Source: Phormidium tenue FACHB-1052 | GTDB taxonomy: Bacteria; Cyanobacteriota; Cyanobacteriia; Phormidesmidales; Phormidesmidaceae | Assembly (NCBI RefSeq): GCF_014696675.1 | Contig: NZ_JACJQN010000006.1 | Span: forward strand, 186,001-250,000 | Length of the DNA stretch: 64,000 nucleotides | Direction: 5' to 3' | In this document: positions 1-64,000 of the stretch, piece after piece | How the letters are laid out: each line of letters starts with the position of its first letter | Position numbering within the stretch: the first letter of the stretch is position 1 | The notes under the pieces: generated by a model | Database searches by the model: none | Told to the model about the DNA's origin: nothing | Seen by the model: only the letters and a program-made list of their open reading frames with translations | Translations under genes and position numbers: made by a program

Positions 1-1
1 G

Positions 2-661
2 CACATCATTTGCGACTCTGAGTCAACCCTGCGCGATATTCACCGCTTTTTTGGTTCACCGCCGGGGGCCACGACAGTCATTCCGCTGGCCTACGATGCT
101 GATCATTATCGCTGGCTAGATTTGCCGCGCCAGCCCTATTTTCTCTATGTGGGTAGCCACTACACCTACAAGAACTTGGGCCGTCTGATTGAGGCTTTTG
201 CACAAACCAGGTTACCCGACTTTAAGCTGTTGATTGCTGGAGTGCCTGACCCCCGCTATACGCCAGCGCTGCAAGCTCAGGTGGAGGCGATGGGGCTGGG
301 CAATCGCGTCCAGTTTTTGGCCTATGTGCCCTACGATGAGCTGCCTCGGTTGATCAACCAGGCGATCGCGCTGGTGTTTCCCAGTCTGTGGGAAGGGTTT
401 GGCCTGCCCGTTCTAGAGGCGATGGCCTGCGGTACCCCTGTCATTACGTCTAACGTTTCTTCGCTGCCTGAAGTGGCTGGGGATGCGGCACTGTCAATCG
501 ACCCCTACAACGTCGGTGAGCTAGCCGAGGCGATGACCGCTGTGGCCAGTGACCCCACACTTTGGGCGACGCTTCACCAAGCGGGGCTGGCGCGAGTCAA
601 GGCCTTTAGCTGGGAGCAGACTGGACGACGGACTAGCGAAATTCTTCAGCGCTATTTGTGA
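2..661 (+). CDS. Glycosyltransferase family 4 (GT-B fold), 5' end outside window
   Basis: This is the C-terminal part of a sugar transferase that would use a nucleotide-sugar donor, likely for exopolysaccharide or lipopolysaccharide synthesis. The open frame runs from base 2 without a start, so the gene begins before the window; the first methionine-like codon at 122 is not the true start. Seen: [18 protein letters not shown], the typical start of the donor-binding Rossmann half, and [17 protein letters not shown], the E-x7-E donor-binding motif of GT1/GT4 enzymes. It ends at TGA 659-661, about 60 bp before the convergent PsiE-like gene. The acceptor sugar cannot be read from the sequence. 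Confidence 0.9.
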
Positions 662-721
662 GTAAGTTTTGAGTATTTAATTTTGAATGATTAGAACTCA
701 AAACTCAACATTAAAAACTAA

Positions 722-1171
722 TTAACGGTGGCTGCTGCGCACGATCCAGTAGCTGATGGCGAGGGCAAAGACGGCGATCGCCAGCCCGATCAGCGTCGTA
801 CCCGACACCTTGTCCAGATCAAGAATAATGAACTTTCGGCCCACCGCCGTCAGGGCCGTGGCGATCACCAGCTCGACCTGCACTACGTGCTTTTGGATGT
901 AGGCGGTGATATTTTCTAAAATTTCCAGGGCGATCAGCACCGTTAAAAAGAGACCGAAAATATCGATCACGGTCTGGCCCAAAAACTCGCCAGGAGCAGT
1001 GGTGAAAATGGCATGGATGAGCACCACGACCAGGTCAAATACGATCGCCAAAATAACGACGACCATACCCAGGGAAAGCACCTTCGAGATGCTGCCTTCA
1101 AACTGGTGCAGGCGGCCTAAAAAAACGTCGTTTTCGAGTTGCTTGATCAGCCGTTTGGCCCAGTTTGCCAT
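722..1171 (-). CDS. PsiE-like (phosphate-starvation-inducible E family) membrane protein
   Basis: A 149-residue integral membrane protein with about four hydrophobic segments (roughly 30-55, 65-85, 95-115, 125-145). The pattern resembles the PsiE / DUF family PF06146, whose members are small inner-membrane proteins of unknown mechanism. The N-terminus is short and basic (ANWAKRLIKQLEND). It starts 13 bases after the narB stop on the same strand, so it may be cotranscribed with narB, although no link with nitrate reduction is established. Family assignment is by overall pattern only. Confidence 0.7.
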   Translation of the reverse strand: MANWAKRLIKQLENDVFLGRLHQFEGSISKVLSLGMVVVILAIVFDLVVVLIHAIFTTAPGEFLGQTVIDIFGLFLTVLIALEILENITAYIQKHVVQVELVIATALTAVGRKFIILDLDKVSGTTLIGLAIAVFALAISYWIVRSSHR

Positions 1172-1184
1172 CGATGCTAACTGC

Positions 1185-3419
1185 TCAGGAGGTGGGTGCT
1201 GCTGAGAGAATAGACGATTCTGTAGTCTCGGGTAAAGCTTCTGCGGCGACGGTTGCCGCCTCGGGGGGCTTCAGCGGCACGACTTGCACCGCACAGGCTT
1301 TGAGTTCGGGCTGGCCTGAGGTCGGGCAGGCGACCGGGTGGGTGAGGGCATTGCACTCGGCATTGTCGGCCCACAGACTGCCCCAGTGCATGGGCACAAA
1401 CAGGGTGCCCCGGCGAATGTTTTGGGTCACCAGCAGGGGCAGGCGAACAGTGCCTCGGGGCGATCGCACCTCCACCCATTCCCCCCCCTGCACCTGGAGC
1501 TGCTGGGCATCGCGGGGGTTGATCTCGAGGAACGGAGCCGGGTGCATTTTCTGAATTTTTTCGATGCGCCCGGTGCGGGTTTGGGTGTGCCAGTGACCGT
1601 AAAGCCGCCCAGTGGTCAGCACAAAGGGAAACTGGTCGTCGGGGGGCTCGGCCAGGCCATTGGAGTGAAAGGCGGCGAAGCGAGCCCGGCGATCGGCAGT
1701 GTTAAACATACCTCGGGTGTAGAGGCGCTTGTCGTGGCGGGTGGCAGCGGTGGCGGTGGTTTCAGGGTCGGGACAGGGCCACTGAATGGGGCCAAGCGCT
1801 CGCAGGCGATCGTGGCTGAGGCCGGTGATGTCGCAGGGCTGCCCTCGGGTGATCTGGGCAAACTCGCGGTAGACCTCGGCGCTGGTGACAAACTCAAACT
1901 GGTGGGCAAAGCCCAAGCGACGGCCCACCTCGGCAAAAATTTCCCAGTCGGGGCGGGCCTCGCCGGGGGGCGAGCGAAAGGCAGGACAGAGAGTGACTAC
2001 CCGCTCCGAGTTAGTCATAGTGCCGGTTTTTTCGCCCCACTGGGCAGCGGGCAGCAGCAGGTGGGCAAACTCGGCGGTCTCAGTAGGATAGTAGGCGTCT
2101 TGGTAGACGGTGAAGGGCGACTGGCGCAGCGCGGCCTTGGTGCGGTTGAGGTCGGGCAGGCTGACCGCTGGGTTGGTGGCGGCGATCCACAGCAGGCCCA
2201 CCTGTTGGTGCTCTAGGGCCAGCATCATTTCGCCCACGGCTAGGCCCGGTGTTGCAGAAATCTGCCCGGCGGGCAATCCCCAGAACTGTTCCACCTGGTG
2301 GCGGTGGTCGGCGTTTTTCACCAGACGATAGCCCGGCAGAATGTGGGATAGCCCCCCGGCCTCGCGCCCGCCCATGGCGTTAGGCTGGCCGGTGAGGGAA
2401 AACGGCCCCGCCCCCGGTCGGCCAATGTTGCCGGTCATTAGGTGAAGGTTGATCAGCGACCTGACCTTTGCCGTTCCCTCCGACGACTGGTTGAGCCCCA
2501 TCGACCACAGCGACAGCACCGCCTTGGCCTCGGCCCAGGCGCGGGCGGCAGTTTCTAGATCGGCGACGGTAATGCCGCAGCGATCGGCCACAATGGTCGG
2601 CTCGTAGTGGCGTAGCACCTCGGTGTAGGCGGCAAAGCCCTGGGTGCAGCCGTCAATAAACTCGGGATCAAGGCTGCCCCAGCGCAGCAGCAGGTGGCCA
2701 ATGCCGTTGAGCAGGGTTATGTCGCTGCCGGGGCGAATCGCCAGGTGCAGGTCGGCGGCCTTAGCGGTGTCGGTGCGGCGAGGGTCAACCACGATTAGTT
2801 TGACGTGGCCGTGGCGCTTGTGGTGCTTGCGCAGGCGATTAAAGACAATGGGGTGGCACTCGGCGGCGTTGGTGCCGATTAGAAAGGCGCAGTCGGTGGC
2901 CTCTAGATCGGCGTAGCAGCAGGGCGGGCCGTCGCTGCCAAAGCTCTGGATGTAGCCCGCCACCGCCGACGACATGCACAGCCGCGAGTTGGCGTCGAAG
3001 TTGTTAGTACCCAGACAGCCCTTCACCAGCTTCTGGGCCACGTAGTAGTCTTCGGTTTGAAACTGGCCCGAGCCGTAGACGCAGATGCCGTCTGGCCCCA
3101 TTTCCTGGCGCACGGTTTGAATGCGGTTGACGATCGCATCGAGCGCCACCTCCCACGACACCCGCTGGAAAGGCTCGTCAAGGGAGGCCCGCATCATTGG
3201 GTACTTGAGCCGATCGCGATCGAGGGACTCGGCCACGGTGGCCCCCTTGACGCACACCATACCCTGGCTGGAGGGATGGGCGCGATCGCCCCGCGTTTGC
3301 CACAGTGGATTTCCCTGGGCGTCGCGGATAGTGGGCTTGTTGGGCTGAGCCGGAGGTAGGACTTCCAGGCCGCAACCCACGCCGCAGTAGGGACACAAGG
3401 TTTTAGCCGGATCGGTCAT
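1185..3419 (-). CDS. narB: Ferredoxin-dependent assimilatory nitrate reductase
   Basis: Reduces nitrate to nitrite in the cytoplasm using ferredoxin, a molybdenum bis-MGD cofactor and one 4Fe-4S cluster. The 744-residue length fits cyanobacterial NarB. The N-terminus carries the cluster ligands C9-x2-C12-x3-C16 ([13 protein letters not shown]) and C56 (GMVCVKG). Further on are the typical molybdopterin oxidoreductase segments, including [34 protein letters not shown] and [11 protein letters not shown]. The C-terminal third is the molydopterin-dinucleotide-binding domain ([17 protein letters not shown]). It lies downstream of nirA on the same strand. The nitrate transporter genes usually found between the two (nrtABCD or nrtP) are absent here. 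Confidence 0.96.
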
Positions 3420-3837
3420 AAGCTCAACGGGTAAACAGCAATAGAAATGGCTCAGAGGAATGGTAAAGGCGTGGTTGGAAATCCCCTATGCCCCTTTGAA
3501 AAGCCGGGTGGTTGAGAGCTGATCCCTAGAAGCCTGAGGTACTGAGATAGCTAATGATGGATTTATCAATGGAGTTATCTCACTCTCCTGAAGAACGCTG
3601 TAGAGCTTTCAAAGAAGCGCATTTCACTCTTTTAAGGGAGCTAACGAGGGCATCTCCTACCGCAAATATCTGGAGGGATCAATTCAAATCTCAAGCACAC
3701 CTCACACCAAAAACCTTTCAAAAACACAAAGTTGTGAAAACCTAATATTCGCTATCGCCACCGGGCGATGGACTGTGCTACGTTTGCCTCAAATGCAAAC
3801 TGTGTGTCCTGGGGCCGTTGGCCCACAGGACATTTTT
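3420..3837. other. narB-nirA intergenic region (418 bp)
   Basis: No convincing gene is seen between narB and nirA. A 63-codon open frame on the plus strand (3554-3745) has no clear ribosome binding site and no recognisable domain; I do not call it. The region ends with a strong hairpin (listed separately). It is where a nitrate/nitrite transporter would sit in many cyanobacteria. Confidence 0.5.
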
Positions 3838-3840
3838 TTA
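3805..3840 (+). terminator. Hairpin with T-run next to the nirA stop
   Basis: TGTCCTGGGGCC and GGCCCACAGGACA form a long GC-rich stem around a short loop (3805-3832), followed on the plus strand by seven T residues that run into the nirA stop codon. The T-run faces the plus direction, but the hairpin directly follows nirA and may also attenuate nirA to narB read-through. Confidence 0.55.
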
Positions 3841-5433
3841 GTCCGCCGTCACCATTAGACCGTTGTGGGTTTCAGCAGCATTTTTGGGCTGGGCACCGAA
3901 GTTGTCGATCAGCAGCGATCGCAGCACTCCGTGCAGCTCATCACAGGGAATGCCCTGCTGCACCTTTTCACCCAGGTGAGCTTCCTTACCCACCTTGCCG
4001 CCCATAAAAATGTCCACCCCTTCCACGGTTTTGCCGTCCTTGCGCACCTTGGTGCCCATTAGACCAATGTCGGCCACCTGGGGCTGACCGCAGGAGTTGG
4101 GGCAGCCCGTCCAGTGAATTCGCACCGGCTGCGACAGGGTGAGTTCTGCGTCTAGGGCCTCGGCCAGGGCGACGGCGCGCTGCTTGGTTTCCACCAGGGC
4201 AAAGTTGCAGAACTGTGACCCGGTACAGGAAACCAGCGATCGCGTCAGGGCCGAGGGGGCGATCGAGAATTTCTCCAGCAGCGGCTCTTGCCGCAGCACC
4301 GCCAGCCGCGAGTCGGGCACGTTAGGAATAATCACGTTCTGCTCCACCGTCAGGCGCAGTTCGCCGCTGCCATAGACCTCCGCTAGCCGGGCCAGGTCAA
4401 ACAGATCAGCCGCCTGCAAGCGCCCCACCGGGATGTGCAGCCCCACGTAGTTGAGCCCCACCTGCTTTTGGGGGTAGACGCCAATGTGGTCGCGCTTGTC
4501 CCAGTCCATTTCATCCTTGGGCGCAGCCGACAGCAGCGGCTGACCGTAGGCCACTTCCACCGCCGCCCGAAATTGATCCATCCCCCATTCGTCAATTAGC
4601 CACATCAGGCGGGCTTTTTGCCGGTTTACTCGGGGGCCGTGATCGCGGTACACCTCGAGAATGGCGCGGCACAGCTCCACAACGCTGTCGTCGTCAGAGG
4701 GCACCCAGGCATTGAGCGGAATGGCGGCCTCACAGCGGCGGGCGGAGAAAAATCCCCCCACTACGACGTTAAAGCCCAGCACGCCCTCTCGGTAGGCGGG
4801 CACAAAGGCAATGTCGTTAATCTCTGCGTGGATAGAGTTGTCGCGCCCGCCTTCAATGGCAATGTTGAATTTGCGAGGCAGGTTGCTAAAGGCCGCATTG
4901 CCTTCGCCATTGGCGGTGATCATATCTTGAACTTTGCGCACCAGCCCCTGGGTGTCGATCAGCTCGTCAGCGTCAAGGCCAGCCACGGGCGACCCGGTGA
5001 TGTTGCGCACGTTGTCCATGCCCGACTGAATGGAGGTCAGGCCCGCCGCGTGCATACGGCGAAAAATATCGGGGATGTCTTCAAGCAGAATGCCCCGTAG
5101 CTGAAGGTTTTGGCGGGTGGTGATGTCGGCGCTGCCGTCTTCGCCATAGCGCTGGATAATTTCTGCCAGGGTGCGAGCCTTATAGCCGTTGAGCAACCCG
5201 TTGGGCAGCCGCAGCCGCAGCATAAACTTGCCGGGCGTCACCGGGCGAAAGAAAATGCCCAGCCACTTGAGCCGATGGGTGAGGTCGGTGTCGTCCACGG
5301 CTTCCCACCCTAGCTGGGCAAATTGCTCCAGCTCGTGCTTGACTAGCAGACCGTCTTTGTCGGCCTTAAACTGTTCAAACTTGTTGAGTTTGGCAGTGGC
5401 CGCTGTGCTGGCCGTGTTGATAGAAGTGGTCAC
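3838..5433 (-). CDS. nirA: Ferredoxin-nitrite reductase
   Basis: Six-electron reduction of nitrite to ammonium with ferredoxin as donor, using siroheme and a 4Fe-4S cluster. The 531 residues match plant/cyanobacterial NirA. The cluster/siroheme cysteines are present as C-x5-C (CTGSQFCNFALVETK, about residues 401 and 407) and C-x3-C (CPNSCGQPQVADIG, about 442 and 446). The N-terminal half has the ferredoxin-type half-domain (LKWLGIFFRPVTPGKFMLR, ITTRQNLQLRGI). There is no fused C-terminal ferredoxin domain. It diverges from the nirB-like/ntcB/cnaT genes, and an NtcA box 170 bp upstream points to nitrogen control. Confidence 0.97.
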   Translation of the reverse strand: MTTSINTASTAATAKLNKFEQFKADKDGLLVKHELEQFAQLGWEAVDDTDLTHRLKWLGIFFRPVTPGKFMLRLRLPNGLLNGYKARTLAEIIQRYGEDGSADITTRQNLQLRGILLEDIPDIFRRMHAAGLTSIQSGMDNVRNITGSPVAGLDADELIDTQGLVRKVQDMITANGEGNAAFSNLPRKFNIAIEGGRDNSIHAEINDIAFVPAYREGVLGFNVVVGGFFSARRCEAAIPLNAWVPSDDDSVVELCRAILEVYRDHGPRVNRQKARLMWLIDEWGMDQFRAAVEVAYGQPLLSAAPKDEMDWDKRDHIGVYPQKQVGLNYVGLHIPVGRLQAADLFDLARLAEVYGSGELRLTVEQNVIIPNVPDSRLAVLRQEPLLEKFSIAPSALTRSLVSCTGSQFCNFALVETKQRAVALAEALDAELTLSQPVRIHWTGCPNSCGQPQVADIGLMGTKVRKDGKTVEGVDIFMGGKVGKEAHLGEKVQQGIPCDELHGVLRSLLIDNFGAQPKNAAETHNGLMVTAD

Positions 5434-5749
5434 TGGTACACCGTTGTAGCAAGACGTTTACCGACGTATTCCCTACCTGAGGCTCCAACTGGTGAAAGTC
5501 TCCCAGTCTCCCCCGGACGCTACTGCCTCAATCGCTACAGAACGATCGGGATCAGCCTAGGGTTAGGTGTGGCTAGCCTAGAACCGCTCTAAACAGGCTT
5601 TTGTATAGACTCATACGTTTTTGCCAGCACCATGCAGGCTCCGCAAGAGGCGGCTGCGCGAACTGCATAGTCAGCCCTTGGGAAACTCAGGTTCAGGCCC
5701 TATGGTGTAGGAGACCGCTGCCCGTCCCAGAGCCAATCAGGAGCGCCCC
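5434..5749. other. nirA / nirB divergent regulatory region (316 bp)
   Basis: A 316-bp gap between two divergent nitrogen-assimilation genes. It contains the NtcA site at 5603-5616 and no open frame I can support. NtcB (LysR) sites are expected here from work on other cyanobacteria, but I cannot place them with confidence. Confidence 0.7.
5603..5616 (-). promoter_or_regulatory. NtcA-binding site of the nirA promoter
   Basis: The bases GTATAGACTCATAC are a perfect GTA-N8-TAC NtcA consensus. Read toward nirA, the box is followed after exactly 22 bases by TAGGCT, which fits the TA-N3-T -10 element of NtcA-activated class II promoters. Toward the nirB side no such -10 element is found at that spacing, so the site is assigned to nirA. 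Confidence 0.85.
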
Positions 5750-6856
5750 GTGTCCTCTTTTGATCCGTTTGCGGTGTCATCATCTTCCTTGGAGGCAGTT
5801 CGAACTGCGGTGGCCAGGCTGGGTGCCGGAGACTTTCACGATCGCTGGGAGCAGTCGCGCCAGGTCGCCGATCTAGGTGATGCGGCCTTAGACGATCTGC
5901 TGGCCATGCTTCAAGACAGCGAGTGCGATTGGGAAGCCCGCTGGTTTGCGGCCCGCGCCCTGGGAGAGTTTGATCGCCCCGAGGTGATCGCTGCCCTGGT
6001 CAACACCTTTGCCACCACCACCGACGAAGACCTGCGCCAGGCGATGGCGGCGGCCCTGACCCAGATTGGCCCTGGGGCGATCGCCGCCCTGGGCGAGCAG
6101 CTAGCGCAACCCGCCCTGCGGCCCGTAGCGGTGCAGGCTCTAGCCCGCATTCATCACCCCGCCACGATTCCCTGGCTGAAGCTGGCGATGACCGATGGGC
6201 GATCGCCCGTGCGGGCCACCGCCCTTGATGCCCTCAGCGCCTTTGCTGACCCCACCCTGTTGCCCGTGGTGCAGCAAAGCCTAGGGGATTCAGCGGCAGC
6301 GGTGCGGGCGGCAGCAGTGCGGGGGCTGCTGGGACTGCGACTGTGCCTGCCCACTCAACAGCTGATCGACGCCCTGACGCCGCTGCTTAGAGACACCGAT
6401 GAGCGGGTGGCCCAGCAGGCCGCCTATGCCCTGGGGCGGCTGTCGAGTGCGGCGGCGGCAACGCCTCTGCTACAGCTGCTGCAAACCCCCGGCACCCCTG
6501 AAGCCCTCCAAGTTTTTACCGTGCAGGCCTTGAGCTGGCAGAATACCCCCACGGCCCTAGACGGCCTCATTCAAGCCTGGGATCAGTTGGAGCCTCCCGC
6601 TCAACTGGCCGTGGTGCAGGGAATGGCCGCTGTGGCCCCCGCCCATCGTTCCCAGGCCACCTCGGCTTTGGCGAACTGGTTACAGCAGACCACCGCCGAG
6701 AACAGCACCCTGCGTCGCCACCTGGTATTGGCCCTGGGGCAGATGGGCGATCCAAGGCTGGAGCGTGAGCTGCGATCGCTGCTGCACGACCCAGACCCTG
6801 GGGTGCAGCTCCACGCTGAGGCCGCCCTACGTCAGCTCCAGACCCAATCGGTCTAA
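5750..6856 (+). CDS. nirB: HEAT-repeat protein in the NirB position
   Basis: A 368-residue protein made almost wholly of HEAT/PBS-lyase-like helical repeats, for example WEARWFAARALGEFDRPEVI, DLRQAMAAALTQIGPGAI and DERVAQQAAYALGRLSS. It starts at GTG. The gene order nirA (divergent) - this gene - ntcB - cnaT matches the cyanobacterial nirB locus, where NirB (not the enterobacterial enzyme) supports maximal nitrite/nitrate reductase activity, probably by aiding assembly. The symbol rests on repeat type, size and neighbours. A phycobilin-lyase-like role (NblB/CpcE-type repeats) is the main alternative, but no phycobilisome gene is nearby. Confidence 0.75.
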   Translation: MSSFDPFAVSSSSLEAVRTAVARLGAGDFHDRWEQSRQVADLGDAALDDLLAMLQDSECDWEARWFAARALGEFDRPEVIAALVNTFATTTDEDLRQAMAAALTQIGPGAIAALGEQLAQPALRPVAVQALARIHHPATIPWLKLAMTDGRSPVRATALDALSAFADPTLLPVVQQSLGDSAAAVRAAAVRGLLGLRLCLPTQQLIDALTPLLRDTDERVAQQAAYALGRLSSAAAATPLLQLLQTPGTPEALQVFTVQALSWQNTPTALDGLIQAWDQLEPPAQLAVVQGMAAVAPAHRSQATSALANWLQQTTAENSTLRRHLVLALGQMGDPRLERELRSLLHDPDPGVQLHAEAALRQLQTQSV

Positions 6857-7239
6857 GCGCTGCCGGTAGACTGCAAAGCCAAACGTTAGTGGGGGTTTAG
6901 GGTCTAAGGTGTAGGGTCTGAGGTTCACGACCGGCCTTGAACCCTATACCCCATGCCCAACCCTCTAAGTTGCTAGCGCTGAGTCATATCTAAACTTGGC
7001 TCAATACTCGCCCGCTGCTGGGGAAGACTGAGGCATGAAGCGTTGGTCAGGCAAGGGCTGAAGTGAGCTATCTGGCTTGCAGTTTGCCGCTTTTCGCCAA
7101 GAACACCGATGGCCTAAACCAGGTATCGCTACTTTTGATACCAAGTGGGGGGGTGCGATCTGCTAATCAAGACAGGGGCGGCCTGACGAAACCCCGTTGA
7201 GTCGTTTTTGTCTAACAGCGGTGTGGATACCTGTCAAGA
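6857..7239 (+). promoter_or_regulatory. Upstream region of ntcB (383 bp) with an inverted repeat
   Basis: No gene is seen. At 7122-7142 lies a perfect inverted repeat GGTATC-N9-GATACC, about 100 bp before the ntcB start. LysR regulators bind such dyads, so it could be an autoregulatory NtcB site; this is inference. Confidence 0.4.
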
Positions 7240-8166
7240 ATGCGTATAGAGCAGCTCCAGGCATTTTTATCAGTGGCTGAAACCGGCAGCTTTCAGGCGG
7301 CGGCGCAGCAGTGCGCGGTGACTCAGTCTACCGTCAGTCGCCAGGTGCAAGCCCTGGAGGCCGAGCTGGATGCGCCCCTGTTTCACCGGGGTGCCCAGGC
7401 CAAACTCACGGTGGCCGGAGAGCGCTTGCTGCCTAAGGCGCGGCGCATTTACCAAGACTGGATGCAGGTTTCTAAAGATATTGCTGACCTGATGGCCGGT
7501 AAGCAGCCCGAGCTCTGCGTGGCGGCGATTCAGTCGGTGTGTGCCACGGTGCTGCCGCCAGTGCTCCAGCAATTTTGCTCAGAGTATCCTCAAGTGCAGC
7601 TGCGGGTGACGGCCCTGGGCAGCGATCGCTCCCTCAAGGTACTGCGCGACGGCCTAGTTGATCTGGCCATTGTGATGGATAATCCGCGCCTCACCACCCA
7701 GCCCGAAATGGTAGTTACCCCCCTGTTTACTGAAACGATTGAGGTGCTGATGGCGGGCAACCACGACCTAGCCCGCCAGCCTGCGATTTCCTGGGAGATG
7801 CTGGCCCGGTATCCGCAGATTATCTTTAAAGATGGCTACGGTATGGCGCGACTGGTGCAGCAGCAGTTTCAAGACCGAGGCGAGGTGTTTAACCCGGCGA
7901 TGGAGCTCAACACCCTTGACGCCTTTCGGGGGGTGATTCGCCAGGGCAACTTTATCGCTCTGTTGCCCCAGTCGGCTCTGGCCGACTGCCACGACGACCC
8001 TACCCTGGCGGTACGCCCTACCGAAGCGCCGGTGCTGACCCGCTCGGTGGTGCTGGTGACTACCCGCGATCGCCTGGTGATTCCTCCCATTCAGCGGTTT
8101 CACGATCTGGTGCAGAGTCTGGCTACCCCCATTCGCCTTAGACCCGCAGCGGTGTCTTACAGTTAG
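7240..8166 (+). CDS. ntcB: LysR-type nitrate-assimilation activator
   Basis: A 308-residue LysR regulator. Residues 1-60 form the winged helix-turn-helix (MRIEQLQAFLSVAETGSFQ, VTQSTVSRQVQALEAELDAP). The remainder is the effector-binding substrate-binding-like domain (ELCVAAIQSVCATVLPPVL onward). In cyanobacteria NtcB activates nirA-operon genes in response to nitrite or nitrate together with NtcA. The assignment over other LysR proteins (CmpR, RbcR) rests on its position between the nirB-like gene and cnaT and next to nirA. Confidence 0.88.
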   Translation: MRIEQLQAFLSVAETGSFQAAAQQCAVTQSTVSRQVQALEAELDAPLFHRGAQAKLTVAGERLLPKARRIYQDWMQVSKDIADLMAGKQPELCVAAIQSVCATVLPPVLQQFCSEYPQVQLRVTALGSDRSLKVLRDGLVDLAIVMDNPRLTTQPEMVVTPLFTETIEVLMAGNHDLARQPAISWEMLARYPQIIFKDGYGMARLVQQQFQDRGEVFNPAMELNTLDAFRGVIRQGNFIALLPQSALADCHDDPTLAVRPTEAPVLTRSVVLVTTRDRLVIPPIQRFHDLVQSLATPIRLRPAAVSYS

Positions 8167-8213
8167 GTAATCATCCTTTACGAACCCCTCCCCCCCAAGG
8201 GTCAGCAGCCTCT

Positions 8214-9296
8214 ATGAGCCATGAGTTTCGGGATTTGCTCAAGCAAGTTGGCAGCGGTAGCCACACCTCTAGGGCGCTGACTCGGGCCGAAGCCGAAGCC
8301 GCCACCCGCCTGATGCTGACCCAAACGGCTACCCCGGCCCAGATCGGCGCGTTTATGATTGCCCACCGCATCAAGCGCCCCACCGTCGATGAGCTGGCAG
8401 GCACTCTAGATGCCTACGAAAAACTGGGGCCAACGATGCCCGCGATCGCCCCCGATAGCGCCTACAGCCGCCGCGCCCTGGTACTGAGCTGCCCCTACGA
8501 CGGGCGATCGCGCACCGCCCCTGTCACCCCCATCACCGCCCTGGTGCTGGCCGCCGCTGGAGTGCCGGTGATGATGCATGGAGGCGATCGCATGCCCACT
8601 AAAGAAGGCATTCCGTTAATTGAACTCTGGGGACAGCTAGGCATGGATCTGCGCCCCCACAGCCTTGAGCAGGCCCACACCCTGCTTAACCGCACCGGCA
8701 TCGGCTTTATCTATTTGCCCCAACACTTTCCGCTGGCCCAAGGATTGGTGCCCTACCGCGAGCAAATTGGCAAACGCCCCCCCTTCGCCACAGTCGAGCT
8801 GCTGTGGTCGCCCTACGCTGGCCCCCACACCCTAGCCATGGGGTTTGTTCACCCGCCCACTGAAGAGTTCGCCAAGGGCACTTTTGCTCTGCGCGGCCAA
8901 ACTGACTGGATTACGGTTAAGGGGCTAGAGGGCAGCTGTGATTTGGCGCGGGGCAGAACGGCGATCGTCGGAGTCAACCACCCCGGACAGACCGAACGTC
9001 TGCTGCTGCACCCCCGCGACTACGGGTTTGAGAGCGACGATGTAGAACTGGGGGATGAGGGAACGCTGGGCGATCGCCTGCTGGATGTTCTCTCGGGTAA
9101 CCCTTCAGAGCTAGCCAAAACCGCCCTGTGGAATGCCGGGTTTTACCTTTGGCAGGGGGGAGCAGCAGACTCATTAGAGGCGGGGCTAGCCCAAGCCCAC
9201 GACATCATCGCCACAGGCGACGCAATGGCCAAGCTAAATGAGTTGCGGCTCCAAGCCGCCAGCTTGAATCAACCGCTGGCCTACAGCCGCAGTTAG
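8214..9296 (+). CDS. cnaT: CnaT, anthranilate-phosphoribosyltransferase-like nitrate assimilation protein
   Basis: A 360-residue protein of the glycosyltransferase family 3 / TrpD-like fold: N-terminal helical domain (residues 1-75, SRALTRAEAEAATRLMLTQ) followed by the phosphoribosyltransferase-like domain (ALVLSCPYDGRSRTAPVTP, GVPVMMHGGDRMPTKEG). It begins with ATG 47 bases after ntcB and is probably cotranscribed. In Anabaena the related CnaT is needed for expression of the nir operon although its reaction is unknown. A true tryptophan-pathway TrpD would keep different phosphate-binding loops, so CnaT is preferred on context. A broken copy of its C-terminal region lies at about 26.2 kb. Confidence 0.88.
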   Translation: MSHEFRDLLKQVGSGSHTSRALTRAEAEAATRLMLTQTATPAQIGAFMIAHRIKRPTVDELAGTLDAYEKLGPTMPAIAPDSAYSRRALVLSCPYDGRSRTAPVTPITALVLAAAGVPVMMHGGDRMPTKEGIPLIELWGQLGMDLRPHSLEQAHTLLNRTGIGFIYLPQHFPLAQGLVPYREQIGKRPPFATVELLWSPYAGPHTLAMGFVHPPTEEFAKGTFALRGQTDWITVKGLEGSCDLARGRTAIVGVNHPGQTERLLLHPRDYGFESDDVELGDEGTLGDRLLDVLSGNPSELAKTALWNAGFYLWQGGAADSLEAGLAQAHDIIATGDAMAKLNELRLQAASLNQPLAYSRS

Positions 9297-9574
9297 TTCA
9301 GCAGGGTAGGCATCGCCCATCGCCGAAGGTGCGGCTATTCAACGCCGTGGCTACCACCGAACTGGGGGCTTGGAGTCGGGCTATCGGGGTGCCCGTATGC
9401 TCATTAAATCGCTTACCGCAGTCGTTGCAGCAATATCACTGGAGCAGTACACTGTCTAAGATCGAAATTTGAATGAACGAACTCGATCTATATTTCCGTA
9501 ATCTAAACGACCTGGCAAAGTGAGAATAGAAAGCCGTTGTTTGTGCAACTCCATACCTAGCTAAGCGCAAAGAT

Positions 9575-10363
9575 TTGAAGATTACCACCTGGAACGTCAA
9601 CTCAATTCGATCGCGCCTCGACCACGCGACCCAGTGGCTACAAGCCAACCCAGTGGATGTGCTGTGCCTGCAAGAGACCAAGGTCATCAACGAGACGTTC
9701 CCGACCGCAGCCTTTTCAGAGCTAGGCTATACCGCTTATATCCATGGCCAAAAGTCCTATAACGGGGTAGCCTTGCTCAGTCGTCAGCCCTTAGAGAAGG
9801 TGCAATACGGCTTTGCTCCAGTGCTGGGGGAAGACCGCGTCGGCGACCTAGATGACCAAAAGCGGGTGATCGCCGGGCTGTGGGGCAACATCTATATAGT
9901 GAATCTCTACGTGCCCAACGGCAGTTCTATTGGCAGCGAAAAGTACGAGTACAAGCTGCGCTGGCTAGCCTGCCTAAAAGACTATTTAGCTACCCTGCTC
10001 ACCGAGTATCCCAACTTGAACGTCTGCGGTGACTTCAACATTGCCCTCGAAGACAAAGATATCTATAACCCCGAAGGCAAAGAGAAACACATTATGTCTT
10101 CGCCCACTGAGCGAGCGGCGCTTATGGAGGTAATGGCGGTAGGGCTTAAGGATGGCTTTCGCCTATTTAACGATGAGGGAGGTCACTTTAGCTGGTGGGA
10201 CTACCGCACCGCCGCGTTTCAGCGAAACATGGGCTGGCGCATTGACCACCACTATCTGTCGGCGGGGTTGAGCGCTCGCGCCCTCAACTGCACCATTGAC
10301 CTTGAACCTCGCCGTTGGGAAAAACCCAGCGACCACACCCCAGTCACCATGGAATATGCCTAA
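9575..10363 (+). CDS. xth: Exodeoxyribonuclease III (AP endonuclease)
   Basis: A 262-residue metal-dependent phosphodiesterase of the EEP superfamily that cuts DNA at abasic sites and removes 3' blocks in base-excision repair. Seen: MKITTWNVNSIRSRL at the N-terminus, catalytic Glu in CLQETK (about 34), VNLYVPNG, GDFNIAL (about 148-154), WWDYR and the terminal SDHTPV histidine motif. It starts with TTG at 9575; no better upstream start exists. It stands alone between cnaT and the helicase gene. Confidence 0.95.
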   Translation: MKITTWNVNSIRSRLDHATQWLQANPVDVLCLQETKVINETFPTAAFSELGYTAYIHGQKSYNGVALLSRQPLEKVQYGFAPVLGEDRVGDLDDQKRVIAGLWGNIYIVNLYVPNGSSIGSEKYEYKLRWLACLKDYLATLLTEYPNLNVCGDFNIALEDKDIYNPEGKEKHIMSSPTERAALMEVMAVGLKDGFRLFNDEGGHFSWWDYRTAAFQRNMGWRIDHHYLSAGLSARALNCTIDLEPRRWEKPSDHTPVTMEYA

Positions 10364-10584
10364 AGGTTCTAGAGGCTGCTCAGTCAGGGCTAGCCTGAGA
10401 GAGTAAGATAGGCAAATTAAGCAGGTTTTCTGCACACCAGGCGTAACCGAGGACGGGGCTTTGGGGATGGGCTTACCCGCCGGGGTACTCACTGGCGTTT
10501 TACCCACAGCAGGGGGGTAAATGGCCCTATCCACCTGCTCCCAACCCATGCCAAACTTTTGAGCGAGTCGTAGATACAGGGCTA

Positions 10585-13500
10585 ATGGCAATACTACACG
10601 TCAGTTGGGTTCCCCAGGCGCAGCAGTTCTTTCTCTGGGCCGAGGCCTGGCAGCCCTTGCCGCCGGATGGGCTCGCCCCCTGGGACGGTCTGCACCCCCA
10701 CCCCTATTCCCTGGCTCAAACCGACCTAGCCCAGGTGCTCACTACCATGCAAAAGCAACTGGTGGGCCGCTCTGCTACTGGGGAGCTATTTCCAGCGGCG
10801 TTGACCAAGGCGGCGGGCACTGGCAAAAGCACCAAAAAAGCACCGGAGGGCAGCGGTCGACGAGGAACGTCACGCAGTCCAAAAACAGCGACGCGCACCA
10901 TCGGCCCAATCTGGGGAGAGCTGACCCTGCCGCTGCCCGCCCAGATTACGCCATCGGCCCTCATGCCAGTCCATTCAGCCCGAGTCGATGCCCAGACCGA
11001 CGCTTCGGCCCAGGCCAACACAGTGCTCCACCCCTGGCGAGTGCAGGGCTGGCACCTAGGCATAGCCGACTTTTTGCCCATGCTGCTGGCTCTGCCCCTG
11101 GGGCAGCAAACGCTCACTGGCCCCGGCGAGATTGGGGCCGACCTGCGCTACTGGGGTCATATTGCTCGCTGGGGACTCAACCTGCTGGCTCGGGGCAAGT
11201 TTCTGCCGGGCCTAGAGCTCACCAGCCAAACCCTGGCAGCGGGCTGGCATCCCCTGCTCGACAGCGCCCCCGACCAAGAGCGACTGCGCAATTTCGCGCG
11301 GGCCATGCCCCTGATCGGTCGTACTCATTTGCCGCCCATTGCCAAGGGCGAATTCCCCTTGGGCTGTGGGGTTCCCCTCCTCGACCCTCAGCCGCAGCTA
11401 CTCACCTTTTTAGCCGCCTTGGTTGACCACCAGGTGCGCCAGGCTGCCCAGGCACAGCCCCTCAACGGTTTAGCCAATCTCAGCAAGGAGCTACCGCTTC
11501 AGCCCTGGCTCCAGGCGCTAAGTCAGCCAGGGGGAACCCTAGAGGCCAGCGCCGCCGCCAGCGCCCGTCTGCAAGAGGCCCTCACCACCTGGACTACGCC
11601 CCTACAGACCCTAGCAGAAGACCCCGCCACCCAGTTTCGCCTGCGGCTAGTGCTACAGCCACCCCCACAGCTCGAACAGCCCTGGCAGCTTCTGTACCAG
11701 CTTCAGTCAGCCGCTAACCCCGACTGGCAGCTGGGGGCCGATCTGATCTGGCAGCATCCCGTAGACGAGCTGCACCACCAGGGAGCCACCCTCAAATCAC
11801 CCCAAGAGACTCTGCTAGGAGCCCTAGGACGCGCCGCCCGGCTATACGAACCAATTCGGGAAAGTCTGCGTCAGCAGCATCCAGCCCACTGCGATCTCGA
11901 TCCAATTCAGGCATACCAGTTCATTAAGGCCTCGGCCTGGCAGCTGCAAGACAACGGCGTTGAGGTACAGCTTCCCCCTGGTCTGGCTCAAACCGCCGAA
12001 GACGGTTCTGGTCGCCTGGGTCTCAAGGTGCAGGCAGAGGTGCCGCCCCAAAACCAGCGACAGCGGCTCGGCCTCAAGAGCCTGCTCAACTTTCGTTGGG
12101 AGCTGTCGATCGCCGGGGAAACCCTCTCTGCCGCTGAGTTTGAGCAGTTGATCAACCAGGGCTCACCGCTGGTCGAAATCAACGGACGCTGGGTTGAGCT
12201 TAAGCCCCAGGATGTGAAGGCAGCCAGGCAGTTCTTGGCAGGGCAAAAGACCGCCACACCCTTGTCGGTAGAAGACGCCCTGCGGATTAGCACGGGCGAT
12301 ACCCAGCTGATCGACCGGCTGCCGGTGGTCAGCTTTGAGGCCACCGGGGCGCTGCAAACCCTGATCGAAACCCTCACCACCGGCAACCAAACCCTCGAAG
12401 AAATGGAGGCCCCCAGCGGCTTTAAAGGCAAGCTGCGACCCTACCAGGCGCGCGGGGTGTCGTGGCTAGCCTTTCTGGAACAGTGGGGTTTAGGAGCCTG
12501 CCTGGCCGACGATATGGGTCTGGGCAAGACCATCCAGCTAATTGCCTTTTTGCTCTACCTGCAAGACAACGGCTGGCTTGAGACTCCGGTGCTGCTGGTC
12601 TGCCCTACCTCGGTGCTGGGCAACTGGGAAAAAGAGGTGAAGCGGTTTGCGCCGCAGCTCAAGGTGCTGCTACACCACGGCGATCGCCGCCCCAAGGGAG
12701 CCAGCTTTGCCAAAGCCGTGCAGGGCAAGCATCTGGTGATCACCAGCTACGCGCTGATTTACCGCGATCTCAAACCGCTCCAATCGGTGAGCTGGCCCTG
12801 CCTGGTGCTCGATGAAGCTCAGAACATCAAAAACTCCGACGCCAAGCAGTCTAAAGCGGCACGCCAGATCGAGGCTCAGTTTCGCGTTGCCCTCACCGGC
12901 ACCCCGGTAGAAAACCGCCTGGGCGAGTTGTGGTCGATCATGGATTTTCTCAACCCCGGCTACCTAGGGCCAAAGAATTTCTTTCAGCGGCGCTTTGCCA
13001 CCCCCATCGAGCGCTACGGCGACACCGCCTCGCTGCGGGCGCTCAAAGGGCTAGTGCAGCCGTTTATTTTGCGCCGCCTCAAGACCGATCGCAGCATCAT
13101 TCAAGACCTGCCCGAAAAGCAGGAGATGAGCGTCTACTGCGGCCTCTCAGCCGAGCAGGCCAACCTCTACCAGCAGACCGTCGATGCGGCCCTCGAAACC
13201 CTCGACGACGCCACCGGGGTGCAGCGCAAGGGGCAGATTCTCGCCCTCTTGACCCGGCTAAAGCAGATCTGCAACCACCCAGCCCAGTTTTTGCAGGAGC
13301 CCAGCCTGGGGCTTAAAGGGCGCTCAGGCAAGCTCCAGCGGCTCGACGAGATGCTGGAAGAAGTGATTGCCGAGGGCGATCGCGCCCTGATCTTTACCCA
13401 GTTTGCCGAGTGGGGCAAGCTACTCCAGCGACACCTCCAGTCTTATCTGGGTCAAGAAGCGCTATTCCTTTACGGCAGCACCACCAAAAATCAACGAGAG

Positions 13501-13878
13501 GCCATGGTCGAGCGGTTTCAGAACGACCCTGCCGCACCGCGCTTATTCATCCTGTCGCTGAAGGCGGGTGGGGTGGGCCTCAACCTCACCCGCGCCAACC
13601 ACGTGTTCCACTACGATCGCTGGTGGAACCCGGCGATCGAAAACCAGGCCACTGACCGCGCCTTTCGCATTGGCCAAACCCGCAACGTGCAGGTGCACAA
13701 ATTTGTCACCACCGGCACCCTCGAAGAGCGCATCCACGAGATGATTGAAAGCAAAAAAGCCCTCTCCGAGCAGGTAGTGAGCGCGGGCGAAGGCTGGCTC
13801 ACCGAGTTCGACACCGACCAGCTGCGCAACCTACTGCTGCTCGATCGCAATGCCATCATCGACGACGACGGCGAGTAG
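10585..13878 (+). CDS. SNF2/RapA-family DEAD-like helicase with N-terminal accessory domain
   Basis: A 1097-residue ATP-dependent DNA translocase. Residues 1-600 are the poorly conserved, Gln/Ala/Pro-rich accessory part; the motor follows with Walker A DDMGLGKT (about 641), motif Ia/LVCPTSVLGNWEKE, DEAQN (about 742), TGTPVENRLGELWS, and in the second RecA lobe LSLKAGGVGLNL and QATDRAFRIGQ (about 1022). This architecture is common in cyanobacteria and in HepA-like helicases; its role is likely chromosome or transcription remodelling. It begins with ATG at 10585, 221 bases after xth. Confidence 0.92.
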   Translation: MAILHVSWVPQAQQFFLWAEAWQPLPPDGLAPWDGLHPHPYSLAQTDLAQVLTTMQKQLVGRSATGELFPAALTKAAGTGKSTKKAPEGSGRRGTSRSPKTATRTIGPIWGELTLPLPAQITPSALMPVHSARVDAQTDASAQANTVLHPWRVQGWHLGIADFLPMLLALPLGQQTLTGPGEIGADLRYWGHIARWGLNLLARGKFLPGLELTSQTLAAGWHPLLDSAPDQERLRNFARAMPLIGRTHLPPIAKGEFPLGCGVPLLDPQPQLLTFLAALVDHQVRQAAQAQPLNGLANLSKELPLQPWLQALSQPGGTLEASAAASARLQEALTTWTTPLQTLAEDPATQFRLRLVLQPPPQLEQPWQLLYQLQSAANPDWQLGADLIWQHPVDELHHQGATLKSPQETLLGALGRAARLYEPIRESLRQQHPAHCDLDPIQAYQFIKASAWQLQDNGVEVQLPPGLAQTAEDGSGRLGLKVQAEVPPQNQRQRLGLKSLLNFRWELSIAGETLSAAEFEQLINQGSPLVEINGRWVELKPQDVKAARQFLAGQKTATPLSVEDALRISTGDTQLIDRLPVVSFEATGALQTLIETLTTGNQTLEEMEAPSGFKGKLRPYQARGVSWLAFLEQWGLGACLADDMGLGKTIQLIAFLLYLQDNGWLETPVLLVCPTSVLGNWEKEVKRFAPQLKVLLHHGDRRPKGASFAKAVQGKHLVITSYALIYRDLKPLQSVSWPCLVLDEAQNIKNSDAKQSKAARQIEAQFRVALTGTPVENRLGELWSIMDFLNPGYLGPKNFFQRRFATPIERYGDTASLRALKGLVQPFILRRLKTDRSIIQDLPEKQEMSVYCGLSAEQANLYQQTVDAALETLDDATGVQRKGQILALLTRLKQICNHPAQFLQEPSLGLKGRSGKLQRLDEMLEEVIAEGDRALIFTQFAEWGKLLQRHLQSYLGQEALFLYGSTTKNQREAMVERFQNDPAAPRLFILSLKAGGVGLNLTRANHVFHYDRWWNPAIENQATDRAFRIGQTRNVQVHKFVTTGTLEERIHEMIESKKALSEQVVSAGEGWLTEFDTDQLRNLLLLDRNAIIDDDGE

Positions 13879-14098
13879 CCCCAACGCCACGCCCTGAGGC
13901 ACAGAGGCACAGAGGCTAAATGGTAGGATGGGGCAGATTTAGGAGCTAATTCCTTAGGAATTCCCTGATATTAGGAGCCCGGTTGCACCACTGGCACAGA
14001 ACGGAGTGCGCCCTTGAGCCGCTAGAGCTATTGTGATGGGTGGCCTAGATTGGTTGCCCCAAGCTACCCGGCCAGACAGTTTTCATTGGAGGTATACC

Positions 14099-14674
14099 AT
14101 GACATCCCTTAAGAAATTGCTTAAGTTGGCCGCCCTGGGGTTGGTCGCTGTGGCCACAGCGGTCGGCCTCAGCACCGCGCTGCCCCAGCCGACTCAGGCT
14201 CAGACCGGCTTGACCATCTTTGGCGGCGTTGAGGTTGAGTATCGCCTCAGATACCTGATCGATTTCAACTATCCCTTCAGCACCGACTCCCGCTATTACC
14301 TCAACATCATGCGCACCAAGCTGCCGCGCGATGTAATTTCCCTAGAAATTGACTATCCCGATAGCTTTACCGAAGCGGGCGGTCGATTTAACGCCGACGC
14401 CATCGAGCTACGCAAGGGTGACTGGCGCGGTGGTGAAGTTATTCCAGTCAAAGCAATCGATTGGATTCAGGAAGAGAACCGCATTGAAATCATCCCTGAG
14501 CAGCCGATTGAGGCCAACACCGACCTAGTGGTGGTGCTCTCCGACGTGCGCAACCCCCGCCGCTACGGCTACCACTACTTCAACCTGAGAATGATGTACC
14601 AGGGTGATGTGGTCAACCAGTACGCCGGCACCTGGCCGATGGAAATTGCTTCTGACAACGACCACAGCCGCTAG
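14099..14674 (+). CDS. DUF2808 secreted protein
   Basis: A 191-residue exported protein. I choose ATG 14099 because GGAGG sits 7 bases upstream and a clean signal peptide follows (basic TSLKKLLK, hydrophobic LAALGLVAVATAVGL, then AQA before residue 40); the frame is open further up to 14033 but without such a site. The mature part (VEYRLRYLIDFNYPF, PRDVISLEIDYPDSF, YHYFNLRMMYQGD) fits the cyanobacterial DUF2808 family, beta-rich and of unknown function. Confidence 0.82.
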   Translation: MTSLKKLLKLAALGLVAVATAVGLSTALPQPTQAQTGLTIFGGVEVEYRLRYLIDFNYPFSTDSRYYLNIMRTKLPRDVISLEIDYPDSFTEAGGRFNADAIELRKGDWRGGEVIPVKAIDWIQEENRIEIIPEQPIEANTDLVVVLSDVRNPRRYGYHYFNLRMMYQGDVVNQYAGTWPMEIASDNDHSR

Positions 14675-14737
14675 GGACCAGCGGGTGCTATTATATGAGA
14701 CCGTGACTTTTTAGCAGAAACAGGCAGAGACTAAGCC

Positions 14738-14875
14738 ATGAGCAAGCGCACCCTAGAGGGCACCAACCGAAAGCAAAAGCGAACCTCCGGGTTTCGCGCT
14801 CGTATGCGCTCCTACACCGGCCAGGAGGTGATTAAAGCTCGCCGCCGCAAGGGCCGGGCTAAGCTCGCAGTCTAG
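14738..14875 (+). CDS. rpmH: 50S ribosomal protein L34
   Basis: A 45-residue, highly basic protein ([19 protein letters not shown], then [19 protein letters not shown] and KGRAKLAV) that is unmistakably L34. It opens the conserved rpmH-rnpA-yidC-khpB cluster, followed 100 bp later by rnpA. Confidence 0.97.
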
Positions 14876-14975
14876 CGTGGGCTGGGGTTTAACCCCCTTC
14901 ACCGTTCGTAGATCATTGCATAGCCCTGGGGCTACTTTAAGCTCCAGGGCTATTGTTGCGCGTTGAGGATCGGTA

Positions 14976-15353
14976 GTGCTACCCAAACACCATCGGCTGC
15001 GGCGATCGCGAGATTTTTCCCAAGTCTACCGGCAGGGCAGAAGAGCAGCCTCTGCTCACCTATTGTTGCGGGCGTGGTCGATCCCCTCTGGGGCCAAGGC
15101 CGCGATACCCAACGACCCTGCACCACGAATCGGCATTGTGGTGAGCCTCAAAGTGCACAAGCGCGCTGTGGTGCGCAACCGCCTTAAGCGGCGAGTGCGC
15201 GCTGCCCTGCGCACCCTACTGCCCCGTCTGCGTCCTGCTCAGTGGATCGTCATTAGCCTGAAGCCCGAGGCGGCTGAGTGCGAATATGGCGAATTTTTGC
15301 GAGAATTGGAGCAGTTGTTTACCAAGCTAGAGGTATTCCATGGGCATTCGTGA
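14976..15353 (+). CDS. rnpA: Ribonuclease P protein component
   Basis: A 125-residue basic protein that helps the RNase P RNA remove tRNA 5' leaders. Seen: MLPKHHRLRRSRDFSQVYRQ at the N-terminus and the RNR motif region HKRAVVRNRLKRRVRAALR, which binds RNA. The start is GTG at 14976. Its 3' end overlaps the PH-domain gene by 14 bases, so translation is probably coupled. Confidence 0.96.
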   Translation: MLPKHHRLRRSRDFSQVYRQGRRAASAHLLLRAWSIPSGAKAAIPNDPAPRIGIVVSLKVHKRAVVRNRLKRRVRAALRTLLPRLRPAQWIVISLKPEAAECEYGEFLRELEQLFTKLEVFHGHS

Positions 15354-15735
15354 GGATGTGTTCTACGAGGGCGGCCCCCACATTGGCGATTTGATTTTCA
15401 ATATTTTGTTGGGTTTTACAATTATCTGCCTTCCCCTCACGGTTGGAGCCATTACCCGCGCCCTCTGGCTGCGCTACCGCATTACCAGTCGGCGGCTGTC
15501 GGTGACCGGCGGCTGGATGGGGCGCGAGCGCACTGACCTGATTTACAACGAAATTAGTAAAATTGTCACGGTGCCCCGAGGGCTGGGCCTCTGGGGCGAT
15601 ATGGTTGTCACCCTCAAAGATGGCAGCCGCCTAGAACTGCGCTCTATGCCGCGTTTTCGCGAGGTGTACGACTACATCAACGAGCGCATCTCTCCAGCAG
15701 CCCAAGCCGTTAGCGGCACCCCTAGCAAAAGCTAA
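15340..15735 (+). CDS. PH-domain membrane protein between rnpA and yidC
   Basis: A 131-residue protein with two hydrophobic stretches near residues 20-45 and a bacterial PH-like (bPH2/YdbT-like) domain: RYRITSRRLSVTGGWMGRERTDLIYNEI with VPRGLGLWGDMVVTLKDGS. It starts ATG within the end of rnpA. This gene is regularly found at this position in cyanobacteria; its function is unknown and may relate to membrane-protein insertion by context only. Confidence 0.8.
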   Translation: MGIREDVFYEGGPHIGDLIFNILLGFTIICLPLTVGAITRALWLRYRITSRRLSVTGGWMGRERTDLIYNEISKIVTVPRGLGLWGDMVVTLKDGSRLELRSMPRFREVYDYINERISPAAQAVSGTPSKS

Positions 15736-15842
15736 CTTACGGCAATCCCAACCCGTTGGGGCGGCTTGCCTCCCCAACGATGGGGTAGATTAGGTAACTG
15801 AGCAGTTAACGTCGTATCCCCTGTAGCAGGGTTCAGGTGCCC

Positions 15843-16988
15843 ATGGATTTTGGAATTGGATTTCTGACTAACAACATCATGTTGCCGATCCTAGATTTTT
15901 TCTATGGAATCGTGCCCAGCTACGGGTTAGCCATTGTGGCCCTCACCCTGGTAATTCGCTTTGCCCTGTACCCCCTCAACGCCGGCTCCATTCGCAACAT
16001 GCGGCGCATGAAGGTGGCTCAGCCCCTGATGCAAAAGCGCGTTAAAGAGATCCAAGAGCGCTATAAAGACAACCCCACGAAACTGCAAGAGGAGATGAGC
16101 GGGGTTTACAAGGAGTTTGGCAATCCCCTAGCGGGCTGCTTTCCAGTGCTGCTACAAATGCCCATTCTCTTTGCCCTGTTTGCTACCCTGCGGGGATCGC
16201 CGTTCTCTGATATCAACTACGACGTCAACGTTCAGGTCTTTCCCCAAGAAAAGATTGAGCAGATTCAGCCCCAGGTGTTTACCACGCCCCCCAAGGCCAT
16301 CTACGTGTCTGACGGCTCCCACTTCCCTATCTCAGCGGTGATGCCCGGTGGCAATAAGCTCGTCGTGGGCGAAAAGACCGATGTGCGCCTGCAAACTGCT
16401 GAAGGCGAAAGCATTGAAGCGCTGGCTTCCCAGTACAACGAAGACGTAGATAGCTTCCAGCCCAAGTGGGAAGTTACCAAGGGTGAGGATGTGGTTGCGA
16501 TCGATGCCGAAGGCCACATCACCGCGTTGGCCCCCGGTGAAGCGACCGTGCGGGTGCAGGCTCCCGGTCTGGCCGCCAACAAAGGATTTTTGTTTATCAA
16601 AGCCCTGGGTCGGATTGGTGTGACCGGTGAAGACGGTGCCATTCACTGGGACATTCTGATTATGATTCTGGGCTTCGGGGCCAGCCTTTATCTCAACCAG
16701 GTGCTCTCAGGTCAGGGCTCTACCACTAGTGACAATCCTCAGCAGGCCGCCGTCAACAAGTTCACGCCGATCATTTTCTCCGGCATGTTCCTGTTCTTTC
16801 CCCTGCCCGCTGGGGTGCTGATGTACATGCTGATCGCCAACATCTTCCAGACCCTGCAAACGTTTATTCTCTCGCGGGAGCCTCTGCCTGAGAATCTGCA
16901 AAAAATCGTCGATGCCGAAACCAAGGTTGAGGAAAATCGGCAAACCCTGCCCTTTGAACCCGGTCGTAGCAAGAAGAAAAAGGCATAG
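15843..16988 (+). CDS. yidC: YidC/Alb3/Oxa1 membrane protein insertase
   Basis: Inserts and folds integral membrane and thylakoid proteins, with or without Sec. Seen: first transmembrane segment ([20 protein letters not shown]), the cytoplasmic basic loop ([20 protein letters not shown]), [19 protein letters not shown], and a C-terminal transmembrane pair with [20 protein letters not shown]. The non-cytoplasmic loop is enlarged by a roughly 90-residue insert resembling a Big2/Ig-like domain (KPKWEVT-type: [35 protein letters not shown]). ATG 15843 is preferred; a GTG two codons upstream (15837) is in frame. The tail is basic (PGRSKKKKA), suited to ribosome contact. Confidence 0.95.
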
Positions 16989-16994
16989 CCCATC

Positions 16995-17510
16995 ATGGTC
17001 ACTGATGCTGCCACCGCTGGCGTCAACTGGTTAACCACCCTGCTCACCATGCAGGGGTTGACTACTACTGTCACCGCCCACCCGGTCGAAGACGAGTCTG
17101 GGGAGAGCTGCTGGCTCACCATTGCTGAAGATCCTTTGTCGCCTGAGCAGGTGCAGGCGTTGATCGGTGACGGCGGCACGGTGCTTGACTCAATTCAATA
17201 TTTGGCCAACACCACCCTCAATTTGGGCAAAGAGCAAGCGGAGCAGCAGGCCTTTACTATCGAGCTAGCAGGCTACCGAGCTAAGCGGCTTGAAGAACTT
17301 AAGGCCATGGCGGCTGTGGCCGCTGAGCGTGTGCTCGCCAGCGGTGAAAAGTATGAAATGCAGGGACTTTCATCCGCCGAGCGGCGGCAAATGCACCACT
17401 TCTTAGCCGCTCAGGACGGACTTTCTACCTTTAGTCGCGGTCGTGAGCCCGATCGCCGCCTAGTGGTCTGTCTAGCTGGGCAGCAGGACGACGAGGCTAC
17501 AGACGGCTAG
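16995..17510 (+). CDS. khpB: KhpB/Jag-type RNA-binding protein (KH + R3H)
   Basis: A 171-residue single-stranded RNA-binding protein. A KH-II-like region (LSPEQVQALIGDGGTVLDSI) is followed by R3H (LEELKAMAAVAAERVLASGE, LSSAERRQMHHFL). It lacks the N-terminal Jag domain of Firmicutes proteins. It starts 6 bases after yidC and is certainly in the same transcription unit. Confidence 0.88.
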   Translation: MVTDAATAGVNWLTTLLTMQGLTTTVTAHPVEDESGESCWLTIAEDPLSPEQVQALIGDGGTVLDSIQYLANTTLNLGKEQAEQQAFTIELAGYRAKRLEELKAMAAVAAERVLASGEKYEMQGLSSAERRQMHHFLAAQDGLSTFSRGREPDRRLVVCLAGQQDDEATDG

Positions 17511-17549
17511 GTCGCCCAGAGATAGCGCGAGCCATGGGAGGCAAAAACA

Positions 17550-18062
17550 ATGGAGAAAGTTTATATTCCTAACCTGCTACAGCGGACTGAGAAGACTCTC
17601 ACCGTTGAGGTTGACCAACACCTGGGGGAGCTGGAAACCCTAACCCCCGTGCGGGGCGAGATGATGATTACCCACCAGGGCACCTACCTGGAGGTCAAGG
17701 CTAGAGCCGATACGATTGTGACGCTGACCTGCGATCGCTGCCTGCAGGCCTACAATCACCGCGTAGCGTTGTCGGCCCAGGAGATGATTTGGCTTGAGAA
17801 TGAGCCCGACCCCGCTACCCTACCGCTAGAACGGGAGGTGGCGGTGGAGGATCTGTTTGAGACCCTACCCCCCAACGGCCACTTCTACCCCGAAACCTGG
17901 CTCTATGAGCAGATCTGCCTGGCGCTGCCCATGCCCCAGATCTGCGACGAAGATTGCCCTGGCATTGATCTAGGTGGCAAAGGGGCGAAGGCTGAACCCC
18001 TCGATCATCGCTGGGCAGCCTTGAGCCAGCTTCAGCAGCAGTTGCAATTGCCCGATGCCTAG
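17550..18062 (+). CDS. DUF177 / YceD-like protein
   Basis: A 170-residue protein of the YceD (DUF177) family, whose bacterial members are tied to 23S rRNA metabolism. Seen: VKARADTIVTLTCDRCLQAY with the paired cysteines, then the acidic stretch VAVEDLFETLPPNGHFYPE and the second cysteine pair PMPQICDEDCPG. It sits 39 bases after khpB in the ribosome/insertase cluster. Confidence 0.85.
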   Translation: MEKVYIPNLLQRTEKTLTVEVDQHLGELETLTPVRGEMMITHQGTYLEVKARADTIVTLTCDRCLQAYNHRVALSAQEMIWLENEPDPATLPLEREVAVEDLFETLPPNGHFYPETWLYEQICLALPMPQICDEDCPGIDLGGKGAKAEPLDHRWAALSQLQQQLQLPDA

Positions 18063-18117
18063 ACCTGTGGCCTTGGCTGGATCGGTCATAATAGCCCTAT
18101 AGACTTGCTCCCCCCTT

Positions 18118-18390
18118 ATGACCACCAGCAACGATCGTCTCGACCGCATTGAGGCTCTAGTCGATAAAACCACTCAAACGGTGCAGCAAAACGCTAATGC
18201 CATCGATCAAAACGCCAAGGCGATTGATAAGCTAACGGACGACATCGGGCGTTTTAACGAACGCCTAGACACTTACGAGCAGGGCATGCGCTGGGTAGTG
18301 CAATTGGCCTTTGCCCTGCTAATTTCGGCGACGGTGGCCCTGATTATCAATGCGGCGGCTTTTTTGGTGAAGTTGCTGTTGCCGTCTTAG
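18118..18390 (+). CDS. Small coiled-coil membrane-anchored protein
   Basis: A 90-residue protein: the N-terminal 55 residues are a heptad-like coiled coil with repeated QNANAIDQNAKAID, and residues 60-88 form one transmembrane helix (WVVQLAFALLISATVALIIN). The size and layout recall XhlA-like proteins, but no function is implied by the neighbours (DUF177 upstream, AAA ATPase 10 bases downstream). Confidence 0.7.
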   Translation: MTTSNDRLDRIEALVDKTTQTVQQNANAIDQNAKAIDKLTDDIGRFNERLDTYEQGMRWVVQLAFALLISATVALIINAAAFLVKLLLPS

Positions 18391-18400
18391 GCGTTTTGAC

Positions 18401-19921
18401 ATGGGTTTTACTGATGAACTGGGCCTGCTAATTCGCGCCCGCTACCCGATTATCTACATCGCCACCGCCGAGGAAGAGCGGGCCGAGGCCGATATTGCCG
18501 CCTGCGCCACGGCCCAGGGCAACCGCGCCCTCTACACCTGGGATTTTGTCGATGGCTACCAGGGCAACCTCAACGACGCGGGCTTTGGCAAGCGCAATCC
18601 CCTGCAAGCGCTAGAGCTGGTAGAAAAGCTGCCCGCCACGGCTCCAGCCATCTTTGTGCTGCGCGACTTTCACCGCTTTCTAGACGACGTGGCGATCTCT
18701 CGCAAGCTGCGCAACTTAGCCCGCCGCCTTAAGGCCCAACCCAAGACCCTGATCATTCTCTCAGCTCAGCTCACCATTCCTGACGAGCTGAGCGAGACCG
18801 TGACGGTGCTGGAGTTTACCCTGCCCGATGCCGCCGCCATTCGGCACGAGGTGCAGCAGCTTTTAGGCTCGACCGGAACCAATCTGCCAATGGCTACCCT
18901 GGAGGAGGTAGTGCGCACCTGTCAGGGGCTGTCGCTGGAGCGGATTCGGCGGGTGCTGGCGCGGGCGATCGCTGCCCACGGAGCCTTTGACCCCAACGAC
19001 CTCGACCTGATTCTCGACGAAAAGCGCCAGAGCATTCGCCAGACCCAAATTCTTGACTACTACCCGGCCAGGGAGCAGATCTCTGACATCGGCGGCCTCG
19101 ACAACCTCAAAGACTGGCTACTCAAACGGGGAACTGCCTTCTCCGAAAAAGCGCGCCAGTACGGCTTGCCCCATCCGCGCGGGCTGCTGCTGCTGGGCAT
19201 TCAGGGTACGGGCAAGTCGCTGACCGCTAAGGCGATCGCCCATCACTGGCACCTGCCCCTGCTGCGGCTGGATGTGGGGCGCTTGTTTGGCGGCTTGGTG
19301 GGCGAGTCAGAAGCCCGCACCCGCCAGATGATTCAACTGGCAGAAGCTCTGGCCCCCTGTGTGCTGTGGATTGACGAAATCGACAAAGCCTTTGCGGGCA
19401 TGGATGGTCGGGGCGACTCGGGCACCGCCAGTCGGGTCTTCGGCACCTTCATTACTTGGATGGCGGAGAAAACCTCCCCGGTGTTCGTGGTGGCCACCGC
19501 CAACAACATTCAGGCCCTGCCGCCGGAGATGCTGCGCCGGGGACGCTTCGACGAAATTTTCTTTGTCGGGTTGCCCAGCCAGGGCGATCGCCAGGCCATT
19601 TTTGAAGTCCACCTTTCGCGCCTGCGGCCTCACACCCTCAAAACCTTCGACACCGCCCGACTGGCCTACGAAACCCCAGACTTCTCAGGGGCTGAGATCG
19701 AGCAGGCGATCGTCGAGGCGATGCACCTGGGCTTTAGCCAAAACCGCGACTTTACCACCGACGACATTCTCACCGCCGCCAGCGAAATGGTTCCCCTGGC
19801 CCGCACCGCCCAGGAACAGATTGAGGCGCTGCAAGCCTGGGCGGCGGCGGGTAAAGCGCGGATGGCCTCCCGCAGCGGTCTCGACTCGCGGTTTCGCCCG
19901 ACCTTACCTGATGCCGATTAG
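18401..19921 (+). CDS. AAA+ ATPase of the Ycf46 type
   Basis: A 506-residue protein. The N-terminal 200 residues ([36 protein letters not shown]) form a degenerate domain seen in Ycf46 proteins; the AAA module has Walker [11 protein letters not shown] (about 266), Walker [13 protein letters not shown] (about 324), sensor-1 VVATANN, and arginine-finger/second-region [16 protein letters not shown]. Ycf46 proteins are encoded in some algal plastids and in all cyanobacteria and have been linked with CO2-responsive photosynthesis control, but the substrate is unknown. Confidence 0.9.
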
Positions 19922-19994
19922 CGCCCCGATGCCGATTGGCGAGAGGTGCTGTACCATGGGCAAACTGTAGACCTACATCGGCCCGCTACCGTCC

Positions 19995-20465
19995 ATGAAA
20001 GGATTTTTTCTTGGCCTGTCAAAGTTGATTTTGGGGGTTGCGATCGCCCTCATCCTGCTATCGATGGCAGGGGTGGCCACCGCCCGCTACTTCATGGGTC
20101 GCCTGTCGGTGCTGCCGCCCAAACCCCTCTACGGCGACGAAATGCCTGTCCCCGAGCCTGAAGCAGCCCCTGAAACAGCGGCTGAACCCGCCGTCGAGCC
20201 ACCCCCTGAGCCCGCCCCAGCGGAGACTCCCCCAGCCGAGCCAGCCCTTGAACCCGGTGACTACAACGCGACCGTGACTCAGCCCATTGGCCTGGTGATG
20301 CGCGAAGGCCCAGGCGTAGAGTTTCCTCAGGTGGGAGGCGTGGACGTGAACGAAGCGGTGGTGGTGCTCGAAGAACCCACTGACCAGGATTGGGTCAAGG
20401 TGCGCGTGGTGGCCAACGGCCAGGAAGGCTGGGTCAAGGCGGGCAATACCCGCCGCGTTGAGTAA
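19995..20465 (+). CDS. Membrane-anchored SH3-domain protein
   Basis: A 156-residue protein with one N-terminal transmembrane helix (residues 6-30), a Pro/Glu/Ala-rich linker (EPAPAETPPAEPALEPG, about 50-85) and a C-terminal bacterial SH3 domain (IGLVMREGPGVEFPQVGGV, WVKVRVVANGQEGWVKAGN). Bacterial SH3 domains usually bind peptidoglycan or wall ligands, so a periplasmic role is likely. Confidence 0.8.
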   Translation: MKGFFLGLSKLILGVAIALILLSMAGVATARYFMGRLSVLPPKPLYGDEMPVPEPEAAPETAAEPAVEPPPEPAPAETPPAEPALEPGDYNATVTQPIGLVMREGPGVEFPQVGGVDVNEAVVVLEEPTDQDWVKVRVVANGQEGWVKAGNTRRVE

Positions 20466-20693
20466 TCTCAGCCCCCAACAAAGCATGGTTTAGCCAGGGG
20501 GGTGGGTTTCTCTATGGGAAGAATGTTAACTAATCTAACCAAGCCTTAAGCTTGATATCAGTTCCCCCAGGCGGTTTTGTTTGATCCTAGTCAGGGTGAT
20601 AGCGTGAGGTCTGAACAGTCCTAGGGTCGGGTACATAGTTTTCACACAAGACTGTTGCCCCTTCTTCTGCGTCATACCCCACTTTAAGAACCC

Positions 20694-20858
20694 ATGCACA
20701 ACCTACAAAAAGACTGGATTGGCTCCGTTGCGATCGCAGCCCTTGGGGCTGGCGTCATTACAACCTTTGCGGTTGCCCAGGGGCAAAACCCGCTGGTGGG
20801 CCTGGCGATTACCGTGTTTGCGGCTGTTTCGGCAGTGGCGATCGATCACTTTTTGTAG
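20694..20858 (+). CDS. Small two-helix membrane protein (54 aa)
   Basis: A short gene opening at ATG 20694 and closing at TAG 20856-20858. The product is 54 residues: a basic start (MHNLQKDW), then two hydrophobic helices (IGSVAIAALGAGVITTFAV and GLAITVFAAVSAVAI). It is not recognised by domain. A GC-rich hairpin lies 35 bases downstream and may be its terminator. Confidence 0.6.
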   Translation: MHNLQKDWIGSVAIAALGAGVITTFAVAQGQNPLVGLAITVFAAVSAVAIDHFL

Positions 20859-21391
20859 GCTCTAACTTAAACTACTGCTTCACTTTGAATTGATACCCCC
20901 GGATGGTCGGCAGCGCAACTGCTGATTGTCCGGGGGTATTGCTGTATGGTGCCGTAGCAAAAATAGGTTGCGTTGCGATCGGGCATCGGTAACTACATTG
21001 CGCCGTCAGTATTGCGCCCACAGTAACGCCGTTTAGCGCCGTCGTGGAACGCATTAGGGATTGATACCCAATCCGAGTCACATAACCCCGCTGCCCAAAA
21101 GGCCAAACCGTAGGGGCAAACGGTTGTTTGCCTAGCTGAGTCGGGGTTAGCCAAAAAGGATTTGGGATGAGGAGATTACGCCCTGGGTGACCAATGGGTA
21201 TCCGGTTTCTGCTCAAACGCCCCATGCCCAGGGTCTACTTGAAAGGGCAAGAGTACCCGCATGGGTCATTCTCACCGGCTAGATGCATGGACTTGAATAG
21301 TCATGTCTAGGGAAGCTTGAGGAGCCTCAGGAAATGAGGTCAACCGTCAGGTCTTCACCAAGATGTCGATGACAACTCTAGTCAGTGAGAG
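20859..21391. other. 533-bp non-coding stretch with a strong hairpin
   Basis: At 20893-20939 ATACCCCCGGA pairs perfectly with TCCGGGGGTAT, and the inner part continues to pair (TCGGCAG / CTGCTGA); no T-run follows, so it is either a weak terminator or a structured element. A 117-codon frame on the minus strand has no start signal or recognisable product and is not called. Near 21362 the leader for the next gene begins. Confidence 0.5.
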
Positions 21392-22180
21392 ATGACCATG
21401 TTACTTTCCACCTTTGAACTGCTGCTAAAGCCGATTACGCCTACCGCCGGTACTGTCACTGGGTCCGATCGCAGTATTCTGCAAGGCTACTTCCTCAACG
21501 TAGCCAACCCCAACAACACGTCCCTCCGGCTGCGGCTGCGGTTTAATGCCCAAAGTCCTGGCCTCGATCGCACAAAACTCCTGGTGGCTAGAGACACCCT
21601 GGGAACCAACGATTTTGCCACCCTCACCCCAGGCAGCACCTACGATTTTCGGCTAAATGCTGGCGATACCGGCCTGGTGATTTTACAGCCCGACATCAGA
21701 ACGCTGAACCCGGCTAACGTAGCTGACCAAATCGAAGTGCGGGGCTATGTGGAAATCTTTGCGGTTTCCACCTTCCCCTTCCCCGGCAGTGCCCGCACTT
21801 TCCCGCTGCTGGTCACCCCCGAGCACCGGGGCACCTTCCTCCCCTCCCCCGGCACCAGCGGCGACTTTGACCAACTGATCACCGCCCTACCCACCTCGTC
21901 AGGTAGTGCCCTGCTCAACGTGGATACGGTGCTTGATCCGATTTTTCAAGGTCCACTGGTGCCTGTGCCTCCGTTTCCTCAGCCCATCCCAGTTCCCGGT
22001 CCCATCGACCCGATTGGGCCAGTGGCGGGGGGCATCAACCCTGAGGTAGTTTCCCAGCTTGAGAACATCCAGCAAGTCTTGGGATTTATGGCCCAGCGGC
22101 TAGACGACTTGAGCCAGCCGGTTACCAACGGGTTGCCGTCCGTAGTCACCAACGGTGCCCAGCGCCAGCCCGTTGCCTAG
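21392..22180 (+). CDS. Conserved-looking hypothetical protein, beta-rich with Pro-rich linker
   Basis: A 262-residue protein I do not recognise. The first 150 residues look like a beta-sandwich (ILQGYFLNVANPNNTSLRLR, FDRTKLL-type strands, VADQIEVRGYVEIFAVSTF); about 195-215 is a Pro-rich linker (VPVPPFPQPIPVPGPIDPIG), and the C-terminal part is a short amphipathic helix (VSQLENIQQVLGFMAQRLDD). There is no signal peptide. An inverted repeat (GCCTGCC / GGCAGGC, 22201-22220) just after the stop could be its terminator. Confidence 0.65.
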   Translation: MTMLLSTFELLLKPITPTAGTVTGSDRSILQGYFLNVANPNNTSLRLRLRFNAQSPGLDRTKLLVARDTLGTNDFATLTPGSTYDFRLNAGDTGLVILQPDIRTLNPANVADQIEVRGYVEIFAVSTFPFPGSARTFPLLVTPEHRGTFLPSPGTSGDFDQLITALPTSSGSALLNVDTVLDPIFQGPLVPVPPFPQPIPVPGPIDPIGPVAGGINPEVVSQLENIQQVLGFMAQRLDDLSQPVTNGLPSVVTNGAQRQPVA

Positions 22181-22260
22181 ATCGGCTATTACCTGTGTCT
22201 GCCTGCCCTCCGGGGCAGGCAGGCCAAACTTCCCCCCCAACCCCTACTGCGGTTAACCCT

Positions 22261-23145
22261 ATGCCAGCTATGCCAGACGTTGACTTACCCCAGTTCCGAT
22301 TTAAACCGCTGACAACCAGTTGGGCCGCCATACATCCCCAGCCCCAGGGCGTCATTTTCTTTATCGGCGGGGCTTTTTTCGGCACCTTTCCAACCGTCTT
22401 TTACCGTTACTTGCTCCGCAGCCTTTACCAGGAGGGCTATACCCTGGTGGCTCTGCCCTTTCGGTTTTCCTTTCGGCACTGGTCGGTGGCGGTGAGCTTA
22501 GCAAATAGTAAACCTCAAATTCGCCAAGAATTGACGGCATTGGCCAAGCAGCAAGGCTATAGCTATAGCCTGTATGGCGAGGATCCTAACTCACCGGCAT
22601 TTAACTATTTGTGGATAGGTCACAGTCTAGGCTGCAAATACATTGCGCTGCTGGAGCTATTAACCGATCGCGCCAAACAAGATCAGGCCGTACTGAATGG
22701 CTGCATTGAATCTAGTCAGTCTCAGCACCTGGCCGAAGCCTTGGATGATGTTTCCCTAAAACAGATCTCCCTGCTAAATCAGCCGTCAATTCTGCTCGAT
22801 CCGGTTGTTTCTGACCTGGACAGTGCGGTGCCCATTAAATCGCTGAGAGCGCTGGTGGAACGGTTTATTCGCGTAGAGCCATCGATTGAGCAAACCTATT
22901 GTCTGATCAGTCGCTCTCGGCTCTTTGCCCTCACCTCGGTAATTGCCTTTACCAGCCAGTTGGCCAAGGAAACCGTCAGCACCCTAGAAGAATTGCTGAC
23001 GCTACAACTGTCGAGTTTTAAGACCTTGCCTTTGGGCAACCATTTGGCGGTGCTTGGGTTTAAAGAAGGGAACTTTGAGCTGGTTGAGGCGGTGCTACAT
23101 GCGATTGACAAGGCAAAAGCCCGGTTGCCTGAGCCCCCTCGTTGA
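22261..23145 (+). CDS. DUF1350 family protein (alpha/beta-hydrolase-like)
   Basis: A 294-residue member of the plant/cyanobacterial DUF1350 family with an alpha/beta-hydrolase look: strand-turn GVIFFIGGAFFGTFPTVFYR, and nucleophile-elbow-like WIGHSLGCKYIALLELL near residue 125. The frame is open up to GTG 22195, but that segment overlaps the inverted repeat after the previous gene, so ATG 22261 is preferred. Substrate unknown. Confidence 0.8.
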   Translation: MPAMPDVDLPQFRFKPLTTSWAAIHPQPQGVIFFIGGAFFGTFPTVFYRYLLRSLYQEGYTLVALPFRFSFRHWSVAVSLANSKPQIRQELTALAKQQGYSYSLYGEDPNSPAFNYLWIGHSLGCKYIALLELLTDRAKQDQAVLNGCIESSQSQHLAEALDDVSLKQISLLNQPSILLDPVVSDLDSAVPIKSLRALVERFIRVEPSIEQTYCLISRSRLFALTSVIAFTSQLAKETVSTLEELLTLQLSSFKTLPLGNHLAVLGFKEGNFELVEAVLHAIDKAKARLPEPPR

Positions 23146-23217
23146 GCTTGCTAAAAAACTGTGTAAATCAGCAGCGCCCACAAATTGCTCTGGCCTGGGA
23201 GTGGTAGCGGCTGCCGG

Positions 23218-23868
23218 TTAGTTTAGCCCCTGCCAAATCAACCACAGCAGGGCCAGGTGGCCGGGGTAAAAAGCATAGAACCATCGCGCCTTCGGCCCCC
23301 GCTCTCCATTGGCCAGCCAAAAGATCAGGGGAACGGCGATCGCCGGTAGCTGAAACGGCCCCTCTAACCAAGCCCAAAATAAGTGAAACCCCACCCAGGC
23401 CAACCCCCATAGCACCGTGGGGCGGTAGTAGCGGGTAAGCGCCACTAGCCCAATGCCGTAGCTGCTGTAGCCCATGGCCAGCAGCTCGCTCAGCCCCGCC
23501 GCCCCAATCCAGATGGGTAGCTGAAAGCGGGGGAACCCCCGCGCTAACCGCAGGCAGATCAATCCCAAAAGCAGCTCGAACAAAATGTTGGGTCGGGCAG
23601 TATCAAAGGTGAGTTGGTAGATCGGCTGGGACACCAGGCCTAGCAGCGCCAACCGCAGACCGTAGCGGCCCACGTGCTTAGTGTGAGCCTCGCCCTGCAC
23701 CAACAGCCAAATAAACAGCGGAAAGCTGATCCGCCCAACAATGCGAAAGGCGATCGCCTCAGGGAAAAACACCACACCGATATGATCCACCAGCATGGTC
23801 ACTGCCGCTAAAACCTTGATTTGGTAGCTGGTGAATCCCTGAGGTAAAGCGCTGGGTCTGGACTGCAA
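23218..23868 (-). CDS. TraX family membrane protein
   Basis: A 216-residue polytopic membrane protein with the TraX hallmark SYQIKVLAAVTMLVDHIGVV near the N-terminus and FRIVGRISFPLFIWLLVQG next to it. TraX acetylates pilin in conjugative plasmids, but chromosomal cyanobacterial copies have no known substrate; the gene is not near conjugation genes here. It converges with the DUF1350 gene and diverges from the MarC gene. Confidence 0.88.
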   Translation of the reverse strand: MQSRPSALPQGFTSYQIKVLAAVTMLVDHIGVVFFPEAIAFRIVGRISFPLFIWLLVQGEAHTKHVGRYGLRLALLGLVSQPIYQLTFDTARPNILFELLLGLICLRLARGFPRFQLPIWIGAAGLSELLAMGYSSYGIGLVALTRYYRPTVLWGLAWVGFHLFWAWLEGPFQLPAIAVPLIFWLANGERGPKARWFYAFYPGHLALLWLIWQGLN

Positions 23869-23978
23869 GAGCTGAAACCTGTCTGAACTGGTGATCTATA
23901 TCTTTGGTCTAACACAGGGTGAAGCGACCGTTTGCGCCGAACAGCGGTAGATTTGAGGCAGTCTTCTAAGCGCTCCCC

Positions 23979-24650
23979 ATGCCGATCATTCTGCCGCTGT
24001 TTGCCAAAGCCTTTTTGACTCTATTTGTGGTGATTGACCCGGTGGGGCTAGCGCCGTTGTATCTGGCGTTGGTGAGCGATCGCACCGAAACCGAGCAAAC
24101 TCAGATTGCCACACGGGCAGTGGCCGTGTCGGCGGGTATTCTACTCGCGTTTGGCCTTACCGGAGCCTACGTGCTGCACAATCTGGGCATTAGCCTGCAA
24201 GCCTTTCAAATTGCGGCAGGGTTTTTGCTATTTAAGATCGCCCTCGACATGATCTTTGTGCATCAAGAGCGCGAAACAGAAGCCGAGGTGCAGGAAGCGG
24301 GCACCAAGCAAGATGTCAGCGTGTTTCCATTGGCAATTCCGCTAATTGCGGGGCCGGGCAGTTTGGCCAGCATTTTGGTGCTGTCGCGGGAGTCAACCAA
24401 CTATTACCTGGGGTTGAGCGTGGTGCTGGCGGCAGCGGCGGTGGTGTTGCTGCTGTGCTGCCTGTTTTTGCTGCTGTCGCGTCCGCTGGCTAAGGTGCTG
24501 GGGCAAATTGGCATCAACGTGGTTACCCGCGTGCTGGGGGTGCTGCTGGCCGCCCTGGCCGTGCAGTATATGCTCGATGGCTTACTCAGCCTGCTCCAGC
24601 TGCCCCCCGCCCAAGCCTTTGGCCTGGACACCCCCACCCCAGATTCTTAG
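23979..24650 (+). CDS. MarC family integral membrane protein
   Basis: A 223-residue protein with six predicted transmembrane helices. Family marks: FLTLFVVIDPVGLAPLYLAL near the N-terminus, IAAGFLLFKIALDMIF, and FPLAIPLIAGPGSLASILVL after the central polar loop. The transport role of MarC proteins is unproven; the name is historical (not a multidrug-resistance determinant). It converges with the SLH gene, whose terminator starts right after it. Confidence 0.92.
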   Translation: MPIILPLFAKAFLTLFVVIDPVGLAPLYLALVSDRTETEQTQIATRAVAVSAGILLAFGLTGAYVLHNLGISLQAFQIAAGFLLFKIALDMIFVHQERETEAEVQEAGTKQDVSVFPLAIPLIAGPGSLASILVLSRESTNYYLGLSVVLAAAAVVLLLCCLFLLLSRPLAKVLGQIGINVVTRVLGVLLAALAVQYMLDGLLSLLQLPPAQAFGLDTPTPDS

Positions 24651-24654
24651 GCGC

Positions 24655-24681
24655 AAAAAAAGACGCCCCGCAGGGCGTCTT
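24655..24681 (-). terminator. Rho-independent terminator of the SLH gene
   Basis: AAGACGCCC / GGGCGTCTT (9-bp stem, loop of four) followed on the minus strand by seven T residues. It sits 30 bases past the SLH gene stop and, on the plus side, just after the MarC stop, so it may serve both. Confidence 0.85.
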
Positions 24682-24710
24682 GTAACACTCATCAGGACAG
24701 ATAGCGCAGA

Positions 24711-25826
24711 TTAGCGATTGCCGCCGGGGGTGCGGCCACCCTCGTCATTGCTGCCGCCGTGGGGACGGGAGTTGCCAGGGTCGCACCCTTCGGCACCATT
24801 GCCGATGCCCTGGTTGCAGTTCTGCCTACGATCATCGTCATCATCATCATCATCGTCGTCGTCATCATCGTCCACATTCACCTCGCCAGTTTCGGTGGTG
24901 GTTTCGGTGGTGGTGTTGGTGATGGTTTCAGTCAGATTGGAAAAGTTGCTGCTGTTGACGATGTAAGCCGACTCGATGGTTTCGACTTTGCCCATGTAGG
25001 CTAGGGCCTGATAGACAAAGCTACAGGCTTCAGAGCGAGAAACCACCCCAAATAGGTTTAGCTCGGTAATGGTGGGATAGTTCACCAAAATGCCGCGCTC
25101 GACCAGGGCCGCGATCACAACGCGATACTCACTGGGGATTTGATTGGCATCGCTGAAGATGCTCAACAGGCTATCGACCGACTGCCCCGAGGTGACTTGG
25201 GTGATGTTCAGCCCCCGGGCCAGCATCACCAGCATGTCGAGACGGGTCATGGTGCCGTTGGTGTCAAACATCCCGTTGGAGACCTCTAAAAAGCCCATAG
25301 AGTAGGCTTTTTGGATGGCGCTGTAGGCCCAGTAGCTGCGGTTGACGTTGCGCAGGGTGACGGTTTGGCGCGAAGCAGGCATGTCAAAGGCCTGAGCAAT
25401 CATTGCCGCGTACTGAGCTTTAGTGAGATTGTTGCTCGGCAGGAAATTGCCGTTAGGGAATCCGCTGACGACTTTAATGGCCGAGAGGCGATAGACAAAG
25501 TCGCTTGCCCAGTAGTTGGTGGAAATATCGCTAAAGCTGACTTGGTTGACGGTGGTGGTCGTCGTGGTCGTCGTACGACGCTGGTAGATGACTTCGCCCG
25601 ATTCTACGTCGTCATCGTCATCGTCATCATCGTTGTCGTCGTCGTCTTTGGTGTGGGCCGCATCAAGGGCCTGGTCGAGCAGGGCTTCATCTTTGAGCCA
25701 GTTGAAATTTTGAATGGGGCCTTCAGCAGCTAGGGCGATCGCCGCCCCACTGCCGACAGTCAAGGTCGCCAAAATCGCCGAAAGCGGTGCTAATCGCAGT
25801 AGCTTAGCCCAGTTAGTTTGAGTCAT
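24711..25826 (-). CDS. S-layer homology (SLH) protein with poly-Asp tracts
   Basis: A 371-residue exported protein. A signal peptide (LAPLSAILATLTVGSGAAIA) precedes a first Asp tract (about residues 60-75), a Thr run, then three SLH-like repeats (FSDISTNYWASDFVYRLSAI; LRNVNRSYWAYSAIQKAYS; FSDANQIPSEYRVVIAALVE), a Thr-rich stretch (TETITNTTTETTTETGE), a second run of about 15 Asp residues and a Gly/Asn/Arg-rich tail with one cysteine pair. SLH domains usually bind wall polymers or peptidoglycan; poly-Asp suggests calcium or other cation binding. The tracts are built from GAT/GAC repeats prone to slippage. Confidence 0.85.
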   Translation of the reverse strand: MTQTNWAKLLRLAPLSAILATLTVGSGAAIALAAEGPIQNFNWLKDEALLDQALDAAHTKDDDDNDDDDDDDDVESGEVIYQRRTTTTTTTTVNQVSFSDISTNYWASDFVYRLSAIKVVSGFPNGNFLPSNNLTKAQYAAMIAQAFDMPASRQTVTLRNVNRSYWAYSAIQKAYSMGFLEVSNGMFDTNGTMTRLDMLVMLARGLNITQVTSGQSVDSLLSIFSDANQIPSEYRVVIAALVERGILVNYPTITELNLFGVVSRSEACSFVYQALAYMGKVETIESAYIVNSSNFSNLTETITNTTTETTTETGEVNVDDDDDDDDDDDDDDRRQNCNQGIGNGAEGCDPGNSRPHGGSNDEGGRTPGGNR

Positions 25827-26149
25827 TCTCGTTCATTCCCCGTAGAGTCTTTGAAGTGTAATGGTGATGAGGTAGATAGACACTTCCGTAGTGCGGCCTA
25901 AATTAGCCGACTTCCGTAGTCTGCCCAACCCATCGGTCGAAACCACAATGCTCCTCATTGCTGAGCTTCCATGACGCGCCCGAAACCCTGAGGTTGCAGG
26001 GCCAGAGGCACTTTACAGAAATCCTATGCGACCTTTACAATTCTTTGATAAGTAGCGGATTTTTGCCTTTATCAGAGGCTTTTCCACTACTTGATTGAGA
26101 ATGCTCTTGTCAACTAATTTTTTCCTTGATTTATTGTGGCGATCGCCGG

Positions 26150-26310
26150 TTTGATCTTAGTTGTTCCAGGTAAAGGTACCAGCGACGGCAAAACTCGGCA
26201 TTCCATGGGCGGTTTTGGCGAGTTCACAAGCATCGCCAGCTAACACACGAAACAGGCGGCTGAACAGGCGATCGCCCAGAATCCCCTCATCGCTCAGCTT
26301 TACGCAAAAC
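26150..26310 (-). pseudogene. Broken fragment of a cnaT-like gene
   Basis: Reading the minus strand, LSDEGILGDRLF and CELAKTA correspond to the CnaT segment LGDEGTLGDRLLDVLS and SELAKTALWNAGFYL. After AKTA a one-base loss shifts the frame: the next frame continues WNAEFCRRWYLYLEQ. The DNA itself is close to cnaT at 9050-9160 (GCCAAAACCGCCC then TGGAATGCCG). Only this C-terminal region remains, 16 kb from the intact gene and about 0.8 kb before the transposon end. Confidence 0.65.
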
Positions 26311-26659
26311 ATTTTGGTTTGAGCATAGAGGCTTAGCGCTCCGTAGCGCTGGTTCGGTAAGAGGGAATGGTTCGAAGTGGATCGTTTTTCCAATGCGCAG
26401 TCTAGGGGCCATGGAGCACGGGGACTCTATTTTGGCGACGATACCTGTGCCTCAGCAACGGCCCTGGCCTTGATCCAGTTACGGATTTGTCCGTCCGTTA
26501 GCTTTTCCATGTATTTATAGGGCAACGCGTAGCTCAGAGATCATGTCTGAAGGGGTAATGCAGACTAGAGGTGGCAACTTTCATCAACGGCGTTAAGCTA
26601 AGCGAGTAGGGTCACAACGTTCTAGCCAGAGGGATTGACCGCCTAAAAGGATCGCGCCC

Positions 26660-26941
26660 ATGCCTCCAAAATCTCCCCTTGAAGGAAAAGCCTTAGTTAA
26701 GGAAGTGTGTCGCCGCATCCGGCTGGCCCGCAGCTACTGGGATGCTCACAACAATGCTGCTTGCCGGGGCGAGCGAGAAAAGGCGCTAGCCCTCTACAAC
26801 ACGCTGACCAAAGAGCAAAAAGACCAGATCCCCCAGACCCTGCGGGTGTGGCTGCGCTACCGCAGCGAGAAGTATTTTGGTGCCCACCAGACCCAGCCGG
26901 GGAATAAAGGGCGATCTGCTAAGGGCCGGGGTAAGAAGTGA
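26660..26941 (+). CDS. Small basic hypothetical protein
   Basis: A 93-residue protein with a helical N-terminal part (ALVKEVCRRIRLARSYWDAH, EKALALYNTLTKEQKDQIP) and a very basic tail (NKGRSAKGRGKK). I do not recognise a domain; similar short proteins appear in cyanobacterial genomes. It lies directly before the tRNA-Ala gene and is the last core-type gene before the transposon. Confidence 0.6.
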   Translation: MPPKSPLEGKALVKEVCRRIRLARSYWDAHNNAACRGEREKALALYNTLTKEQKDQIPQTLRVWLRYRSEKYFGAHQTQPGNKGRSAKGRGKK

Positions 26942-26973
26942 ACAGGGGTTTTGGTAGAATACTGGCAAGTTCA

Positions 26974-27046
26974 GGGGAATTAGCTCAGTTGGTAGAGCGC
27001 TGCGATCGCACCGCAGAGGTCAGGAGTTCGAATCTCCTATTCTCCA
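26974..27046 (+). tRNA. tRNA-Ala (anticodon CGC)
   Basis: A complete cloverleaf of 73 bases: acceptor GGGGAAT / ATTCTCC, D-arm GCTCAGTTGGTAGAGC, anticodon stem CTGCG / CGCAG with loop AT-CGC-AC, and T-arm around GTTCGAATC. CCA is not encoded. The anticodon CGC reads GCG. The HIP1 octamer GCGATCGC spans the anticodon (27002-27009). It is the attachment target of the transposon that begins 14 bases downstream. Confidence 0.95.
26991..27012 (+). other. CAST target: PAM and protospacer inside tRNA-Ala
   Basis: GGTA at 26991-26994 fits the Cas12k GTN-type PAM. The next 18 bases (26995-27012) match the detached guide at 27211-27228 with one mismatch (C in the tRNA, T in the guide at position 13). 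The transposon starts at 27060, 66 bases after the PAM, the distance known for type V-K insertion. Confidence 0.9.
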
Positions 27047-27059
27047 TTCTCAAATACGC

Positions 27060-27181
27060 TGTACGTTCGCACATTAAATGTCGCGATTCGCAGATTAGTG
27101 TCGTTTTTCGCACATTCATGTCGTTTTAGGTTGAATAAGAGATTGACATTGGTGAATATGCTACTCGCAAGTTAGATGTCG
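27060..27181. mobile_element. Type V-K CAST transposon end next to the tRNA
   Basis: The terminal sequence TGTACG begins at 27060. It is followed by an ordered set of TnsB-type repeats: TTCGCACATTAAATGTCG (27066-27083), TTCGCAGATTAGTGTCG (27087-27103), TTCGCACATTCATGTCG (27107-27123) and a fourth, CTCGCAAGTTAGATGTCG (27164-27181). This arrangement, on the CRISPR side of Cas12k, corresponds to the right end of known V-K elements. The five bases before it (TACGC, 27055-27059) should be the target duplication, but its partner was not found. Confidence 0.88.
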
Positions 27182-27210
27182 TAAATACTCAATTCCGGGT
27201 TTCCTCCGCT

Positions 27211-27265
27211 GGTGCAATCGCAGCGCTCCTTTCAACCCTCCCAAAGGCTCTTGAATGTAGGCTCT
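27211..27265 (-). ncRNA. Detached homing crRNA targeting tRNA-Ala
   Basis: A degenerate repeat ends in GGGAGGGTTGAAAG (27229-27242 on the minus strand) and is followed at once by the guide GAGCGCTGCGATTGCACC (27228 down to 27211). This 18-base guide matches the tRNA-Ala gene at 17 positions. In V-K transposons such short detached guides direct insertion into chromosomal tRNA sites. Only the last third of the repeat is conserved, which still allows pairing with the tracrRNA. Confidence 0.85.
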
Positions 27266-27281
27266 GTCTAACTGAAAAACT

Positions 27282-27540
27282 TCCCTCATTCGCCCATGGC
27301 TGGGAGGGCTGATGCGACTGGCTCAAGTCCCATCCACTAATCTGAATCAGGTCATCTTTCAACCCGCCCATGGCTGGGAGGGCTGATGCGACCCAAGTCA
27401 GGGTGAAGAGTGGCAGCCTAGCCCACCTACTTTCAACCCGCCCATGGCTGGGAGGGCTGATGCGACCAGGCACTGGGGTCAGGCTAGCAGTATGCTTGGC
27501 TAGCTTTCAACCCGCCCATGGCTGGGAGGGCTGATGCGAC
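27282..27540 (-). CRISPR. Short type V-K CRISPR array (4 repeats, 3 spacers)
   Basis: Four 37-base repeats at 27504-27540, 27430-27466, 27356-27392 and 27282-27318, separated by three 37-base spacers (27467-27503, 27393-27429, 27319-27355). Read from the minus strand, repeats begin GTCGCATCAGCCCTCCC and end GGGCGGGTTGAAAG, the ending typical of Cas12k repeats. The last repeat is degenerate at its 3' end. The array starts next to the tracrRNA and is followed by the detached homing guide. Spacer targets cannot be known without a search. Confidence 0.95.
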
Positions 27541-27728
27541 TCCGCAGCGTAAAATCATTAGTGTAAGCAGGTTCTAGACCTTAGTTTGACGAACCTACTC
27601 GCTATGGCTTTACTCTGACGGGGTTGGAGACGGCTAGATTTCGCTAGTAATCTCTCAAAAACAGCTCAGGCAAGCCTTTTAGGACTTTGGCAAACCCCCT
27701 GGGCATTTTACCCTTGCTTAGGTTTGCC

Positions 27729-28083
27729 AAAAAAAGTTGGGGGAGGGTTCCTCCTTGATCGGAGGCGATTCGGTAGCCACCTATCCAGTTGCTCCACAAC
27801 ACAAAGGCTGTAAAGGTTCCTGTACCCTCACAATGTGAAGGCTTGACTTCCTTTGCCGAGTGCGCACCTACGCTATATTACAAAGAGAGAACTCAAGTAA
27901 AAATAGCGAACCACCTTTTGTCAGCTTGCTGAACTCAGGCGGCGACTTCAGAGCTTGTTCAAAGAACAAATTCATTGGAAGCAGACAGCTACCAGGGCCG
28001 GAAAGAAAAGCTGTCGTACAACAGCCAAACTGACCCTTATTTTTCACAGTTCAGCGGCTCAAAAGCATGAACTGCGGCGCTAA
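27729..28083 (-). ncRNA. Cas12k tracrRNA
   Basis: Between cas12k and the array, the minus strand shows the features of V-K tracrRNAs: near its start AGCGCCGCAGTTCATGCT, later GTAGGTGCGCACTCGGCAAAG, then GTGGCTACCGAATCGCCTCC and GATCAAGGAGGAACCCTCCC, resembling the Scytonema hofmanni tracrRNA. AACCCTCCC (27749 down to 27741) is the anti-repeat. A run of seven T follows. TATGAT at 28095-28090 is a good -10 box, giving a start near 28083. At about 350 bases it is longer than the 216-base reference RNA, the extra length lying in the middle. Confidence 0.85.
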
Positions 28084-28126
28084 AGCTTTATCATATTCTC
28101 TTTTCAAGGTACAAGGGTATAACAAC

Positions 28127-30106
28127 CTATTTTGACGCAGACTGGCGGCGATAATAAGCTGAAAAGACCACATCCCGAGCTGTAGCCTGGGGGCTATCCG
28201 CAACTAGCCCTGGCACAACCTCAACTGGGATGCCGAGTTTGGCAGCTCGGTTTTTTATCAACTCCGCCAACTGGTTGTAGCTCCAGTGATGCAGGCGGAT
28301 GCTTGCCGTTCGGGCATAACGTTTTTGAGCGGCGACGGAACCAACAATTTTGCTGGCCGCTTTCGCTCGCAGTTGAGCTTCAAGCTTATCCCTCAACCCT
28401 TTGGTATCTGGGAGCACGATGCTTGATACTCGAAATTGGATGGCAATATCAACGACCCGCTTTGCCAGAACTTGATTAAGGTAGGCTCCAAGGTTGGCCT
28501 CCTTATAAGGAGCATAGTGATCTTTTTTGAGGGCTTTGTGACGCTCATGGTCATGGCTTTGCTGCTGGGCCATTTGCTGCTGGGGAAGATGAGACTGATC
28601 AGTTTTGGGATCAGTCGTTGACAGAAGCTGGCGTGAAGAGTGATATTTGACAACCTCTTGAGACTGCACATCGACTACCGCTACCGTGACAGGATGCTTG
28701 AGGTTGAAACTAACCCCTAAAATTATCTGAGGCTGGCCTTGGTAGGGGGTTCGACTAGGTAAATGAATAGGATGCTGGGCAGAGCGCTGAAGACGATCAA
28801 GGCTCCCCTGTTGTCTAGCAGCCTGCACGGGCGTGGCATGGCGAGTCTGCTCAGATGATTGAGCGCTAGCGAGTTTCTTCTGCCGTTTCTCCTCGATACC
28901 CTCTTGGGTTAGAAGCTTGGTATCAATCTGACAGTGCAGGTAGAGGGAATGATCACTCCAAGGTTCTCCTGTTGCTCTATGCCTAGATTGCTGTACGGGC
29001 TTCCACAAGATGCTGGCAGTACGCAGCAAAAGCAGGCTGCCGGAAATAGGACCTTTGCCCCGGTTGTAAATATCCCAGTCCTGAACAAAGCGTTGAAAGT
29101 AATGATGCTGCCTAGCATCGCACTGTACCTTAAGTACATGCTTAGCCAATCCGTTGAGCTTGACGCAGATCTGCTGTTTGGGTTTCTGAGACTTGCCCCT
29201 AGGCACCTCCTCCACAAACCAAGTCAGGTTAAGATTGCCGCTATACAAAACAGGGTAAGGCAGGGGATTGGGTTCTCTCAGGAGTTGAGACTTCCACTGG
29301 GCAAACTCTTCTGTGCTGGTGGGTATTTGATAAGTTAGCAGTTCTAGGGCATTCAAAAAGTTCTCATCTGTTAGATCGCGCCCTTTTGGTAAACGGCTTG
29401 CAAGTTCTCTTTCTATACGACTGACTCCAGTCTGTTTGGCCAGCAGCATACGCTGATAGCGTTCGGGCTGCTCCGCTTGCTCTGGCACTGTACAGCCATT
29501 TTTGAGTAGACGAACAATAGCACAGCGATCCAGTGTTTCGGGTGATTCGTTGTACAGCTGAAAGAGTCGGTCGACCAATCGCCGCCGGGATACAATTTTG
29601 TCGCTTTGCTTTCGCTGTTTTTTGTTACCTCGTCTAGCTGGTTGTGGAGTAGGCTGTTTAGCCTGAATTTGATCTGTTGCTGTCTGCAAAATGGCCCTAG
29701 CCCTTTCTTGAAACGATTCCCAAGAGACACCACACAGCTTCAACATTTCGGTATCACTTTGAAGAATTTCCAGCCAGCGTCTCATTCCGTATAACCGGCG
29801 CAGGCGGGAAGCTTGTAAGGCGAACCACGCATCGTAGGTATAGGCCACCATAGTGCTGGCCGAACTGTAGAAACGGCCTGGCTGACCAGCAAATCGTTCA
29901 TCTTTTCTGAAGGATGCGCAGAGATCGCGAATTGCCTTAGCAGGAATCTTACTAGCTTGCCTCCAGTTCTCGAAATCGGGCTGAAGCGGGATAATACGCA
30001 TTAATTCTGAAACCAATGGCGTGTTGGAATGCGCCATCAAGTTCCAAAGATGTTGCCGAGTAGCAACTGAAGCCGTCAACCTACACTGGATTGTAATAAT
30101 ACTCAT
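28127..30106 (-). CDS. cas12k: Cas12k (C2c5), type V-K effector without evident nuclease motifs
   Basis: RNA-guided DNA-binding protein that recruits TnsC/TniQ/TnsB to a target instead of cutting. 659 residues against 637 for the Scytonema hofmanni protein. The N-terminus MSIITIQCRLTASVATRQHL followed by WNLMAHSNTPLVSEL is characteristic of the family. The RuvC region is degenerate as expected: the first motif reads LGVSFNLKHPVTVAV (about 464) with no catalytic Asp, and the second reads IVLPDTKGLRDK with no catalytic Glu. The C-terminus has HHWSYNQLAELIKNRA and DSPQATARDVVFSAYYRR. The gene is read toward its tracrRNA and array. No CvkR-type MerR regulator gene is seen beside it. Confidence 0.96.
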   Translation of the reverse strand: MSIITIQCRLTASVATRQHLWNLMAHSNTPLVSELMRIIPLQPDFENWRQASKIPAKAIRDLCASFRKDERFAGQPGRFYSSASTMVAYTYDAWFALQASRLRRLYGMRRWLEILQSDTEMLKLCGVSWESFQERARAILQTATDQIQAKQPTPQPARRGNKKQRKQSDKIVSRRRLVDRLFQLYNESPETLDRCAIVRLLKNGCTVPEQAEQPERYQRMLLAKQTGVSRIERELASRLPKGRDLTDENFLNALELLTYQIPTSTEEFAQWKSQLLREPNPLPYPVLYSGNLNLTWFVEEVPRGKSQKPKQQICVKLNGLAKHVLKVQCDARQHHYFQRFVQDWDIYNRGKGPISGSLLLLRTASILWKPVQQSRHRATGEPWSDHSLYLHCQIDTKLLTQEGIEEKRQKKLASAQSSEQTRHATPVQAARQQGSLDRLQRSAQHPIHLPSRTPYQGQPQIILGVSFNLKHPVTVAVVDVQSQEVVKYHSSRQLLSTTDPKTDQSHLPQQQMAQQQSHDHERHKALKKDHYAPYKEANLGAYLNQVLAKRVVDIAIQFRVSSIVLPDTKGLRDKLEAQLRAKAASKIVGSVAAQKRYARTASIRLHHWSYNQLAELIKNRAAKLGIPVEVVPGLVADSPQATARDVVFSAYYRRQSASK

Positions 30107-31053
30107 GAAACCTTATCTCAAAAAAGATTGCCTCAATAGCGCTTTGTATTGAATAGATGCTGTTCCCTTTGAAACCCAGAAAGCCCAACTTTTCACTGAA
30201 AATTAGAGGACAGATACTCAAAGACAAATACTCCTGGGCATTGTCAAGGACTTTGTAAAAAGCATTTTGCCGCTAGGTTTCGACGATGGGTTCAAAGCCA
30301 AAGACATTAGTCTTGCCATGTCCTATGCCAACTGATCTGTATTCATCAGTACCTTAAAAAGCTTCTGAGAGGGTAATGGTCTAGACCATTTAAATTTGAT
30401 TGTCTCAATTAAGGCTCAAAAAACCTGCCGATCAAACGCCTTGTCATAAATCTAAATGCCGTTTTAAAAGACAATTTTCATCCCATAAATAATTAAATCT
30501 AATCTTCAAATTTATTGATTCAGGATATTTCTCTTTTGGTTTACTAGTACCAATACTTTGAATAGATTTCGAAAACCAACGGTAAACTAAGGGTTTTAGG
30601 TCTCTTCTGCAGCAGCTCGGTTAACAAGAAGCCAAAGGCTTCAGCGCTTGCCCCAAAAAATGTCCAAACTACTGAGGCAAATGAGGGAATAGATATTCAA
30701 TTTCCTACCATGATCCGACGGTTAGCGTGAAACATTACTTAATATTTCTCCTGGGCTGTCCAATCTTGACAATCACAAGCAGAACTTGTACTGACAAGAG
30801 CTTTTCAGATCTTTTGCTTAGAATTCAGCAGTGATGCAAAATTGCTGCATACGCTCTTTGTAGATTCGAGCGACGAAATATTTCACTTTTTACGCGCACC
30901 GATTTTCGCAAAAAATAGAGTTGCCTCGGCAATAGGCTTCAAAAAGGTCATCTGTCTTCACTCGATATCTTCGGTCTGGACTCACTTTGACCCCGACTTA
31001 GAGGCTTGAATCAGGATTGGCGAGAAGTTCAATGAATTAAGTAAGGAGAGGTA
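30107..31053. other. 947-bp stretch upstream of cas12k without a gene
   Basis: AT-rich; holds the cas12k promoter region and no open frame I can support. At about 30841-30925 lies one copy of a dispersed repeat shared with 36852-36940 (see that entry). Decayed sequence from lost genes is likely, since V-K elements often carry a cvkR regulator here. Confidence 0.5.
30841..30926. repeat. Dispersed repeat, copy 1
   Basis: Contains ACTTTTTACGCGCACCGAT (from 30885) followed by TTT and an A-run, preceded about 35 bases earlier by GCTGCATACG. The same order occurs in copy 2 at 36852-36940. The best-conserved core is 22 bases and identical. Confidence 0.7.
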
Positions 31054-31443
31054 TTACTCTTCCTCGGCATCTGTTGGCTCTTCTATCATTCTTCGATACT
31101 CTTTCCGAGGATTAGCAACTTCGACTCCTTGTGTTATCTGCATCTCTAAATATGTATCGCTTGGCTCTATAGATAGGTCTGCTTGATCGCTCTCCTCCAC
31201 AGCCAGTTCATCTGGATCAAAGCCAAGCATTATAAGCATCAATTCGACTGAGGCTCCGAGGCAAGCTCCTAGAAGAAAAAACAGTTTTGCGGTTTCTTCA
31301 CGGGTAAATAACGCCGAATTACTTAGAAATTGTTCAAGCGCACTTTCCGGCAAATTAAATTCTTTACAGAGTCTTTCTTTTGTATAGCCATTGCTCTGTA
31401 AACCCTCTTCTATGTAATCTTGCAGAGGTTTTCTAGGACTCAT
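31054..31443 (-). CDS. Small HTH-like acidic protein
   Basis: A 129-residue protein, not recognised by name. Residues 15-60 look like an XRE/Cro-type helix-turn-helix (YTKERLCKEFNLPESALEQF), then a hydrophobic helix (AKLFFLLGACLGASVELMLI); the C-terminal 50 residues are acidic. It starts ATG at 31443, about 75 bases from the palindrome that ends the next unit, so that palindrome may regulate it. Confidence 0.6.
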   Translation of the reverse strand: MSPRKPLQDYIEEGLQSNGYTKERLCKEFNLPESALEQFLSNSALFTREETAKLFFLLGACLGASVELMLIMLGFDPDELAVEESDQADLSIEPSDTYLEMQITQGVEVANPRKEYRRMIEEPTDAEEE

Positions 31444-31517
31444 ATAGTTGTACTTCCGACCTTGGACATAGCATTAAAGCCACCCTCGGTTGGAAAGGTG
31501 GACAGCGCTCCATACCT

Positions 31518-31533
31518 GTAGCCTATAGACTAC
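31518..31533. promoter_or_regulatory. Palindrome site 1 (GTAGCCTATAGACTAC)
   Basis: A near-perfect 16-bp dyad covering the stop codon of the 108-aa gene and lying upstream of the 129-aa gene. It is one of four related sites at 31518, 31905, 32716 and 33098. Operator-like. Confidence 0.6.
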
Positions 31534-31856
31534 ATATCTTTGGCGCTGTCGTCAACAGCTTTCTCCTTCAATTTTTCCGCCATCCAGACAAGATCTACCA
31601 AGGTCAAGTATTTCTCGACCAGTTCAGGAGTTCGTTCCCTATCACTTAACCAGATGTTTGTGGATGTTGTCTGGTAGCCTGTTAGCTCGGACAGCAAGGC
31701 CTTTGATGCCTCTCGATAGCCTCGCTGATCTATAGCTACTCCCTTCTTGTCTAGGGTCCACCTAGCGCAGAAGTCAGCGGCTGAGGTCTTCTTGAACATT
31801 CCGCCCTCATCACTCATCGCCGCAAGGATAAGGTGTAGCGGGATATCTAAATCCAT
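31530..31856 (-). CDS. Unknown 108-aa protein bracketed by palindromes
   Basis: A compact helical protein (MDLDIPLHLILAAMSDEGGM, GVAIDQRGYREASKALLSE, YLTLVDLVWMAEKLKEKAV). No family is recognised. It is framed by two copies of a 16-bp palindrome, one 48 bases before the start and one over the stop codon. A second, broken copy with the same framing lies at 32728-33049. The layout suggests a DNA-binding autoregulator or a small antitoxin-like protein, but nothing in the sequence proves either. Confidence 0.6.
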   Translation of the reverse strand: MDLDIPLHLILAAMSDEGGMFKKTSAADFCARWTLDKKGVAIDQRGYREASKALLSELTGYQTTSTNIWLSDRERTPELVEKYLTLVDLVWMAEKLKEKAVDDSAKDM

Positions 31857-31904
31857 CAGCGGCTAGTTTCTCGAGAGGGCGATGCTGCTTACAGCAATCA
31901 ATTT

Positions 31905-31920
31905 ATAGCCTATTGACTAC
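31905..31920. promoter_or_regulatory. Palindrome site 2 (ATAGCCTATTGACTAC)
   Basis: The same dyad as site 1, 48 bases upstream of the 108-aa gene start, in the place of a promoter operator. Confidence 0.6.
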
Positions 31921-31961
31921 GAGTCGGGATTGAGGCAGATGAGCAGGTGTTGGGGCTGCCC

Positions 31962-32537
31962 TTAGTCCAATAAGCGTTGCCCCGCGAGCCAACTGGGGCA
32001 AGACCACTCTGACTCCCATAGGATGTTGTGCTCACTGTCATAGCAGTTCAAGCCAAGTTTGCTCCAATACTGCCGAAGCCTGAAACTTTGTAAGTCTGCC
32101 TCTTCCTGAGATTCAGTTCTAGGAAAGGGCATGGGCCTACAAAACACTAGCCCTTCCATAATTGTGTGCTGTATGTATGTGGCTACTGCCTTAAGGACAG
32201 GCACTTTGCCTCGCCAACAGGGTCTGATCTCAACCTTGCTAAGGTACAAGCAACCTTTGCACAGAGCAAATTCAATGTCTTCAGAGTTCTGCTCTTGTAG
32301 CCAGCTAACTGCTAAGGAAAGGTCTTGGTCTACCTCATCTGCATAGATAAGCAGCCCACTAACATGGTTGAAAAGCTCATAACCAACAATTTCCCCTACT
32401 GGAAGGCGAGTTTCATTTTCGCATGCCTCGTCATAACTACTTCCAAAGATGATGGCCCGTATCTCATGAACGAGGGAGCGTTCTTCCAATCTATTAATAT
32501 TGGTCTTACTACAAATTTCAACATGAAAATCTTCCAT
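31962..32537 (-). CDS. Unknown 191-aa protein between the two palindrome units
   Basis: Opens at ATG 32537 and ends 41 bases before palindrome site 2. No domain is recognised. The sequence is mixed alpha/beta with several cysteines (FALCKGCLYLSKVEIRPCW) and a Trp-rich C-terminus (NILWESEWSCPSWLAG). It is on the same strand as the small genes on each side and seems to be a separate passenger between two related units. Confidence 0.55.
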   Translation of the reverse strand: MEDFHVEICSKTNINRLEERSLVHEIRAIIFGSSYDEACENETRLPVGEIVGYELFNHVSGLLIYADEVDQDLSLAVSWLQEQNSEDIEFALCKGCLYLSKVEIRPCWRGKVPVLKAVATYIQHTIMEGLVFCRPMPFPRTESQEEADLQSFRLRQYWSKLGLNCYDSEHNILWESEWSCPSWLAGQRLLD

Positions 32538-32715
32538 ATCAGCGCTGTAAAGTTGACGTTACTGAGAAGAATTGTTGGAGAAATGAGCCATAGCCCCTAA
32601 AGACGCTGAGGTTAGTTGATTGCAATATTGCTTAGCCGCAGCTGTCTACAGAAAGGTGCCTATTGTCGCTTACCACTGATGGGCTTTGTGGAATCATCTG
32701 GTTTCTGGACGAATT

Positions 32716-32731
32716 ATAGCCTATCAGCTAC
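32716..32731. promoter_or_regulatory. Palindrome site 3 (ATAGCCTATCAGCTAC)
   Basis: Third copy of the dyad, over the stop codon of the broken duplicate, exactly as site 1 is over the stop of the intact gene. Confidence 0.55.
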
Positions 32732-33049
32732 AGTTTTTATGCCCATCTTCAACCGCTTTGTCTTTCATCTTCCCGGCTGCCCAGGCGAAATATACCAGGG
32801 TTAGATGCTTCTTAGCCAGCTCTGGGATCCATTCTCTGTCACTCAACCAGGTGTTTATAGACTCTGATAGCCCGTAAGCTCTGCTAGAAGAACCTTTGAT
32901 GCCTCGCGAAAATCTCTCTGGTCTGGCGTAAGTTCTTTCTTGTCAAGCGTCTAATGGGTGCAGAAGTCAGCGGCTGAGGTCTTTTTGAACGGGACGTTCT
33001 CATTACTTATCGCCGCAAGAATAAGGTGTAGCGGGATTTCTAAGTCCAT
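32728..33049 (-). pseudogene. Broken duplicate of the 108-aa palindrome-bracketed gene
   Basis: Starts MDLEIPLHLILAAISNEN and continues FKKTSAADFCTH, where a TAG stop replaces the sense codon of the intact copy (FCARW). After LAELTGYQS a one-base deletion shifts the frame, which then resumes as INTWLSDREW and ends KDKAVEDGHKN. Start, stop and both flanking palindromes are at the same relative positions as in the intact copy. Confidence 0.8.
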
Positions 33050-33097
33050 CTGTAGCTCATCCATTACCAGCTTCGGCCATGAACAGGTTTTCCATTC

Positions 33098-33113
33098 ATA
33101 GCCTATGAGCTAC
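33098..33113. promoter_or_regulatory. Palindrome site 4 (ATAGCCTATGAGCTAC)
   Basis: Fourth copy of the dyad, 48 bases upstream of the start of the broken duplicate, equal to the spacing of site 2 from the intact gene. Confidence 0.55.
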
Positions 33114-33579
33114 GGAAATAATCCAGGTCGCTGCTTATCCCACTTCCGCTGCCTCGGGTTTGGCTACCTCTTCGGCAAAAAGGATGAGCTTGCCTATGGC
33201 AGCCTCAATCCTTTTCAGAAGGGTCTGTTGGTGGGTCACAAGAAAGCCTTTAAGGTTGTCTGTATGGAGGTATTTCGGGGGAATAGCGTGGGACTGAGGA
33301 ATGTCGTCCATGCTCTCATCGTCGAGCTGAACATGCTTGTGGGTCTGAAGTTGCTGTAGATAGGCGCTGGGCGCTCTACCACCGACTACTGTCACACTGA
33401 GGACAAGGAACCGCTTCTAAAGCTATCGTCAGCACTAGGTAACGTCACTGTTACCTTAGATCAACTTCAATATGTCTAGAACACTACTCCTTTCAGGACT
33501 TTTCTGCACCACTAAAGGAGAATGGCATTGAATTAAGGTTAGTGGGCCGAGCTCACCTACACTCTCTGTCTGGAAATCC
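33114..33579. other. 466-bp region before the NACHT gene
   Basis: One weak minus-strand frame (33135-33395, 86 codons, GTG start; product includes LKRIEAAIGKLILFAEEVAK) could be a small helical protein of the same cluster, but no clear ribosome site supports it. The rest holds the NACHT upstream region without a recognisable operator. Confidence 0.4.
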
Positions 33580-36500
33580 ATGGTATTAGACATTCTGACT
33601 GCAATCGGGTTGAAGGAAACAGGTAAGTACGTCGCTAAAGATGTGTTGGCGCCTCTCCTGCAAAGCAGTCTAGAAGATTATGCCAAGGATTTTTTTAAGA
33701 GTCGTATTGCGGATGCAGCAGGTTTAGCAAGCCAAGCGCCCGTGCAGAAAGCGCTAGGTGAGGCGCTGAAGGCGTTTGTGGAACTTGTGGAAGAGGAGCT
33801 GGAGTTTCAGGGCTGCTCTGGGGTAGAGATTCGTGACTTTTATGAGGTTCCGCTGCGGGAGTTCATGAAGGATAAGGACGCGAAGGCGACGTTGGGACAA
33901 GCCTTCGAGCCGGATTGCCGCAGCATAGATGCTGAGGTGCTGACGCTGCGGTGGAAAGCGCTAGATTTGCGACCCTTGCCAGAGGAGTTTGATTGGCTGC
34001 AAATTGGCAAGCAGTACGTGCGAGCCGTAAAGGGCATTTTGCGGAGTTCGAATGAACTGCGGGATTTGCTGAAGCTGCACAATCAGGAAGCCATGCGCCG
34101 AGGCATCGAAGAACTGGTGGGCATCCCGCCGGATTTTGATTTGCAGAAGTATCAGGAGACCCTGCGGGAGCAGTACGGCAACCTGAAGCTGGAGTCGCTG
34201 GATACATCTGCCTGTGCCTACAACAACCTGGAACTGTGGCACATGTTCATTCCCCAGAATGTGCGGGCGTGCCAGAAGTTTAACCCCAAGGTGTATGAGA
34301 TTCCGAAGGAAAAGTTTAAGGAGCTCCAGCAGCGGGGGGAACTGGATGCGGAAGCGCTGGAGGCGGCACAAATCGAAGCCTATCGCCGGATCTATATGGA
34401 GCAGCCTATCCAGAATGTGCTGGAGGTGTTGGGGCGAATCGCAGTGGTGAGGCAGCAGAGCCGCCCGGTGGCGGACCATGTGGTGGTACTGGGCGATCCG
34501 GGGTCGGGGAAATCGATGCTGTTGCAGTATGTGGCATTGCAATGGGCAGAGCAACCGATTCGTGACCTGAAGGAACTGGCCCAGCGACCGCTGCCGCTGC
34601 TGATTGAATTGCGGAAGTATGCGCGAGACCGGAATGACAAAAAATGCAACAGCATGGTGGAGTACCTGCACCAGGGCGATATTGCCTGTCGGCTGAATCA
34701 GCAGCGACTCCATGAGGTGCTGCTGGCGGGGGATGCTATTGCCCTGTTTGATGGCATTGATGAGGTGTTTGACCCGCATCTGCGGGGTGTCGTAGTGACG
34801 GATATTCACCGCTTTACCAACGACTACCCCCAGGTGCAGGTGGTGGTGACCTCGCGGTGGCTGGGGTATAAGGCGCAGACGCTACGAGATGTGGGGTTTC
34901 AGCACTACATGCTGCAAGACCTGACAGATGAGCAGATTGCCGAGTTTATTGCGCGGTGGCATGACCAGACGTTTCCGGAAGGGGCGGATAAAGTGCGCAA
35001 GCGGGAGCGGTTGCACAAAGCAATTCGAGAATCGAAGTCGATTCGGGAGCTGGCGGGGAACCCGCTGCTGCTGACGATGATGGCGATTTTGAACCGCAGC
35101 CAAGAGTTACCAAGAAATCGTCTAGAACTATACGACCAGGCATCGCAAGTATTGCTGCACCAGTGGGATGTGGAGCGGAATTTGATTGAGCAGAAGCTAG
35201 ACCCGATGACGATCAATTATCAGGATAAGCAGGCCATGCTGCGGAAGGTGGCGTTTCACATGCAGTCAAGCAAAGCGGGGCTAGCGGGAAACATCATTAG
35301 CGGCCAGGAGCTGGAAGCGATTTTGACAGACTATTTGAAATCTATTGATGTCGATCAGCCTCGTGATATAGCACGGCGTATGATTCAGCAGCTACGGACA
35401 CGGAATTTTATTTTGTGTGACCTGGGAGCTGATAACTATGCTTTTGTACACCGAACGTTTTTAGATTTTTTTGCCGCACGGGCCTTTGTCTGGAAATTTA
35501 AGGAAACCCATGCGATCACCTTTGAAGAATTGAGAGATTGTACATTTGGTTCCCACTGGTACGATGAAACCTGGCATGAGGTTCTATGTTTGATCTGTGG
35601 AATGCTTGATTATTCTTTCTCAGATATGCTAATAGCTTACCTGATGAATGAGAAGTTTAGCGAGCATTCAAAGCATTTACTTTTAGCTGCTAATTGCCTA
35701 AAAGAAGTGAAGCATCACTATAAGGCTTGTACGACTTCTACAAAGCTGTTGTCGGAACTTAAATCTGTATATGAAGGAATAAACCTTAGAATCACTCGTC
35801 GTGAGTATACGGCTGAGGAATTTATGAAAGAGAGGTATCATGATACCGAGTTAATTTCTTCCTTGATTAAGACAATTGCTGAGGTTTGGAACGAATCTTC
35901 CAATGTCTTGGAATGGTTGATGAACCAGGCAAGAACTCAGGATTCCGACTTCATACGTACTCATATACTTCAATGCGTTCAAGCAAATTGGAGACCTTCA
36001 CCGGAGTTATTTAGCTTCTTCGCCGAACGAGCACTTGAGGATCAGAGCCGACATATTATGGCCCCAATTAGCAATCCTTCCCTCATGGCAGCAGCAATTT
36101 TAGCCGAATATTATCCTCATCACAACGACACTACAGAAATAATATTGAAAAAGCTTAAGGAAGATGTCGACGAATCCGCGAGAGGTAGTCTGTTAAGCTA
36201 CCTGCTGAAAATTTGGGGAAAAGGTAATAAGTCGTTTGAATTTCTTTGTGACTATGTAACAAGTCATACTTTGCATAGTCGAGTAATATCGTCATCACAT
36301 AGTTCAAAAACTACTGCACTTTCTTTACTTGCTGAGCACTATGCTGAGCGCTCTAAGACTATAGACCTTCTGCAAGACTGTGTTCTCAATGATCCTTTTG
36401 AACGTCGAATGCATGATTTTCAAAGGAACCCTCGCCAAAATTCCCTAGAAATTTTACTGAAGCATTATCCTGGCCATCCCAAAACTTTGGAACTGCTGCA

Positions 36501-36588
36501 AAATTGCGTCCAAAACGACAACGACGAGCAGCTAAGGGAATGGGCCGAAAAGCAGCTTGCCAAGGCAGTTGGTTCCGCTCAACGATAA
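33580..36588 (+). CDS. NACHT-domain NTPase (bacterial NLR-like)
   Basis: A 1002-residue STAND NTPase. Residues 1-290 are a helical N-terminal region of unknown type (KETGKYVAKDVLAPLL, FIPQNVRACQKFNPKVYEIP); the NACHT follows with Walker A VVVLGDPGSGKSMLL (about 303), Walker B AIALFDGIDEVFD (about 387) and SIRELAGNPLLLTMMAILNR near 490. The last 400 residues are helical repeats of a likely sensor (KTIDLLQDCVLND, KTLELLQNCVQND). Bacterial NACHT proteins are known anti-phage sensors. Base composition changes from GC-rich to AT-rich at about 35.47 kb, inside the gene. The N-terminal effector cannot be named. Confidence 0.9.
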   Translation: MVLDILTAIGLKETGKYVAKDVLAPLLQSSLEDYAKDFFKSRIADAAGLASQAPVQKALGEALKAFVELVEEELEFQGCSGVEIRDFYEVPLREFMKDKDAKATLGQAFEPDCRSIDAEVLTLRWKALDLRPLPEEFDWLQIGKQYVRAVKGILRSSNELRDLLKLHNQEAMRRGIEELVGIPPDFDLQKYQETLREQYGNLKLESLDTSACAYNNLELWHMFIPQNVRACQKFNPKVYEIPKEKFKELQQRGELDAEALEAAQIEAYRRIYMEQPIQNVLEVLGRIAVVRQQSRPVADHVVVLGDPGSGKSMLLQYVALQWAEQPIRDLKELAQRPLPLLIELRKYARDRNDKKCNSMVEYLHQGDIACRLNQQRLHEVLLAGDAIALFDGIDEVFDPHLRGVVVTDIHRFTNDYPQVQVVVTSRWLGYKAQTLRDVGFQHYMLQDLTDEQIAEFIARWHDQTFPEGADKVRKRERLHKAIRESKSIRELAGNPLLLTMMAILNRSQELPRNRLELYDQASQVLLHQWDVERNLIEQKLDPMTINYQDKQAMLRKVAFHMQSSKAGLAGNIISGQELEAILTDYLKSIDVDQPRDIARRMIQQLRTRNFILCDLGADNYAFVHRTFLDFFAARAFVWKFKETHAITFEELRDCTFGSHWYDETWHEVLCLICGMLDYSFSDMLIAYLMNEKFSEHSKHLLLAANCLKEVKHHYKACTTSTKLLSELKSVYEGINLRITRREYTAEEFMKERYHDTELISSLIKTIAEVWNESSNVLEWLMNQARTQDSDFIRTHILQCVQANWRPSPELFSFFAERALEDQSRHIMAPISNPSLMAAAILAEYYPHHNDTTEIILKKLKEDVDESARGSLLSYLLKIWGKGNKSFEFLCDYVTSHTLHSRVISSSHSSKTTALSLLAEHYAERSKTIDLLQDCVLNDPFERRMHDFQRNPRQNSLEILLKHYPGHPKTLELLQNCVQNDNDEQLREWAEKQLAKAVGSAQR

Positions 36589-36688
36589 TGACCTTATCAA
36601 AGTTTTCCGACAGTACCCGAGCGGTTAGAAGCCCAGCGATACTTCCTCCAATAACGACAGCCCGCGCTGGAGGGGTGCCATTACTCAT
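36575..36688 (-). pseudogene. N-terminal stub of an FAD-dependent monooxygenase
   Basis: From ATG 36688 the minus strand encodes MSNGTPPARAVVIGGSIAG then LLTARVLSENFDKVIIVER, the FAD-binding Rossmann start of a monooxygenase. Homology stops near 36575, where the NACHT gene's 3' end begins on the other strand. It marks a recombination joint. Confidence 0.75.
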
Positions 36689-37058
36689 AGCCAAAAGCCT
36701 TTTTCGTTGGTGGATTCTTGATTAGAATATCAAGCCCATCCTAAAAGTGGTGGAGAAAACTCGTTTGAGTCTCATGATAGGTAATTTAGACGGTCACCTT
36801 AAAACTGAAAGCCATTGCCTTCATTCAATGCTTTGAGAAATCCCCAAGCTCAGGAATCGCTGCATACAGTTTCTCGACTCCATGCGAGAGGTAAGTTCGA
36901 CTTTTTACGCGCACCGATTTTTTCGAAAAAAGGGAGTGCCTATAATTGGGGTAGATGGGGCAGCTTTGTGAAAGTGAGTAAAGCTAAAATCCGAAAGCGC
37001 CAGGCGAATAAAACGGTAGGTAGTTGGAAATTGACCCGTCGTCAGCAGCTATCATCCT
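36689..37058. other. 370-bp stretch with dispersed repeat copy 2 and a promoter-like box
   Basis: No gene is seen. It contains repeat copy 2 and TATAAT at 36951-36956 directly after it, probably the promoter of the HTH/Zn-ribbon gene. Confidence 0.55.
36852..36940. repeat. Dispersed repeat, copy 2
   Basis: Contains GCTGCATACA and, 40 bases later, ACTTTTTACGCGCACCGAT (from 36900) with a following T/A-rich tail and GAGTGCCT, paralleling copy 1 (GAGTTGCCT). It lies just before a TATAAT box. Confidence 0.7.
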
Positions 37059-37100
37059 GTGGTGAAAAGAGTGCAAAAGGAGGAGAGTGAGTTTGTGGTG

Positions 37101-37748
37101 ATGCCCAGTAGAGTTAGGCCCATTGAAGAAGCGCTGCTAGGTCACAAGCGCTACATCGAGCTGCACCAGCAAGGCTGGAACAATGGGGAGATCGCTGACG
37201 TGATGGATGTGTCCCGCGAGCGAGTGCGGCAGGTATTGAGTTTCTACGGCCTGAAAAGCGTGAAAAGTGCGTCCCGTACAGTCGCTGACAAGCAGCTCGT
37301 TGACGCGATTTGTCGTTTGTATGACTATAAAGACCTGAGAGAGATTGCCAGGAGTATGCGAGTGGCAGCATCTGCCCTAGAAGAGGCTGTTCGGCAGCGA
37401 GACCCGTTAGCGCTTACACTCCAAGCCGAGCAGCGAGCTGAAAAGCACAAGGCGGCCCTAGAGCAACGCCTACAGGAGAAACTCGACTACTGGAAGTCGG
37501 TCAGTCCGGTTGGTCTGCTAACAGTAACGTCGATGTGGCGAGATGAGTCTGGGGAGTTTCGCGCTGGTGCTCGATGTGAGTGTGGCCGTGAGACCAGTGT
37601 GTGCCTGGCATTCCTGCGAAAGGGGCGAGTGTTTTCTTGCGGTAGGTCAGGGTGCCACGGACAAGTCAGGGCCTCGGCTGGTGCATTTAAGGCTAAAGCG
37701 CATCAAGCTGCTAAAAATGAGCCAAAACGCCGCGCCGGGAGAGTGTGA
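37101..37748 (+). CDS. HTH protein with C-terminal zinc-ribbon-like motif
   Basis: About 215 residues. The N-terminal part has a resolvase/sigma-like helix-turn-helix (YIELHQQGWNNGEIADVMDV, SRERVRQVLSFYGLKS), a second helical segment (LREIARSMRVAASALEEAV), a coiled linker, and a C-terminal CxC...C..C cluster (GARCECGRETSVC, FSCGRSGCHGQ) with a basic tail (AKNEPKRRAGRV). GGAGGAG at 37079-37085 supports a start at GTG 37095 or ATG 37101; an upstream in-frame GTG at 37059 lies before that site. Likely a DNA-binding regulator; it is not a MerR protein like CvkR. Confidence 0.7.
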   Translation: MPSRVRPIEEALLGHKRYIELHQQGWNNGEIADVMDVSRERVRQVLSFYGLKSVKSASRTVADKQLVDAICRLYDYKDLREIARSMRVAASALEEAVRQRDPLALTLQAEQRAEKHKAALEQRLQEKLDYWKSVSPVGLLTVTSMWRDESGEFRAGARCECGRETSVCLAFLRKGRVFSCGRSGCHGQVRASAGAFKAKAHQAAKNEPKRRAGRV

Positions 37749-37871
37749 TCAGGAGCAGCCAGTGCGCTTATGACCAGCATTTTTCGAGTCAATGGACAAT
37801 TTAGAACGTGGATCGAAGATTTTGGGCTGTGTCTCTTGAGGGCTTCACACCGTGATGAAGACAACAGGCAG

Positions 37872-38078
37872 TCATAATGTCTCGTCCTTAGAGCGATGAA
37901 GGGACCAGAAGTCTTCCTCAAGCTTGATTCCAATTCGCCGTCCATCGTTCATTTTCAGAGTCATTTCCTGTAACCCCTTGCTATCCAGATAGCGAGCGAG
38001 GATCAGCAGCACGTCTACAAGCTCATCTTGAGCGGGCCGTTTCGATTCTGTAGGTTGGTTCTTCCGCTTCCTGGTCAT
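37872..38078 (-). CDS. Small hypothetical protein (68 aa)
   Basis: Starts basic (MTRKRKNQPTESKRPAQDEL), then an amphipathic helix (LVDVLLILARYLDSKGLQE) and a short acidic end. No family is recognised. It is the last gene before the IS903-like insertion. Confidence 0.45.
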   Translation of the reverse strand: MTRKRKNQPTESKRPAQDELVDVLLILARYLDSKGLQEMTLKMNDGRRIGIKLEEDFWSLHRSKDETL

Positions 38079-38145
38079 AGCAAAAAGGACTCCAAGTGTA
38101 CGGTCGACTAAACAGCTGAATAACTGTAGTTTCGTAGTTCAAAGG

Positions 38146-39204
38146 GGCGTTGTTGCATAAAAGGGAGGGTTACGAACGGGGTAAAGGCTTAAGGTTTAAG
38201 TACTACCCAAAACCTGACGCCGATGCAATACCGAGTCCGTAACTGGTCTGAGTATAACGCTGGCTTGAAGCAGCGCGGACGCCTCACCTTTTGGTTGGGC
38301 GAGGACGCCCTAAAGCAGTGGCTGGTGACCACGCCCACAGGACAGCGAGGGGCATCGCTAACCTACAGCGATGGGGCGATTGCGACGGTTGCAACGCTCA
38401 AACGCCTATTTCACCTGGCCGGTCGCCAAGCGCAGGGCTTGGTCGAATCGTTGTTTCAGTTGATGCACATTTCCCTGCCAGTGCCCGACCACAGCACGGT
38501 ATCGCGACGGTTGGGAGCCTTATCGGTGGTCATGCCGGTTCGGCCAGCCACTGGGGCTCGCCATATCGTGGTGGATTCCACGGGCATCAAAGTCTATGGG
38601 GAAGGGGAATGGAAAGCCCGACAGCATGGTGTGAGCAAGCGGCGCACGTGGCGCAAACTTCATCTCGGTGTCGATGAGGCGACCGGGGAGATCTTGGTCG
38701 CCGAGGTCACCACCAATGATTATCACGACAGCGAGATCCTCCCTAGTTTGCTCGGTGGCATTGACGGTGAGGTGGCCCAAGTCTCCGGCGATGGGGCTTA
38801 CGACACCTTTGCTTGCCATGAGGCGATTGCCCAGCGTGCCGCTGTGGCAACGATTCCACCGCGTCACGATGCACGCCCCTCTCAGCGCAAGGACGATAAG
38901 TCAAGCCACCTAAGAGACCAGATTTTGCAGCGCATTGACGAGGTAGGACGCTCGGCTTGGAAGCAGGAAAGTGGCTACCATCGCCGGTCACTGGCTGAAA
39001 CCACCATGTTTCGCCTCAAGGTCACCTTTGGCGGACGAGTGCGCTCTCGGACATTTGATAATCAGGCTGTCGAACTCTTCTTGCAGTGTGCGGCGCTCAA
39101 TTGCATGATTCAACTGGCCAAACCCGATAGCTATCCAGTTGAGGCTTAGTTCACCGACCTGATCAAAGAACGAGTGACGCTTGACCTATTCATGCAACAA
39201 AGCC
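38146..39204 (+). mobile_element. IS5-family insertion sequence, IS903 group (1059 bp)
   Basis: Ends GGCGTTGTTGCAT (left) and ATGCAACAAAGCC (right) form imperfect terminal inverted repeats typical of IS903. The length is near the 1057 bp of IS903, and one transposase gene fills it. The intact ends, gene and duplication point to a recent insertion. Confidence 0.92.
38223..39149 (+). CDS. IS5-family (IS903 group) transposase
   Basis: 308 residues of a DDE transposase. Start MQYRVRNWSEYNAGLKQRG and the domain DHSTVSRRLG are family marks; catalytic blocks are IVVDSTGIKVYGEGEW (first Asp), VSGDGAYDTFACHEAI (second Asp) and YHRRSLAETTMFRLKVTFGG (Glu in the Y-R-E-K-type signature). No frameshift is seen, so it could be active. 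Confidence 0.93.
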   Translation: MQYRVRNWSEYNAGLKQRGRLTFWLGEDALKQWLVTTPTGQRGASLTYSDGAIATVATLKRLFHLAGRQAQGLVESLFQLMHISLPVPDHSTVSRRLGALSVVMPVRPATGARHIVVDSTGIKVYGEGEWKARQHGVSKRRTWRKLHLGVDEATGEILVAEVTTNDYHDSEILPSLLGGIDGEVAQVSGDGAYDTFACHEAIAQRAAVATIPPRHDARPSQRKDDKSSHLRDQILQRIDEVGRSAWKQESGYHRRSLAETTMFRLKVTFGGRVRSRTFDNQAVELFLQCAALNCMIQLAKPDSYPVEA

Positions 39205-39213
39205 GTTCAAAGG

Positions 39214-39635
39214 TACCCCATAGAAAATTGCAAAAATGTCTGGGGGACAACGCTGCTTAGTACAGGGGATAGCGTGGCCTTCATTATTGCCCAATGGCTG
39301 CTCTCAGAACTGCCAACATCGACTCCTGACCCAGACACTCCAGACGCTCTACAGCATCTGCTGAGGGTCAACTCCGTGGCGTTCTGCCTGCCATATCCTT
39401 TACCTGGCCTGCCGGACCAGAGTTTTATCTGTCCCGGCTACTGTGGCAGATGTTTGGAGTCCCTGAATTTACTGAAATAGAGCAATCAGCAGATATTCGA
39501 ACGGCTTTGACCAGGAAGTGGCAACCCGTAGCTTAGTTAGACAGCTATAGCTAAGTACTGTAGATCGCGGCTTATCCCATTGATGCTGCCTTGGGTACAG
39601 CCACTCTTCGAGGAATTTTCTATAGGTTTTCCTTA
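39214..39635. other. 422-bp segment between two insertion sequences
   Basis: A short frame (to TAG 39478-39480) encodes WLLSELPTSTPDPDTPDAL and a Cys-containing tail but lacks a credible start inside this segment. It is probably a gene remnant separated by the IS903-like insertion. Confidence 0.4.
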
Positions 39636-40546
39636 GAGGGCGTTTGAGAAGTTGACTGGCAGTAAAAAAGCTCACACGGTCTAGGCTGAGATTACTAAGA
39701 CTACAGCCCCGTGAGAGCGATGAGTAAAGCCTACACCAGCGATCTGACCCGTGACCAGTTTGAGTTGATTGAGCCCCTTGTTGCCAGCGGCACAGACAGG
39801 AGGGCGGCCGCGAAGCTTGTGTCTGTGGGCGGTGCTCAATGCTATTTTCTATCTGGTCACTCAGGGATGTAGTTGGCGGGACTTACCCGGTGACTTTCCG
39901 ACTTGGCAAACGGTGTACACCTACTACCGTAACTGGGTTAAAGACGGCACTTGGGAGGCTCTCCATGAGCGTCTGCGAGGGTGGACACGCGCGGCGGCTG
40001 ACCGTCCCGAGAGCCCGTCGGAAGTTATTTCGGACAGCCAAAGCGTTGCCACCGCACCGATGGTGCATCGCTCAGTGGGCTATGACGCAGCCAAAGCGAC
40101 TAAAGGGCGAAAGCGGCATCTGGTCGTCAATACCCTGGGTCTGATGATGGCGGTTGTGGTCACTGCCGCTAGCGTTCCCGAGAGAGCCGGAGGTCAGCAG
40201 GCACTGCAAAAGCTCCATCAGATGGGGGAACGGGTAGCGAGAGTCTATCTGGTCTGGGCCGACGGCGGTTATAGCGGCCCCAACTTTCTGCAATGGGCGA
40301 TGGATACCTTGGGTTGGATCGTCCAGATCGTCTTGCGACCTCAAGAATCAAGGGGCTTCGTCTTGCTTAAAAAACGCTGGGTAGTCGAGCGCACCTTTGG
40401 CTGGTGGCGCTGGTCTCGTCGCCTGGTTCAAGACTATGAGCAGTTGCCTGAAAATGCTGAGGCCATGCTCCAGATTGCCATGATTCGCATCATGCTGAGG
40501 CGCTTGGCCTAATTCGCTACACCTCGACCCCTTTTCAAATGCCCTC
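39636..40546 (+). mobile_element. IS5-family insertion sequence, IS427 group (911 bp)
   Basis: Ends GAGGGCGTTTGAGAAG (left) and, on the opposite strand, GAGGGCATTTGAAAAG (right). It is flanked by the 3-bp duplication TTA (39633-39635 and 40547-40549), as expected for the IS427/IS1031 group. Confidence 0.9.
39720..40512 (+). pseudogene. IS427-group transposase, one frameshift
   Basis: ATG 39720 opens MSKAYTSDLTRDQFELIEPL, the usual N-terminus of these proteins. The rest (LLPAAQTGGRPRSLCLWAVL, WRDLPGDFPTWQTVYTYYRN, VVERTFGWWRWSRRL) is in the next frame from 39769. Removing one C from the CCCC run at 39774-39777 would restore IEPLLPAA. It could be a mutation, a sequencing error, or frameshift expression known for some members of this group. 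Confidence 0.85.
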
Positions 40547-40648
40547 TTAAAAGCTTTCTATCACAAGGCTTCTAAGCCTTATGGTTTAAATCAATATAGG
40601 CTTAGACAACTTGTTGATAGTAAAATTCTCATAAAACGCTACGCGACC

Positions 40649-41752
40649 TTACTTCAACAGAACCACCGGATGGGCTCTGAATCGGGGATTTCCAGGGAAC
40701 GCAGAATAACAGACCCGACTACCGACAGTGGGTTTACTAGGGCCATAAACACTGTCGGAGTGAAAAAAGATTTCCTGATTCGTTTCAGAATCATAGAGAA
40801 AACCTATGGAACCTCGAATTCTATGAACTTGTCCAATTCTTCTTTCAAACGTATTATAACAAATGTCCTCACAAATTTTAACTAAACTATCAGAAGAAGG
40901 TCTATCTTTAGGTGACTTAGAAAGACAAAAAAGAATGAGGTCATATAATATTTTGCATAATGGAACAAACTGATTATTGGAATTAAGAGAATTACGAAAT
41001 TCAGAATCATCAAATGGAGGAAGTTCAAGTTTGTCAATTCTACGAACTGCTTGTAAGCCAGTTCCAAAGGGCTTTTCCCCTATCAATAGCTCATACATCA
41101 TTGCGCCTAGAGACCATATATCAGCCTCTACCCCTACACTCCTAGGAGAATCAATCATTTCAGGAGCCATATAAGGCAAAGCACCAACTGCAGTTTGAGA
41201 GCCAGTAATTGATTCTTCTCCAAATTCCTCCATTCCTTCTACAGCTGAGATGATTTCTTCCTCTGCTAGCTTTGCAATTCCAAAGTCTGTAATTTTAATC
41301 TCTAACAAGTTAAAATTTCCAACTACCATTACATTCTTAGGCTTTAAGTCACGATGCACAACACCAACATGATGTGACGCGCAAATACCTTTAGCAATAT
41401 GATGAAAGATTTTGGCAACCAAGTAAGGGTCGATGACCTCAAGGTCTGTTAATAAGGCTTTTTGAAGGTCAAAACCATCAATATATTCTTCAACAAGGTA
41501 TAAGCCAGAATCTTCCTCTAAATAGTCAAGTGTTTTTGCAACATTAGGATGATTAATTCGAGCACTTACAACAGCACTGCGTTGAAATCGCTTCTGGGCA
41601 GAAGAATTTTTAGGGGTTTTCAAAGCTACTTGCCTATTCATAAGGCTATCTTGAGCAAGATAAACCTCTTGCATCCCGCCTTCCCCCACAAAATTTTCTA
41701 TAAGGTAGCGATCTGCAATTAGATCGCCAGTATTATGGATTTTGCCACTCAT
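40649..41752 (-). CDS. Ser/Thr kinase with C-terminal cold-shock-like domain
   Basis: A 367-residue Hanks-type kinase that looks active: glycine loop FVGEGGMQEVYLA, lysine in QVALKTPKN (about 46), catalytic loop VVHRDLKPKNVM (about 131), DFG in ITDFGIAKL and PYMAPEMIDSP. The C-terminal 60 residues (RGSIGFLYDSETNQEIFFHS, VGSRVCYSAF) resemble a cold-shock OB domain, so RNA or DNA binding may be joined to phosphorylation. The start overlaps the stop of the next upstream kinase gene by ATGA (41749-41752), showing coupling. It is last in a four-gene row on the minus strand. Confidence 0.85.
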   Translation of the reverse strand: MSGKIHNTGDLIADRYLIENFVGEGGMQEVYLAQDSLMNRQVALKTPKNSSAQKRFQRSAVVSARINHPNVAKTLDYLEEDSGLYLVEEYIDGFDLQKALLTDLEVIDPYLVAKIFHHIAKGICASHHVGVVHRDLKPKNVMVVGNFNLLEIKITDFGIAKLAEEEIISAVEGMEEFGEESITGSQTAVGALPYMAPEMIDSPRSVGVEADIWSLGAMMYELLIGEKPFGTGLQAVRRIDKLELPPFDDSEFRNSLNSNNQFVPLCKILYDLILFCLSKSPKDRPSSDSLVKICEDICYNTFERRIGQVHRIRGSIGFLYDSETNQEIFFHSDSVYGPSKPTVGSRVCYSAFPGNPRFRAHPVVLLK

Positions 41753-42831
41753 ATAACAACTTCAGGATGGGAAATATCTACGGTGAAAAACTCTCTACTT
41801 GGGCTCTTCTCATCGCCCAAGGTAATAACGCAAGAACCAGGTAACAAATCCCCTTTCTTACAAGTAGTATTGTTAATAAAAACACTACCAGAAACGTTCA
41901 GCACTTTAAAGTCCAGTCCATTGTAAACAATCTCTATCTGCCCAAAATTCGTATAGCTAAGCCGTACAGCCTGGTTTTTCTCTTCTAATGAATAGGTTCT
42001 TTGGGGAGTAGCAATTATTGCTCTATGCCTATTTGAAAGAAGATACTTCTTTACTGTATCTCTAATAGTTTGCACTTTAGGTCGATTATCAGGCACTTCA
42101 TCAAGAGTCAAATCCAGAAGATCAATCACTGGATCAGGAACTGCAAAGTGGATAACTTCTCTAAAACTAGGAACATGCGAAAGATCAGGAGGAATCTGAA
42201 GCATTCCTTCTGGTAAGTCTTTCTGAAACAAAGATAAAATAGTTATTCCAAAAGCATAAACATCCACGGCCTCAGTAAAGAAAACGTGGCCTCGAGTACA
42301 CAGTTCTGGAGCGGCAAAACAGGGAGTTCCTTTAAAGCCCTGAGTATGGGAATTCAAGCCCTGGATTCTAGTCAAGCCAAAATCGAAAATCTTTAATAGA
42401 CCTTCTTGGTCATATTTCATATTAGTGGGCTTGATGTCTCGATGAACCAAGCCCTGTTCATGTATATCACTCAATCCAGAAGAGATTTGAAAAATAATCT
42501 TCAGAAAATCACCAGCGTTCAACTCCTTAGAGTCGATACATGTCAAATCTACGCCTTGCAAATACTCTTCAACAATCCCTATCACTCTTTCGCTTTGGGA
42601 AGAGCCGACAACGATGTCGTAAATTTGAACAACATGGTTAGATCGAATCTTTTGAAGAGCTTTTATCTCGTCTTGGACTCTAGAAAACTCTGAACCAGTT
42701 GACAAGACTTTAATAGCAACTTTTCTTTCGAGAACTAAGTCAATACAAGGCAGAACACTACTCATTCCACCTTTCAGGATGGTTCCATCAGGACGATATC
42801 TATCAGGTAAAGAGAGTCCATCTATGTCCAT
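41749..42831 (-). CDS. Ser/Thr kinase with C-terminal FHA-like or unknown domain
   Basis: About 360 residues. Kinase marks: LKGGMSSVLPCIDL glycine loop, VAIKVLSTGS lysine, GLVHRDIKPTNMKYD (about 128), IFDFGLTRI, and FAAPELCTRGH. The last 85 residues (IEIVYNGLDFKVLNV, GSCVITLGDEKS, FFTVDISHPEVV) form a small beta-rich domain, possibly phosphopeptide-binding. I prefer ATG 42831 because AGG lies 8 bases upstream and the frame extension to 42888 runs into the PP2C gene. The kinase gene follows the PP2C stop by 13 bases. Confidence 0.85.
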   Translation of the reverse strand: MDIDGLSLPDRYRPDGTILKGGMSSVLPCIDLVLERKVAIKVLSTGSEFSRVQDEIKALQKIRSNHVVQIYDIVVGSSQSERVIGIVEEYLQGVDLTCIDSKELNAGDFLKIIFQISSGLSDIHEQGLVHRDIKPTNMKYDQEGLLKIFDFGLTRIQGLNSHTQGFKGTPCFAAPELCTRGHVFFTEAVDVYAFGITILSLFQKDLPEGMLQIPPDLSHVPSFREVIHFAVPDPVIDLLDLTLDEVPDNRPKVQTIRDTVKKYLLSNRHRAIIATPQRTYSLEEKNQAVRLSYTNFGQIEIVYNGLDFKVLNVSGSVFINNTTCKKGDLLPGSCVITLGDEKSPSREFFTVDISHPEVVI

Positions 42832-42844
42832 AATAAGCCTGAAA

Positions 42845-44035
42845 TTACTCAGAACCTGATCCTTCTGATGGATCAGGCACATCAACATTTATTTCGGGAA
42901 TATAAATATCTACTATTGATATATTGTCTGCTTCAGCAGGACTCTCCCCGGCTTTGAGTCGCTTCTTTGACCGCCTAGGCTTTGTTATTTTTTGCTCACC
43001 CTCGTCTTTTCTTATTTTATCCTCTACAAAAGAGTCTTTAACAGATTCATCTGTACTAATTCGCTCATTACGTGTTCTATATTTTGTATCAGAACTCGAT
43101 TCAGTGAAGCTGTTAGCTAGCACCCTACTAGGACTTGTAATCCAGATCTGAAGGTTTTTCGTGGACGTCCAAACTTCGAGCACATTAAGGAATTCTTTAC
43201 CCTTGCTTGACATAGTTGAAGATAAGTCACCTTTGATCGATAAGCTTGTAGCGTTATCATGACCTCCAATCCACTCTGAATGAGTGATTAGCCTAAAAAC
43301 AATATCCCCAACACTTTGAGAGTTTGTAATTAGTTGCTTCAGAGTTTCTGGAGGCATAGAATGGATCCCATCTGAAGTTAAAATGATGGGCTTAATATCA
43401 TTAATCGGACTAATATTAAAGATATGTGGTTCCAGCCCTTCGCCCATACCGATATATTGAAGCAAGCTTCTGAATTCTGGCAGAGATAATTGAGCTGTTT
43501 TGTTTTTTTCTTCGAGCTGCCCTTTCAAGGTATCATCAACAGTTAGCTTATCTAGCTTATTCTTTGCTAGTAAGCGATAAATCCGGCTATCGCCAACATT
43601 CACTGATAGTGCTTCTCCATTCGCGGAAAAGACAACCGCAGATAGAGTAGTGCCCCCAGCACCGTTAAACTTTTCATAGACTGCATTATTAGCTTCAAAA
43701 GCAGCCGTCTCTACTAATTTTGAAAAATCAGAGTTTTTCCCACTTATTAAGGACTTTATAAATGAACTTATCGCTAAACTAGCACAGACACCCCCTCTAG
43801 ACATACCTCCCATTCCGTCACACAAAATTCCTAAGAAGAAATTTCTATTGGGCTCTTTGTCTCTGAGTAGCCTGGCAACTAGTACGCGGTCTTCGTTTGC
43901 CTCCCTCACACATCCAATGGCACTTCCAATAGCAACCTCTGCGCCATCCACTTGAAAGGTTCTATGGCCTTCCTCAGGGTTTAGCCATTGAGCAAGGTAC
44001 TCTTGGAGTTTGTCATGGAGAAAGGAACCATTCAT
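42845..44035 (-). CDS. PP2C-type Ser/Thr phosphatase
   Basis: A 396-residue metal-dependent phosphatase. Motifs: SAIGCVREANEDRVLVA (metal-binding Asp), FLGILCDGMGGMSRGG (about 71), GGTTLSAVVFSANGEALSVN, NVGDSRIYRL and ILTSDGIHSM, and GGHDNATSLS. The C-terminal 100 residues are charged and basic (RRSKKRLKAGESPAEA), probably disordered. Paired with the two kinases, it should reverse their marks. Confidence 0.9.
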   Translation of the reverse strand: MNGSFLHDKLQEYLAQWLNPEEGHRTFQVDGAEVAIGSAIGCVREANEDRVLVARLLRDKEPNRNFFLGILCDGMGGMSRGGVCASLAISSFIKSLISGKNSDFSKLVETAAFEANNAVYEKFNGAGGTTLSAVVFSANGEALSVNVGDSRIYRLLAKNKLDKLTVDDTLKGQLEEKNKTAQLSLPEFRSLLQYIGMGEGLEPHIFNISPINDIKPIILTSDGIHSMPPETLKQLITNSQSVGDIVFRLITHSEWIGGHDNATSLSIKGDLSSTMSSKGKEFLNVLEVWTSTKNLQIWITSPSRVLANSFTESSSDTKYRTRNERISTDESVKDSFVEDKIRKDEGEQKITKPRRSKKRLKAGESPAEADNISIVDIYIPEINVDVPDPSEGSGSE

Positions 44036-44221
44036 AAGAGTAAAATTAGAGAGTCTTAAGCGTTTAAACTCTGTCCATTCATTAAGCGAAGCAACGAAGA
44101 TATTTTACCCAGCAGAATTGACGACAGCGATTAGTCCTACATAATAACTCAATTCCGAGAAATTGTGTAGGTACTCAATTTTCTTGCTTATGCAATAATT
44201 GGGAAATACTACTTGCCAGAA

Positions 44222-45640
44222 TCAAAGGTTGTTCAAAAAAACTTTTAAGAATTCATCAATCGAGTGTGGCCGATCTTCAGGATCAAATGCAATCATACTC
44301 CTCAAGATATAAATTAAATTTCTACTCAAATTAAACGATTCTGAGCGCTTTAGGAAAAGCTCATCTTCAGTATCTTTAATTCTTTCTCTAATTGAACTGT
44401 ATGGATAGCATCCGGTTAATGTTTTAAATGCGAGAACTCCCAAGGAGTAAATATCCGATTTTTGACTTAAAAGGGCTGGTTCTAAATATTGCTCTGGAGA
44501 GATATACTCCTTACGAACCCTTCTTAAAGCATAGGTTGCAACAGTTTGTAGATTTGGGCTTCTAGAGAATTCAAAATCCATAACTTTAACAACTAGTTTG
44601 TCGGACACTAAAATCATGTCAGATGAAATATTTCTGTGAATAATTCCTTTTCCATGAACATAAGAGAAAGCCAAAAAAATTTGCGTTAAAATTTCTCGAG
44701 AAAAAGACCGATCAACCTCTTGATTGCCTAATACTTCAGACAGCCTATAACCTCCATGCAACCACTCTGTTACTATACAGATCTGATTAGAGTTATGTAA
44801 GAAAACATCATAGATTCTTGCGATATTCGGGTGCTGCTCCAGGTTGATCAACACTTCGCTTTCTCTGCATACTTTTTCTTGAATTTTATATTTTTCCTTG
44901 TCTGGCAAGTAAGGATCTATATCAAATACCCTAAGTTTTGCAAGTCGCCCTTGAAGTAGCTTATGTCTTGCCAGAAAATCTTTGTAGTAGTCATTCTTAG
45001 AAGAACCTAATTCTCGAATTATAGAATATTCTCTAAAATTTCTTTCCGCTTTGCTTTTAGGTTTTGAAGAGTCTACAATGCATGAAAAGACTGTTTGTTT
45101 TAGGCTATCATCAATGAGATTAAGTTTATAAAGGCTCTTCGGCAAGTGATTCTTGCTAACGAAGAAGTTTTTTATGTCCTTTGATTTAATGACATGAAAT
45201 AAATTGTCTTGATGAATATCGAGGGTAGTCTTATCGTCAGCAATAATAACTAGGCCAAATACTTCGATTCTGCTCAATTCTCGCTTTCTGCTCGAAAGAT
45301 AGCTATGAAGAACCCTAGCTTTAAATTGAATTTCACCAACGGGATTACGACGAGAATAGTATCGAGATAGCTGCCATTCACTTAAATTGCCAGTAATATG
45401 TCCGTGCCAGTCCTTAATTTCAACAGCATAAACTGCAAAATCGCCAATAACAATTGCATCAAAATCTTTGGGTCTAGCATTGCTGTGCTCCTTAATGTCA
45501 AGATTATGAAGGACAATATAGCTTTTGGGAAGTCTATCGCGTAAAGCAGCGATGACTCTTTTTTCCCCGCTATTTACGGGTTCTCCAATTGGAAAAACTC
45601 TCGCTGCCATATTTTTGAAAGTATTTACTATACTTGCCAC
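44222..45640 (-). CDS. NERD domain fused to a kinase-like domain lacking key residues
   Basis: A 472-residue protein. Residues 20-130 are a NERD (nuclease-related) domain: SGEKRVIAALRDRLPKSYIV, KDFDAIVIGDFAVYAVEIKDW, the latter with the D-x-E-x-K pattern of the restriction-nuclease fold. Residues 220-472 are a kinase fold, but the usual HRD is HRN (IIHRNISSDMI, about 333), DFG is DFE (VMDFEFSRS, about 355), and the expected lysine strand reads AKLRVF. It is probably a pseudokinase. PglW of the phage-growth-limitation system is another NERD-kinase. It begins the four-gene row, 186 bases upstream of PP2C. Confidence 0.85.
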   Translation of the reverse strand: MASIVNTFKNMAARVFPIGEPVNSGEKRVIAALRDRLPKSYIVLHNLDIKEHSNARPKDFDAIVIGDFAVYAVEIKDWHGHITGNLSEWQLSRYYSRRNPVGEIQFKARVLHSYLSSRKRELSRIEVFGLVIIADDKTTLDIHQDNLFHVIKSKDIKNFFVSKNHLPKSLYKLNLIDDSLKQTVFSCIVDSSKPKSKAERNFREYSIIRELGSSKNDYYKDFLARHKLLQGRLAKLRVFDIDPYLPDKEKYKIQEKVCRESEVLINLEQHPNIARIYDVFLHNSNQICIVTEWLHGGYRLSEVLGNQEVDRSFSREILTQIFLAFSYVHGKGIIHRNISSDMILVSDKLVVKVMDFEFSRSPNLQTVATYALRRVRKEYISPEQYLEPALLSQKSDIYSLGVLAFKTLTGCYPYSSIRERIKDTEDELFLKRSESFNLSRNLIYILRSMIAFDPEDRPHSIDEFLKVFLNNL

Positions 45641-45752
45641 TCAAGGGTTTTGAATTTAAGATGCCCAAATGCTCCCCTGAAAGCAGGGTTGATTCAAGGT
45701 GATGAGATAAAAATTAAGCTGTAAGGTGCTGTCGTCTCTCCCAGGAGTTGCT

Positions 45753-46001
45753 ATGAACCTCATAGAAGCCTTGCAGACCGTCCCTGATTATCGCAAGGCT
45801 CGTGGGAAACGCCACCTGTTATGGATCATTTTGGTGTTCATTGTGATGGGGAAATTAGCCGGGTATCGGGGCAATCGTCCCTTAGAGGAGTTTGCACAAC
45901 GCTACGTGCAGAGGTGGCCCGCCTATTGCAATATTGGCTTAATTTTCCCGCTAGATAAAAGAGCTATCTCTACTGTGCAGGTGGTAATAGTCCTGTCCTA
46001 G
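45753..46001 (+). pseudogene. ISAs1-type transposase N-terminal fragment
   Basis: Starts after a good ribosome site (AGGAG, ATG 45753) with MNLIEALQTVPDYRKARGKR and LVFIVMGKLAGYRGNRPLEE, the N-terminus of ISAs1-family transposases. After about 70 residues similarity ends and the frame closes at TAG; the DDE catalytic domain is missing. The 230 bases after it contain no usable gene and may be further remnants. Confidence 0.85.
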
Positions 46002-46230
46002 CCATAGTGAGGGTTGATTAGTTGCCTGCATGCGCAGCTATCCTAAGCCAGTATGCGGATTGGATTAAGGAGCCTGCCTGGTACTGGATAACTATCCCTC
46101 AGATGAGAGCAAGCTAACGGTGCGGAAGGCCAGGCGTAGCGTAACAAACAGCGGAGCGTTTACTTACCTGAGGGCGGTGCAAGATGACTTGATCAATCAG
46201 ATACTTAAGCCTTAGTTACTCTGGGGATTT

Positions 46231-46788
46231 TTAGCGGTTCTGCATCACAGCATTCCACCAGTTCCATAAAGGATGTTCCTTATTGGGCTTATACCGGCCT
46301 TTAGTATGAATAGCCGATAGGGCTTCTGCTATCTGGGTAGAATTCGGCTTGGTAGATTCTGCCCAATACTTTATCAAGTCTAGAGTGGTCAAAAGCTGTA
46401 AATGTGAAAGCTCCCTTTGAGAAAACGAGGTTGCCCTTTTATCATCAGTTGCAATTGCCCATCCATGATGAAATGCAACAGCAAATGTTGCAGCTTCGCC
46501 ATCATCTTTGAGGCCAGAGACATAATTAATGAATGTTTCAAACTCATCCTCCGTCTCAAAATCTACGATTTTAATCACACCTTGCTTGATCGCTGCCTCA
46601 AATTGGGTTACTGCTTCATCCTGGTTATCATCAATGACCTGTAATGTTGTAAGCTCATCGCTTCTGACAGTCTCTGTAACTATTACTTGAGCAGGAATAG
46701 ATTTTAGAATTGAGAGGAGATAGCCTGAGGCGGAAAAGTTTAGGATGCAACAGGCGTCAATGACAAGGTGGGAGTGAAAAATCTGCAT
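46231..46788 (-). CDS. PIN-like nuclease (DUF3368-type)
   Basis: A 185-residue PIN-fold protein: VIDACCILNF (first Asp), VIVTETVRSDEL (Glu), LKDDGEAATFAVAFHHG and AIATDDKRATSFS (late Asp pair). The C-terminal part (NKEHPLWNWWNAVMQNR) is extended beyond the minimal VapC. PIN proteins cut RNA and often act as toxins. It is 22 bases downstream of the XRE-ImmA-like gene, a pairing known from toxin-antitoxin-like loci. Confidence 0.85.
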   Translation of the reverse strand: MQIFHSHLVIDACCILNFSASGYLLSILKSIPAQVIVTETVRSDELTTLQVIDDNQDEAVTQFEAAIKQGVIKIVDFETEDEFETFINYVSGLKDDGEAATFAVAFHHGWAIATDDKRATSFSQRELSHLQLLTTLDLIKYWAESTKPNSTQIAEALSAIHTKGRYKPNKEHPLWNWWNAVMQNR

Positions 46789-46810
46789 TGCTTGTATACT
46801 GTGACGATTC

Positions 46811-48004
46811 CTACGCTTTTCGTAAATCTAGTTGAGAATCCTCTGTAGTACCGTTTGGCTGCTCTCGTAGTGAATCGGCAAGGCGACGCGCTTCTAAGCG
46901 ATTAACGTTAAGCAAATCTGCAAACCGTCCCTCAGTTATTAATCCTTTCTCTAGGGCTTCAATGGCAAGGTGTTGATAGTGAATCGGCAAAGTGCCAACT
47001 CCCTGTGAAGTCTCCTTTAAACCAAGCTCTTTCTGCACCTCCTTGACCTTCAAACCTCTATTCTTGAGCCTTTCCCATGTGCCTGATGATAAGAGCTTCA
47101 TACCCTCTAATCGGCGGGTCAAAGCCTCTACAGATACGCCATAGTAATGCGCAAGCGTAAATAAATTAGTAGGTGTGAATGTTCCTTGATCGTTGCAAGT
47201 ATCGTTAAACTGCTTTAGCAAGCTGCTAGTTGGCATCAGAAAGTATTTTGGAAAGGCCTCGGCCAAGCGTTCACTCTCTGGAACTCTTTGATATTGACCG
47301 TCAAAATCAACTACAGACTTGTGCCTGTGGGCAAGAAAATGTAAATACCCATGAGCTATTGACCAGCGTTGGCGCTCCTCATAGTGCTCGGCATTAATTG
47401 CCAGGCAACCGCCCAGTTGGTCATCATAGCTATACATCTCTGAATACTTTGAAGGCATCTTGATATAGAAGATGCGAAGACCTACACCTTGTTCAAGGAT
47501 GGCTCTAATTCCATGAATGGGGCCATCTCCTAATCCAAGTCGTTTCCGCTCTTCAATAGCGATGGTTTCAGCAGTAGCCTCTATTGGCATCTTGGCTACT
47601 TGATATTCTCTTGGATAGTTATGTGGCAAAGGTGAACCAACTATCTCCTCTAGTTCCAAGTAGTTGCGGCATAGCTTCTCAAAACGAAGGATGCATGGTT
47701 GAATCTGTTCTTCCTCTTCTGGACTTCGTTTATAGCCTGCTCGAAATTGAACTTCAAAAGACTCAATTATGGAAGGTTGCTTAATTAGATCACTAACAGG
47801 TTGCCCATAGGCACGAGCCAGCTTTACTAACTCGCTGTGCTTAACGCGGCGCTCTCCCTTCTCAATTGCGACCATTGTTGTACGTGCAGCACTGATGGCT
47901 TCAGCAGCATCAGCTTGTGTTATCCCACTTCTTTTGCGTGCCTGTTGAAGACGTTCCCCTAGTTGACGGGGATCGATATTGTCAAGGATATTTGTGGTGA
48001 CCAT
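46811..48004 (-). CDS. XRE regulator fused to an ImmA/IrrE-like domain
   Basis: About 397 residues. The N-terminal helix-turn-helix (GITQADAAEAISAARTTMVA, IEKGERRVKHSELVKLARAYG) is followed by a metallopeptidase-like domain. Its signature, normally H-E-x-x-H, reads SIAHGYLHFLAHR: the catalytic Glu is Gly, so protease activity is doubtful. The C-terminus has helices of unknown role. ATG 48004 is chosen since GGGAG lies 8 bases upstream; 48019 is only a TTG. A gap of about 20 bases separates it from the QueC-like gene upstream. Confidence 0.85.
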   Translation of the reverse strand: MVTTNILDNIDPRQLGERLQQARKRSGITQADAAEAISAARTTMVAIEKGERRVKHSELVKLARAYGQPVSDLIKQPSIIESFEVQFRAGYKRSPEEEEQIQPCILRFEKLCRNYLELEEIVGSPLPHNYPREYQVAKMPIEATAETIAIEERKRLGLGDGPIHGIRAILEQGVGLRIFYIKMPSKYSEMYSYDDQLGGCLAINAEHYEERQRWSIAHGYLHFLAHRHKSVVDFDGQYQRVPESERLAEAFPKYFLMPTSSLLKQFNDTCNDQGTFTPTNLFTLAHYYGVSVEALTRRLEGMKLLSSGTWERLKNRGLKVKEVQKELGLKETSQGVGTLPIHYQHLAIEALEKGLITEGRFADLLNVNRLEARRLADSLREQPNGTTEDSQLDLRKA

Positions 48005-48024
48005 AGTATTCTCCCTCAACTCTA

Positions 48025-49467
48025 TTAAGTAGCAGCTAAAGGCATCGCTGCGGCTTGCTCACTACTGTGGTTAAAAAGACCAATTGACAGCTGGGAGCCT
48101 ATATTATCCCATTCAGCAATGTAATTTTGATAGAGTTTAATGAGTCGAGTACGCATTTGAATATAAGTAAGCTCTTCTGTACTTGCTCCTCTATCTACAA
48201 TGTCATCCAAAACTGGAAATTCTCTGGCTATCGCCTCCCATTTAACTTTAGTATTGGTTGAGGCATGAAGTAATTGGCGTAAGGTTGAAACCTGCTCCAG
48301 CATGTGGCGTAAGTAGACACTAGGGTCCGAAGCAGGGGCCTTTCCGTTGAGAATTACGTATTGAGTTTTATCTAGCAGTCCTGAGGTTGCAAGTGCTTGC
48401 CTGCGTAAAAGACAGGATGGACAATACCCGCACTGGACTGGCTTCTGACGGTGTGGACTATCACAAGACATCGTAAGTGGCGGCAAATCGGTTCTACTAT
48501 CTTCCTTGAGACTTTGACACATCTCCGCTTTAGTCCATAGTAGAAATGGATTATGGATTTTAAACTCTTCTCCTATTAGCTCTGTAACCAGTTCACTAAC
48601 CATTAATAGCGTTAACGGATGAACTGAACGGGAATGATCTAGCCCAACAGCAGAAGCCCGGTACGGAAGATTAATTGCTCCAACACCATTCTCATACAAG
48701 TAGAGCACCCGTTGTCCCATCAGATAAGCAGAAGCAGCACCAAGCATTGTAAATACGATGCCTCGGGCACGAGAAATTTTGTTCTTACGATGTCGGCCGC
48801 TTTCTGTGAATCGAATGGGAACACGACAAAGATTCAATCTACTCGGAAAAGAAGGAATAAGTGAGTTAAATACCTCTGCTTGCCGAGCATAAGCATTATC
48901 ATTGCTGCCGGCTCCAAAGAGCAGAAATGGTTGGTCTGGTTCTGTTTTAAGGCGAGTGTAAAGGCCTGCAAGAGCGTCAAGCCCACCACTCCACAATGCA
49001 ACTTCACATCCTGTGGGTAGAGCGACGGGCAAAACTCCTTGGTTTTCAACCATTCTTCCCGATGCGACTAATGCCTGGAAGTTAAACGACCACTTGCTGC
49101 CCGTAACCCAACTAAGCAATTTTTCCAGCTTGTTCATAAAAGAGGGTATTCCCAGTAATTCGGGATGACGTACTGGTAGCACTACATGAAGCCTACTCTG
49201 CCGTTTATGTAGGTGCTGAAATGCAAGGCGATCTGATGCATGAATCGCAACAGCAAGGTCAACTAAATCAGCAATGACAGATGGAAAGTGCTGATAGATG
49301 CGGTACTGAAAATCTTGGTCGCTTATGCTAATACCGACATCGCTTGTTGATTTACGAGCGTGATCGATAAAGCGGACAATGCCACCACCGTTGAGAATGG
49401 GACCAAAGTGAAGCGTATAATCGCTGTCATCTGCTTGATGGTCATGAGTGCTTACTTTGTAGGACAT
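48025..49467 (-). CDS. QueC-like PP-loop enzyme of a Qat-like defence locus
   Basis: About 480 residues. The PP-loop reads VALWSGGLDALAGLYTRL (about 160) and a QueC-type zinc site follows: CDSPHRQKPVQCGYCPSC, i.e. C-x10-C-x2-C-x2-C (about 333-350), then LLRRQALATSGLL. QueC makes preQ0 from a carboxy-deazaguanine; defence relatives (QatC, the CBASS Cap9) attach a deazaguanine to a protein N-terminus. The N-terminal 140 residues are not in QueC. ATG 49467 is used because GGGAG lies 9 bases upstream; the frame could open at 49482. It overlaps the preceding gene by 16 bases. Confidence 0.85.
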   Translation of the reverse strand: MSYKVSTHDHQADDSDYTLHFGPILNGGGIVRFIDHARKSTSDVGISISDQDFQYRIYQHFPSVIADLVDLAVAIHASDRLAFQHLHKRQSRLHVVLPVRHPELLGIPSFMNKLEKLLSWVTGSKWSFNFQALVASGRMVENQGVLPVALPTGCEVALWSGGLDALAGLYTRLKTEPDQPFLLFGAGSNDNAYARQAEVFNSLIPSFPSRLNLCRVPIRFTESGRHRKNKISRARGIVFTMLGAASAYLMGQRVLYLYENGVGAINLPYRASAVGLDHSRSVHPLTLLMVSELVTELIGEEFKIHNPFLLWTKAEMCQSLKEDSRTDLPPLTMSCDSPHRQKPVQCGYCPSCLLRRQALATSGLLDKTQYVILNGKAPASDPSVYLRHMLEQVSTLRQLLHASTNTKVKWEAIAREFPVLDDIVDRGASTEELTYIQMRTRLIKLYQNYIAEWDNIGSQLSIGLFNHSSEQAAAMPLAAT

Positions 49468-50090
49468 AGCAGATTCTCCCATAGGTCTATAGCTTTCTTG
49501 CTGACCACCCCTCGCAGCTGTAGTCTTTTAACACTTCCCTGTGCAACAGCTGATGCAGCCAACTTAGCGATTCCAAGGGATACAGTGGACTGAATTTGGT
49601 TGATACGTTCTGAGAGAGTAGCTCTATCTATACCGGCATGGTGTTGAGGTGTTAATGGAATTCGCTGCTTGAATTCTGCTTCGTAAACCTCAGATATGTA
49701 CTGTCTAACAATTACTTCTTTAGTTCCTAGCGCCTTGAATTCGCTTCCATACCTACATTCTTGAACTACAGATTGTACGGCTCGAAGCAGTAAGTCTTTT
49801 ACTCGAGGTGCACCATCAGCTTGTTGTACTAAGCTCTCTATTCTCTGGTTAAGATTAGCCCAATCGACTGGTTCTTTCACCCCAACTGACTGAATTGCTT
49901 GATTTAAAGCTTCTGCTGCAGTGCTAGCAAGAGTTAAGGGCAGATCGCCTTTATAGCTGATGTCACGTTTTAGCGCATCTAATGCAGCTGAAGCACATTC
50001 ATCATTGCTAGCGCTTCCTTCACAAAGCCATGCATACGGCTTTTGGTAAATGCGTGAAAGTTTTTTGTGGACAATGTCTCCATCCGGCAT
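49452..50090 (-). CDS. Unknown protein in the QatB position
   Basis: A 212-residue helical protein without a recognised domain (KLSRIYQKPYAWLCEGSASN, LTLASTAAEALNQAIQSVGV, RATLSERINQIQSTVSLGIA). GGAGG 6 bases before ATG 50090 is a strong ribosome site. Its end overlaps the QueC-like gene, so the two are made together, as QatB and QatC are. The N-terminus MPDGDIV carries an early glycine (position 4), of interest since the related enzymes act on N-terminal glycine, but processing here is not shown. Confidence 0.65.
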   Translation of the reverse strand: MPDGDIVHKKLSRIYQKPYAWLCEGSASNDECASAALDALKRDISYKGDLPLTLASTAAEALNQAIQSVGVKEPVDWANLNQRIESLVQQADGAPRVKDLLLRAVQSVVQECRYGSEFKALGTKEVIVRQYISEVYEAEFKQRIPLTPQHHAGIDRATLSERINQIQSTVSLGIAKLAASAVAQGSVKRLQLRGVVSKKAIDLWENLLCPTK

Positions 50091-50149
50091 GAGATGCCTC
50101 CGGGGGTGTTATGGAATGCGGCCTCTACATCAAAGCTACCTAATTAATC

Positions 50150-50192
50150 TGACATTGTCAACATCTAGCAGCCGTTATCTTTGACAATGTCA
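50150..50192 (-). promoter_or_regulatory. Paired operator and promoter of the QueC-like operon
   Basis: TGACATTGTCA (50150-50160) and TGACAATGTCA (50182-50192) are two odd-centred palindromes spaced 32 bases; a half site CTGACAT lies at 50204-50210. On the minus strand the first contains TTGACA (a -35 box), and TAGCTT follows after 17 bases. The XRE regulator encoded in the operon is the natural candidate to bind here. Confidence 0.7.
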
Positions 50193-50488
50193 GGTATTTC
50201 AGCCTGACATTTTTCTTTTTGGCTAACCCCTCTAGCCCTGACTCATGGCTTATCTGTACGTTTGAGGTCGGTAGTTAGGCCTCATTCACCCTTGTTCAAT
50301 ATTATTCTCAATCCGCTAGCCTCAAATCTCTACCAAGACACCTGCTCGTATCACCTTTGCCGCTTTCTACAGTTGATCTGCTCGAGCCATCACACGTCAG
50401 CTCATAAGACGCATGCCCGAAGTACCAAAAAAGGCCCTCTGCGATTGCTAGGAGCAGATGTAAAATTCCATACACGCCAAACAGCTTA

Positions 50489-50631
50489 GGGGATGTTTTA
50501 AAAGGGTCGGATTGAGGATCAAAAGCCACTTGTACGGACCACCCCGTTCCTTGAAACCCTCATTCCTTCGTAGCAGCCCTTCAGTGGTTAAGGTAGTTCA
50601 AGTTACTCAAGAGGGCTTTTCAAACACCCTC
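50489..50631. mobile_element. 143-bp MITE related to the IS427-type element
   Basis: Left end GGGGATGTTTTAAAAG and right end, read on the other strand, GAGGGTGTTTGAAAAG form terminal inverted repeats like those of the 911-bp IS at 39.6 kb. TTA flanks both ends (50486-50488 and 50632-50634). The interior has no transposase. Confidence 0.8.
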
Positions 50632-50755
50632 TTACCCCTGCTACCACCCCCACTGACGAGGGCACCATAGGTAGGCAGTGGGCAGGAGCCCCGAATTGTA
50701 GATGCACTCTAATATCAACCCCTAGGGCATCTGCTAGCTTTGGGGGTTTTGTTTT

Positions 50756-51112
50756 GTGGACGCTAAATCCTTCTTCTTTCGCAGTTCGTTTGTACTATAC
50801 TGCTTCAACGAGTTCCAAGAGAGGTTCAGACCCTCCGCACACGCAGCTTTCAATTCCCAGATCCTATCTACCGCAGTTGCTCTGAAGGACAGTCTGAAGC
50901 GTTTATTGTCACGCTTCAGATGGCTTGCTCTCCTAGTTACCCCTGCCCTTGGTACAGGAGCGCTGCTCCTACCGACTCCTGGCCAAGGTGTTGCCGCCGC
51001 TGTCAAAGCAACAGTTACCACCCGTCAATTTTCCATCGACTACCCAGATCACTGGATTGTGACGAGCAACAGCAATGACTACGTAATTATCTACAATCAG
51101 CCGCTCACTTGA
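50756..51112 (+). pseudogene. Truncated gene: N-terminal leader plus start of a PsbP-like domain
   Basis: The frame (118 codons) has a hydrophobic stretch (LALLVTPALGTGALLLPTPG) and then QFSIDYPDHWIVTSNSNDYV ending IIYNQPLT, which looks like the beginning of a PsbP/Mog1-like lumenal or secreted domain. It stops where the S9 peptidase gene ends on the opposite strand. Most of the domain is missing. Confidence 0.5.
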
Positions 51113-52922
51113 GATAGGTTTCCACAAAATCAAGAATGGCCTTGTAACCGCGAATCTGGTTTTCCTTCTTCACAAACCCGTGGCCTTCGTCCTCAAATAC
51201 AACGTAGTCTACCGGGACGTTCCTGGCTCTCACGGCCTCCACAATCTCGTCAGATTCCACCTTAAGCACTCGGGGATCATTGGCACCCTGTAGCACCATC
51301 AGGGGCTTGATAATGTGCTCCGTATGGAACAGGGGCGACTTGGCCCTCAAGAATTCCTCATCCTCAAAGTCACCCATTTCCTGCTCCAAGGCTTTACGGT
51401 ACGACTCCCACCAGGGAGGAATGCTTTGCAGGGTGCGTACCCAATTGGAGACGCCAAAAATATCAACCCCCACATCGAAGACCTCAGGCCGAAAGGCCAG
51501 AGCGGCCAGCACCATGTAGCCACCATAGCTACCACCCATGATGCCGATGCGCTGGGGATTGACATAGCCTGTCTCAATCAACATCTGCTTGCTTTCTACT
51601 GCATCCCCTAGGTCTGCATCGCCGTGTTTGCGATCATCTAAGTGATAGAAGGTTTTGCCATAGCCGGAGCTACCGCGATTGTTGATGGCGTAGATGGCGT
51701 ACCCGTGGTTGACCAGATATTGAATCAGGGCTGAATAGCCGACCCGGCTTTGTCCCCCCGGTCCACCATGGACCCACACCAGGGCTGGCACCTGAGCACT
51801 TTCGCTAGCTTGCAGGGGCCTGTAGAGAACGCCAGGAATTTCCAGGCCATCATAGGAGGCAAAACGCACCACCCTGCCCTCTACTAGATCCTGAGGATCG
51901 ATGTTGGGGTTCAGGGAGCGGGTGAGCCGAATAGGTTCATCTTCTGAGAAGTTGTAAACAAAGAGGTCGCCGGGCATTTTGCTACTGCTGGCATAAAACG
52001 CCATACAGTCTTCAGTAGAGGCGATTTTAACGGCGCTGATTTCAGTGTCTGGCAGTTGGGGCAGGTCGATGGGGGTGAGGGTGGCAGCGTCATAGAGGCG
52101 CAACTCAGTTTTGGCATCGTTGTTGATGCTCAGCACCAGATATTTCCCCTGCTTAGATAGGGAAGCGCTCGTAATATCCCAATCAGCAGACAGAAGTTTC
52201 TCATGGCTGCCGGTCGCTAGCTCATAGCGCGCCAGGTACAAAAACTCGCTGTCTTTATCGGTGAGGTAATGCAGGAACTGACCATCAGGACTGAACCCTG
52301 AGGGGTAGTGGTTGATGTCACCTTCGTGGGCGGTGATTTTGGTGAGTTGGATAGTCTGGCAATCGTATAGATAGATGTCGCTGTCAGCGTTGGTCTCAGT
52401 TTTGCCCAAGGCAATGGTGCGGCGATCAGGCGTGATGGCTCTGAAGTTAAGACCTTCCTTGTTTTCGTAAATCAATTCCCGTTGATAGGACTCAACGTGG
52501 TACTCATAGGCATCGAAAAAGCGGCGGTCTCGCTCGTTAGTGCCCACAAAAAAAGATTGATCATCCTGTGCCCACCCCAGGAATATGGCCTTCAACTCAT
52601 CCCCTGGAGTCAAATCGGTGACAGTGCCATCAGACGACTGAACGTAGAGGTGGTTAAGTTCATTACCTCCGTGATCACTCTCATACAGGAAGCGCTCGTC
52701 CTTAGGGAAGTAGGAGATGGCAAAAATGGAATCGGTGGTGGAATGAGTCAGGGGGGTAACAGTGCCGTCGCTGATGCGAATGGTGTAGGCGTTATAGATG
52801 CCCGAAGCATCGCTACTGACGAGCAAAGTAGTATTGTCGGGTGAAAACGAGGCCCCTGCGTAATTGGTCGTGCCTAGAAAATCTTCGATTGAATAGGTTT
52901 TGGGGGTGTTCATCCGATTCAT
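51105..52922 (-). CDS. S9 family peptidase (prolyl oligopeptidase type)
   Basis: A 605-residue serine peptidase. Residues 1-350 are a beta-propeller with WD40-like PD40 repeats (ASFSPDNTTLLVSSDASGIY, YFPKDERFLYES); the alpha/beta-hydrolase domain follows with ALVWVHGGPGGQSRVGY (oxyanion), IGIMGGSYGGYMVLAALA (nucleophile Ser), VLQGANDPRV (Asp) and DEGHGFVKKENQ (His). No signal peptide is seen, so it is cytoplasmic. Its higher GC content resembles the core genome. Confidence 0.93.
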   Translation of the reverse strand: MNRMNTPKTYSIEDFLGTTNYAGASFSPDNTTLLVSSDASGIYNAYTIRISDGTVTPLTHSTTDSIFAISYFPKDERFLYESDHGGNELNHLYVQSSDGTVTDLTPGDELKAIFLGWAQDDQSFFVGTNERDRRFFDAYEYHVESYQRELIYENKEGLNFRAITPDRRTIALGKTETNADSDIYLYDCQTIQLTKITAHEGDINHYPSGFSPDGQFLHYLTDKDSEFLYLARYELATGSHEKLLSADWDITSASLSKQGKYLVLSINNDAKTELRLYDAATLTPIDLPQLPDTEISAVKIASTEDCMAFYASSSKMPGDLFVYNFSEDEPIRLTRSLNPNIDPQDLVEGRVVRFASYDGLEIPGVLYRPLQASESAQVPALVWVHGGPGGQSRVGYSALIQYLVNHGYAIYAINNRGSSGYGKTFYHLDDRKHGDADLGDAVESKQMLIETGYVNPQRIGIMGGSYGGYMVLAALAFRPEVFDVGVDIFGVSNWVRTLQSIPPWWESYRKALEQEMGDFEDEEFLRAKSPLFHTEHIIKPLMVLQGANDPRVLKVESDEIVEAVRARNVPVDYVVFEDEGHGFVKKENQIRGYKAILDFVETYLK

Positions 52923-52948
52923 TCCTAATTCGCCTACTTCTCTAAGCC

Positions 52949-53134
52949 TCAGGCCGTTTCTAGCCAGCTAAAAATCCGCCCGAGCTCGTGAGTGGTCACA
53001 AACCCATATTGGTAGAGCACCATCGGCAGTAGACTGGGGGTGCCCTGAGACTGCCGTAGCCCTAACTCGATGGAGTTAGCTGACAAAGCCAAGTCTCCCT
53101 GAAGAAACTCCAACAGTCGTTCGTGTTTACTCAT
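52949..53134 (-). CDS. DUF2949 small cyanobacterial protein
   Basis: From ATG 53134 a 61-residue protein: MSKHERLLEFLQGDLALSAN, then SIELGLRQSQGTPSLLPMVL and YGFVTTHELGRIFSWLE. Size and pattern fit the DUF2949 family restricted to cyanobacteria. The frame extends up to 53203, but the family length supports the internal start. Confidence 0.8.
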   Translation of the reverse strand: MSKHERLLEFLQGDLALSANSIELGLRQSQGTPSLLPMVLYQYGFVTTHELGRIFSWLETA

Positions 53135-53332
53135 GGTGGTGCAAGATGATTGATCGAGATTGTAAGTACCGATTCTAGAGTTGGCCCCAATCTTTAGAAA
53201 CATTCCAGAACCCGCTCAGCCTAATTTTTTACAAACCTGCCCTAATTCTTGGGCTGATCAGCATCAATCAAAAAACCACTGTTTAGGCATCACTGCGAGC
53301 CTTGAAGTAAAAGCTTGGCCTGCCTCTAAGGG

Positions 53333-53518
53333 CTATTTCTCTTCTATCAAAGCTTCATCCTCGTCCTCCACGTCCTCGGTGGCCACCGCCCCGCCGCTGA
53401 TCTTCAGCTTCTCTCTCATCTGGGCTTGCACCTTCTTGGCAAACTCAGCATCCTCGCTCAGGCGCTGCACCTTATTGTCGCTGCCCTGCCTAATGTTGTC
53501 GCCCTCGTATTCGCAATC
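53333..53518 (-). pseudogene. 3' remnant of recA
   Basis: Minus strand: YEGDNIRQGSDNKVQRLSED, then AEFAKKVQAQMREKLKISGG and an acidic tail ending ALIEEK before TAG. This corresponds to the C-terminal end of RecA (YEGDNIGQGRDN... then R-K-L and an acidic tail). The ATPase core is absent. The joint with unrelated DNA is near 53518. Confidence 0.7.
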
Positions 53519-53954
53519 TGGGGCGTCGTTACCAAGGCCATTCGCTTTCTGGAGGGCTTAAGAAAGTGGATGCAACTGGATGCCTAAGTTGTGCGAATAC
53601 GCATCTGGCTCGGTCTCCTCGTAGAGCAGTTCTGCTGACTCTTAACTGAGTACTCTGAGGCAGGCTTACTTGGATGCATCTATGAGTTTGACCGGTAGGT
53701 TGTGAGCTACCTAAAGCTTAGCTCTGATGTCTTTATCCAAGGGCAAGCATTATTGCTTATTAGAAAACTGGAATGCACCCCTGTAGAGTCTTTATTTCTT
53801 ATTCTTTCTATGATTTAGATATTTGCTGAATGTGAACAGAACTTACAGATTACCCTTACGGGTAATGCTGTTTCTAGTTGTAGTCTTTATCATCACAAGT
53901 GTGTACAAGCTAAATAGGATCAACCATAAGTAACTGGAGACGGAGGAAAACCAG
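53519..53954. other. 436-bp region after the recA remnant
   Basis: On the plus strand, from about 53487 to TAA 53585-53587, an open stretch reads VVALVFAIWGVVTKAIRFLE then GLRKWMQLDA, resembling the C-terminal end of a small membrane protein that has lost its start. The rest is AT-rich with no supported gene. Confidence 0.4.
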
Positions 53955-54176
53955 ATGTGGATTATTAAGCGAGTTCAACAAGAACCTGTTATGTTTCAAG
54001 CATTCTTTGCGCTTCTAGCTGGATTTGGAGTTGTTAGTCTTACTCAAGATCAAATGGGCCTTATCTTTGCTTTTACAGCATCTCTGTTAGCGTTTATTAC
54101 ACGTCAAGCTGTTACGCCTTTGGCTGATCCAAGGGATTCTAATGGGCACCGGCTAATGCCTAGAGATATTAAGTAG
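53955..54176 (+). CDS. Small two-helix membrane protein (holin-like)
   Basis: 73 residues after a good ribosome site (GGAGG, 53942-53946). Two hydrophobic helices (FQAFFALLAGFGVVSL and MGLIFAFTASLLAFITR) and a short polar tail. Topology and size recall holins, but no phage or lysin gene is nearby, so the name is only descriptive. Confidence 0.6.
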   Translation: MWIIKRVQQEPVMFQAFFALLAGFGVVSLTQDQMGLIFAFTASLLAFITRQAVTPLADPRDSNGHRLMPRDIK

Positions 54177-54599
54177 GTAAATAGAATCAAATGAGGCAAG
54201 AGCCATAGCTTGTTGGGTACTTTGACATCCATAGTCATGGTGGGCCAGATGTTGAAGCACGGCTACTCCCTGTGAAATCAGTTAGTGATGACTTAATACT
54301 CATTACGGAGTTGTCTGTGACGATAATGAACCCTCGCCTGAAGACTAGGGTTCTAGTTCAATGCTTTAGCTATCTCAGCACCCAGGTAATCTAAAGCTTT
54401 CTGACGGGCTTGGTCAGCAGCAGCCTGTGCTGACTCCTAAAGAATAGTGTCTGTGTTTGGGGTGAGCTCAAACGCTAATGCTAAGACGATTCACGAATTT
54501 GGTCTTGGCATGGTGTAGTGATGCCATAATTCTTGCTTAAGCCCTGTGGATTAGCTACTGCTCTACCCATGTCGAGCGTTTCACCGCTCAACGTTGCCC
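54177..54599. other. 423-bp region upstream of the CHAT-TIR-AAA gene
   Basis: No full gene. On the minus strand a short open end (SAQAAADQARQKALDYLGAE then IAKALN, stop about 54359) may be the 3' remnant of a lost gene. Confidence 0.4.
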
Positions 54600-56810
54600 A
54601 TGCCGTCCCAGCCTCCTGTTCGTCGCATCCTTATTCTTGCGGCTAATCCAACTGATACAAGTCGTTTGCGTTTAGATGCTGAAGTGCGCGAAATTCAGGA
54701 AGGCCTGAAGCGCTCGGATGGCCGCAAGCAATTTGAAGTCACATCTCGCTGGGCGGTGCGCACCGACGATTTGCGGAGGGCGCTGTTAGAGCATGAACCC
54801 CATATCGTACATTTTTCGGGCCACGGCGATGGGGAGGATGGCCTCACCCTGGAAGATGGCCAAGGCAAGGCCAAGCTAGTGAACACGGCGGCGCTGACCC
54901 GGTTGTTTAAGCAGTTCCCCAGTATTGAATGTGTGCTGCTCAATGCCTGCTATTCGGAAGTGCAGGCCACGGCTCTGGCAACATTAGGGCCGTACGTAAT
55001 CGGTATGAATCGGGCAATTGGAGATCGGGCTGCAATCGAGTTTGCCAAAGGCTTTTACGACGGCCTTGGGTATAACCGTACCTATCCTGACGCCTTTGAG
55101 TTTGGCCTCACCGCCATTGATCTGGAGGGTATCCCCGAAACCGCTACCCCAGTCTTGAAGCAGGGAAAGCCCCAATTGATAAAACCTGATCTTGCGCCCG
55201 AGTCAACAAAGTCTCGTAATTTTAGCCCCGTGTTCACGCCCCAGCCGCAGGCAGAAACCCAAGTCCGCATTTTTCTCAGCTATAAGCGGGGGGTGGAACC
55301 CGATGAACCTGTAGCGCTAGATATTTACGCGGCGTTGAGCAGCCAACACCAAGTCTTTATCGATCAAGCAATGGTGGTAGGCACGCCTTGGGTGGAAGCA
55401 ATTAAGCGCGAGATTGCTCAAGCCGATGTGCTAATTGTGCTTCTGTCAGCCACCTCACTACAGAGTGAAATGGTGCAGCAAGAGATTGAGCTGGCTTATG
55501 AGGCAGCGAATGATCGGCATGGCCTTCCGAAGATTTTTCCAGTGCGGCTGGCCCATACAGCTCCCTTTCCCTATCCACTCAACCAGTATCTTGATCCACT
55601 TCAGTGGGCATTTTTGGAAACCCCCACTGATACCCCTCAGCTCATCACCCAGCTGCAGAGCGCCTTGGCCGGGAATTCTCTGCCCATCGATACTGAGATT
55701 GCCAAACAAAAGTTATTGCAGCGAACGGTTCCCATTTCCCTGGCTCCACCTACGCCCTTGGCCCAGCCGCCGGCCTATCACACGCCCCTGGCGATACCGC
55801 TGGAGCCGCCCGAGGGGTCGATGGATACTGAGTCGGAATTCTACATTGAGCGGGCAGAAGACACAAAAGCCCTGTCGGCCCTGCAGCGTAAGGGTGGCAC
55901 GGTGACGATTTTAGGGCCACGCCAGATGGGCAAAAGCTCTCTGCTGATTCGCACCATTACCCAGGCGCGGCAGCAGCAAAAGCGGGTGGTCTTTCTTGAC
56001 TTTCAGCGGTTAGAGATCGCAGCCCTAACCGAAGACGACCTATTTTATCGTCGCTTTTGTGAATGGATGACGGTGAGCCTGCGGCTGCCTAGCCAGGTGG
56101 ATACCTACTGGGATAAGTACAAGTCGCTGGGTAACCCGCTGCGCTGCACCTACTATGTGCAAGACTACCTGCTAGCGGAGGTAAACCAGTCGATCTTTTT
56201 GGCTATGGATGAGGTGGATAAGCTGATTGCTGCCCCCTTTCGAGATGAGTTTTTCTCTATGCTGCGCAGCTGGCACAATGAGCGCGCCTTCGAGCCGGTG
56301 TGGAAGCTTCTCGACCTGGCCATGGTCACTTGCACCGAGCCCTACCAGCTCATTCAAGACTTGAACCAGTCACCTTTTAACGTGGGCACCTCGCTGACGC
56401 TGAAGGATTTTAACGAGACCGAGGTGGCCGAGCTAAACCGTCGCCACAACGGAGTGTTGAGCCTGGCTGACCAGCAGACCCTGATGGCTTGGGTAGGCGG
56501 TCACCCCTACCTGACCCGCAAGGCGCTGTACGAGGCGGCTAGCGGCAATATGACCGCTGCCGATGTGTTTGATGCCGCCACTGTAGACCAGGGGCCGTTT
56601 GGTGGGCACCTGCGCTATCACTTGTTTCGGATGGATGATAAGCCCCACTTGGTGCAAGGGATGCTACAGGTAATTCGCAGCCAGACCTGTAGCGATGAAC
56701 AGGTGCTGCGCCGTTTAGAGCGGGCGGGACTGGTGCGGCGGGTGGGTCGCCAGGTGCAGCCCCGCTGCCGTCTCTATGCCGAGTACTTTAGGGAGCACCT
56801 GCGTGAATAA
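54600..56810 (+). CDS. CHAT protease-like / TIR / AAA-like multidomain protein
   Basis: A 736-residue conflict-type protein. Residues 10-170 are a CHAT caspase-like domain with His in IVHFSGHGDGEDG (about 71) and Cys in VLLNACYSEV (about 113). Residues 220-330 are a TIR domain (VRIFLSYKRGVEPDEPVALD, DVLIVLLSATSLQSEMVQQE). Residues 410-736 are an AAA-like (AAA_35) NTPase with GPRQMGKSSLLIRT (about 438) and FLAMDEVDKL, ending in a winged helix. ATG 54600 is chosen over TTG 54594. Its AAA part is paralogous to that of the next gene, which overlaps its stop. Confidence 0.9.
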   Translation: MPSQPPVRRILILAANPTDTSRLRLDAEVREIQEGLKRSDGRKQFEVTSRWAVRTDDLRRALLEHEPHIVHFSGHGDGEDGLTLEDGQGKAKLVNTAALTRLFKQFPSIECVLLNACYSEVQATALATLGPYVIGMNRAIGDRAAIEFAKGFYDGLGYNRTYPDAFEFGLTAIDLEGIPETATPVLKQGKPQLIKPDLAPESTKSRNFSPVFTPQPQAETQVRIFLSYKRGVEPDEPVALDIYAALSSQHQVFIDQAMVVGTPWVEAIKREIAQADVLIVLLSATSLQSEMVQQEIELAYEAANDRHGLPKIFPVRLAHTAPFPYPLNQYLDPLQWAFLETPTDTPQLITQLQSALAGNSLPIDTEIAKQKLLQRTVPISLAPPTPLAQPPAYHTPLAIPLEPPEGSMDTESEFYIERAEDTKALSALQRKGGTVTILGPRQMGKSSLLIRTITQARQQQKRVVFLDFQRLEIAALTEDDLFYRRFCEWMTVSLRLPSQVDTYWDKYKSLGNPLRCTYYVQDYLLAEVNQSIFLAMDEVDKLIAAPFRDEFFSMLRSWHNERAFEPVWKLLDLAMVTCTEPYQLIQDLNQSPFNVGTSLTLKDFNETEVAELNRRHNGVLSLADQQTLMAWVGGHPYLTRKALYEAASGNMTAADVFDAATVDQGPFGGHLRYHLFRMDDKPHLVQGMLQVIRSQTCSDEQVLRRLERAGLVRRVGRQVQPRCRLYAEYFREHLRE

Positions 56811-59800
56811 GCCAGTCGTCTTTACTACCAGTGGCACCGTTCAGGCTCAGGATGGTCTTTACCTGACTCGCCAGGCCGATGAGGAGCTGTTTCAGCTCTG
56901 TCGGCGAGGCGAATATGCCTACATTCTGACCTCGCGGCAGATGGGCAAGTCGAGCCTAATGGTAGCGACGGCGGAGCGGCTGCAAGGGGAAGGAGTGCAG
57001 GCGGCAATTGTGGATTTACAGCGGCTGGGGGCGCAGACCACCACGGCAGACAAATGGTACTTTGGCTTGCTGACGGAGTTGGCCCGCAAGCTGCGCCTGC
57101 TGCCAGAACTAATGACTTGGTGGGAGGCCCACAACAACCTGGGAGAGGCCCAGCGGCTAGTGCAGTTTTTAGAAGATGTGGTGTTGCCACAGATACCTGA
57201 GCAGCTAGTGGTGTTTATCGACGAAATCGACAGCACCTTGAGTCTGGGCTTTACCGATGACTTCTTCATTGCCCTGCGCTACTGCTTTACGGCGCGGGCC
57301 GAGAATCCGGCCTTTGAGAAGTTGTCGTTTGTGCTGATTGGAGTAGCGACCCCCAGTGAGCTAATCACTGACCAAAAGCGGACGCCATTCAATATTGGCA
57401 AGCTAGTTGAGTTGCAAGACTTTACTGAGGCTGAGACGCTACCCCTAGCAGCTGGGCTGGGACTATCTGCGGCGGCAGCACCACAAGTTCTGCGATGGAT
57501 CTTGCAGTGGACTGGGGGGCACCCCTACTTAACCCAACGGGTATGTGAAGCGGTAGTGCAGCAGCCCCGGCCCACCTGGTCGGCAGCGGCGGTGGAGGAT
57601 CTAATTGGCGAGCTGTTTTTCGGAGAGCGCCGGGAGCAAGACAATAATCTACAGTTTGTGCAGAGCATGTTGATGGGGCGCGCCCCTGCAGAAGATGTGC
57701 TAGGGGTGTTGGTTACCTATAGAGCGGTGCGGCAGGGGCGACAGCCGGTATATGACGAAGACCAGTCGGTAGTGAAAGCGCACCTGAAACTGTCGGGTAT
57801 TGTTAAGCGAGTGGGGGCAGCGCTACAGGTACGGAACCCAATCTATGCCCGAGTGTTTGACCAGCAGTGGATACGGAAGCAGTGGCCGGAGAGCTTGTGG
57901 GAGCGATTGAAACCGGCGATACCGCTGATTGCTGGGTTGACAGCGGGGATTCTTGCCCTTGGGGTATTGTCTATTTATGCACTGAATCAGAGAAACTATG
58001 CGCTGAAGCAGGAAGGTTTGGCCTCGGCTGAAGCTTCACGAGCTGATGAATCCGCTCGTCAGGCCCTAAAAGCCCGAGACGATGCACAAGAAGCTTTAGA
58101 GCAAGTAGAAAAAGAGGGGCGAAAGGCCTTGGCGGCCGAGGCCAATGCGAAAGCAGCAAAAGACAATGCCTTGGAACAGAGGGATCTTGCCCTGAAAGCT
58201 AGAGAAGAGGCGGACTACCAACGACTTACCGCAGAAGGGGCTCGGCAGGCAGAGGTAGCGCAGCGACAGCTGGCTCAAGCAGCTCAAAAGCGTGCACAGG
58301 CTGGAGAAGCAGCAGCAATAACCCAGACAGCTGAGGCTCAGGAGCAGACACAGCTAGCCAACGAAGCTAGCCAGAGGGCTGAGGTAGAGTCGTTCAACTC
58401 TGAAATTCGAGCAAAGATTTTCAGGGTCGAGAAGCTGATGGACTCTGATTTGAATTTTAAGGCATGGCTAGCAGCCCTAGAACTCGGGAATCGAATTCGA
58501 CAGGAGGAGGCTAACCTCCAGACAGGTAACACTGTTACGACAATCAGCAGAGTCAAGCAGATTGCCAAGGCTGAACAAATGGTAGCGTTGCCTCAGACTC
58601 TGCTGCGTCCAGCAGTGCGGCTACAAGCTGTGGCGGCCTTACGGGAAATTTATAACTACGATGGTTACTTATACCGTAAAACTCTGGCGACCCATTCCTT
58701 TTCCGATAAGAGTGTTGTGGCCTTTGCCCCAGATGGCCAAATCCTCGCCTTTGCTAGTAGTGATGGTGTCAAGCTATGGGATAAAAGCGGGCACGAACTG
58801 CAAACCCTTAAAGGCCATTTATCCATTAATTGGGTGAGTTTTTCTCCGGATAGCCAGACAATAGCTAGCGCTAGCACTGATGGCACGGTGAAGCTGTGGG
58901 ACAGAAATGGTCGAGAGTTACAGACCTTAGGAGATGGTGATAGTTTGCCTAGTGTCTCTGGCGTGAGTTTTGCCCCCGACGGTAAGACGATTGCCAGCGC
59001 CAGCGCTGATGGCACAGTGAAGTTGTGGGATATAAGCGGTCAGGAGTTACAGACCCTACGCGGTCATTCGGCTAGTGTCTCTAGTGTGAGTTTTGCCCCC
59101 AACGGCAAGGCGATTGCTAGCGCCAGCGCTGACGGCACAGTGAAGTTGTGGGACAGACAGGGGCAAGAGTTACAGACCTTACGCGGTCATTCGTTTGGCG
59201 TCACTAGCGTGAGTTTTTCTCCAGATAGTCAGACAATAGCCAGCGCCAGCGCTGATGGCACGGTGAAGTTGTGGAGCAGACAGGAGCAAGAGCCAAAGAC
59301 CTTGGGAGGTGGTGATGGTCTGCCTATTGTCTCTAGTGTGAGTTTTGCCCCCGACGGTAAGACGATTGCCAACGCCAGCGCTGATGGCACAGTGAAGTTG
59401 TGGGATATAAGCGGTCAGGAGTTACAGACCCTACGCGGTCATTCGGCTAGCGTCTCTAGTGTGAGTTTTGCTCCCAACGGCAAGGCGATTGCCAGTGCCA
59501 GCGCTGATGGTACGGTGATGCTATGGGACAGAAGCGGTCGGGAGCTGCAGGCATTAAAGGGTCATTCGTCCAGCATTAATTGGGTGAGTTTTTCACCGGA
59601 TAGCCAGATAATTGCAAGTGCCAGTTACGACGGCACAGTGAAGCTTTGGAACACAAGCGGTCGGGAGTTGCAGACTCTAAGGGACTATTCGTCTGGAATT
59701 AGGAATGTGAGTTTTTCACCGGATAGCCGGATGATCGCAAGCGCCAATGATGATGGTACGGTGAGGATTTGGAGTACAAGCGGTCGGGAGTTGCAATCCC

Positions 59801-60609
59801 TAGAGGAAATAGCTAGGAATCCGTCTATTGAAATAAGTTCTATTGTGAGTTTTGCGCCAAATAGCCAGATGATAGCCAGTGCAAGTGCTTACGGCGGCAT
59901 AATGGAGCTGTGGAACTGGAGGGGACACAAACTGCAGACGTTGCAAGGTCACTCTTGTAGTGTTACGGATATGAGTTTTGCGCCAGACAGCCAGACAATA
60001 GTTAGTGGCTGCGACGATGGTACGGTGCAGTTGTGGGATGTGAGTGGTCGGGAGCCACAAATACTAGAAGACCATTCATCCAGGGTCAATGGTGTAAGTT
60101 TTGCGCCGGATGGCCAGACGGTTGCAAGCTCCCACAATGACGGCACGGTAAAGCTTTGGGGTGTGAACGGGAAGAAGTTGCCCACCCTGGAAGGCCATTC
60201 AGCTAGCGTAAATAGTGCAAGTTTTGCGCCGGATAGTAAGACGATAGCCAGCGCCAGCAGCGACCGCACAGTGAAGTTATGGGATGTGAAAGGGTGGGAG
60301 TTGGAGATACTAGAAGGCCATTCATCTAGCGTTAATAGTGTGAGTTTTGCGCCAGATGGCCAGACAATCGCTAGCGCTGACTATGATGGTACGGTCATTA
60401 TCTGGAACCTTGACCTCAATGACCTGATGGCCAAGAGCTGCTCCTGGCTGCGTGACTATATGATGGACCCCGCTACCCCCACCGAACACAAAGAACTTTG
60501 CAAAGATGATCTCCCTGAGTTGGCTGATGCCTCACAGCCTGCATCCGTGAGCTGGCTAAACCCTATATCCTCGGCGTTCACAACCATCACAGAGGCTTTG
60601 CCATGGTGA
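56803..60609 (+). CDS. AAA-like NTPase with coiled coil and WD40 repeats
   Basis: A 1268-residue protein. It starts GTG 56803, overlapping the preceding stop. Residues 15-370 are an AAA_35 domain (TSRQMGKSSLMVATAERL, VVFIDEIDS) ending in a winged helix; 374-393 is one transmembrane helix (LIAGLTAGILALGVLSIYAL); 395-545 a long coiled coil; 629-1202 about 13 WD40 repeats (IASASADGTVKLWD, LQTLRGHS). The propellers would face the opposite membrane side from the ATPase. Two adjacent blocks of repeats are almost identical in DNA, pointing to recent internal duplication. Confidence 0.92.
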   Translation: MNKPVVFTTSGTVQAQDGLYLTRQADEELFQLCRRGEYAYILTSRQMGKSSLMVATAERLQGEGVQAAIVDLQRLGAQTTTADKWYFGLLTELARKLRLLPELMTWWEAHNNLGEAQRLVQFLEDVVLPQIPEQLVVFIDEIDSTLSLGFTDDFFIALRYCFTARAENPAFEKLSFVLIGVATPSELITDQKRTPFNIGKLVELQDFTEAETLPLAAGLGLSAAAAPQVLRWILQWTGGHPYLTQRVCEAVVQQPRPTWSAAAVEDLIGELFFGERREQDNNLQFVQSMLMGRAPAEDVLGVLVTYRAVRQGRQPVYDEDQSVVKAHLKLSGIVKRVGAALQVRNPIYARVFDQQWIRKQWPESLWERLKPAIPLIAGLTAGILALGVLSIYALNQRNYALKQEGLASAEASRADESARQALKARDDAQEALEQVEKEGRKALAAEANAKAAKDNALEQRDLALKAREEADYQRLTAEGARQAEVAQRQLAQAAQKRAQAGEAAAITQTAEAQEQTQLANEASQRAEVESFNSEIRAKIFRVEKLMDSDLNFKAWLAALELGNRIRQEEANLQTGNTVTTISRVKQIAKAEQMVALPQTLLRPAVRLQAVAALREIYNYDGYLYRKTLATHSFSDKSVVAFAPDGQILAFASSDGVKLWDKSGHELQTLKGHLSINWVSFSPDSQTIASASTDGTVKLWDRNGRELQTLGDGDSLPSVSGVSFAPDGKTIASASADGTVKLWDISGQELQTLRGHSASVSSVSFAPNGKAIASASADGTVKLWDRQGQELQTLRGHSFGVTSVSFSPDSQTIASASADGTVKLWSRQEQEPKTLGGGDGLPIVSSVSFAPDGKTIANASADGTVKLWDISGQELQTLRGHSASVSSVSFAPNGKAIASASADGTVMLWDRSGRELQALKGHSSSINWVSFSPDSQIIASASYDGTVKLWNTSGRELQTLRDYSSGIRNVSFSPDSRMIASANDDGTVRIWSTSGRELQSLEEIARNPSIEISSIVSFAPNSQMIASASAYGGIMELWNWRGHKLQTLQGHSCSVTDMSFAPDSQTIVSGCDDGTVQLWDVSGREPQILEDHSSRVNGVSFAPDGQTVASSHNDGTVKLWGVNGKKLPTLEGHSASVNSASFAPDSKTIASASSDRTVKLWDVKGWELEILEGHSSSVNSVSFAPDGQTIASADYDGTVIIWNLDLNDLMAKSCSWLRDYMMDPATPTEHKELCKDDLPELADASQPASVSWLNPISSAFTTITEALPW

Positions 60610-60877
60610 CTACGATGTCAGCTGAGTAACTCAGGTAGAACGCTATGAGGGATACTTGTCCGTGCTATCAGTAGAGCTATAAGGATCCTATTTCCGTTAA
60701 TTTAGAACTCAGTTTGCCGTTTGGTCGAAGGATTGCCAGCTTGGTAATGACATGGGTTAACAGCACTTTGGCCAAAGTGTTCAGCTCAGTTACTCAGCTT
60801 AGGGTGGGCGCCTTACAGGGAAACTAGACCGAGTAACTTCGCTGTCTGATAAAAGCCTAATCTCCGATGATGTAGTC

Positions 60878-61237
60878 TCAACTTTCCTTGGGGAACGAAC
60901 ACTCCACTGTAATCTTGAGATTCGCATCAGCCGTGCCCTTAGTGACGTATGGCACCCCGGCTTCCCCAGCTACTTTCACCCCAAATTCGAGCGTTACCTT
61001 GTCGACGTTAGCCCCAGCCATCTGCCTGAACGCATTGAGGGTGTAGCTGGTGTAGGCGCGAATGGTGCCCTGCATCGCCTGAAAACTCCGCACAACTTGC
61101 TCACTCGCCCCTTTGGCCGTGCGGGTGGTTCCTTCAGGGAGGCTAGAGGTGTCTGCGGGAACCTCGTCTAAAGTGCCGGTTGTCTCGATGTAAATGACAG
61201 TGCCATCGTCGAGGGTTAGCGGAGCTAGTTGAGTCAT
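60878..61237 (-). CDS. Trypsin-co-occurring-domain protein (CU044_2847 family)
   Basis: 119 residues, starting MTQLAPLTLDDGTVIYIETT, with LPEGTTRTAKGASEQVVRSF, VDKVTLEFGVKVAGEAGVPY and ITVECSF. This is the small domain found next to trypsin-like, caspase-like and NTPase genes in predicted conflict systems; it often serves as an adaptor or substrate. It diverges from the caspase-like gene, with 82 bases between the starts. Confidence 0.8.
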   Translation of the reverse strand: MTQLAPLTLDDGTVIYIETTGTLDEVPADTSSLPEGTTRTAKGASEQVVRSFQAMQGTIRAYTSYTLNAFRQMAGANVDKVTLEFGVKVAGEAGVPYVTKGTADANLKITVECSFPKES

Positions 61238-61319
61238 GGGTGCCTTTAATAATTAGCTTATCAGCAGGGAGAAAGGCCATACTGGGGGCGAATCTGCTGT
61301 TTAGAATACTGGCTAACGC

Positions 61320-64000
61320 ATGAGTCGGGATGCTCTGATCATTGGAATCAATCAGTACCGACATGGCCAGTTAGGTAATCTAACCTCTCCTGCCGCTGAT
61401 GCAGAAGCCATTGCTCAGATTCTAGAGAAGCATGGCCATTTCACCACGGTGCGCCGCCTGCCTGAGGCGTTTAAAGATGACACTGCCCAAGTTGGCCTCA
61501 GTGGGCAGGTAACGCGAAAGCAGCTGCGAGAGGCAATCGCTCAGCTGTTTAACCCTAAAACCAGAACTCAATCGCCCGATACGGCGCTGCTGTACTTTTC
61601 GGGGCACGGCTGGCAAAGCAGCTTGAGCGCTACCGATGGCTATCTTGCTTCGAGCGATGCCAACCCAGACGAAGACCTGGGCGTCGAGTTGCAATGGCTC
61701 AGATCTCAGCTAGAGCAAAGCGAGGTTAAGCAGCAAATCATCTGGCTCGATTGCTGCAATAGCGGCAATTTGCTCAACTTTGACTCAGTGATTTCGGCCC
61801 AAACGGGCAAAGTGAGAGATCGCTACTTCATTACCTCATCCCGCGATTTTGAAGCCTCGTATCAAAATCCAGGGTCTGCCTACAGCGTGCTGACAAAGGC
61901 GCTGCTGTCTGGGCTCGATCCCAACAACGCTGATACTGGCGAGGTCACCAACCATTCGTTAACCGCCCACCTACAGGCGGCTCTAGGAGGGCAAATCCAA
62001 GCCTTTCGCTGCGAGAGCAAGGGAACGATTCTACTTACGAGCGGCGGTGCTGGGCGCAATATCTCCCCGCCCCGGAAGCGGTACGACATTCCGTTACAGA
62101 TGCCGCCGTTGCCGGAGCACTTTGTGGAGCGGCCCGAGTATCAGCAGACGGTAAGAGACTGCCTACTCTCCACCAATCCGAAAGTGTTTGGCACCCTGGT
62201 GGTGAGCGCTATCTATGGGCTGGGAGGCATTGGCAAATCGGTGCTGGCCGCCAAGCTAGCCCATGAGGAAGCCATTCAAGCTCGGTTCTCCGACGGTATT
62301 CTCTGGGCCACCCTGGGTCAAAGTCCTGATATCCTGCCCCTGCTCAGCGGCTGGATTCAAGCCCTAGGCGACACCGACTACAAGCCCACCGCCATCGAAC
62401 CGGCGTCTGTGCACCTACGCACGCTGCTCTACGACAAAAAAGCCCTGCTTGTGGTGGACGACGTGTGGCATCCAGAACACCTGGAGCCCTTTCGGGTTGG
62501 CGGCAATGCCTGCTGTGTGCTGGTCACCACCCGCGAAGCCCGCATCCCCGAAGCTCATCGCTACGACCTGGATGTGATGAGCCCAGAGCAGGCAATGGCC
62601 TTGATGACCCAAAAGCTATCCGAGCCTCCACGAGAAGATGAAACCCAACAAGCCCTAGCCTTTGCTCACCGCGTGGGCTATCTGCCCTTGGCCCTAGAGT
62701 TGGCTGCCACCCAAATTGAAGAAGGTGTGAGCTGGGCTGAACTCTTCGAAGACTTTCAGGCTGAGGTGGCTCGCCTGGAAACCTTAGATGTTTATAGCCA
62801 AGACGACATTCCCGACGACGCTAAGCGGCGTAAGTACAGCCTGCTAGCCTGCTTCAACCTCAGCCTGAAGCAACTATCCACTGAGCAGCTTCGCCAGTTT
62901 GCCTGGCTAGGCATCGTGCCGGAAGACGTCAACTTGACCCAAGAGATGGCCACGACCTTGTGGCAGGTCACCCCTCGCCAAGCTGGGGTGATTCTGCGGC
63001 TCTTTAGCGCTAAAGCGTTGATGCTGTCAGGGGCGAAACAAGCCGGTAACCAACGTGCCTACCGGCTGCACGACCTGATGCATGACCTGGCGCAACGGCT
63101 ATTAACCAGCCCACCCGACCCCGCTCAAGCGGGAGACTTACCTGGGTTAGGGCTCACCAAAGCCGAAGCCCACGACCAGCTGCTGGAGCGCTACCGGTCT
63201 AAGACTCAAAACGGCCAGTGGCATACCCTAACCGATGATGGCTATATCTATGCCTTCCTTACCTGGCATATGGAGCAGGCTAAACGCCCTGAAGCAGTTC
63301 ACCAACTGCTGCAAGAGACCAGTACGGCGGGCCGCAATGGCTGGTATGACGCCTGCGATGCCATCGGCAAACCGGCTGGCTTTGTAAATGACTTGGCTCG
63401 GGCTTGGAGGGTTGCCGAAATACGCTATGAGGCTGAGCCAGAGACAACCCTAGCTCTACTCTTTCGCTACGCCCTCATTCGCACCTCTCTCAACAGTCTG
63501 GCCAGTAATGTGCCCGCAGAACTGTTGGATGCTCTCGTTTGTCACAAAATCTGGCAACCTGCCCAAGGGTTAGCCTATGCGCAGCAGACCCAGGATCCTT
63601 GGCGACGGGCCGAGTGTATTTCTGTGTTAATGCCTTATCTGCCAGAGTCTTTGCTGCCCGAAATGCTGAGGATCATTTATCAAATTCATGACGCGGGCTA
63701 CCGGTCATTTGTGCTGAGTAAGCTGGCCACCCGGTTCCCAGCTCATTGGCCAAATGTGCTGTCAGCTATTCGCCAGATTCAGGATCGTTATGGTAGCGCT
63801 AGGCGTCGTCGTGAAGGCTTCTTGTACCGCGCCAAGGCTCTAAGCGAACTGGCAAATCAGCTGCCGCCGGAGCTGCTGCCGGAGGCATTGGAGGTAACTC
63901 GTCAGATTACCGATGAATCTGACTGCGCCATGGCTCTGCGTGAACTAGCGAAACAACTGCCAGAGCTGCTGCCGGAGGCATTGGAGGTGACCCGTCAGAT
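61320..64000 (+). CDS. Caspase-like / NB-ARC protein with helical repeats, 3' end outside window
   Basis: From ATG 61320 the frame is open to the window end (893 codons). Residues 1-240 are a caspase-like peptidase (ALIIGINQYRHGQLGNLTS, LLYFSGHGWQSSL with His about 93, IIWLDCCNSGNLLN with Cys about 142). NB-ARC follows: YGLGGIGKSVLAAKLAHEEA (about 300), KALLVVDDVWHPEHLEP (about 376), YLPLALELAA. Towards the end, repeats of about 30 residues appear (LPPELLPEALEVTRQI twice). The plan matches bacterial APAF1-like death effectors: sensor repeats, NTPase switch, protease. Confidence 0.9.
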   Translation, partial: MSRDALIIGINQYRHGQLGNLTSPAADAEAIAQILEKHGHFTTVRRLPEAFKDDTAQVGLSGQVTRKQLREAIAQLFNPKTRTQSPDTALLYFSGHGWQSSLSATDGYLASSDANPDEDLGVELQWLRSQLEQSEVKQQIIWLDCCNSGNLLNFDSVISAQTGKVRDRYFITSSRDFEASYQNPGSAYSVLTKALLSGLDPNNADTGEVTNHSLTAHLQAALGGQIQAFRCESKGTILLTSGGAGRNISPPRKRYDIPLQMPPLPEHFVERPEYQQTVRDCLLSTNPKVFGTLVVSAIYGLGGIGKSVLAAKLAHEEAIQARFSDGILWATLGQSPDILPLLSGWIQALGDTDYKPTAIEPASVHLRTLLYDKKALLVVDDVWHPEHLEPFRVGGNACCVLVTTREARIPEAHRYDLDVMSPEQAMALMTQKLSEPPREDETQQALAFAHRVGYLPLALELAATQIEEGVSWAELFEDFQAEVARLETLDVYSQDDIPDDAKRRKYSLLACFNLSLKQLSTEQLRQFAWLGIVPEDVNLTQEMATTLWQVTPRQAGVILRLFSAKALMLSGAKQAGNQRAYRLHDLMHDLAQRLLTSPPDPAQAGDLPGLGLTKAEAHDQLLERYRSKTQNGQWHTLTDDGYIYAFLTWHMEQAKRPEAVHQLLQETSTAGRNGWYDACDAIGKPAGFVNDLARAWRVAEIRYEAEPETTLALLFRYALIRTSLNSLASNVPAELLDALVCHKIWQPAQGLAYAQQTQDPWRRAECISVLMPYLPESLLPEMLRIIYQIHDAGYRSFVLSKLATRFPAHWPNVLSAIRQIQDRYGSARRRREGFLYRAKALSELANQLPPELLPEALEVTRQITDESDCAMALRELAKQLPELLPEALEVTRQ

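What the first reader, a model, noticed from the sequence alone, without database searches (positions are those of the whole stretch)
26991..27265. Self-consistent homing of a type V-K transposon into tRNA-Ala
A detached guide (27228-27211, minus strand) matches tRNA-Ala(CGC) at 17 of 18 positions. The matching site has a GTN PAM (GGTA), and the transposon end starts 66 bp after it. All three facts agree with known guide-directed insertion by V-K CASTs, and here they can be read from one locus. The target is the anticodon arm itself.
Basis: partly seen in the sequence, partly recalled or inferred. Interest (0 to 1): 0.9.

Follow-up and report, generated by a model that had tools for sequence, protein, structure and literature searches.

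The report
RNA-guided transposon parked beside tRNA-Ala
A cyanobacterial jumping element carries a small RNA guide copied from a tRNA-alanine gene and sits exactly where that guide would send it; this is a well-documented example of a behaviour already published for this class of element (type V-K CASTs).

Summary
A truncated repeat (R*, 27229-27241) and detached guide (27228-27211, minus) match tRNA-Ala(CGC) at 26995-27012, 17 of 18 bases, behind a GTA PAM; the transposon end begins at 27060.

The interpretation also holds. The missing tnsB/tnsC/tniQ genes and the other transposon end lie on another contig (C17:5928-9441). Both ends carry the same 5-bp target duplication, TACGC. Same-genus genomes show the uninterrupted empty site. 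No genomic site matches the guide better. Same-genus relatives give a natural control: elements with a tRNA-Val guide sit at tRNA-Val while their tRNA-Ala site is empty, and the window's genome shows the reverse.

It is not new in kind. tRNA homing by truncated V-K repeat-spacers was described in 2021 and reviewed since; 56 of 81 Cas12k loci surveyed here show it, and tRNA-Ala(CGC) is a recurrent site. New here: a well-resolved member with a very divergent Cas12k. A by-product worth following: R* is fully complementary to the tracrRNA anti-repeat, while the array repeats carry a mismatch there in most loci. I could not establish whether that is already published.

The parts
26974..27046 (+). 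tRNA-Ala(CGC), the attachment-site gene, intact
   Evidence: ARAGORN and Rfam RF00005 67.8 bits
26992..26994 (+). GTA PAM (GTN)
   Evidence: sequence; the other tRNA-matched V-K loci surveyed also have GTN here (the survey favoured GTN when several matches tied)
26995..27012 (+). Protospacer: 3' strand of the D stem through the anticodon stem-loop
   Evidence: 17/18 inverted repeat with the guide
27055..27059 (.). 5-bp target-site duplication TACGC; second copy at C17:9442-9446 (L006)
27060..27181 (.). Transposon left end: TGTACG terminus and three TnsB-site-like repeats (27066-27083, 27087-27103, 27107-27123)
   Evidence: 39/44 identical to the inverted right end on C17; conserved up to this base in same-lineage elements and divergent beyond it
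27211..27228 (-). Detached (anchor / delocalized) guide
   Evidence: same guide, including the mismatch, in G446
27229..27241 (-). Truncated repeat R* GGAGGGTTGAAAG
   Evidence: 12/13 match to the array repeat 3' end; perfect complement of the tracrRNA anti-repeat over 8 bp
27282..27541 (-). CRISPR array: three 37-nt repeats plus one degenerate terminal repeat, three spacers
   Evidence: 74-nt spacing
27738..27765 (-). tracrRNA 3' hairpin and anti-repeat (CCTCCGATCAAGGAGGAACCCTCCCCCA; anti-repeat 27749-27742), followed by a T-run
   Evidence: the same hairpin and anti-repeat in dozens of V-K loci
28127..30106 (-). cas12k, 659 aa, full length
   Evidence: NF038191 736 bits; PDB Cas12k E 3e-119
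31054..64000 (.). Cargo inside the transposon (NACHT, Ser/Thr kinases, PP2C, QatC-like, HTH-IrrE, WD40 and TIR-CHAT-AAA proteins, IS transposases), continuing beyond the window to the contig end
   Evidence: Pfam/NCBIfam/PADLOC; the tns genes and right end lie on contig C17, L006:5928-9441

Best explanation
[quoted passage not shown] A short transcript downstream of the CRISPR array provides R* plus a 17-18-nt guide. With tracrRNA and nuclease-dead Cas12k it binds tRNA-Ala(CGC) next to the GTA PAM. TniQ and TnsC are then recruited, and TnsB inserts the element 66 nt away, past the 3' end of the tRNA, which stays intact. Shown by sequence: guide-target match, PAM, spacing, both ends, target duplication, empty site, all core genes, and guide-site correspondence within one lineage. 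Inferred from work on V-K systems: expression, loading and insertion by this element.
For: Cas12k. TnsB, TnsC and TniQ on C17 match the solved ShCAST proteins. Inverted ends 39/44 identical and identical TACGC flanks. Empty site uninterrupted in at least 5 same-genus genomes. The guide's best PAM-bearing genomic match is this tRNA. Same-lineage elements: G446 at tRNA-Ala with the same guide; G395, G414 and G440 with a tRNA-Val(TAC) guide at tRNA-Val. tRNA-Ala is empty in those three, and tRNA-Val is empty in the window's genome. In G395 and G414 cas12k and tnsB lie about 45 kb apart on one contig, matching the split element here. 56 of 81 surveyed Cas12k loci have the same R*-guide-tRNA-PAM arrangement.
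Against: Contigs C33 and C17 are not physically joined in the assembly; the link rests on the target duplication, matching ends, shared tandem-repeat coding sequence at both contig ends, and there being only one Cas12k and one V-K-type TnsB in the genome. The guide carries one mismatch. No transcript or activity data. The retained match could partly reflect vertical inheritance since the insertion rather than current targeting.
Confidence: 0.96

Rival explanations
1. The insertion was guided by an earlier, perfectly matching guide or another route, and the present mismatched guide is a decaying remnant that no longer works.
For: One mismatch at position 13; mismatched guides are common in the survey (17 of 37 distinct guide/target pairs).
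Against: The identical mismatched guide persists in G446, whose Cas12k is only 85% identical, so it has survived while the gene diverged. Mismatches across V-K guides fall almost only at PAM-distal positions (17 of 19 at position 10 or beyond), as expected if they are tolerated. The mismatch keeps a U:G wobble.
Confidence: 0.12
2. The inverted match is a by-product of something else, such as an integrase att site or tRNA-gene duplication, and not a guide.
For: In this family tRNA-Ala(CGC) also looks like an integrase-type att site: 3'-half fragments starting in the anticodon arm occur elsewhere, e.g. C18:47650-47701.
Against: The match starts exactly after R* ...GGGTTGAAAG, ends at 18 nt, has a PAM, and sits in the position and orientation of anchor guides in 55 other loci; guide and site switch together in relatives.
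Confidence: 0.01
3. C17 tnsBCQ belongs to a different element, and the window holds a defective Cas12k island without its own transposase.
For: The two parts are on different contigs.
Against: Matching ends and target duplication, correct order and orientation, same tandem-repeat sequence at both contig ends. Contiguous elements of the same lineage have the same layout and size.
Confidence: 0.03

Closest known systems
Type V-K CAST homing by delocalized / anchor crRNA (reviewed in PMC11406308; architecture in PMC9938897; originals cited there: Saito et al. 2021, Hsieh and Peters 2021, not held here)
   Same: Cas12k, TnsB/C/TniQ, tracrRNA, array, truncated R*, short guide to a tRNA just outside the left end, GTN PAM, 46-82 nt spacing, left end facing the tRNA
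   Different: 18-nt match with one mismatch where usual guides are 17 nt; Cas12k about 35-40% identical to others outside its genus; no regulator ORF found in reverse orientation next to cas12k
ShCAST (Scytonema hofmanni)
   Same: Each core protein matches its solved ShCAST counterpart over most of its length
   Different: Different tRNA target from recall; larger cargo (about 48 kb element); distant Cas12k clade
V-K CASTs at tRNA-Ala(CGC) in Cyanocohniella LLY (L041), Nostoc NMS4 (L093), Chlorogloea purpurea (L082), and G382
   Same: Identical protospacer position in tRNA-Ala(CGC)
   Different: Different guide mismatches (position 15) or, at one G382 copy, none; different Cas12k clades

Membership tests
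Type V-K CAST | Cas12k effector | tested here: met
   NF038191 736.6 bits vs cut-off 150
Type V-K CAST | tnsB-tnsC-tniQ in this order next to the right end | tested here: met
   L006 7311-9281, 6464-7309, 5928-6455; PDB matches E 2e-109, 4e-25, 2e-52; on another contig
Type V-K CAST | No TnsA | tested here: inconclusive
   TnsB is not fused to TnsA, and no ORF of at least 100 aa lies between tnsB and the right end; no TnsA profile was searched genome-wide
Type V-K CAST | Inverted TG...CA ends with TnsB-site repeats and 5-bp target duplication | tested here: met
Type V-K CAST | tracrRNA with conserved hairpin and anti-repeat between cas12k and the array | tested here: met
   (sequence level only)
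Type V-K CAST | R* plus short guide matching a site just outside the left end, GTN PAM, 46-82 nt spacing | tested here: met
   range from PMC9938897
Type V-K CAST | Inactivated RuvC catalytic residues in Cas12k | not tested
   residues not examined
Type V-K CAST | Insertion directed by the guide in cells | not testable with these tools
   only comparative evidence

The most novel reading that the evidence does not exclude
Across V-K CASTs the homing crRNA is marked off from the array crRNAs by one base: R* pairs perfectly with the tracrRNA anti-repeat, while array repeats keep a mismatch at that position. Homing guides would then outcompete array guides for tracrRNA/Cas12k, a built-in priority switch between homing and spreading.
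Probability: 0.3. Interest if true: 0.6.

Novelty: new member of a known kind. Interest (0 to 1): 0.3.

Why it matters
It is a clear natural demonstration that a V-K transposon's address is written in its detached guide: in one genus, elements of one lineage sit at tRNA-Ala or tRNA-Val according to the guide they carry, with the reciprocal sites empty. It also adds a divergent Cas12k lineage with complete components for comparison with ShCAST. The R*/tracrRNA complementarity pattern gives a one-base, testable hypothesis for how homing and array guides are kept apart.

Tried and rejected
Idea that guide mismatches at tRNA-Ala(CGC) serve to break the cyanobacterial HIP1 octamer GCGATCGC inside the protospacer: the window and three surveyed loci break it, but a wider search found HIP1-intact guides (G382:C1:4006433 perfect, others in G030, G125, G068), so rejected. 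Idea that the mismatch reflects another, better target such as tRNA-Ala(UGC): no better genomic match. Array spacers against phage and plasmid collections: no match at E 0.1. Counting tracrRNA base switches on the Cas12k tree gave only 2 changes, too few for an independent covariation test.

Full report
OBSERVATION. The guide and target are as described. On the minus strand, R* (GGAGGGTTGAAAG, plus-strand 27229-27241) is followed by GAGCGCTGCGATTGCACC (27228-27211). On the plus strand, tRNA-Ala(CGC) at 26974-27046 contains GAGCGCTGCGATCGCACC at 26995-27012, preceded by GTA. The repeat finder returned the pair independently as the only inverted repeat of the region, 17/18. Chance of such a match within 600 nt is about 5e-7. 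The mismatch is at guide position 13 and gives a U:G wobble. The protospacer spans the 3' strand of the D stem, the 5' anticodon stem and the anticodon loop.

THE REST OF THE ELEMENT. The window has a full-length Cas12k at 28127-30106 (for PDB relatives), a CRISPR array and a tracrRNA hairpin plus anti-repeat, but no transposase genes of this type were found in it. The window is C33:186001-250000 of a contig of 251353 bases. Whole-genome searches found the TnsB-type domain on C17 and in a different Tn7-like element on C12. C17 carries tniQ, tnsC and tnsB, all on the minus strand, matching ShCAST proteins of known structure. Just beyond tnsB is an end ...GACGTACA followed by TACGC. Read inward it is TGTACGTCCGCACGC..., 39/44 identical to the window's end, and TACGC is also the 5 bases before 27060. 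The end of C33 and the start of C17 carry the same tandem-repeat coding sequence, a plausible reason for the assembly break. In same-genus genomes G395 and G414, elements of the same lineage have cas12k and tnsB about 45 kb apart on one contig in the same orientation, matching the roughly 48 kb expected here.

EMPTY SITE. A query made of the tRNA flank joined to the C17 flank matched several same-genus genomes without interruption across the junction: G414, G424, G395, G439, G440. The alignment runs tRNA, short spacer, then CCTCAAACCATTACGCAACAAGG, where the window's genome has the transposon.

SPECIFICITY. With a GTN PAM, the best genomic match to the guide is this tRNA with one mismatch; all other sites have three, apart from the guide's own locus, which lacks a PAM.

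NATURAL GUIDE SWAP. A search of 28 same-genus genomes found five with Cas12k of this lineage (68-85% identity). G446 carries the same guide, mismatch included, and sits at tRNA-Ala(CGC). G395, G414 and G440 carry a perfect 17-nt guide to tRNA-Val(TAC) and sit at tRNA-Val; no guide could be read in G403, where the locus is cut short. Their left ends align with the window's up to the terminal base and diverge outside it. In those three, tRNA-Ala is empty; in the window's genome, tRNA-Val is not followed by a transposon end. Guide and location change together. That att sites differ among close V-K relatives is already stated in the literature (PMC11406308).

SURVEY. Of 81 Cas12k loci (80 named cyanobacterial records plus the window), 56 have an R*-guide matching a tRNA next to the left end with a GTN PAM. 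The search favoured GTN in case of ties, so the PAM count is not an independent test. The left end lies mostly 52-73 nt from the PAM. Targets include tRNA-Val, Pro, Thr, Cys, Arg, Leu, Lys, Ala and others. Three other loci use the same tRNA-Ala(CGC) protospacer, and a pattern search across the phylum found more guides of this sequence. Among 37 distinct guide/target pairs, 20 are perfect; 17 of 19 mismatches lie at position 10 or beyond. The binomial p of 1.4e-4 ignores relatedness, and matches with more than two mismatches were not collected.

COMPARISON WITH KNOWN SYSTEMS. PMC9938897 describes this exact plan for 118 V-K systems: tRNA facing the left end, R* of about 12 nt, a 17-nt anchor spacer, GTN PAM, 46-82 nt spacing. 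PMC11406308 calls tRNA homing by truncated repeat-spacers the norm. This locus meets the tested criteria (absence of TnsA was only partly tested), so it is a new member of a known kind. Its Cas12k is on the longest branch of a 91-protein tree, at most 40% identical to the others in that tree; the closer same-genus copies found later were not in the tree, and its placement is uncertain.

BY-PRODUCT. The third base of the 13-nt R* differs from the array repeats in most loci, in the direction that restores pairing with the tracrRNA anti-repeat. In a first scoring, 35 of 45 scorable loci have R* paired and array mismatched, 2 the reverse. With a stricter tracrRNA motif, R* pairs in 41 of 46 and array repeats in 5 of 40. 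For the window the predicted duplex energies are -14.4 vs -9.9 kcal/mol. On the Cas12k tree the tracrRNA base changes only about twice, so this is not a formal covariation proof, and I could not check key papers for prior mention. It is a lead.

NOT SHOWN. No data on transcription, loading or transposition; Cas12k catalytic residues were not examined; physical linkage of the two contigs is inferred.

Noticed in passing
window 27229-27241 vs 27282-27541; survey loci L040-L119: R* of the homing guide is fully complementary to the tracrRNA anti-repeat while array repeats carry a one-base mismatch, in most V-K loci surveyed.
   Followed up: partly
survey loci: Mismatches in V-K homing guides are concentrated at PAM-distal positions (17 of 19 at position 10 or beyond), and 8 of 19 keep a G:U-type wobble.
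   Followed up: partly
G382:C1:3973912-4006459 (L151, L152): Three guides for the same tRNA-Ala(CGC) lie within 33 kb, next to Cas12k copies in the same orientation: apparently V-K elements stacked at one tRNA.
   Followed up: partly
G392:C2:1054000-1056500 (L154): Eight tandem 104-bp copies of a tRNA-Ala(CGC)-like sequence (5' half intact, palindromic insert in the anticodon arm) precede the intact tRNA gene.
   Followed up: partly
G000:C18:47650-47701 (L153): A 52-bp exact copy of the 3' part of tRNA-Ala(CGC) starting in the anticodon stem, like an integrase att fragment; a tyrosine recombinase lies about 0.5 kb beyond the CAST right end at C17:9911-10837.
   Followed up: partly
[quoted passage not shown] only ORFs under 60 aa.
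   Followed up: partly
window 33580-50090: Cargo includes NACHT, Ser/Thr kinases, PP2C, QatC-like and HTH-IrrE proteins, which look like defence genes.
   Followed up: partly
G000:C12:288169-291939 (L008): A second Tn7-like element with two TniQ proteins and a 905-aa frame with the TnsB-type domain in the same genome.
   Followed up: no
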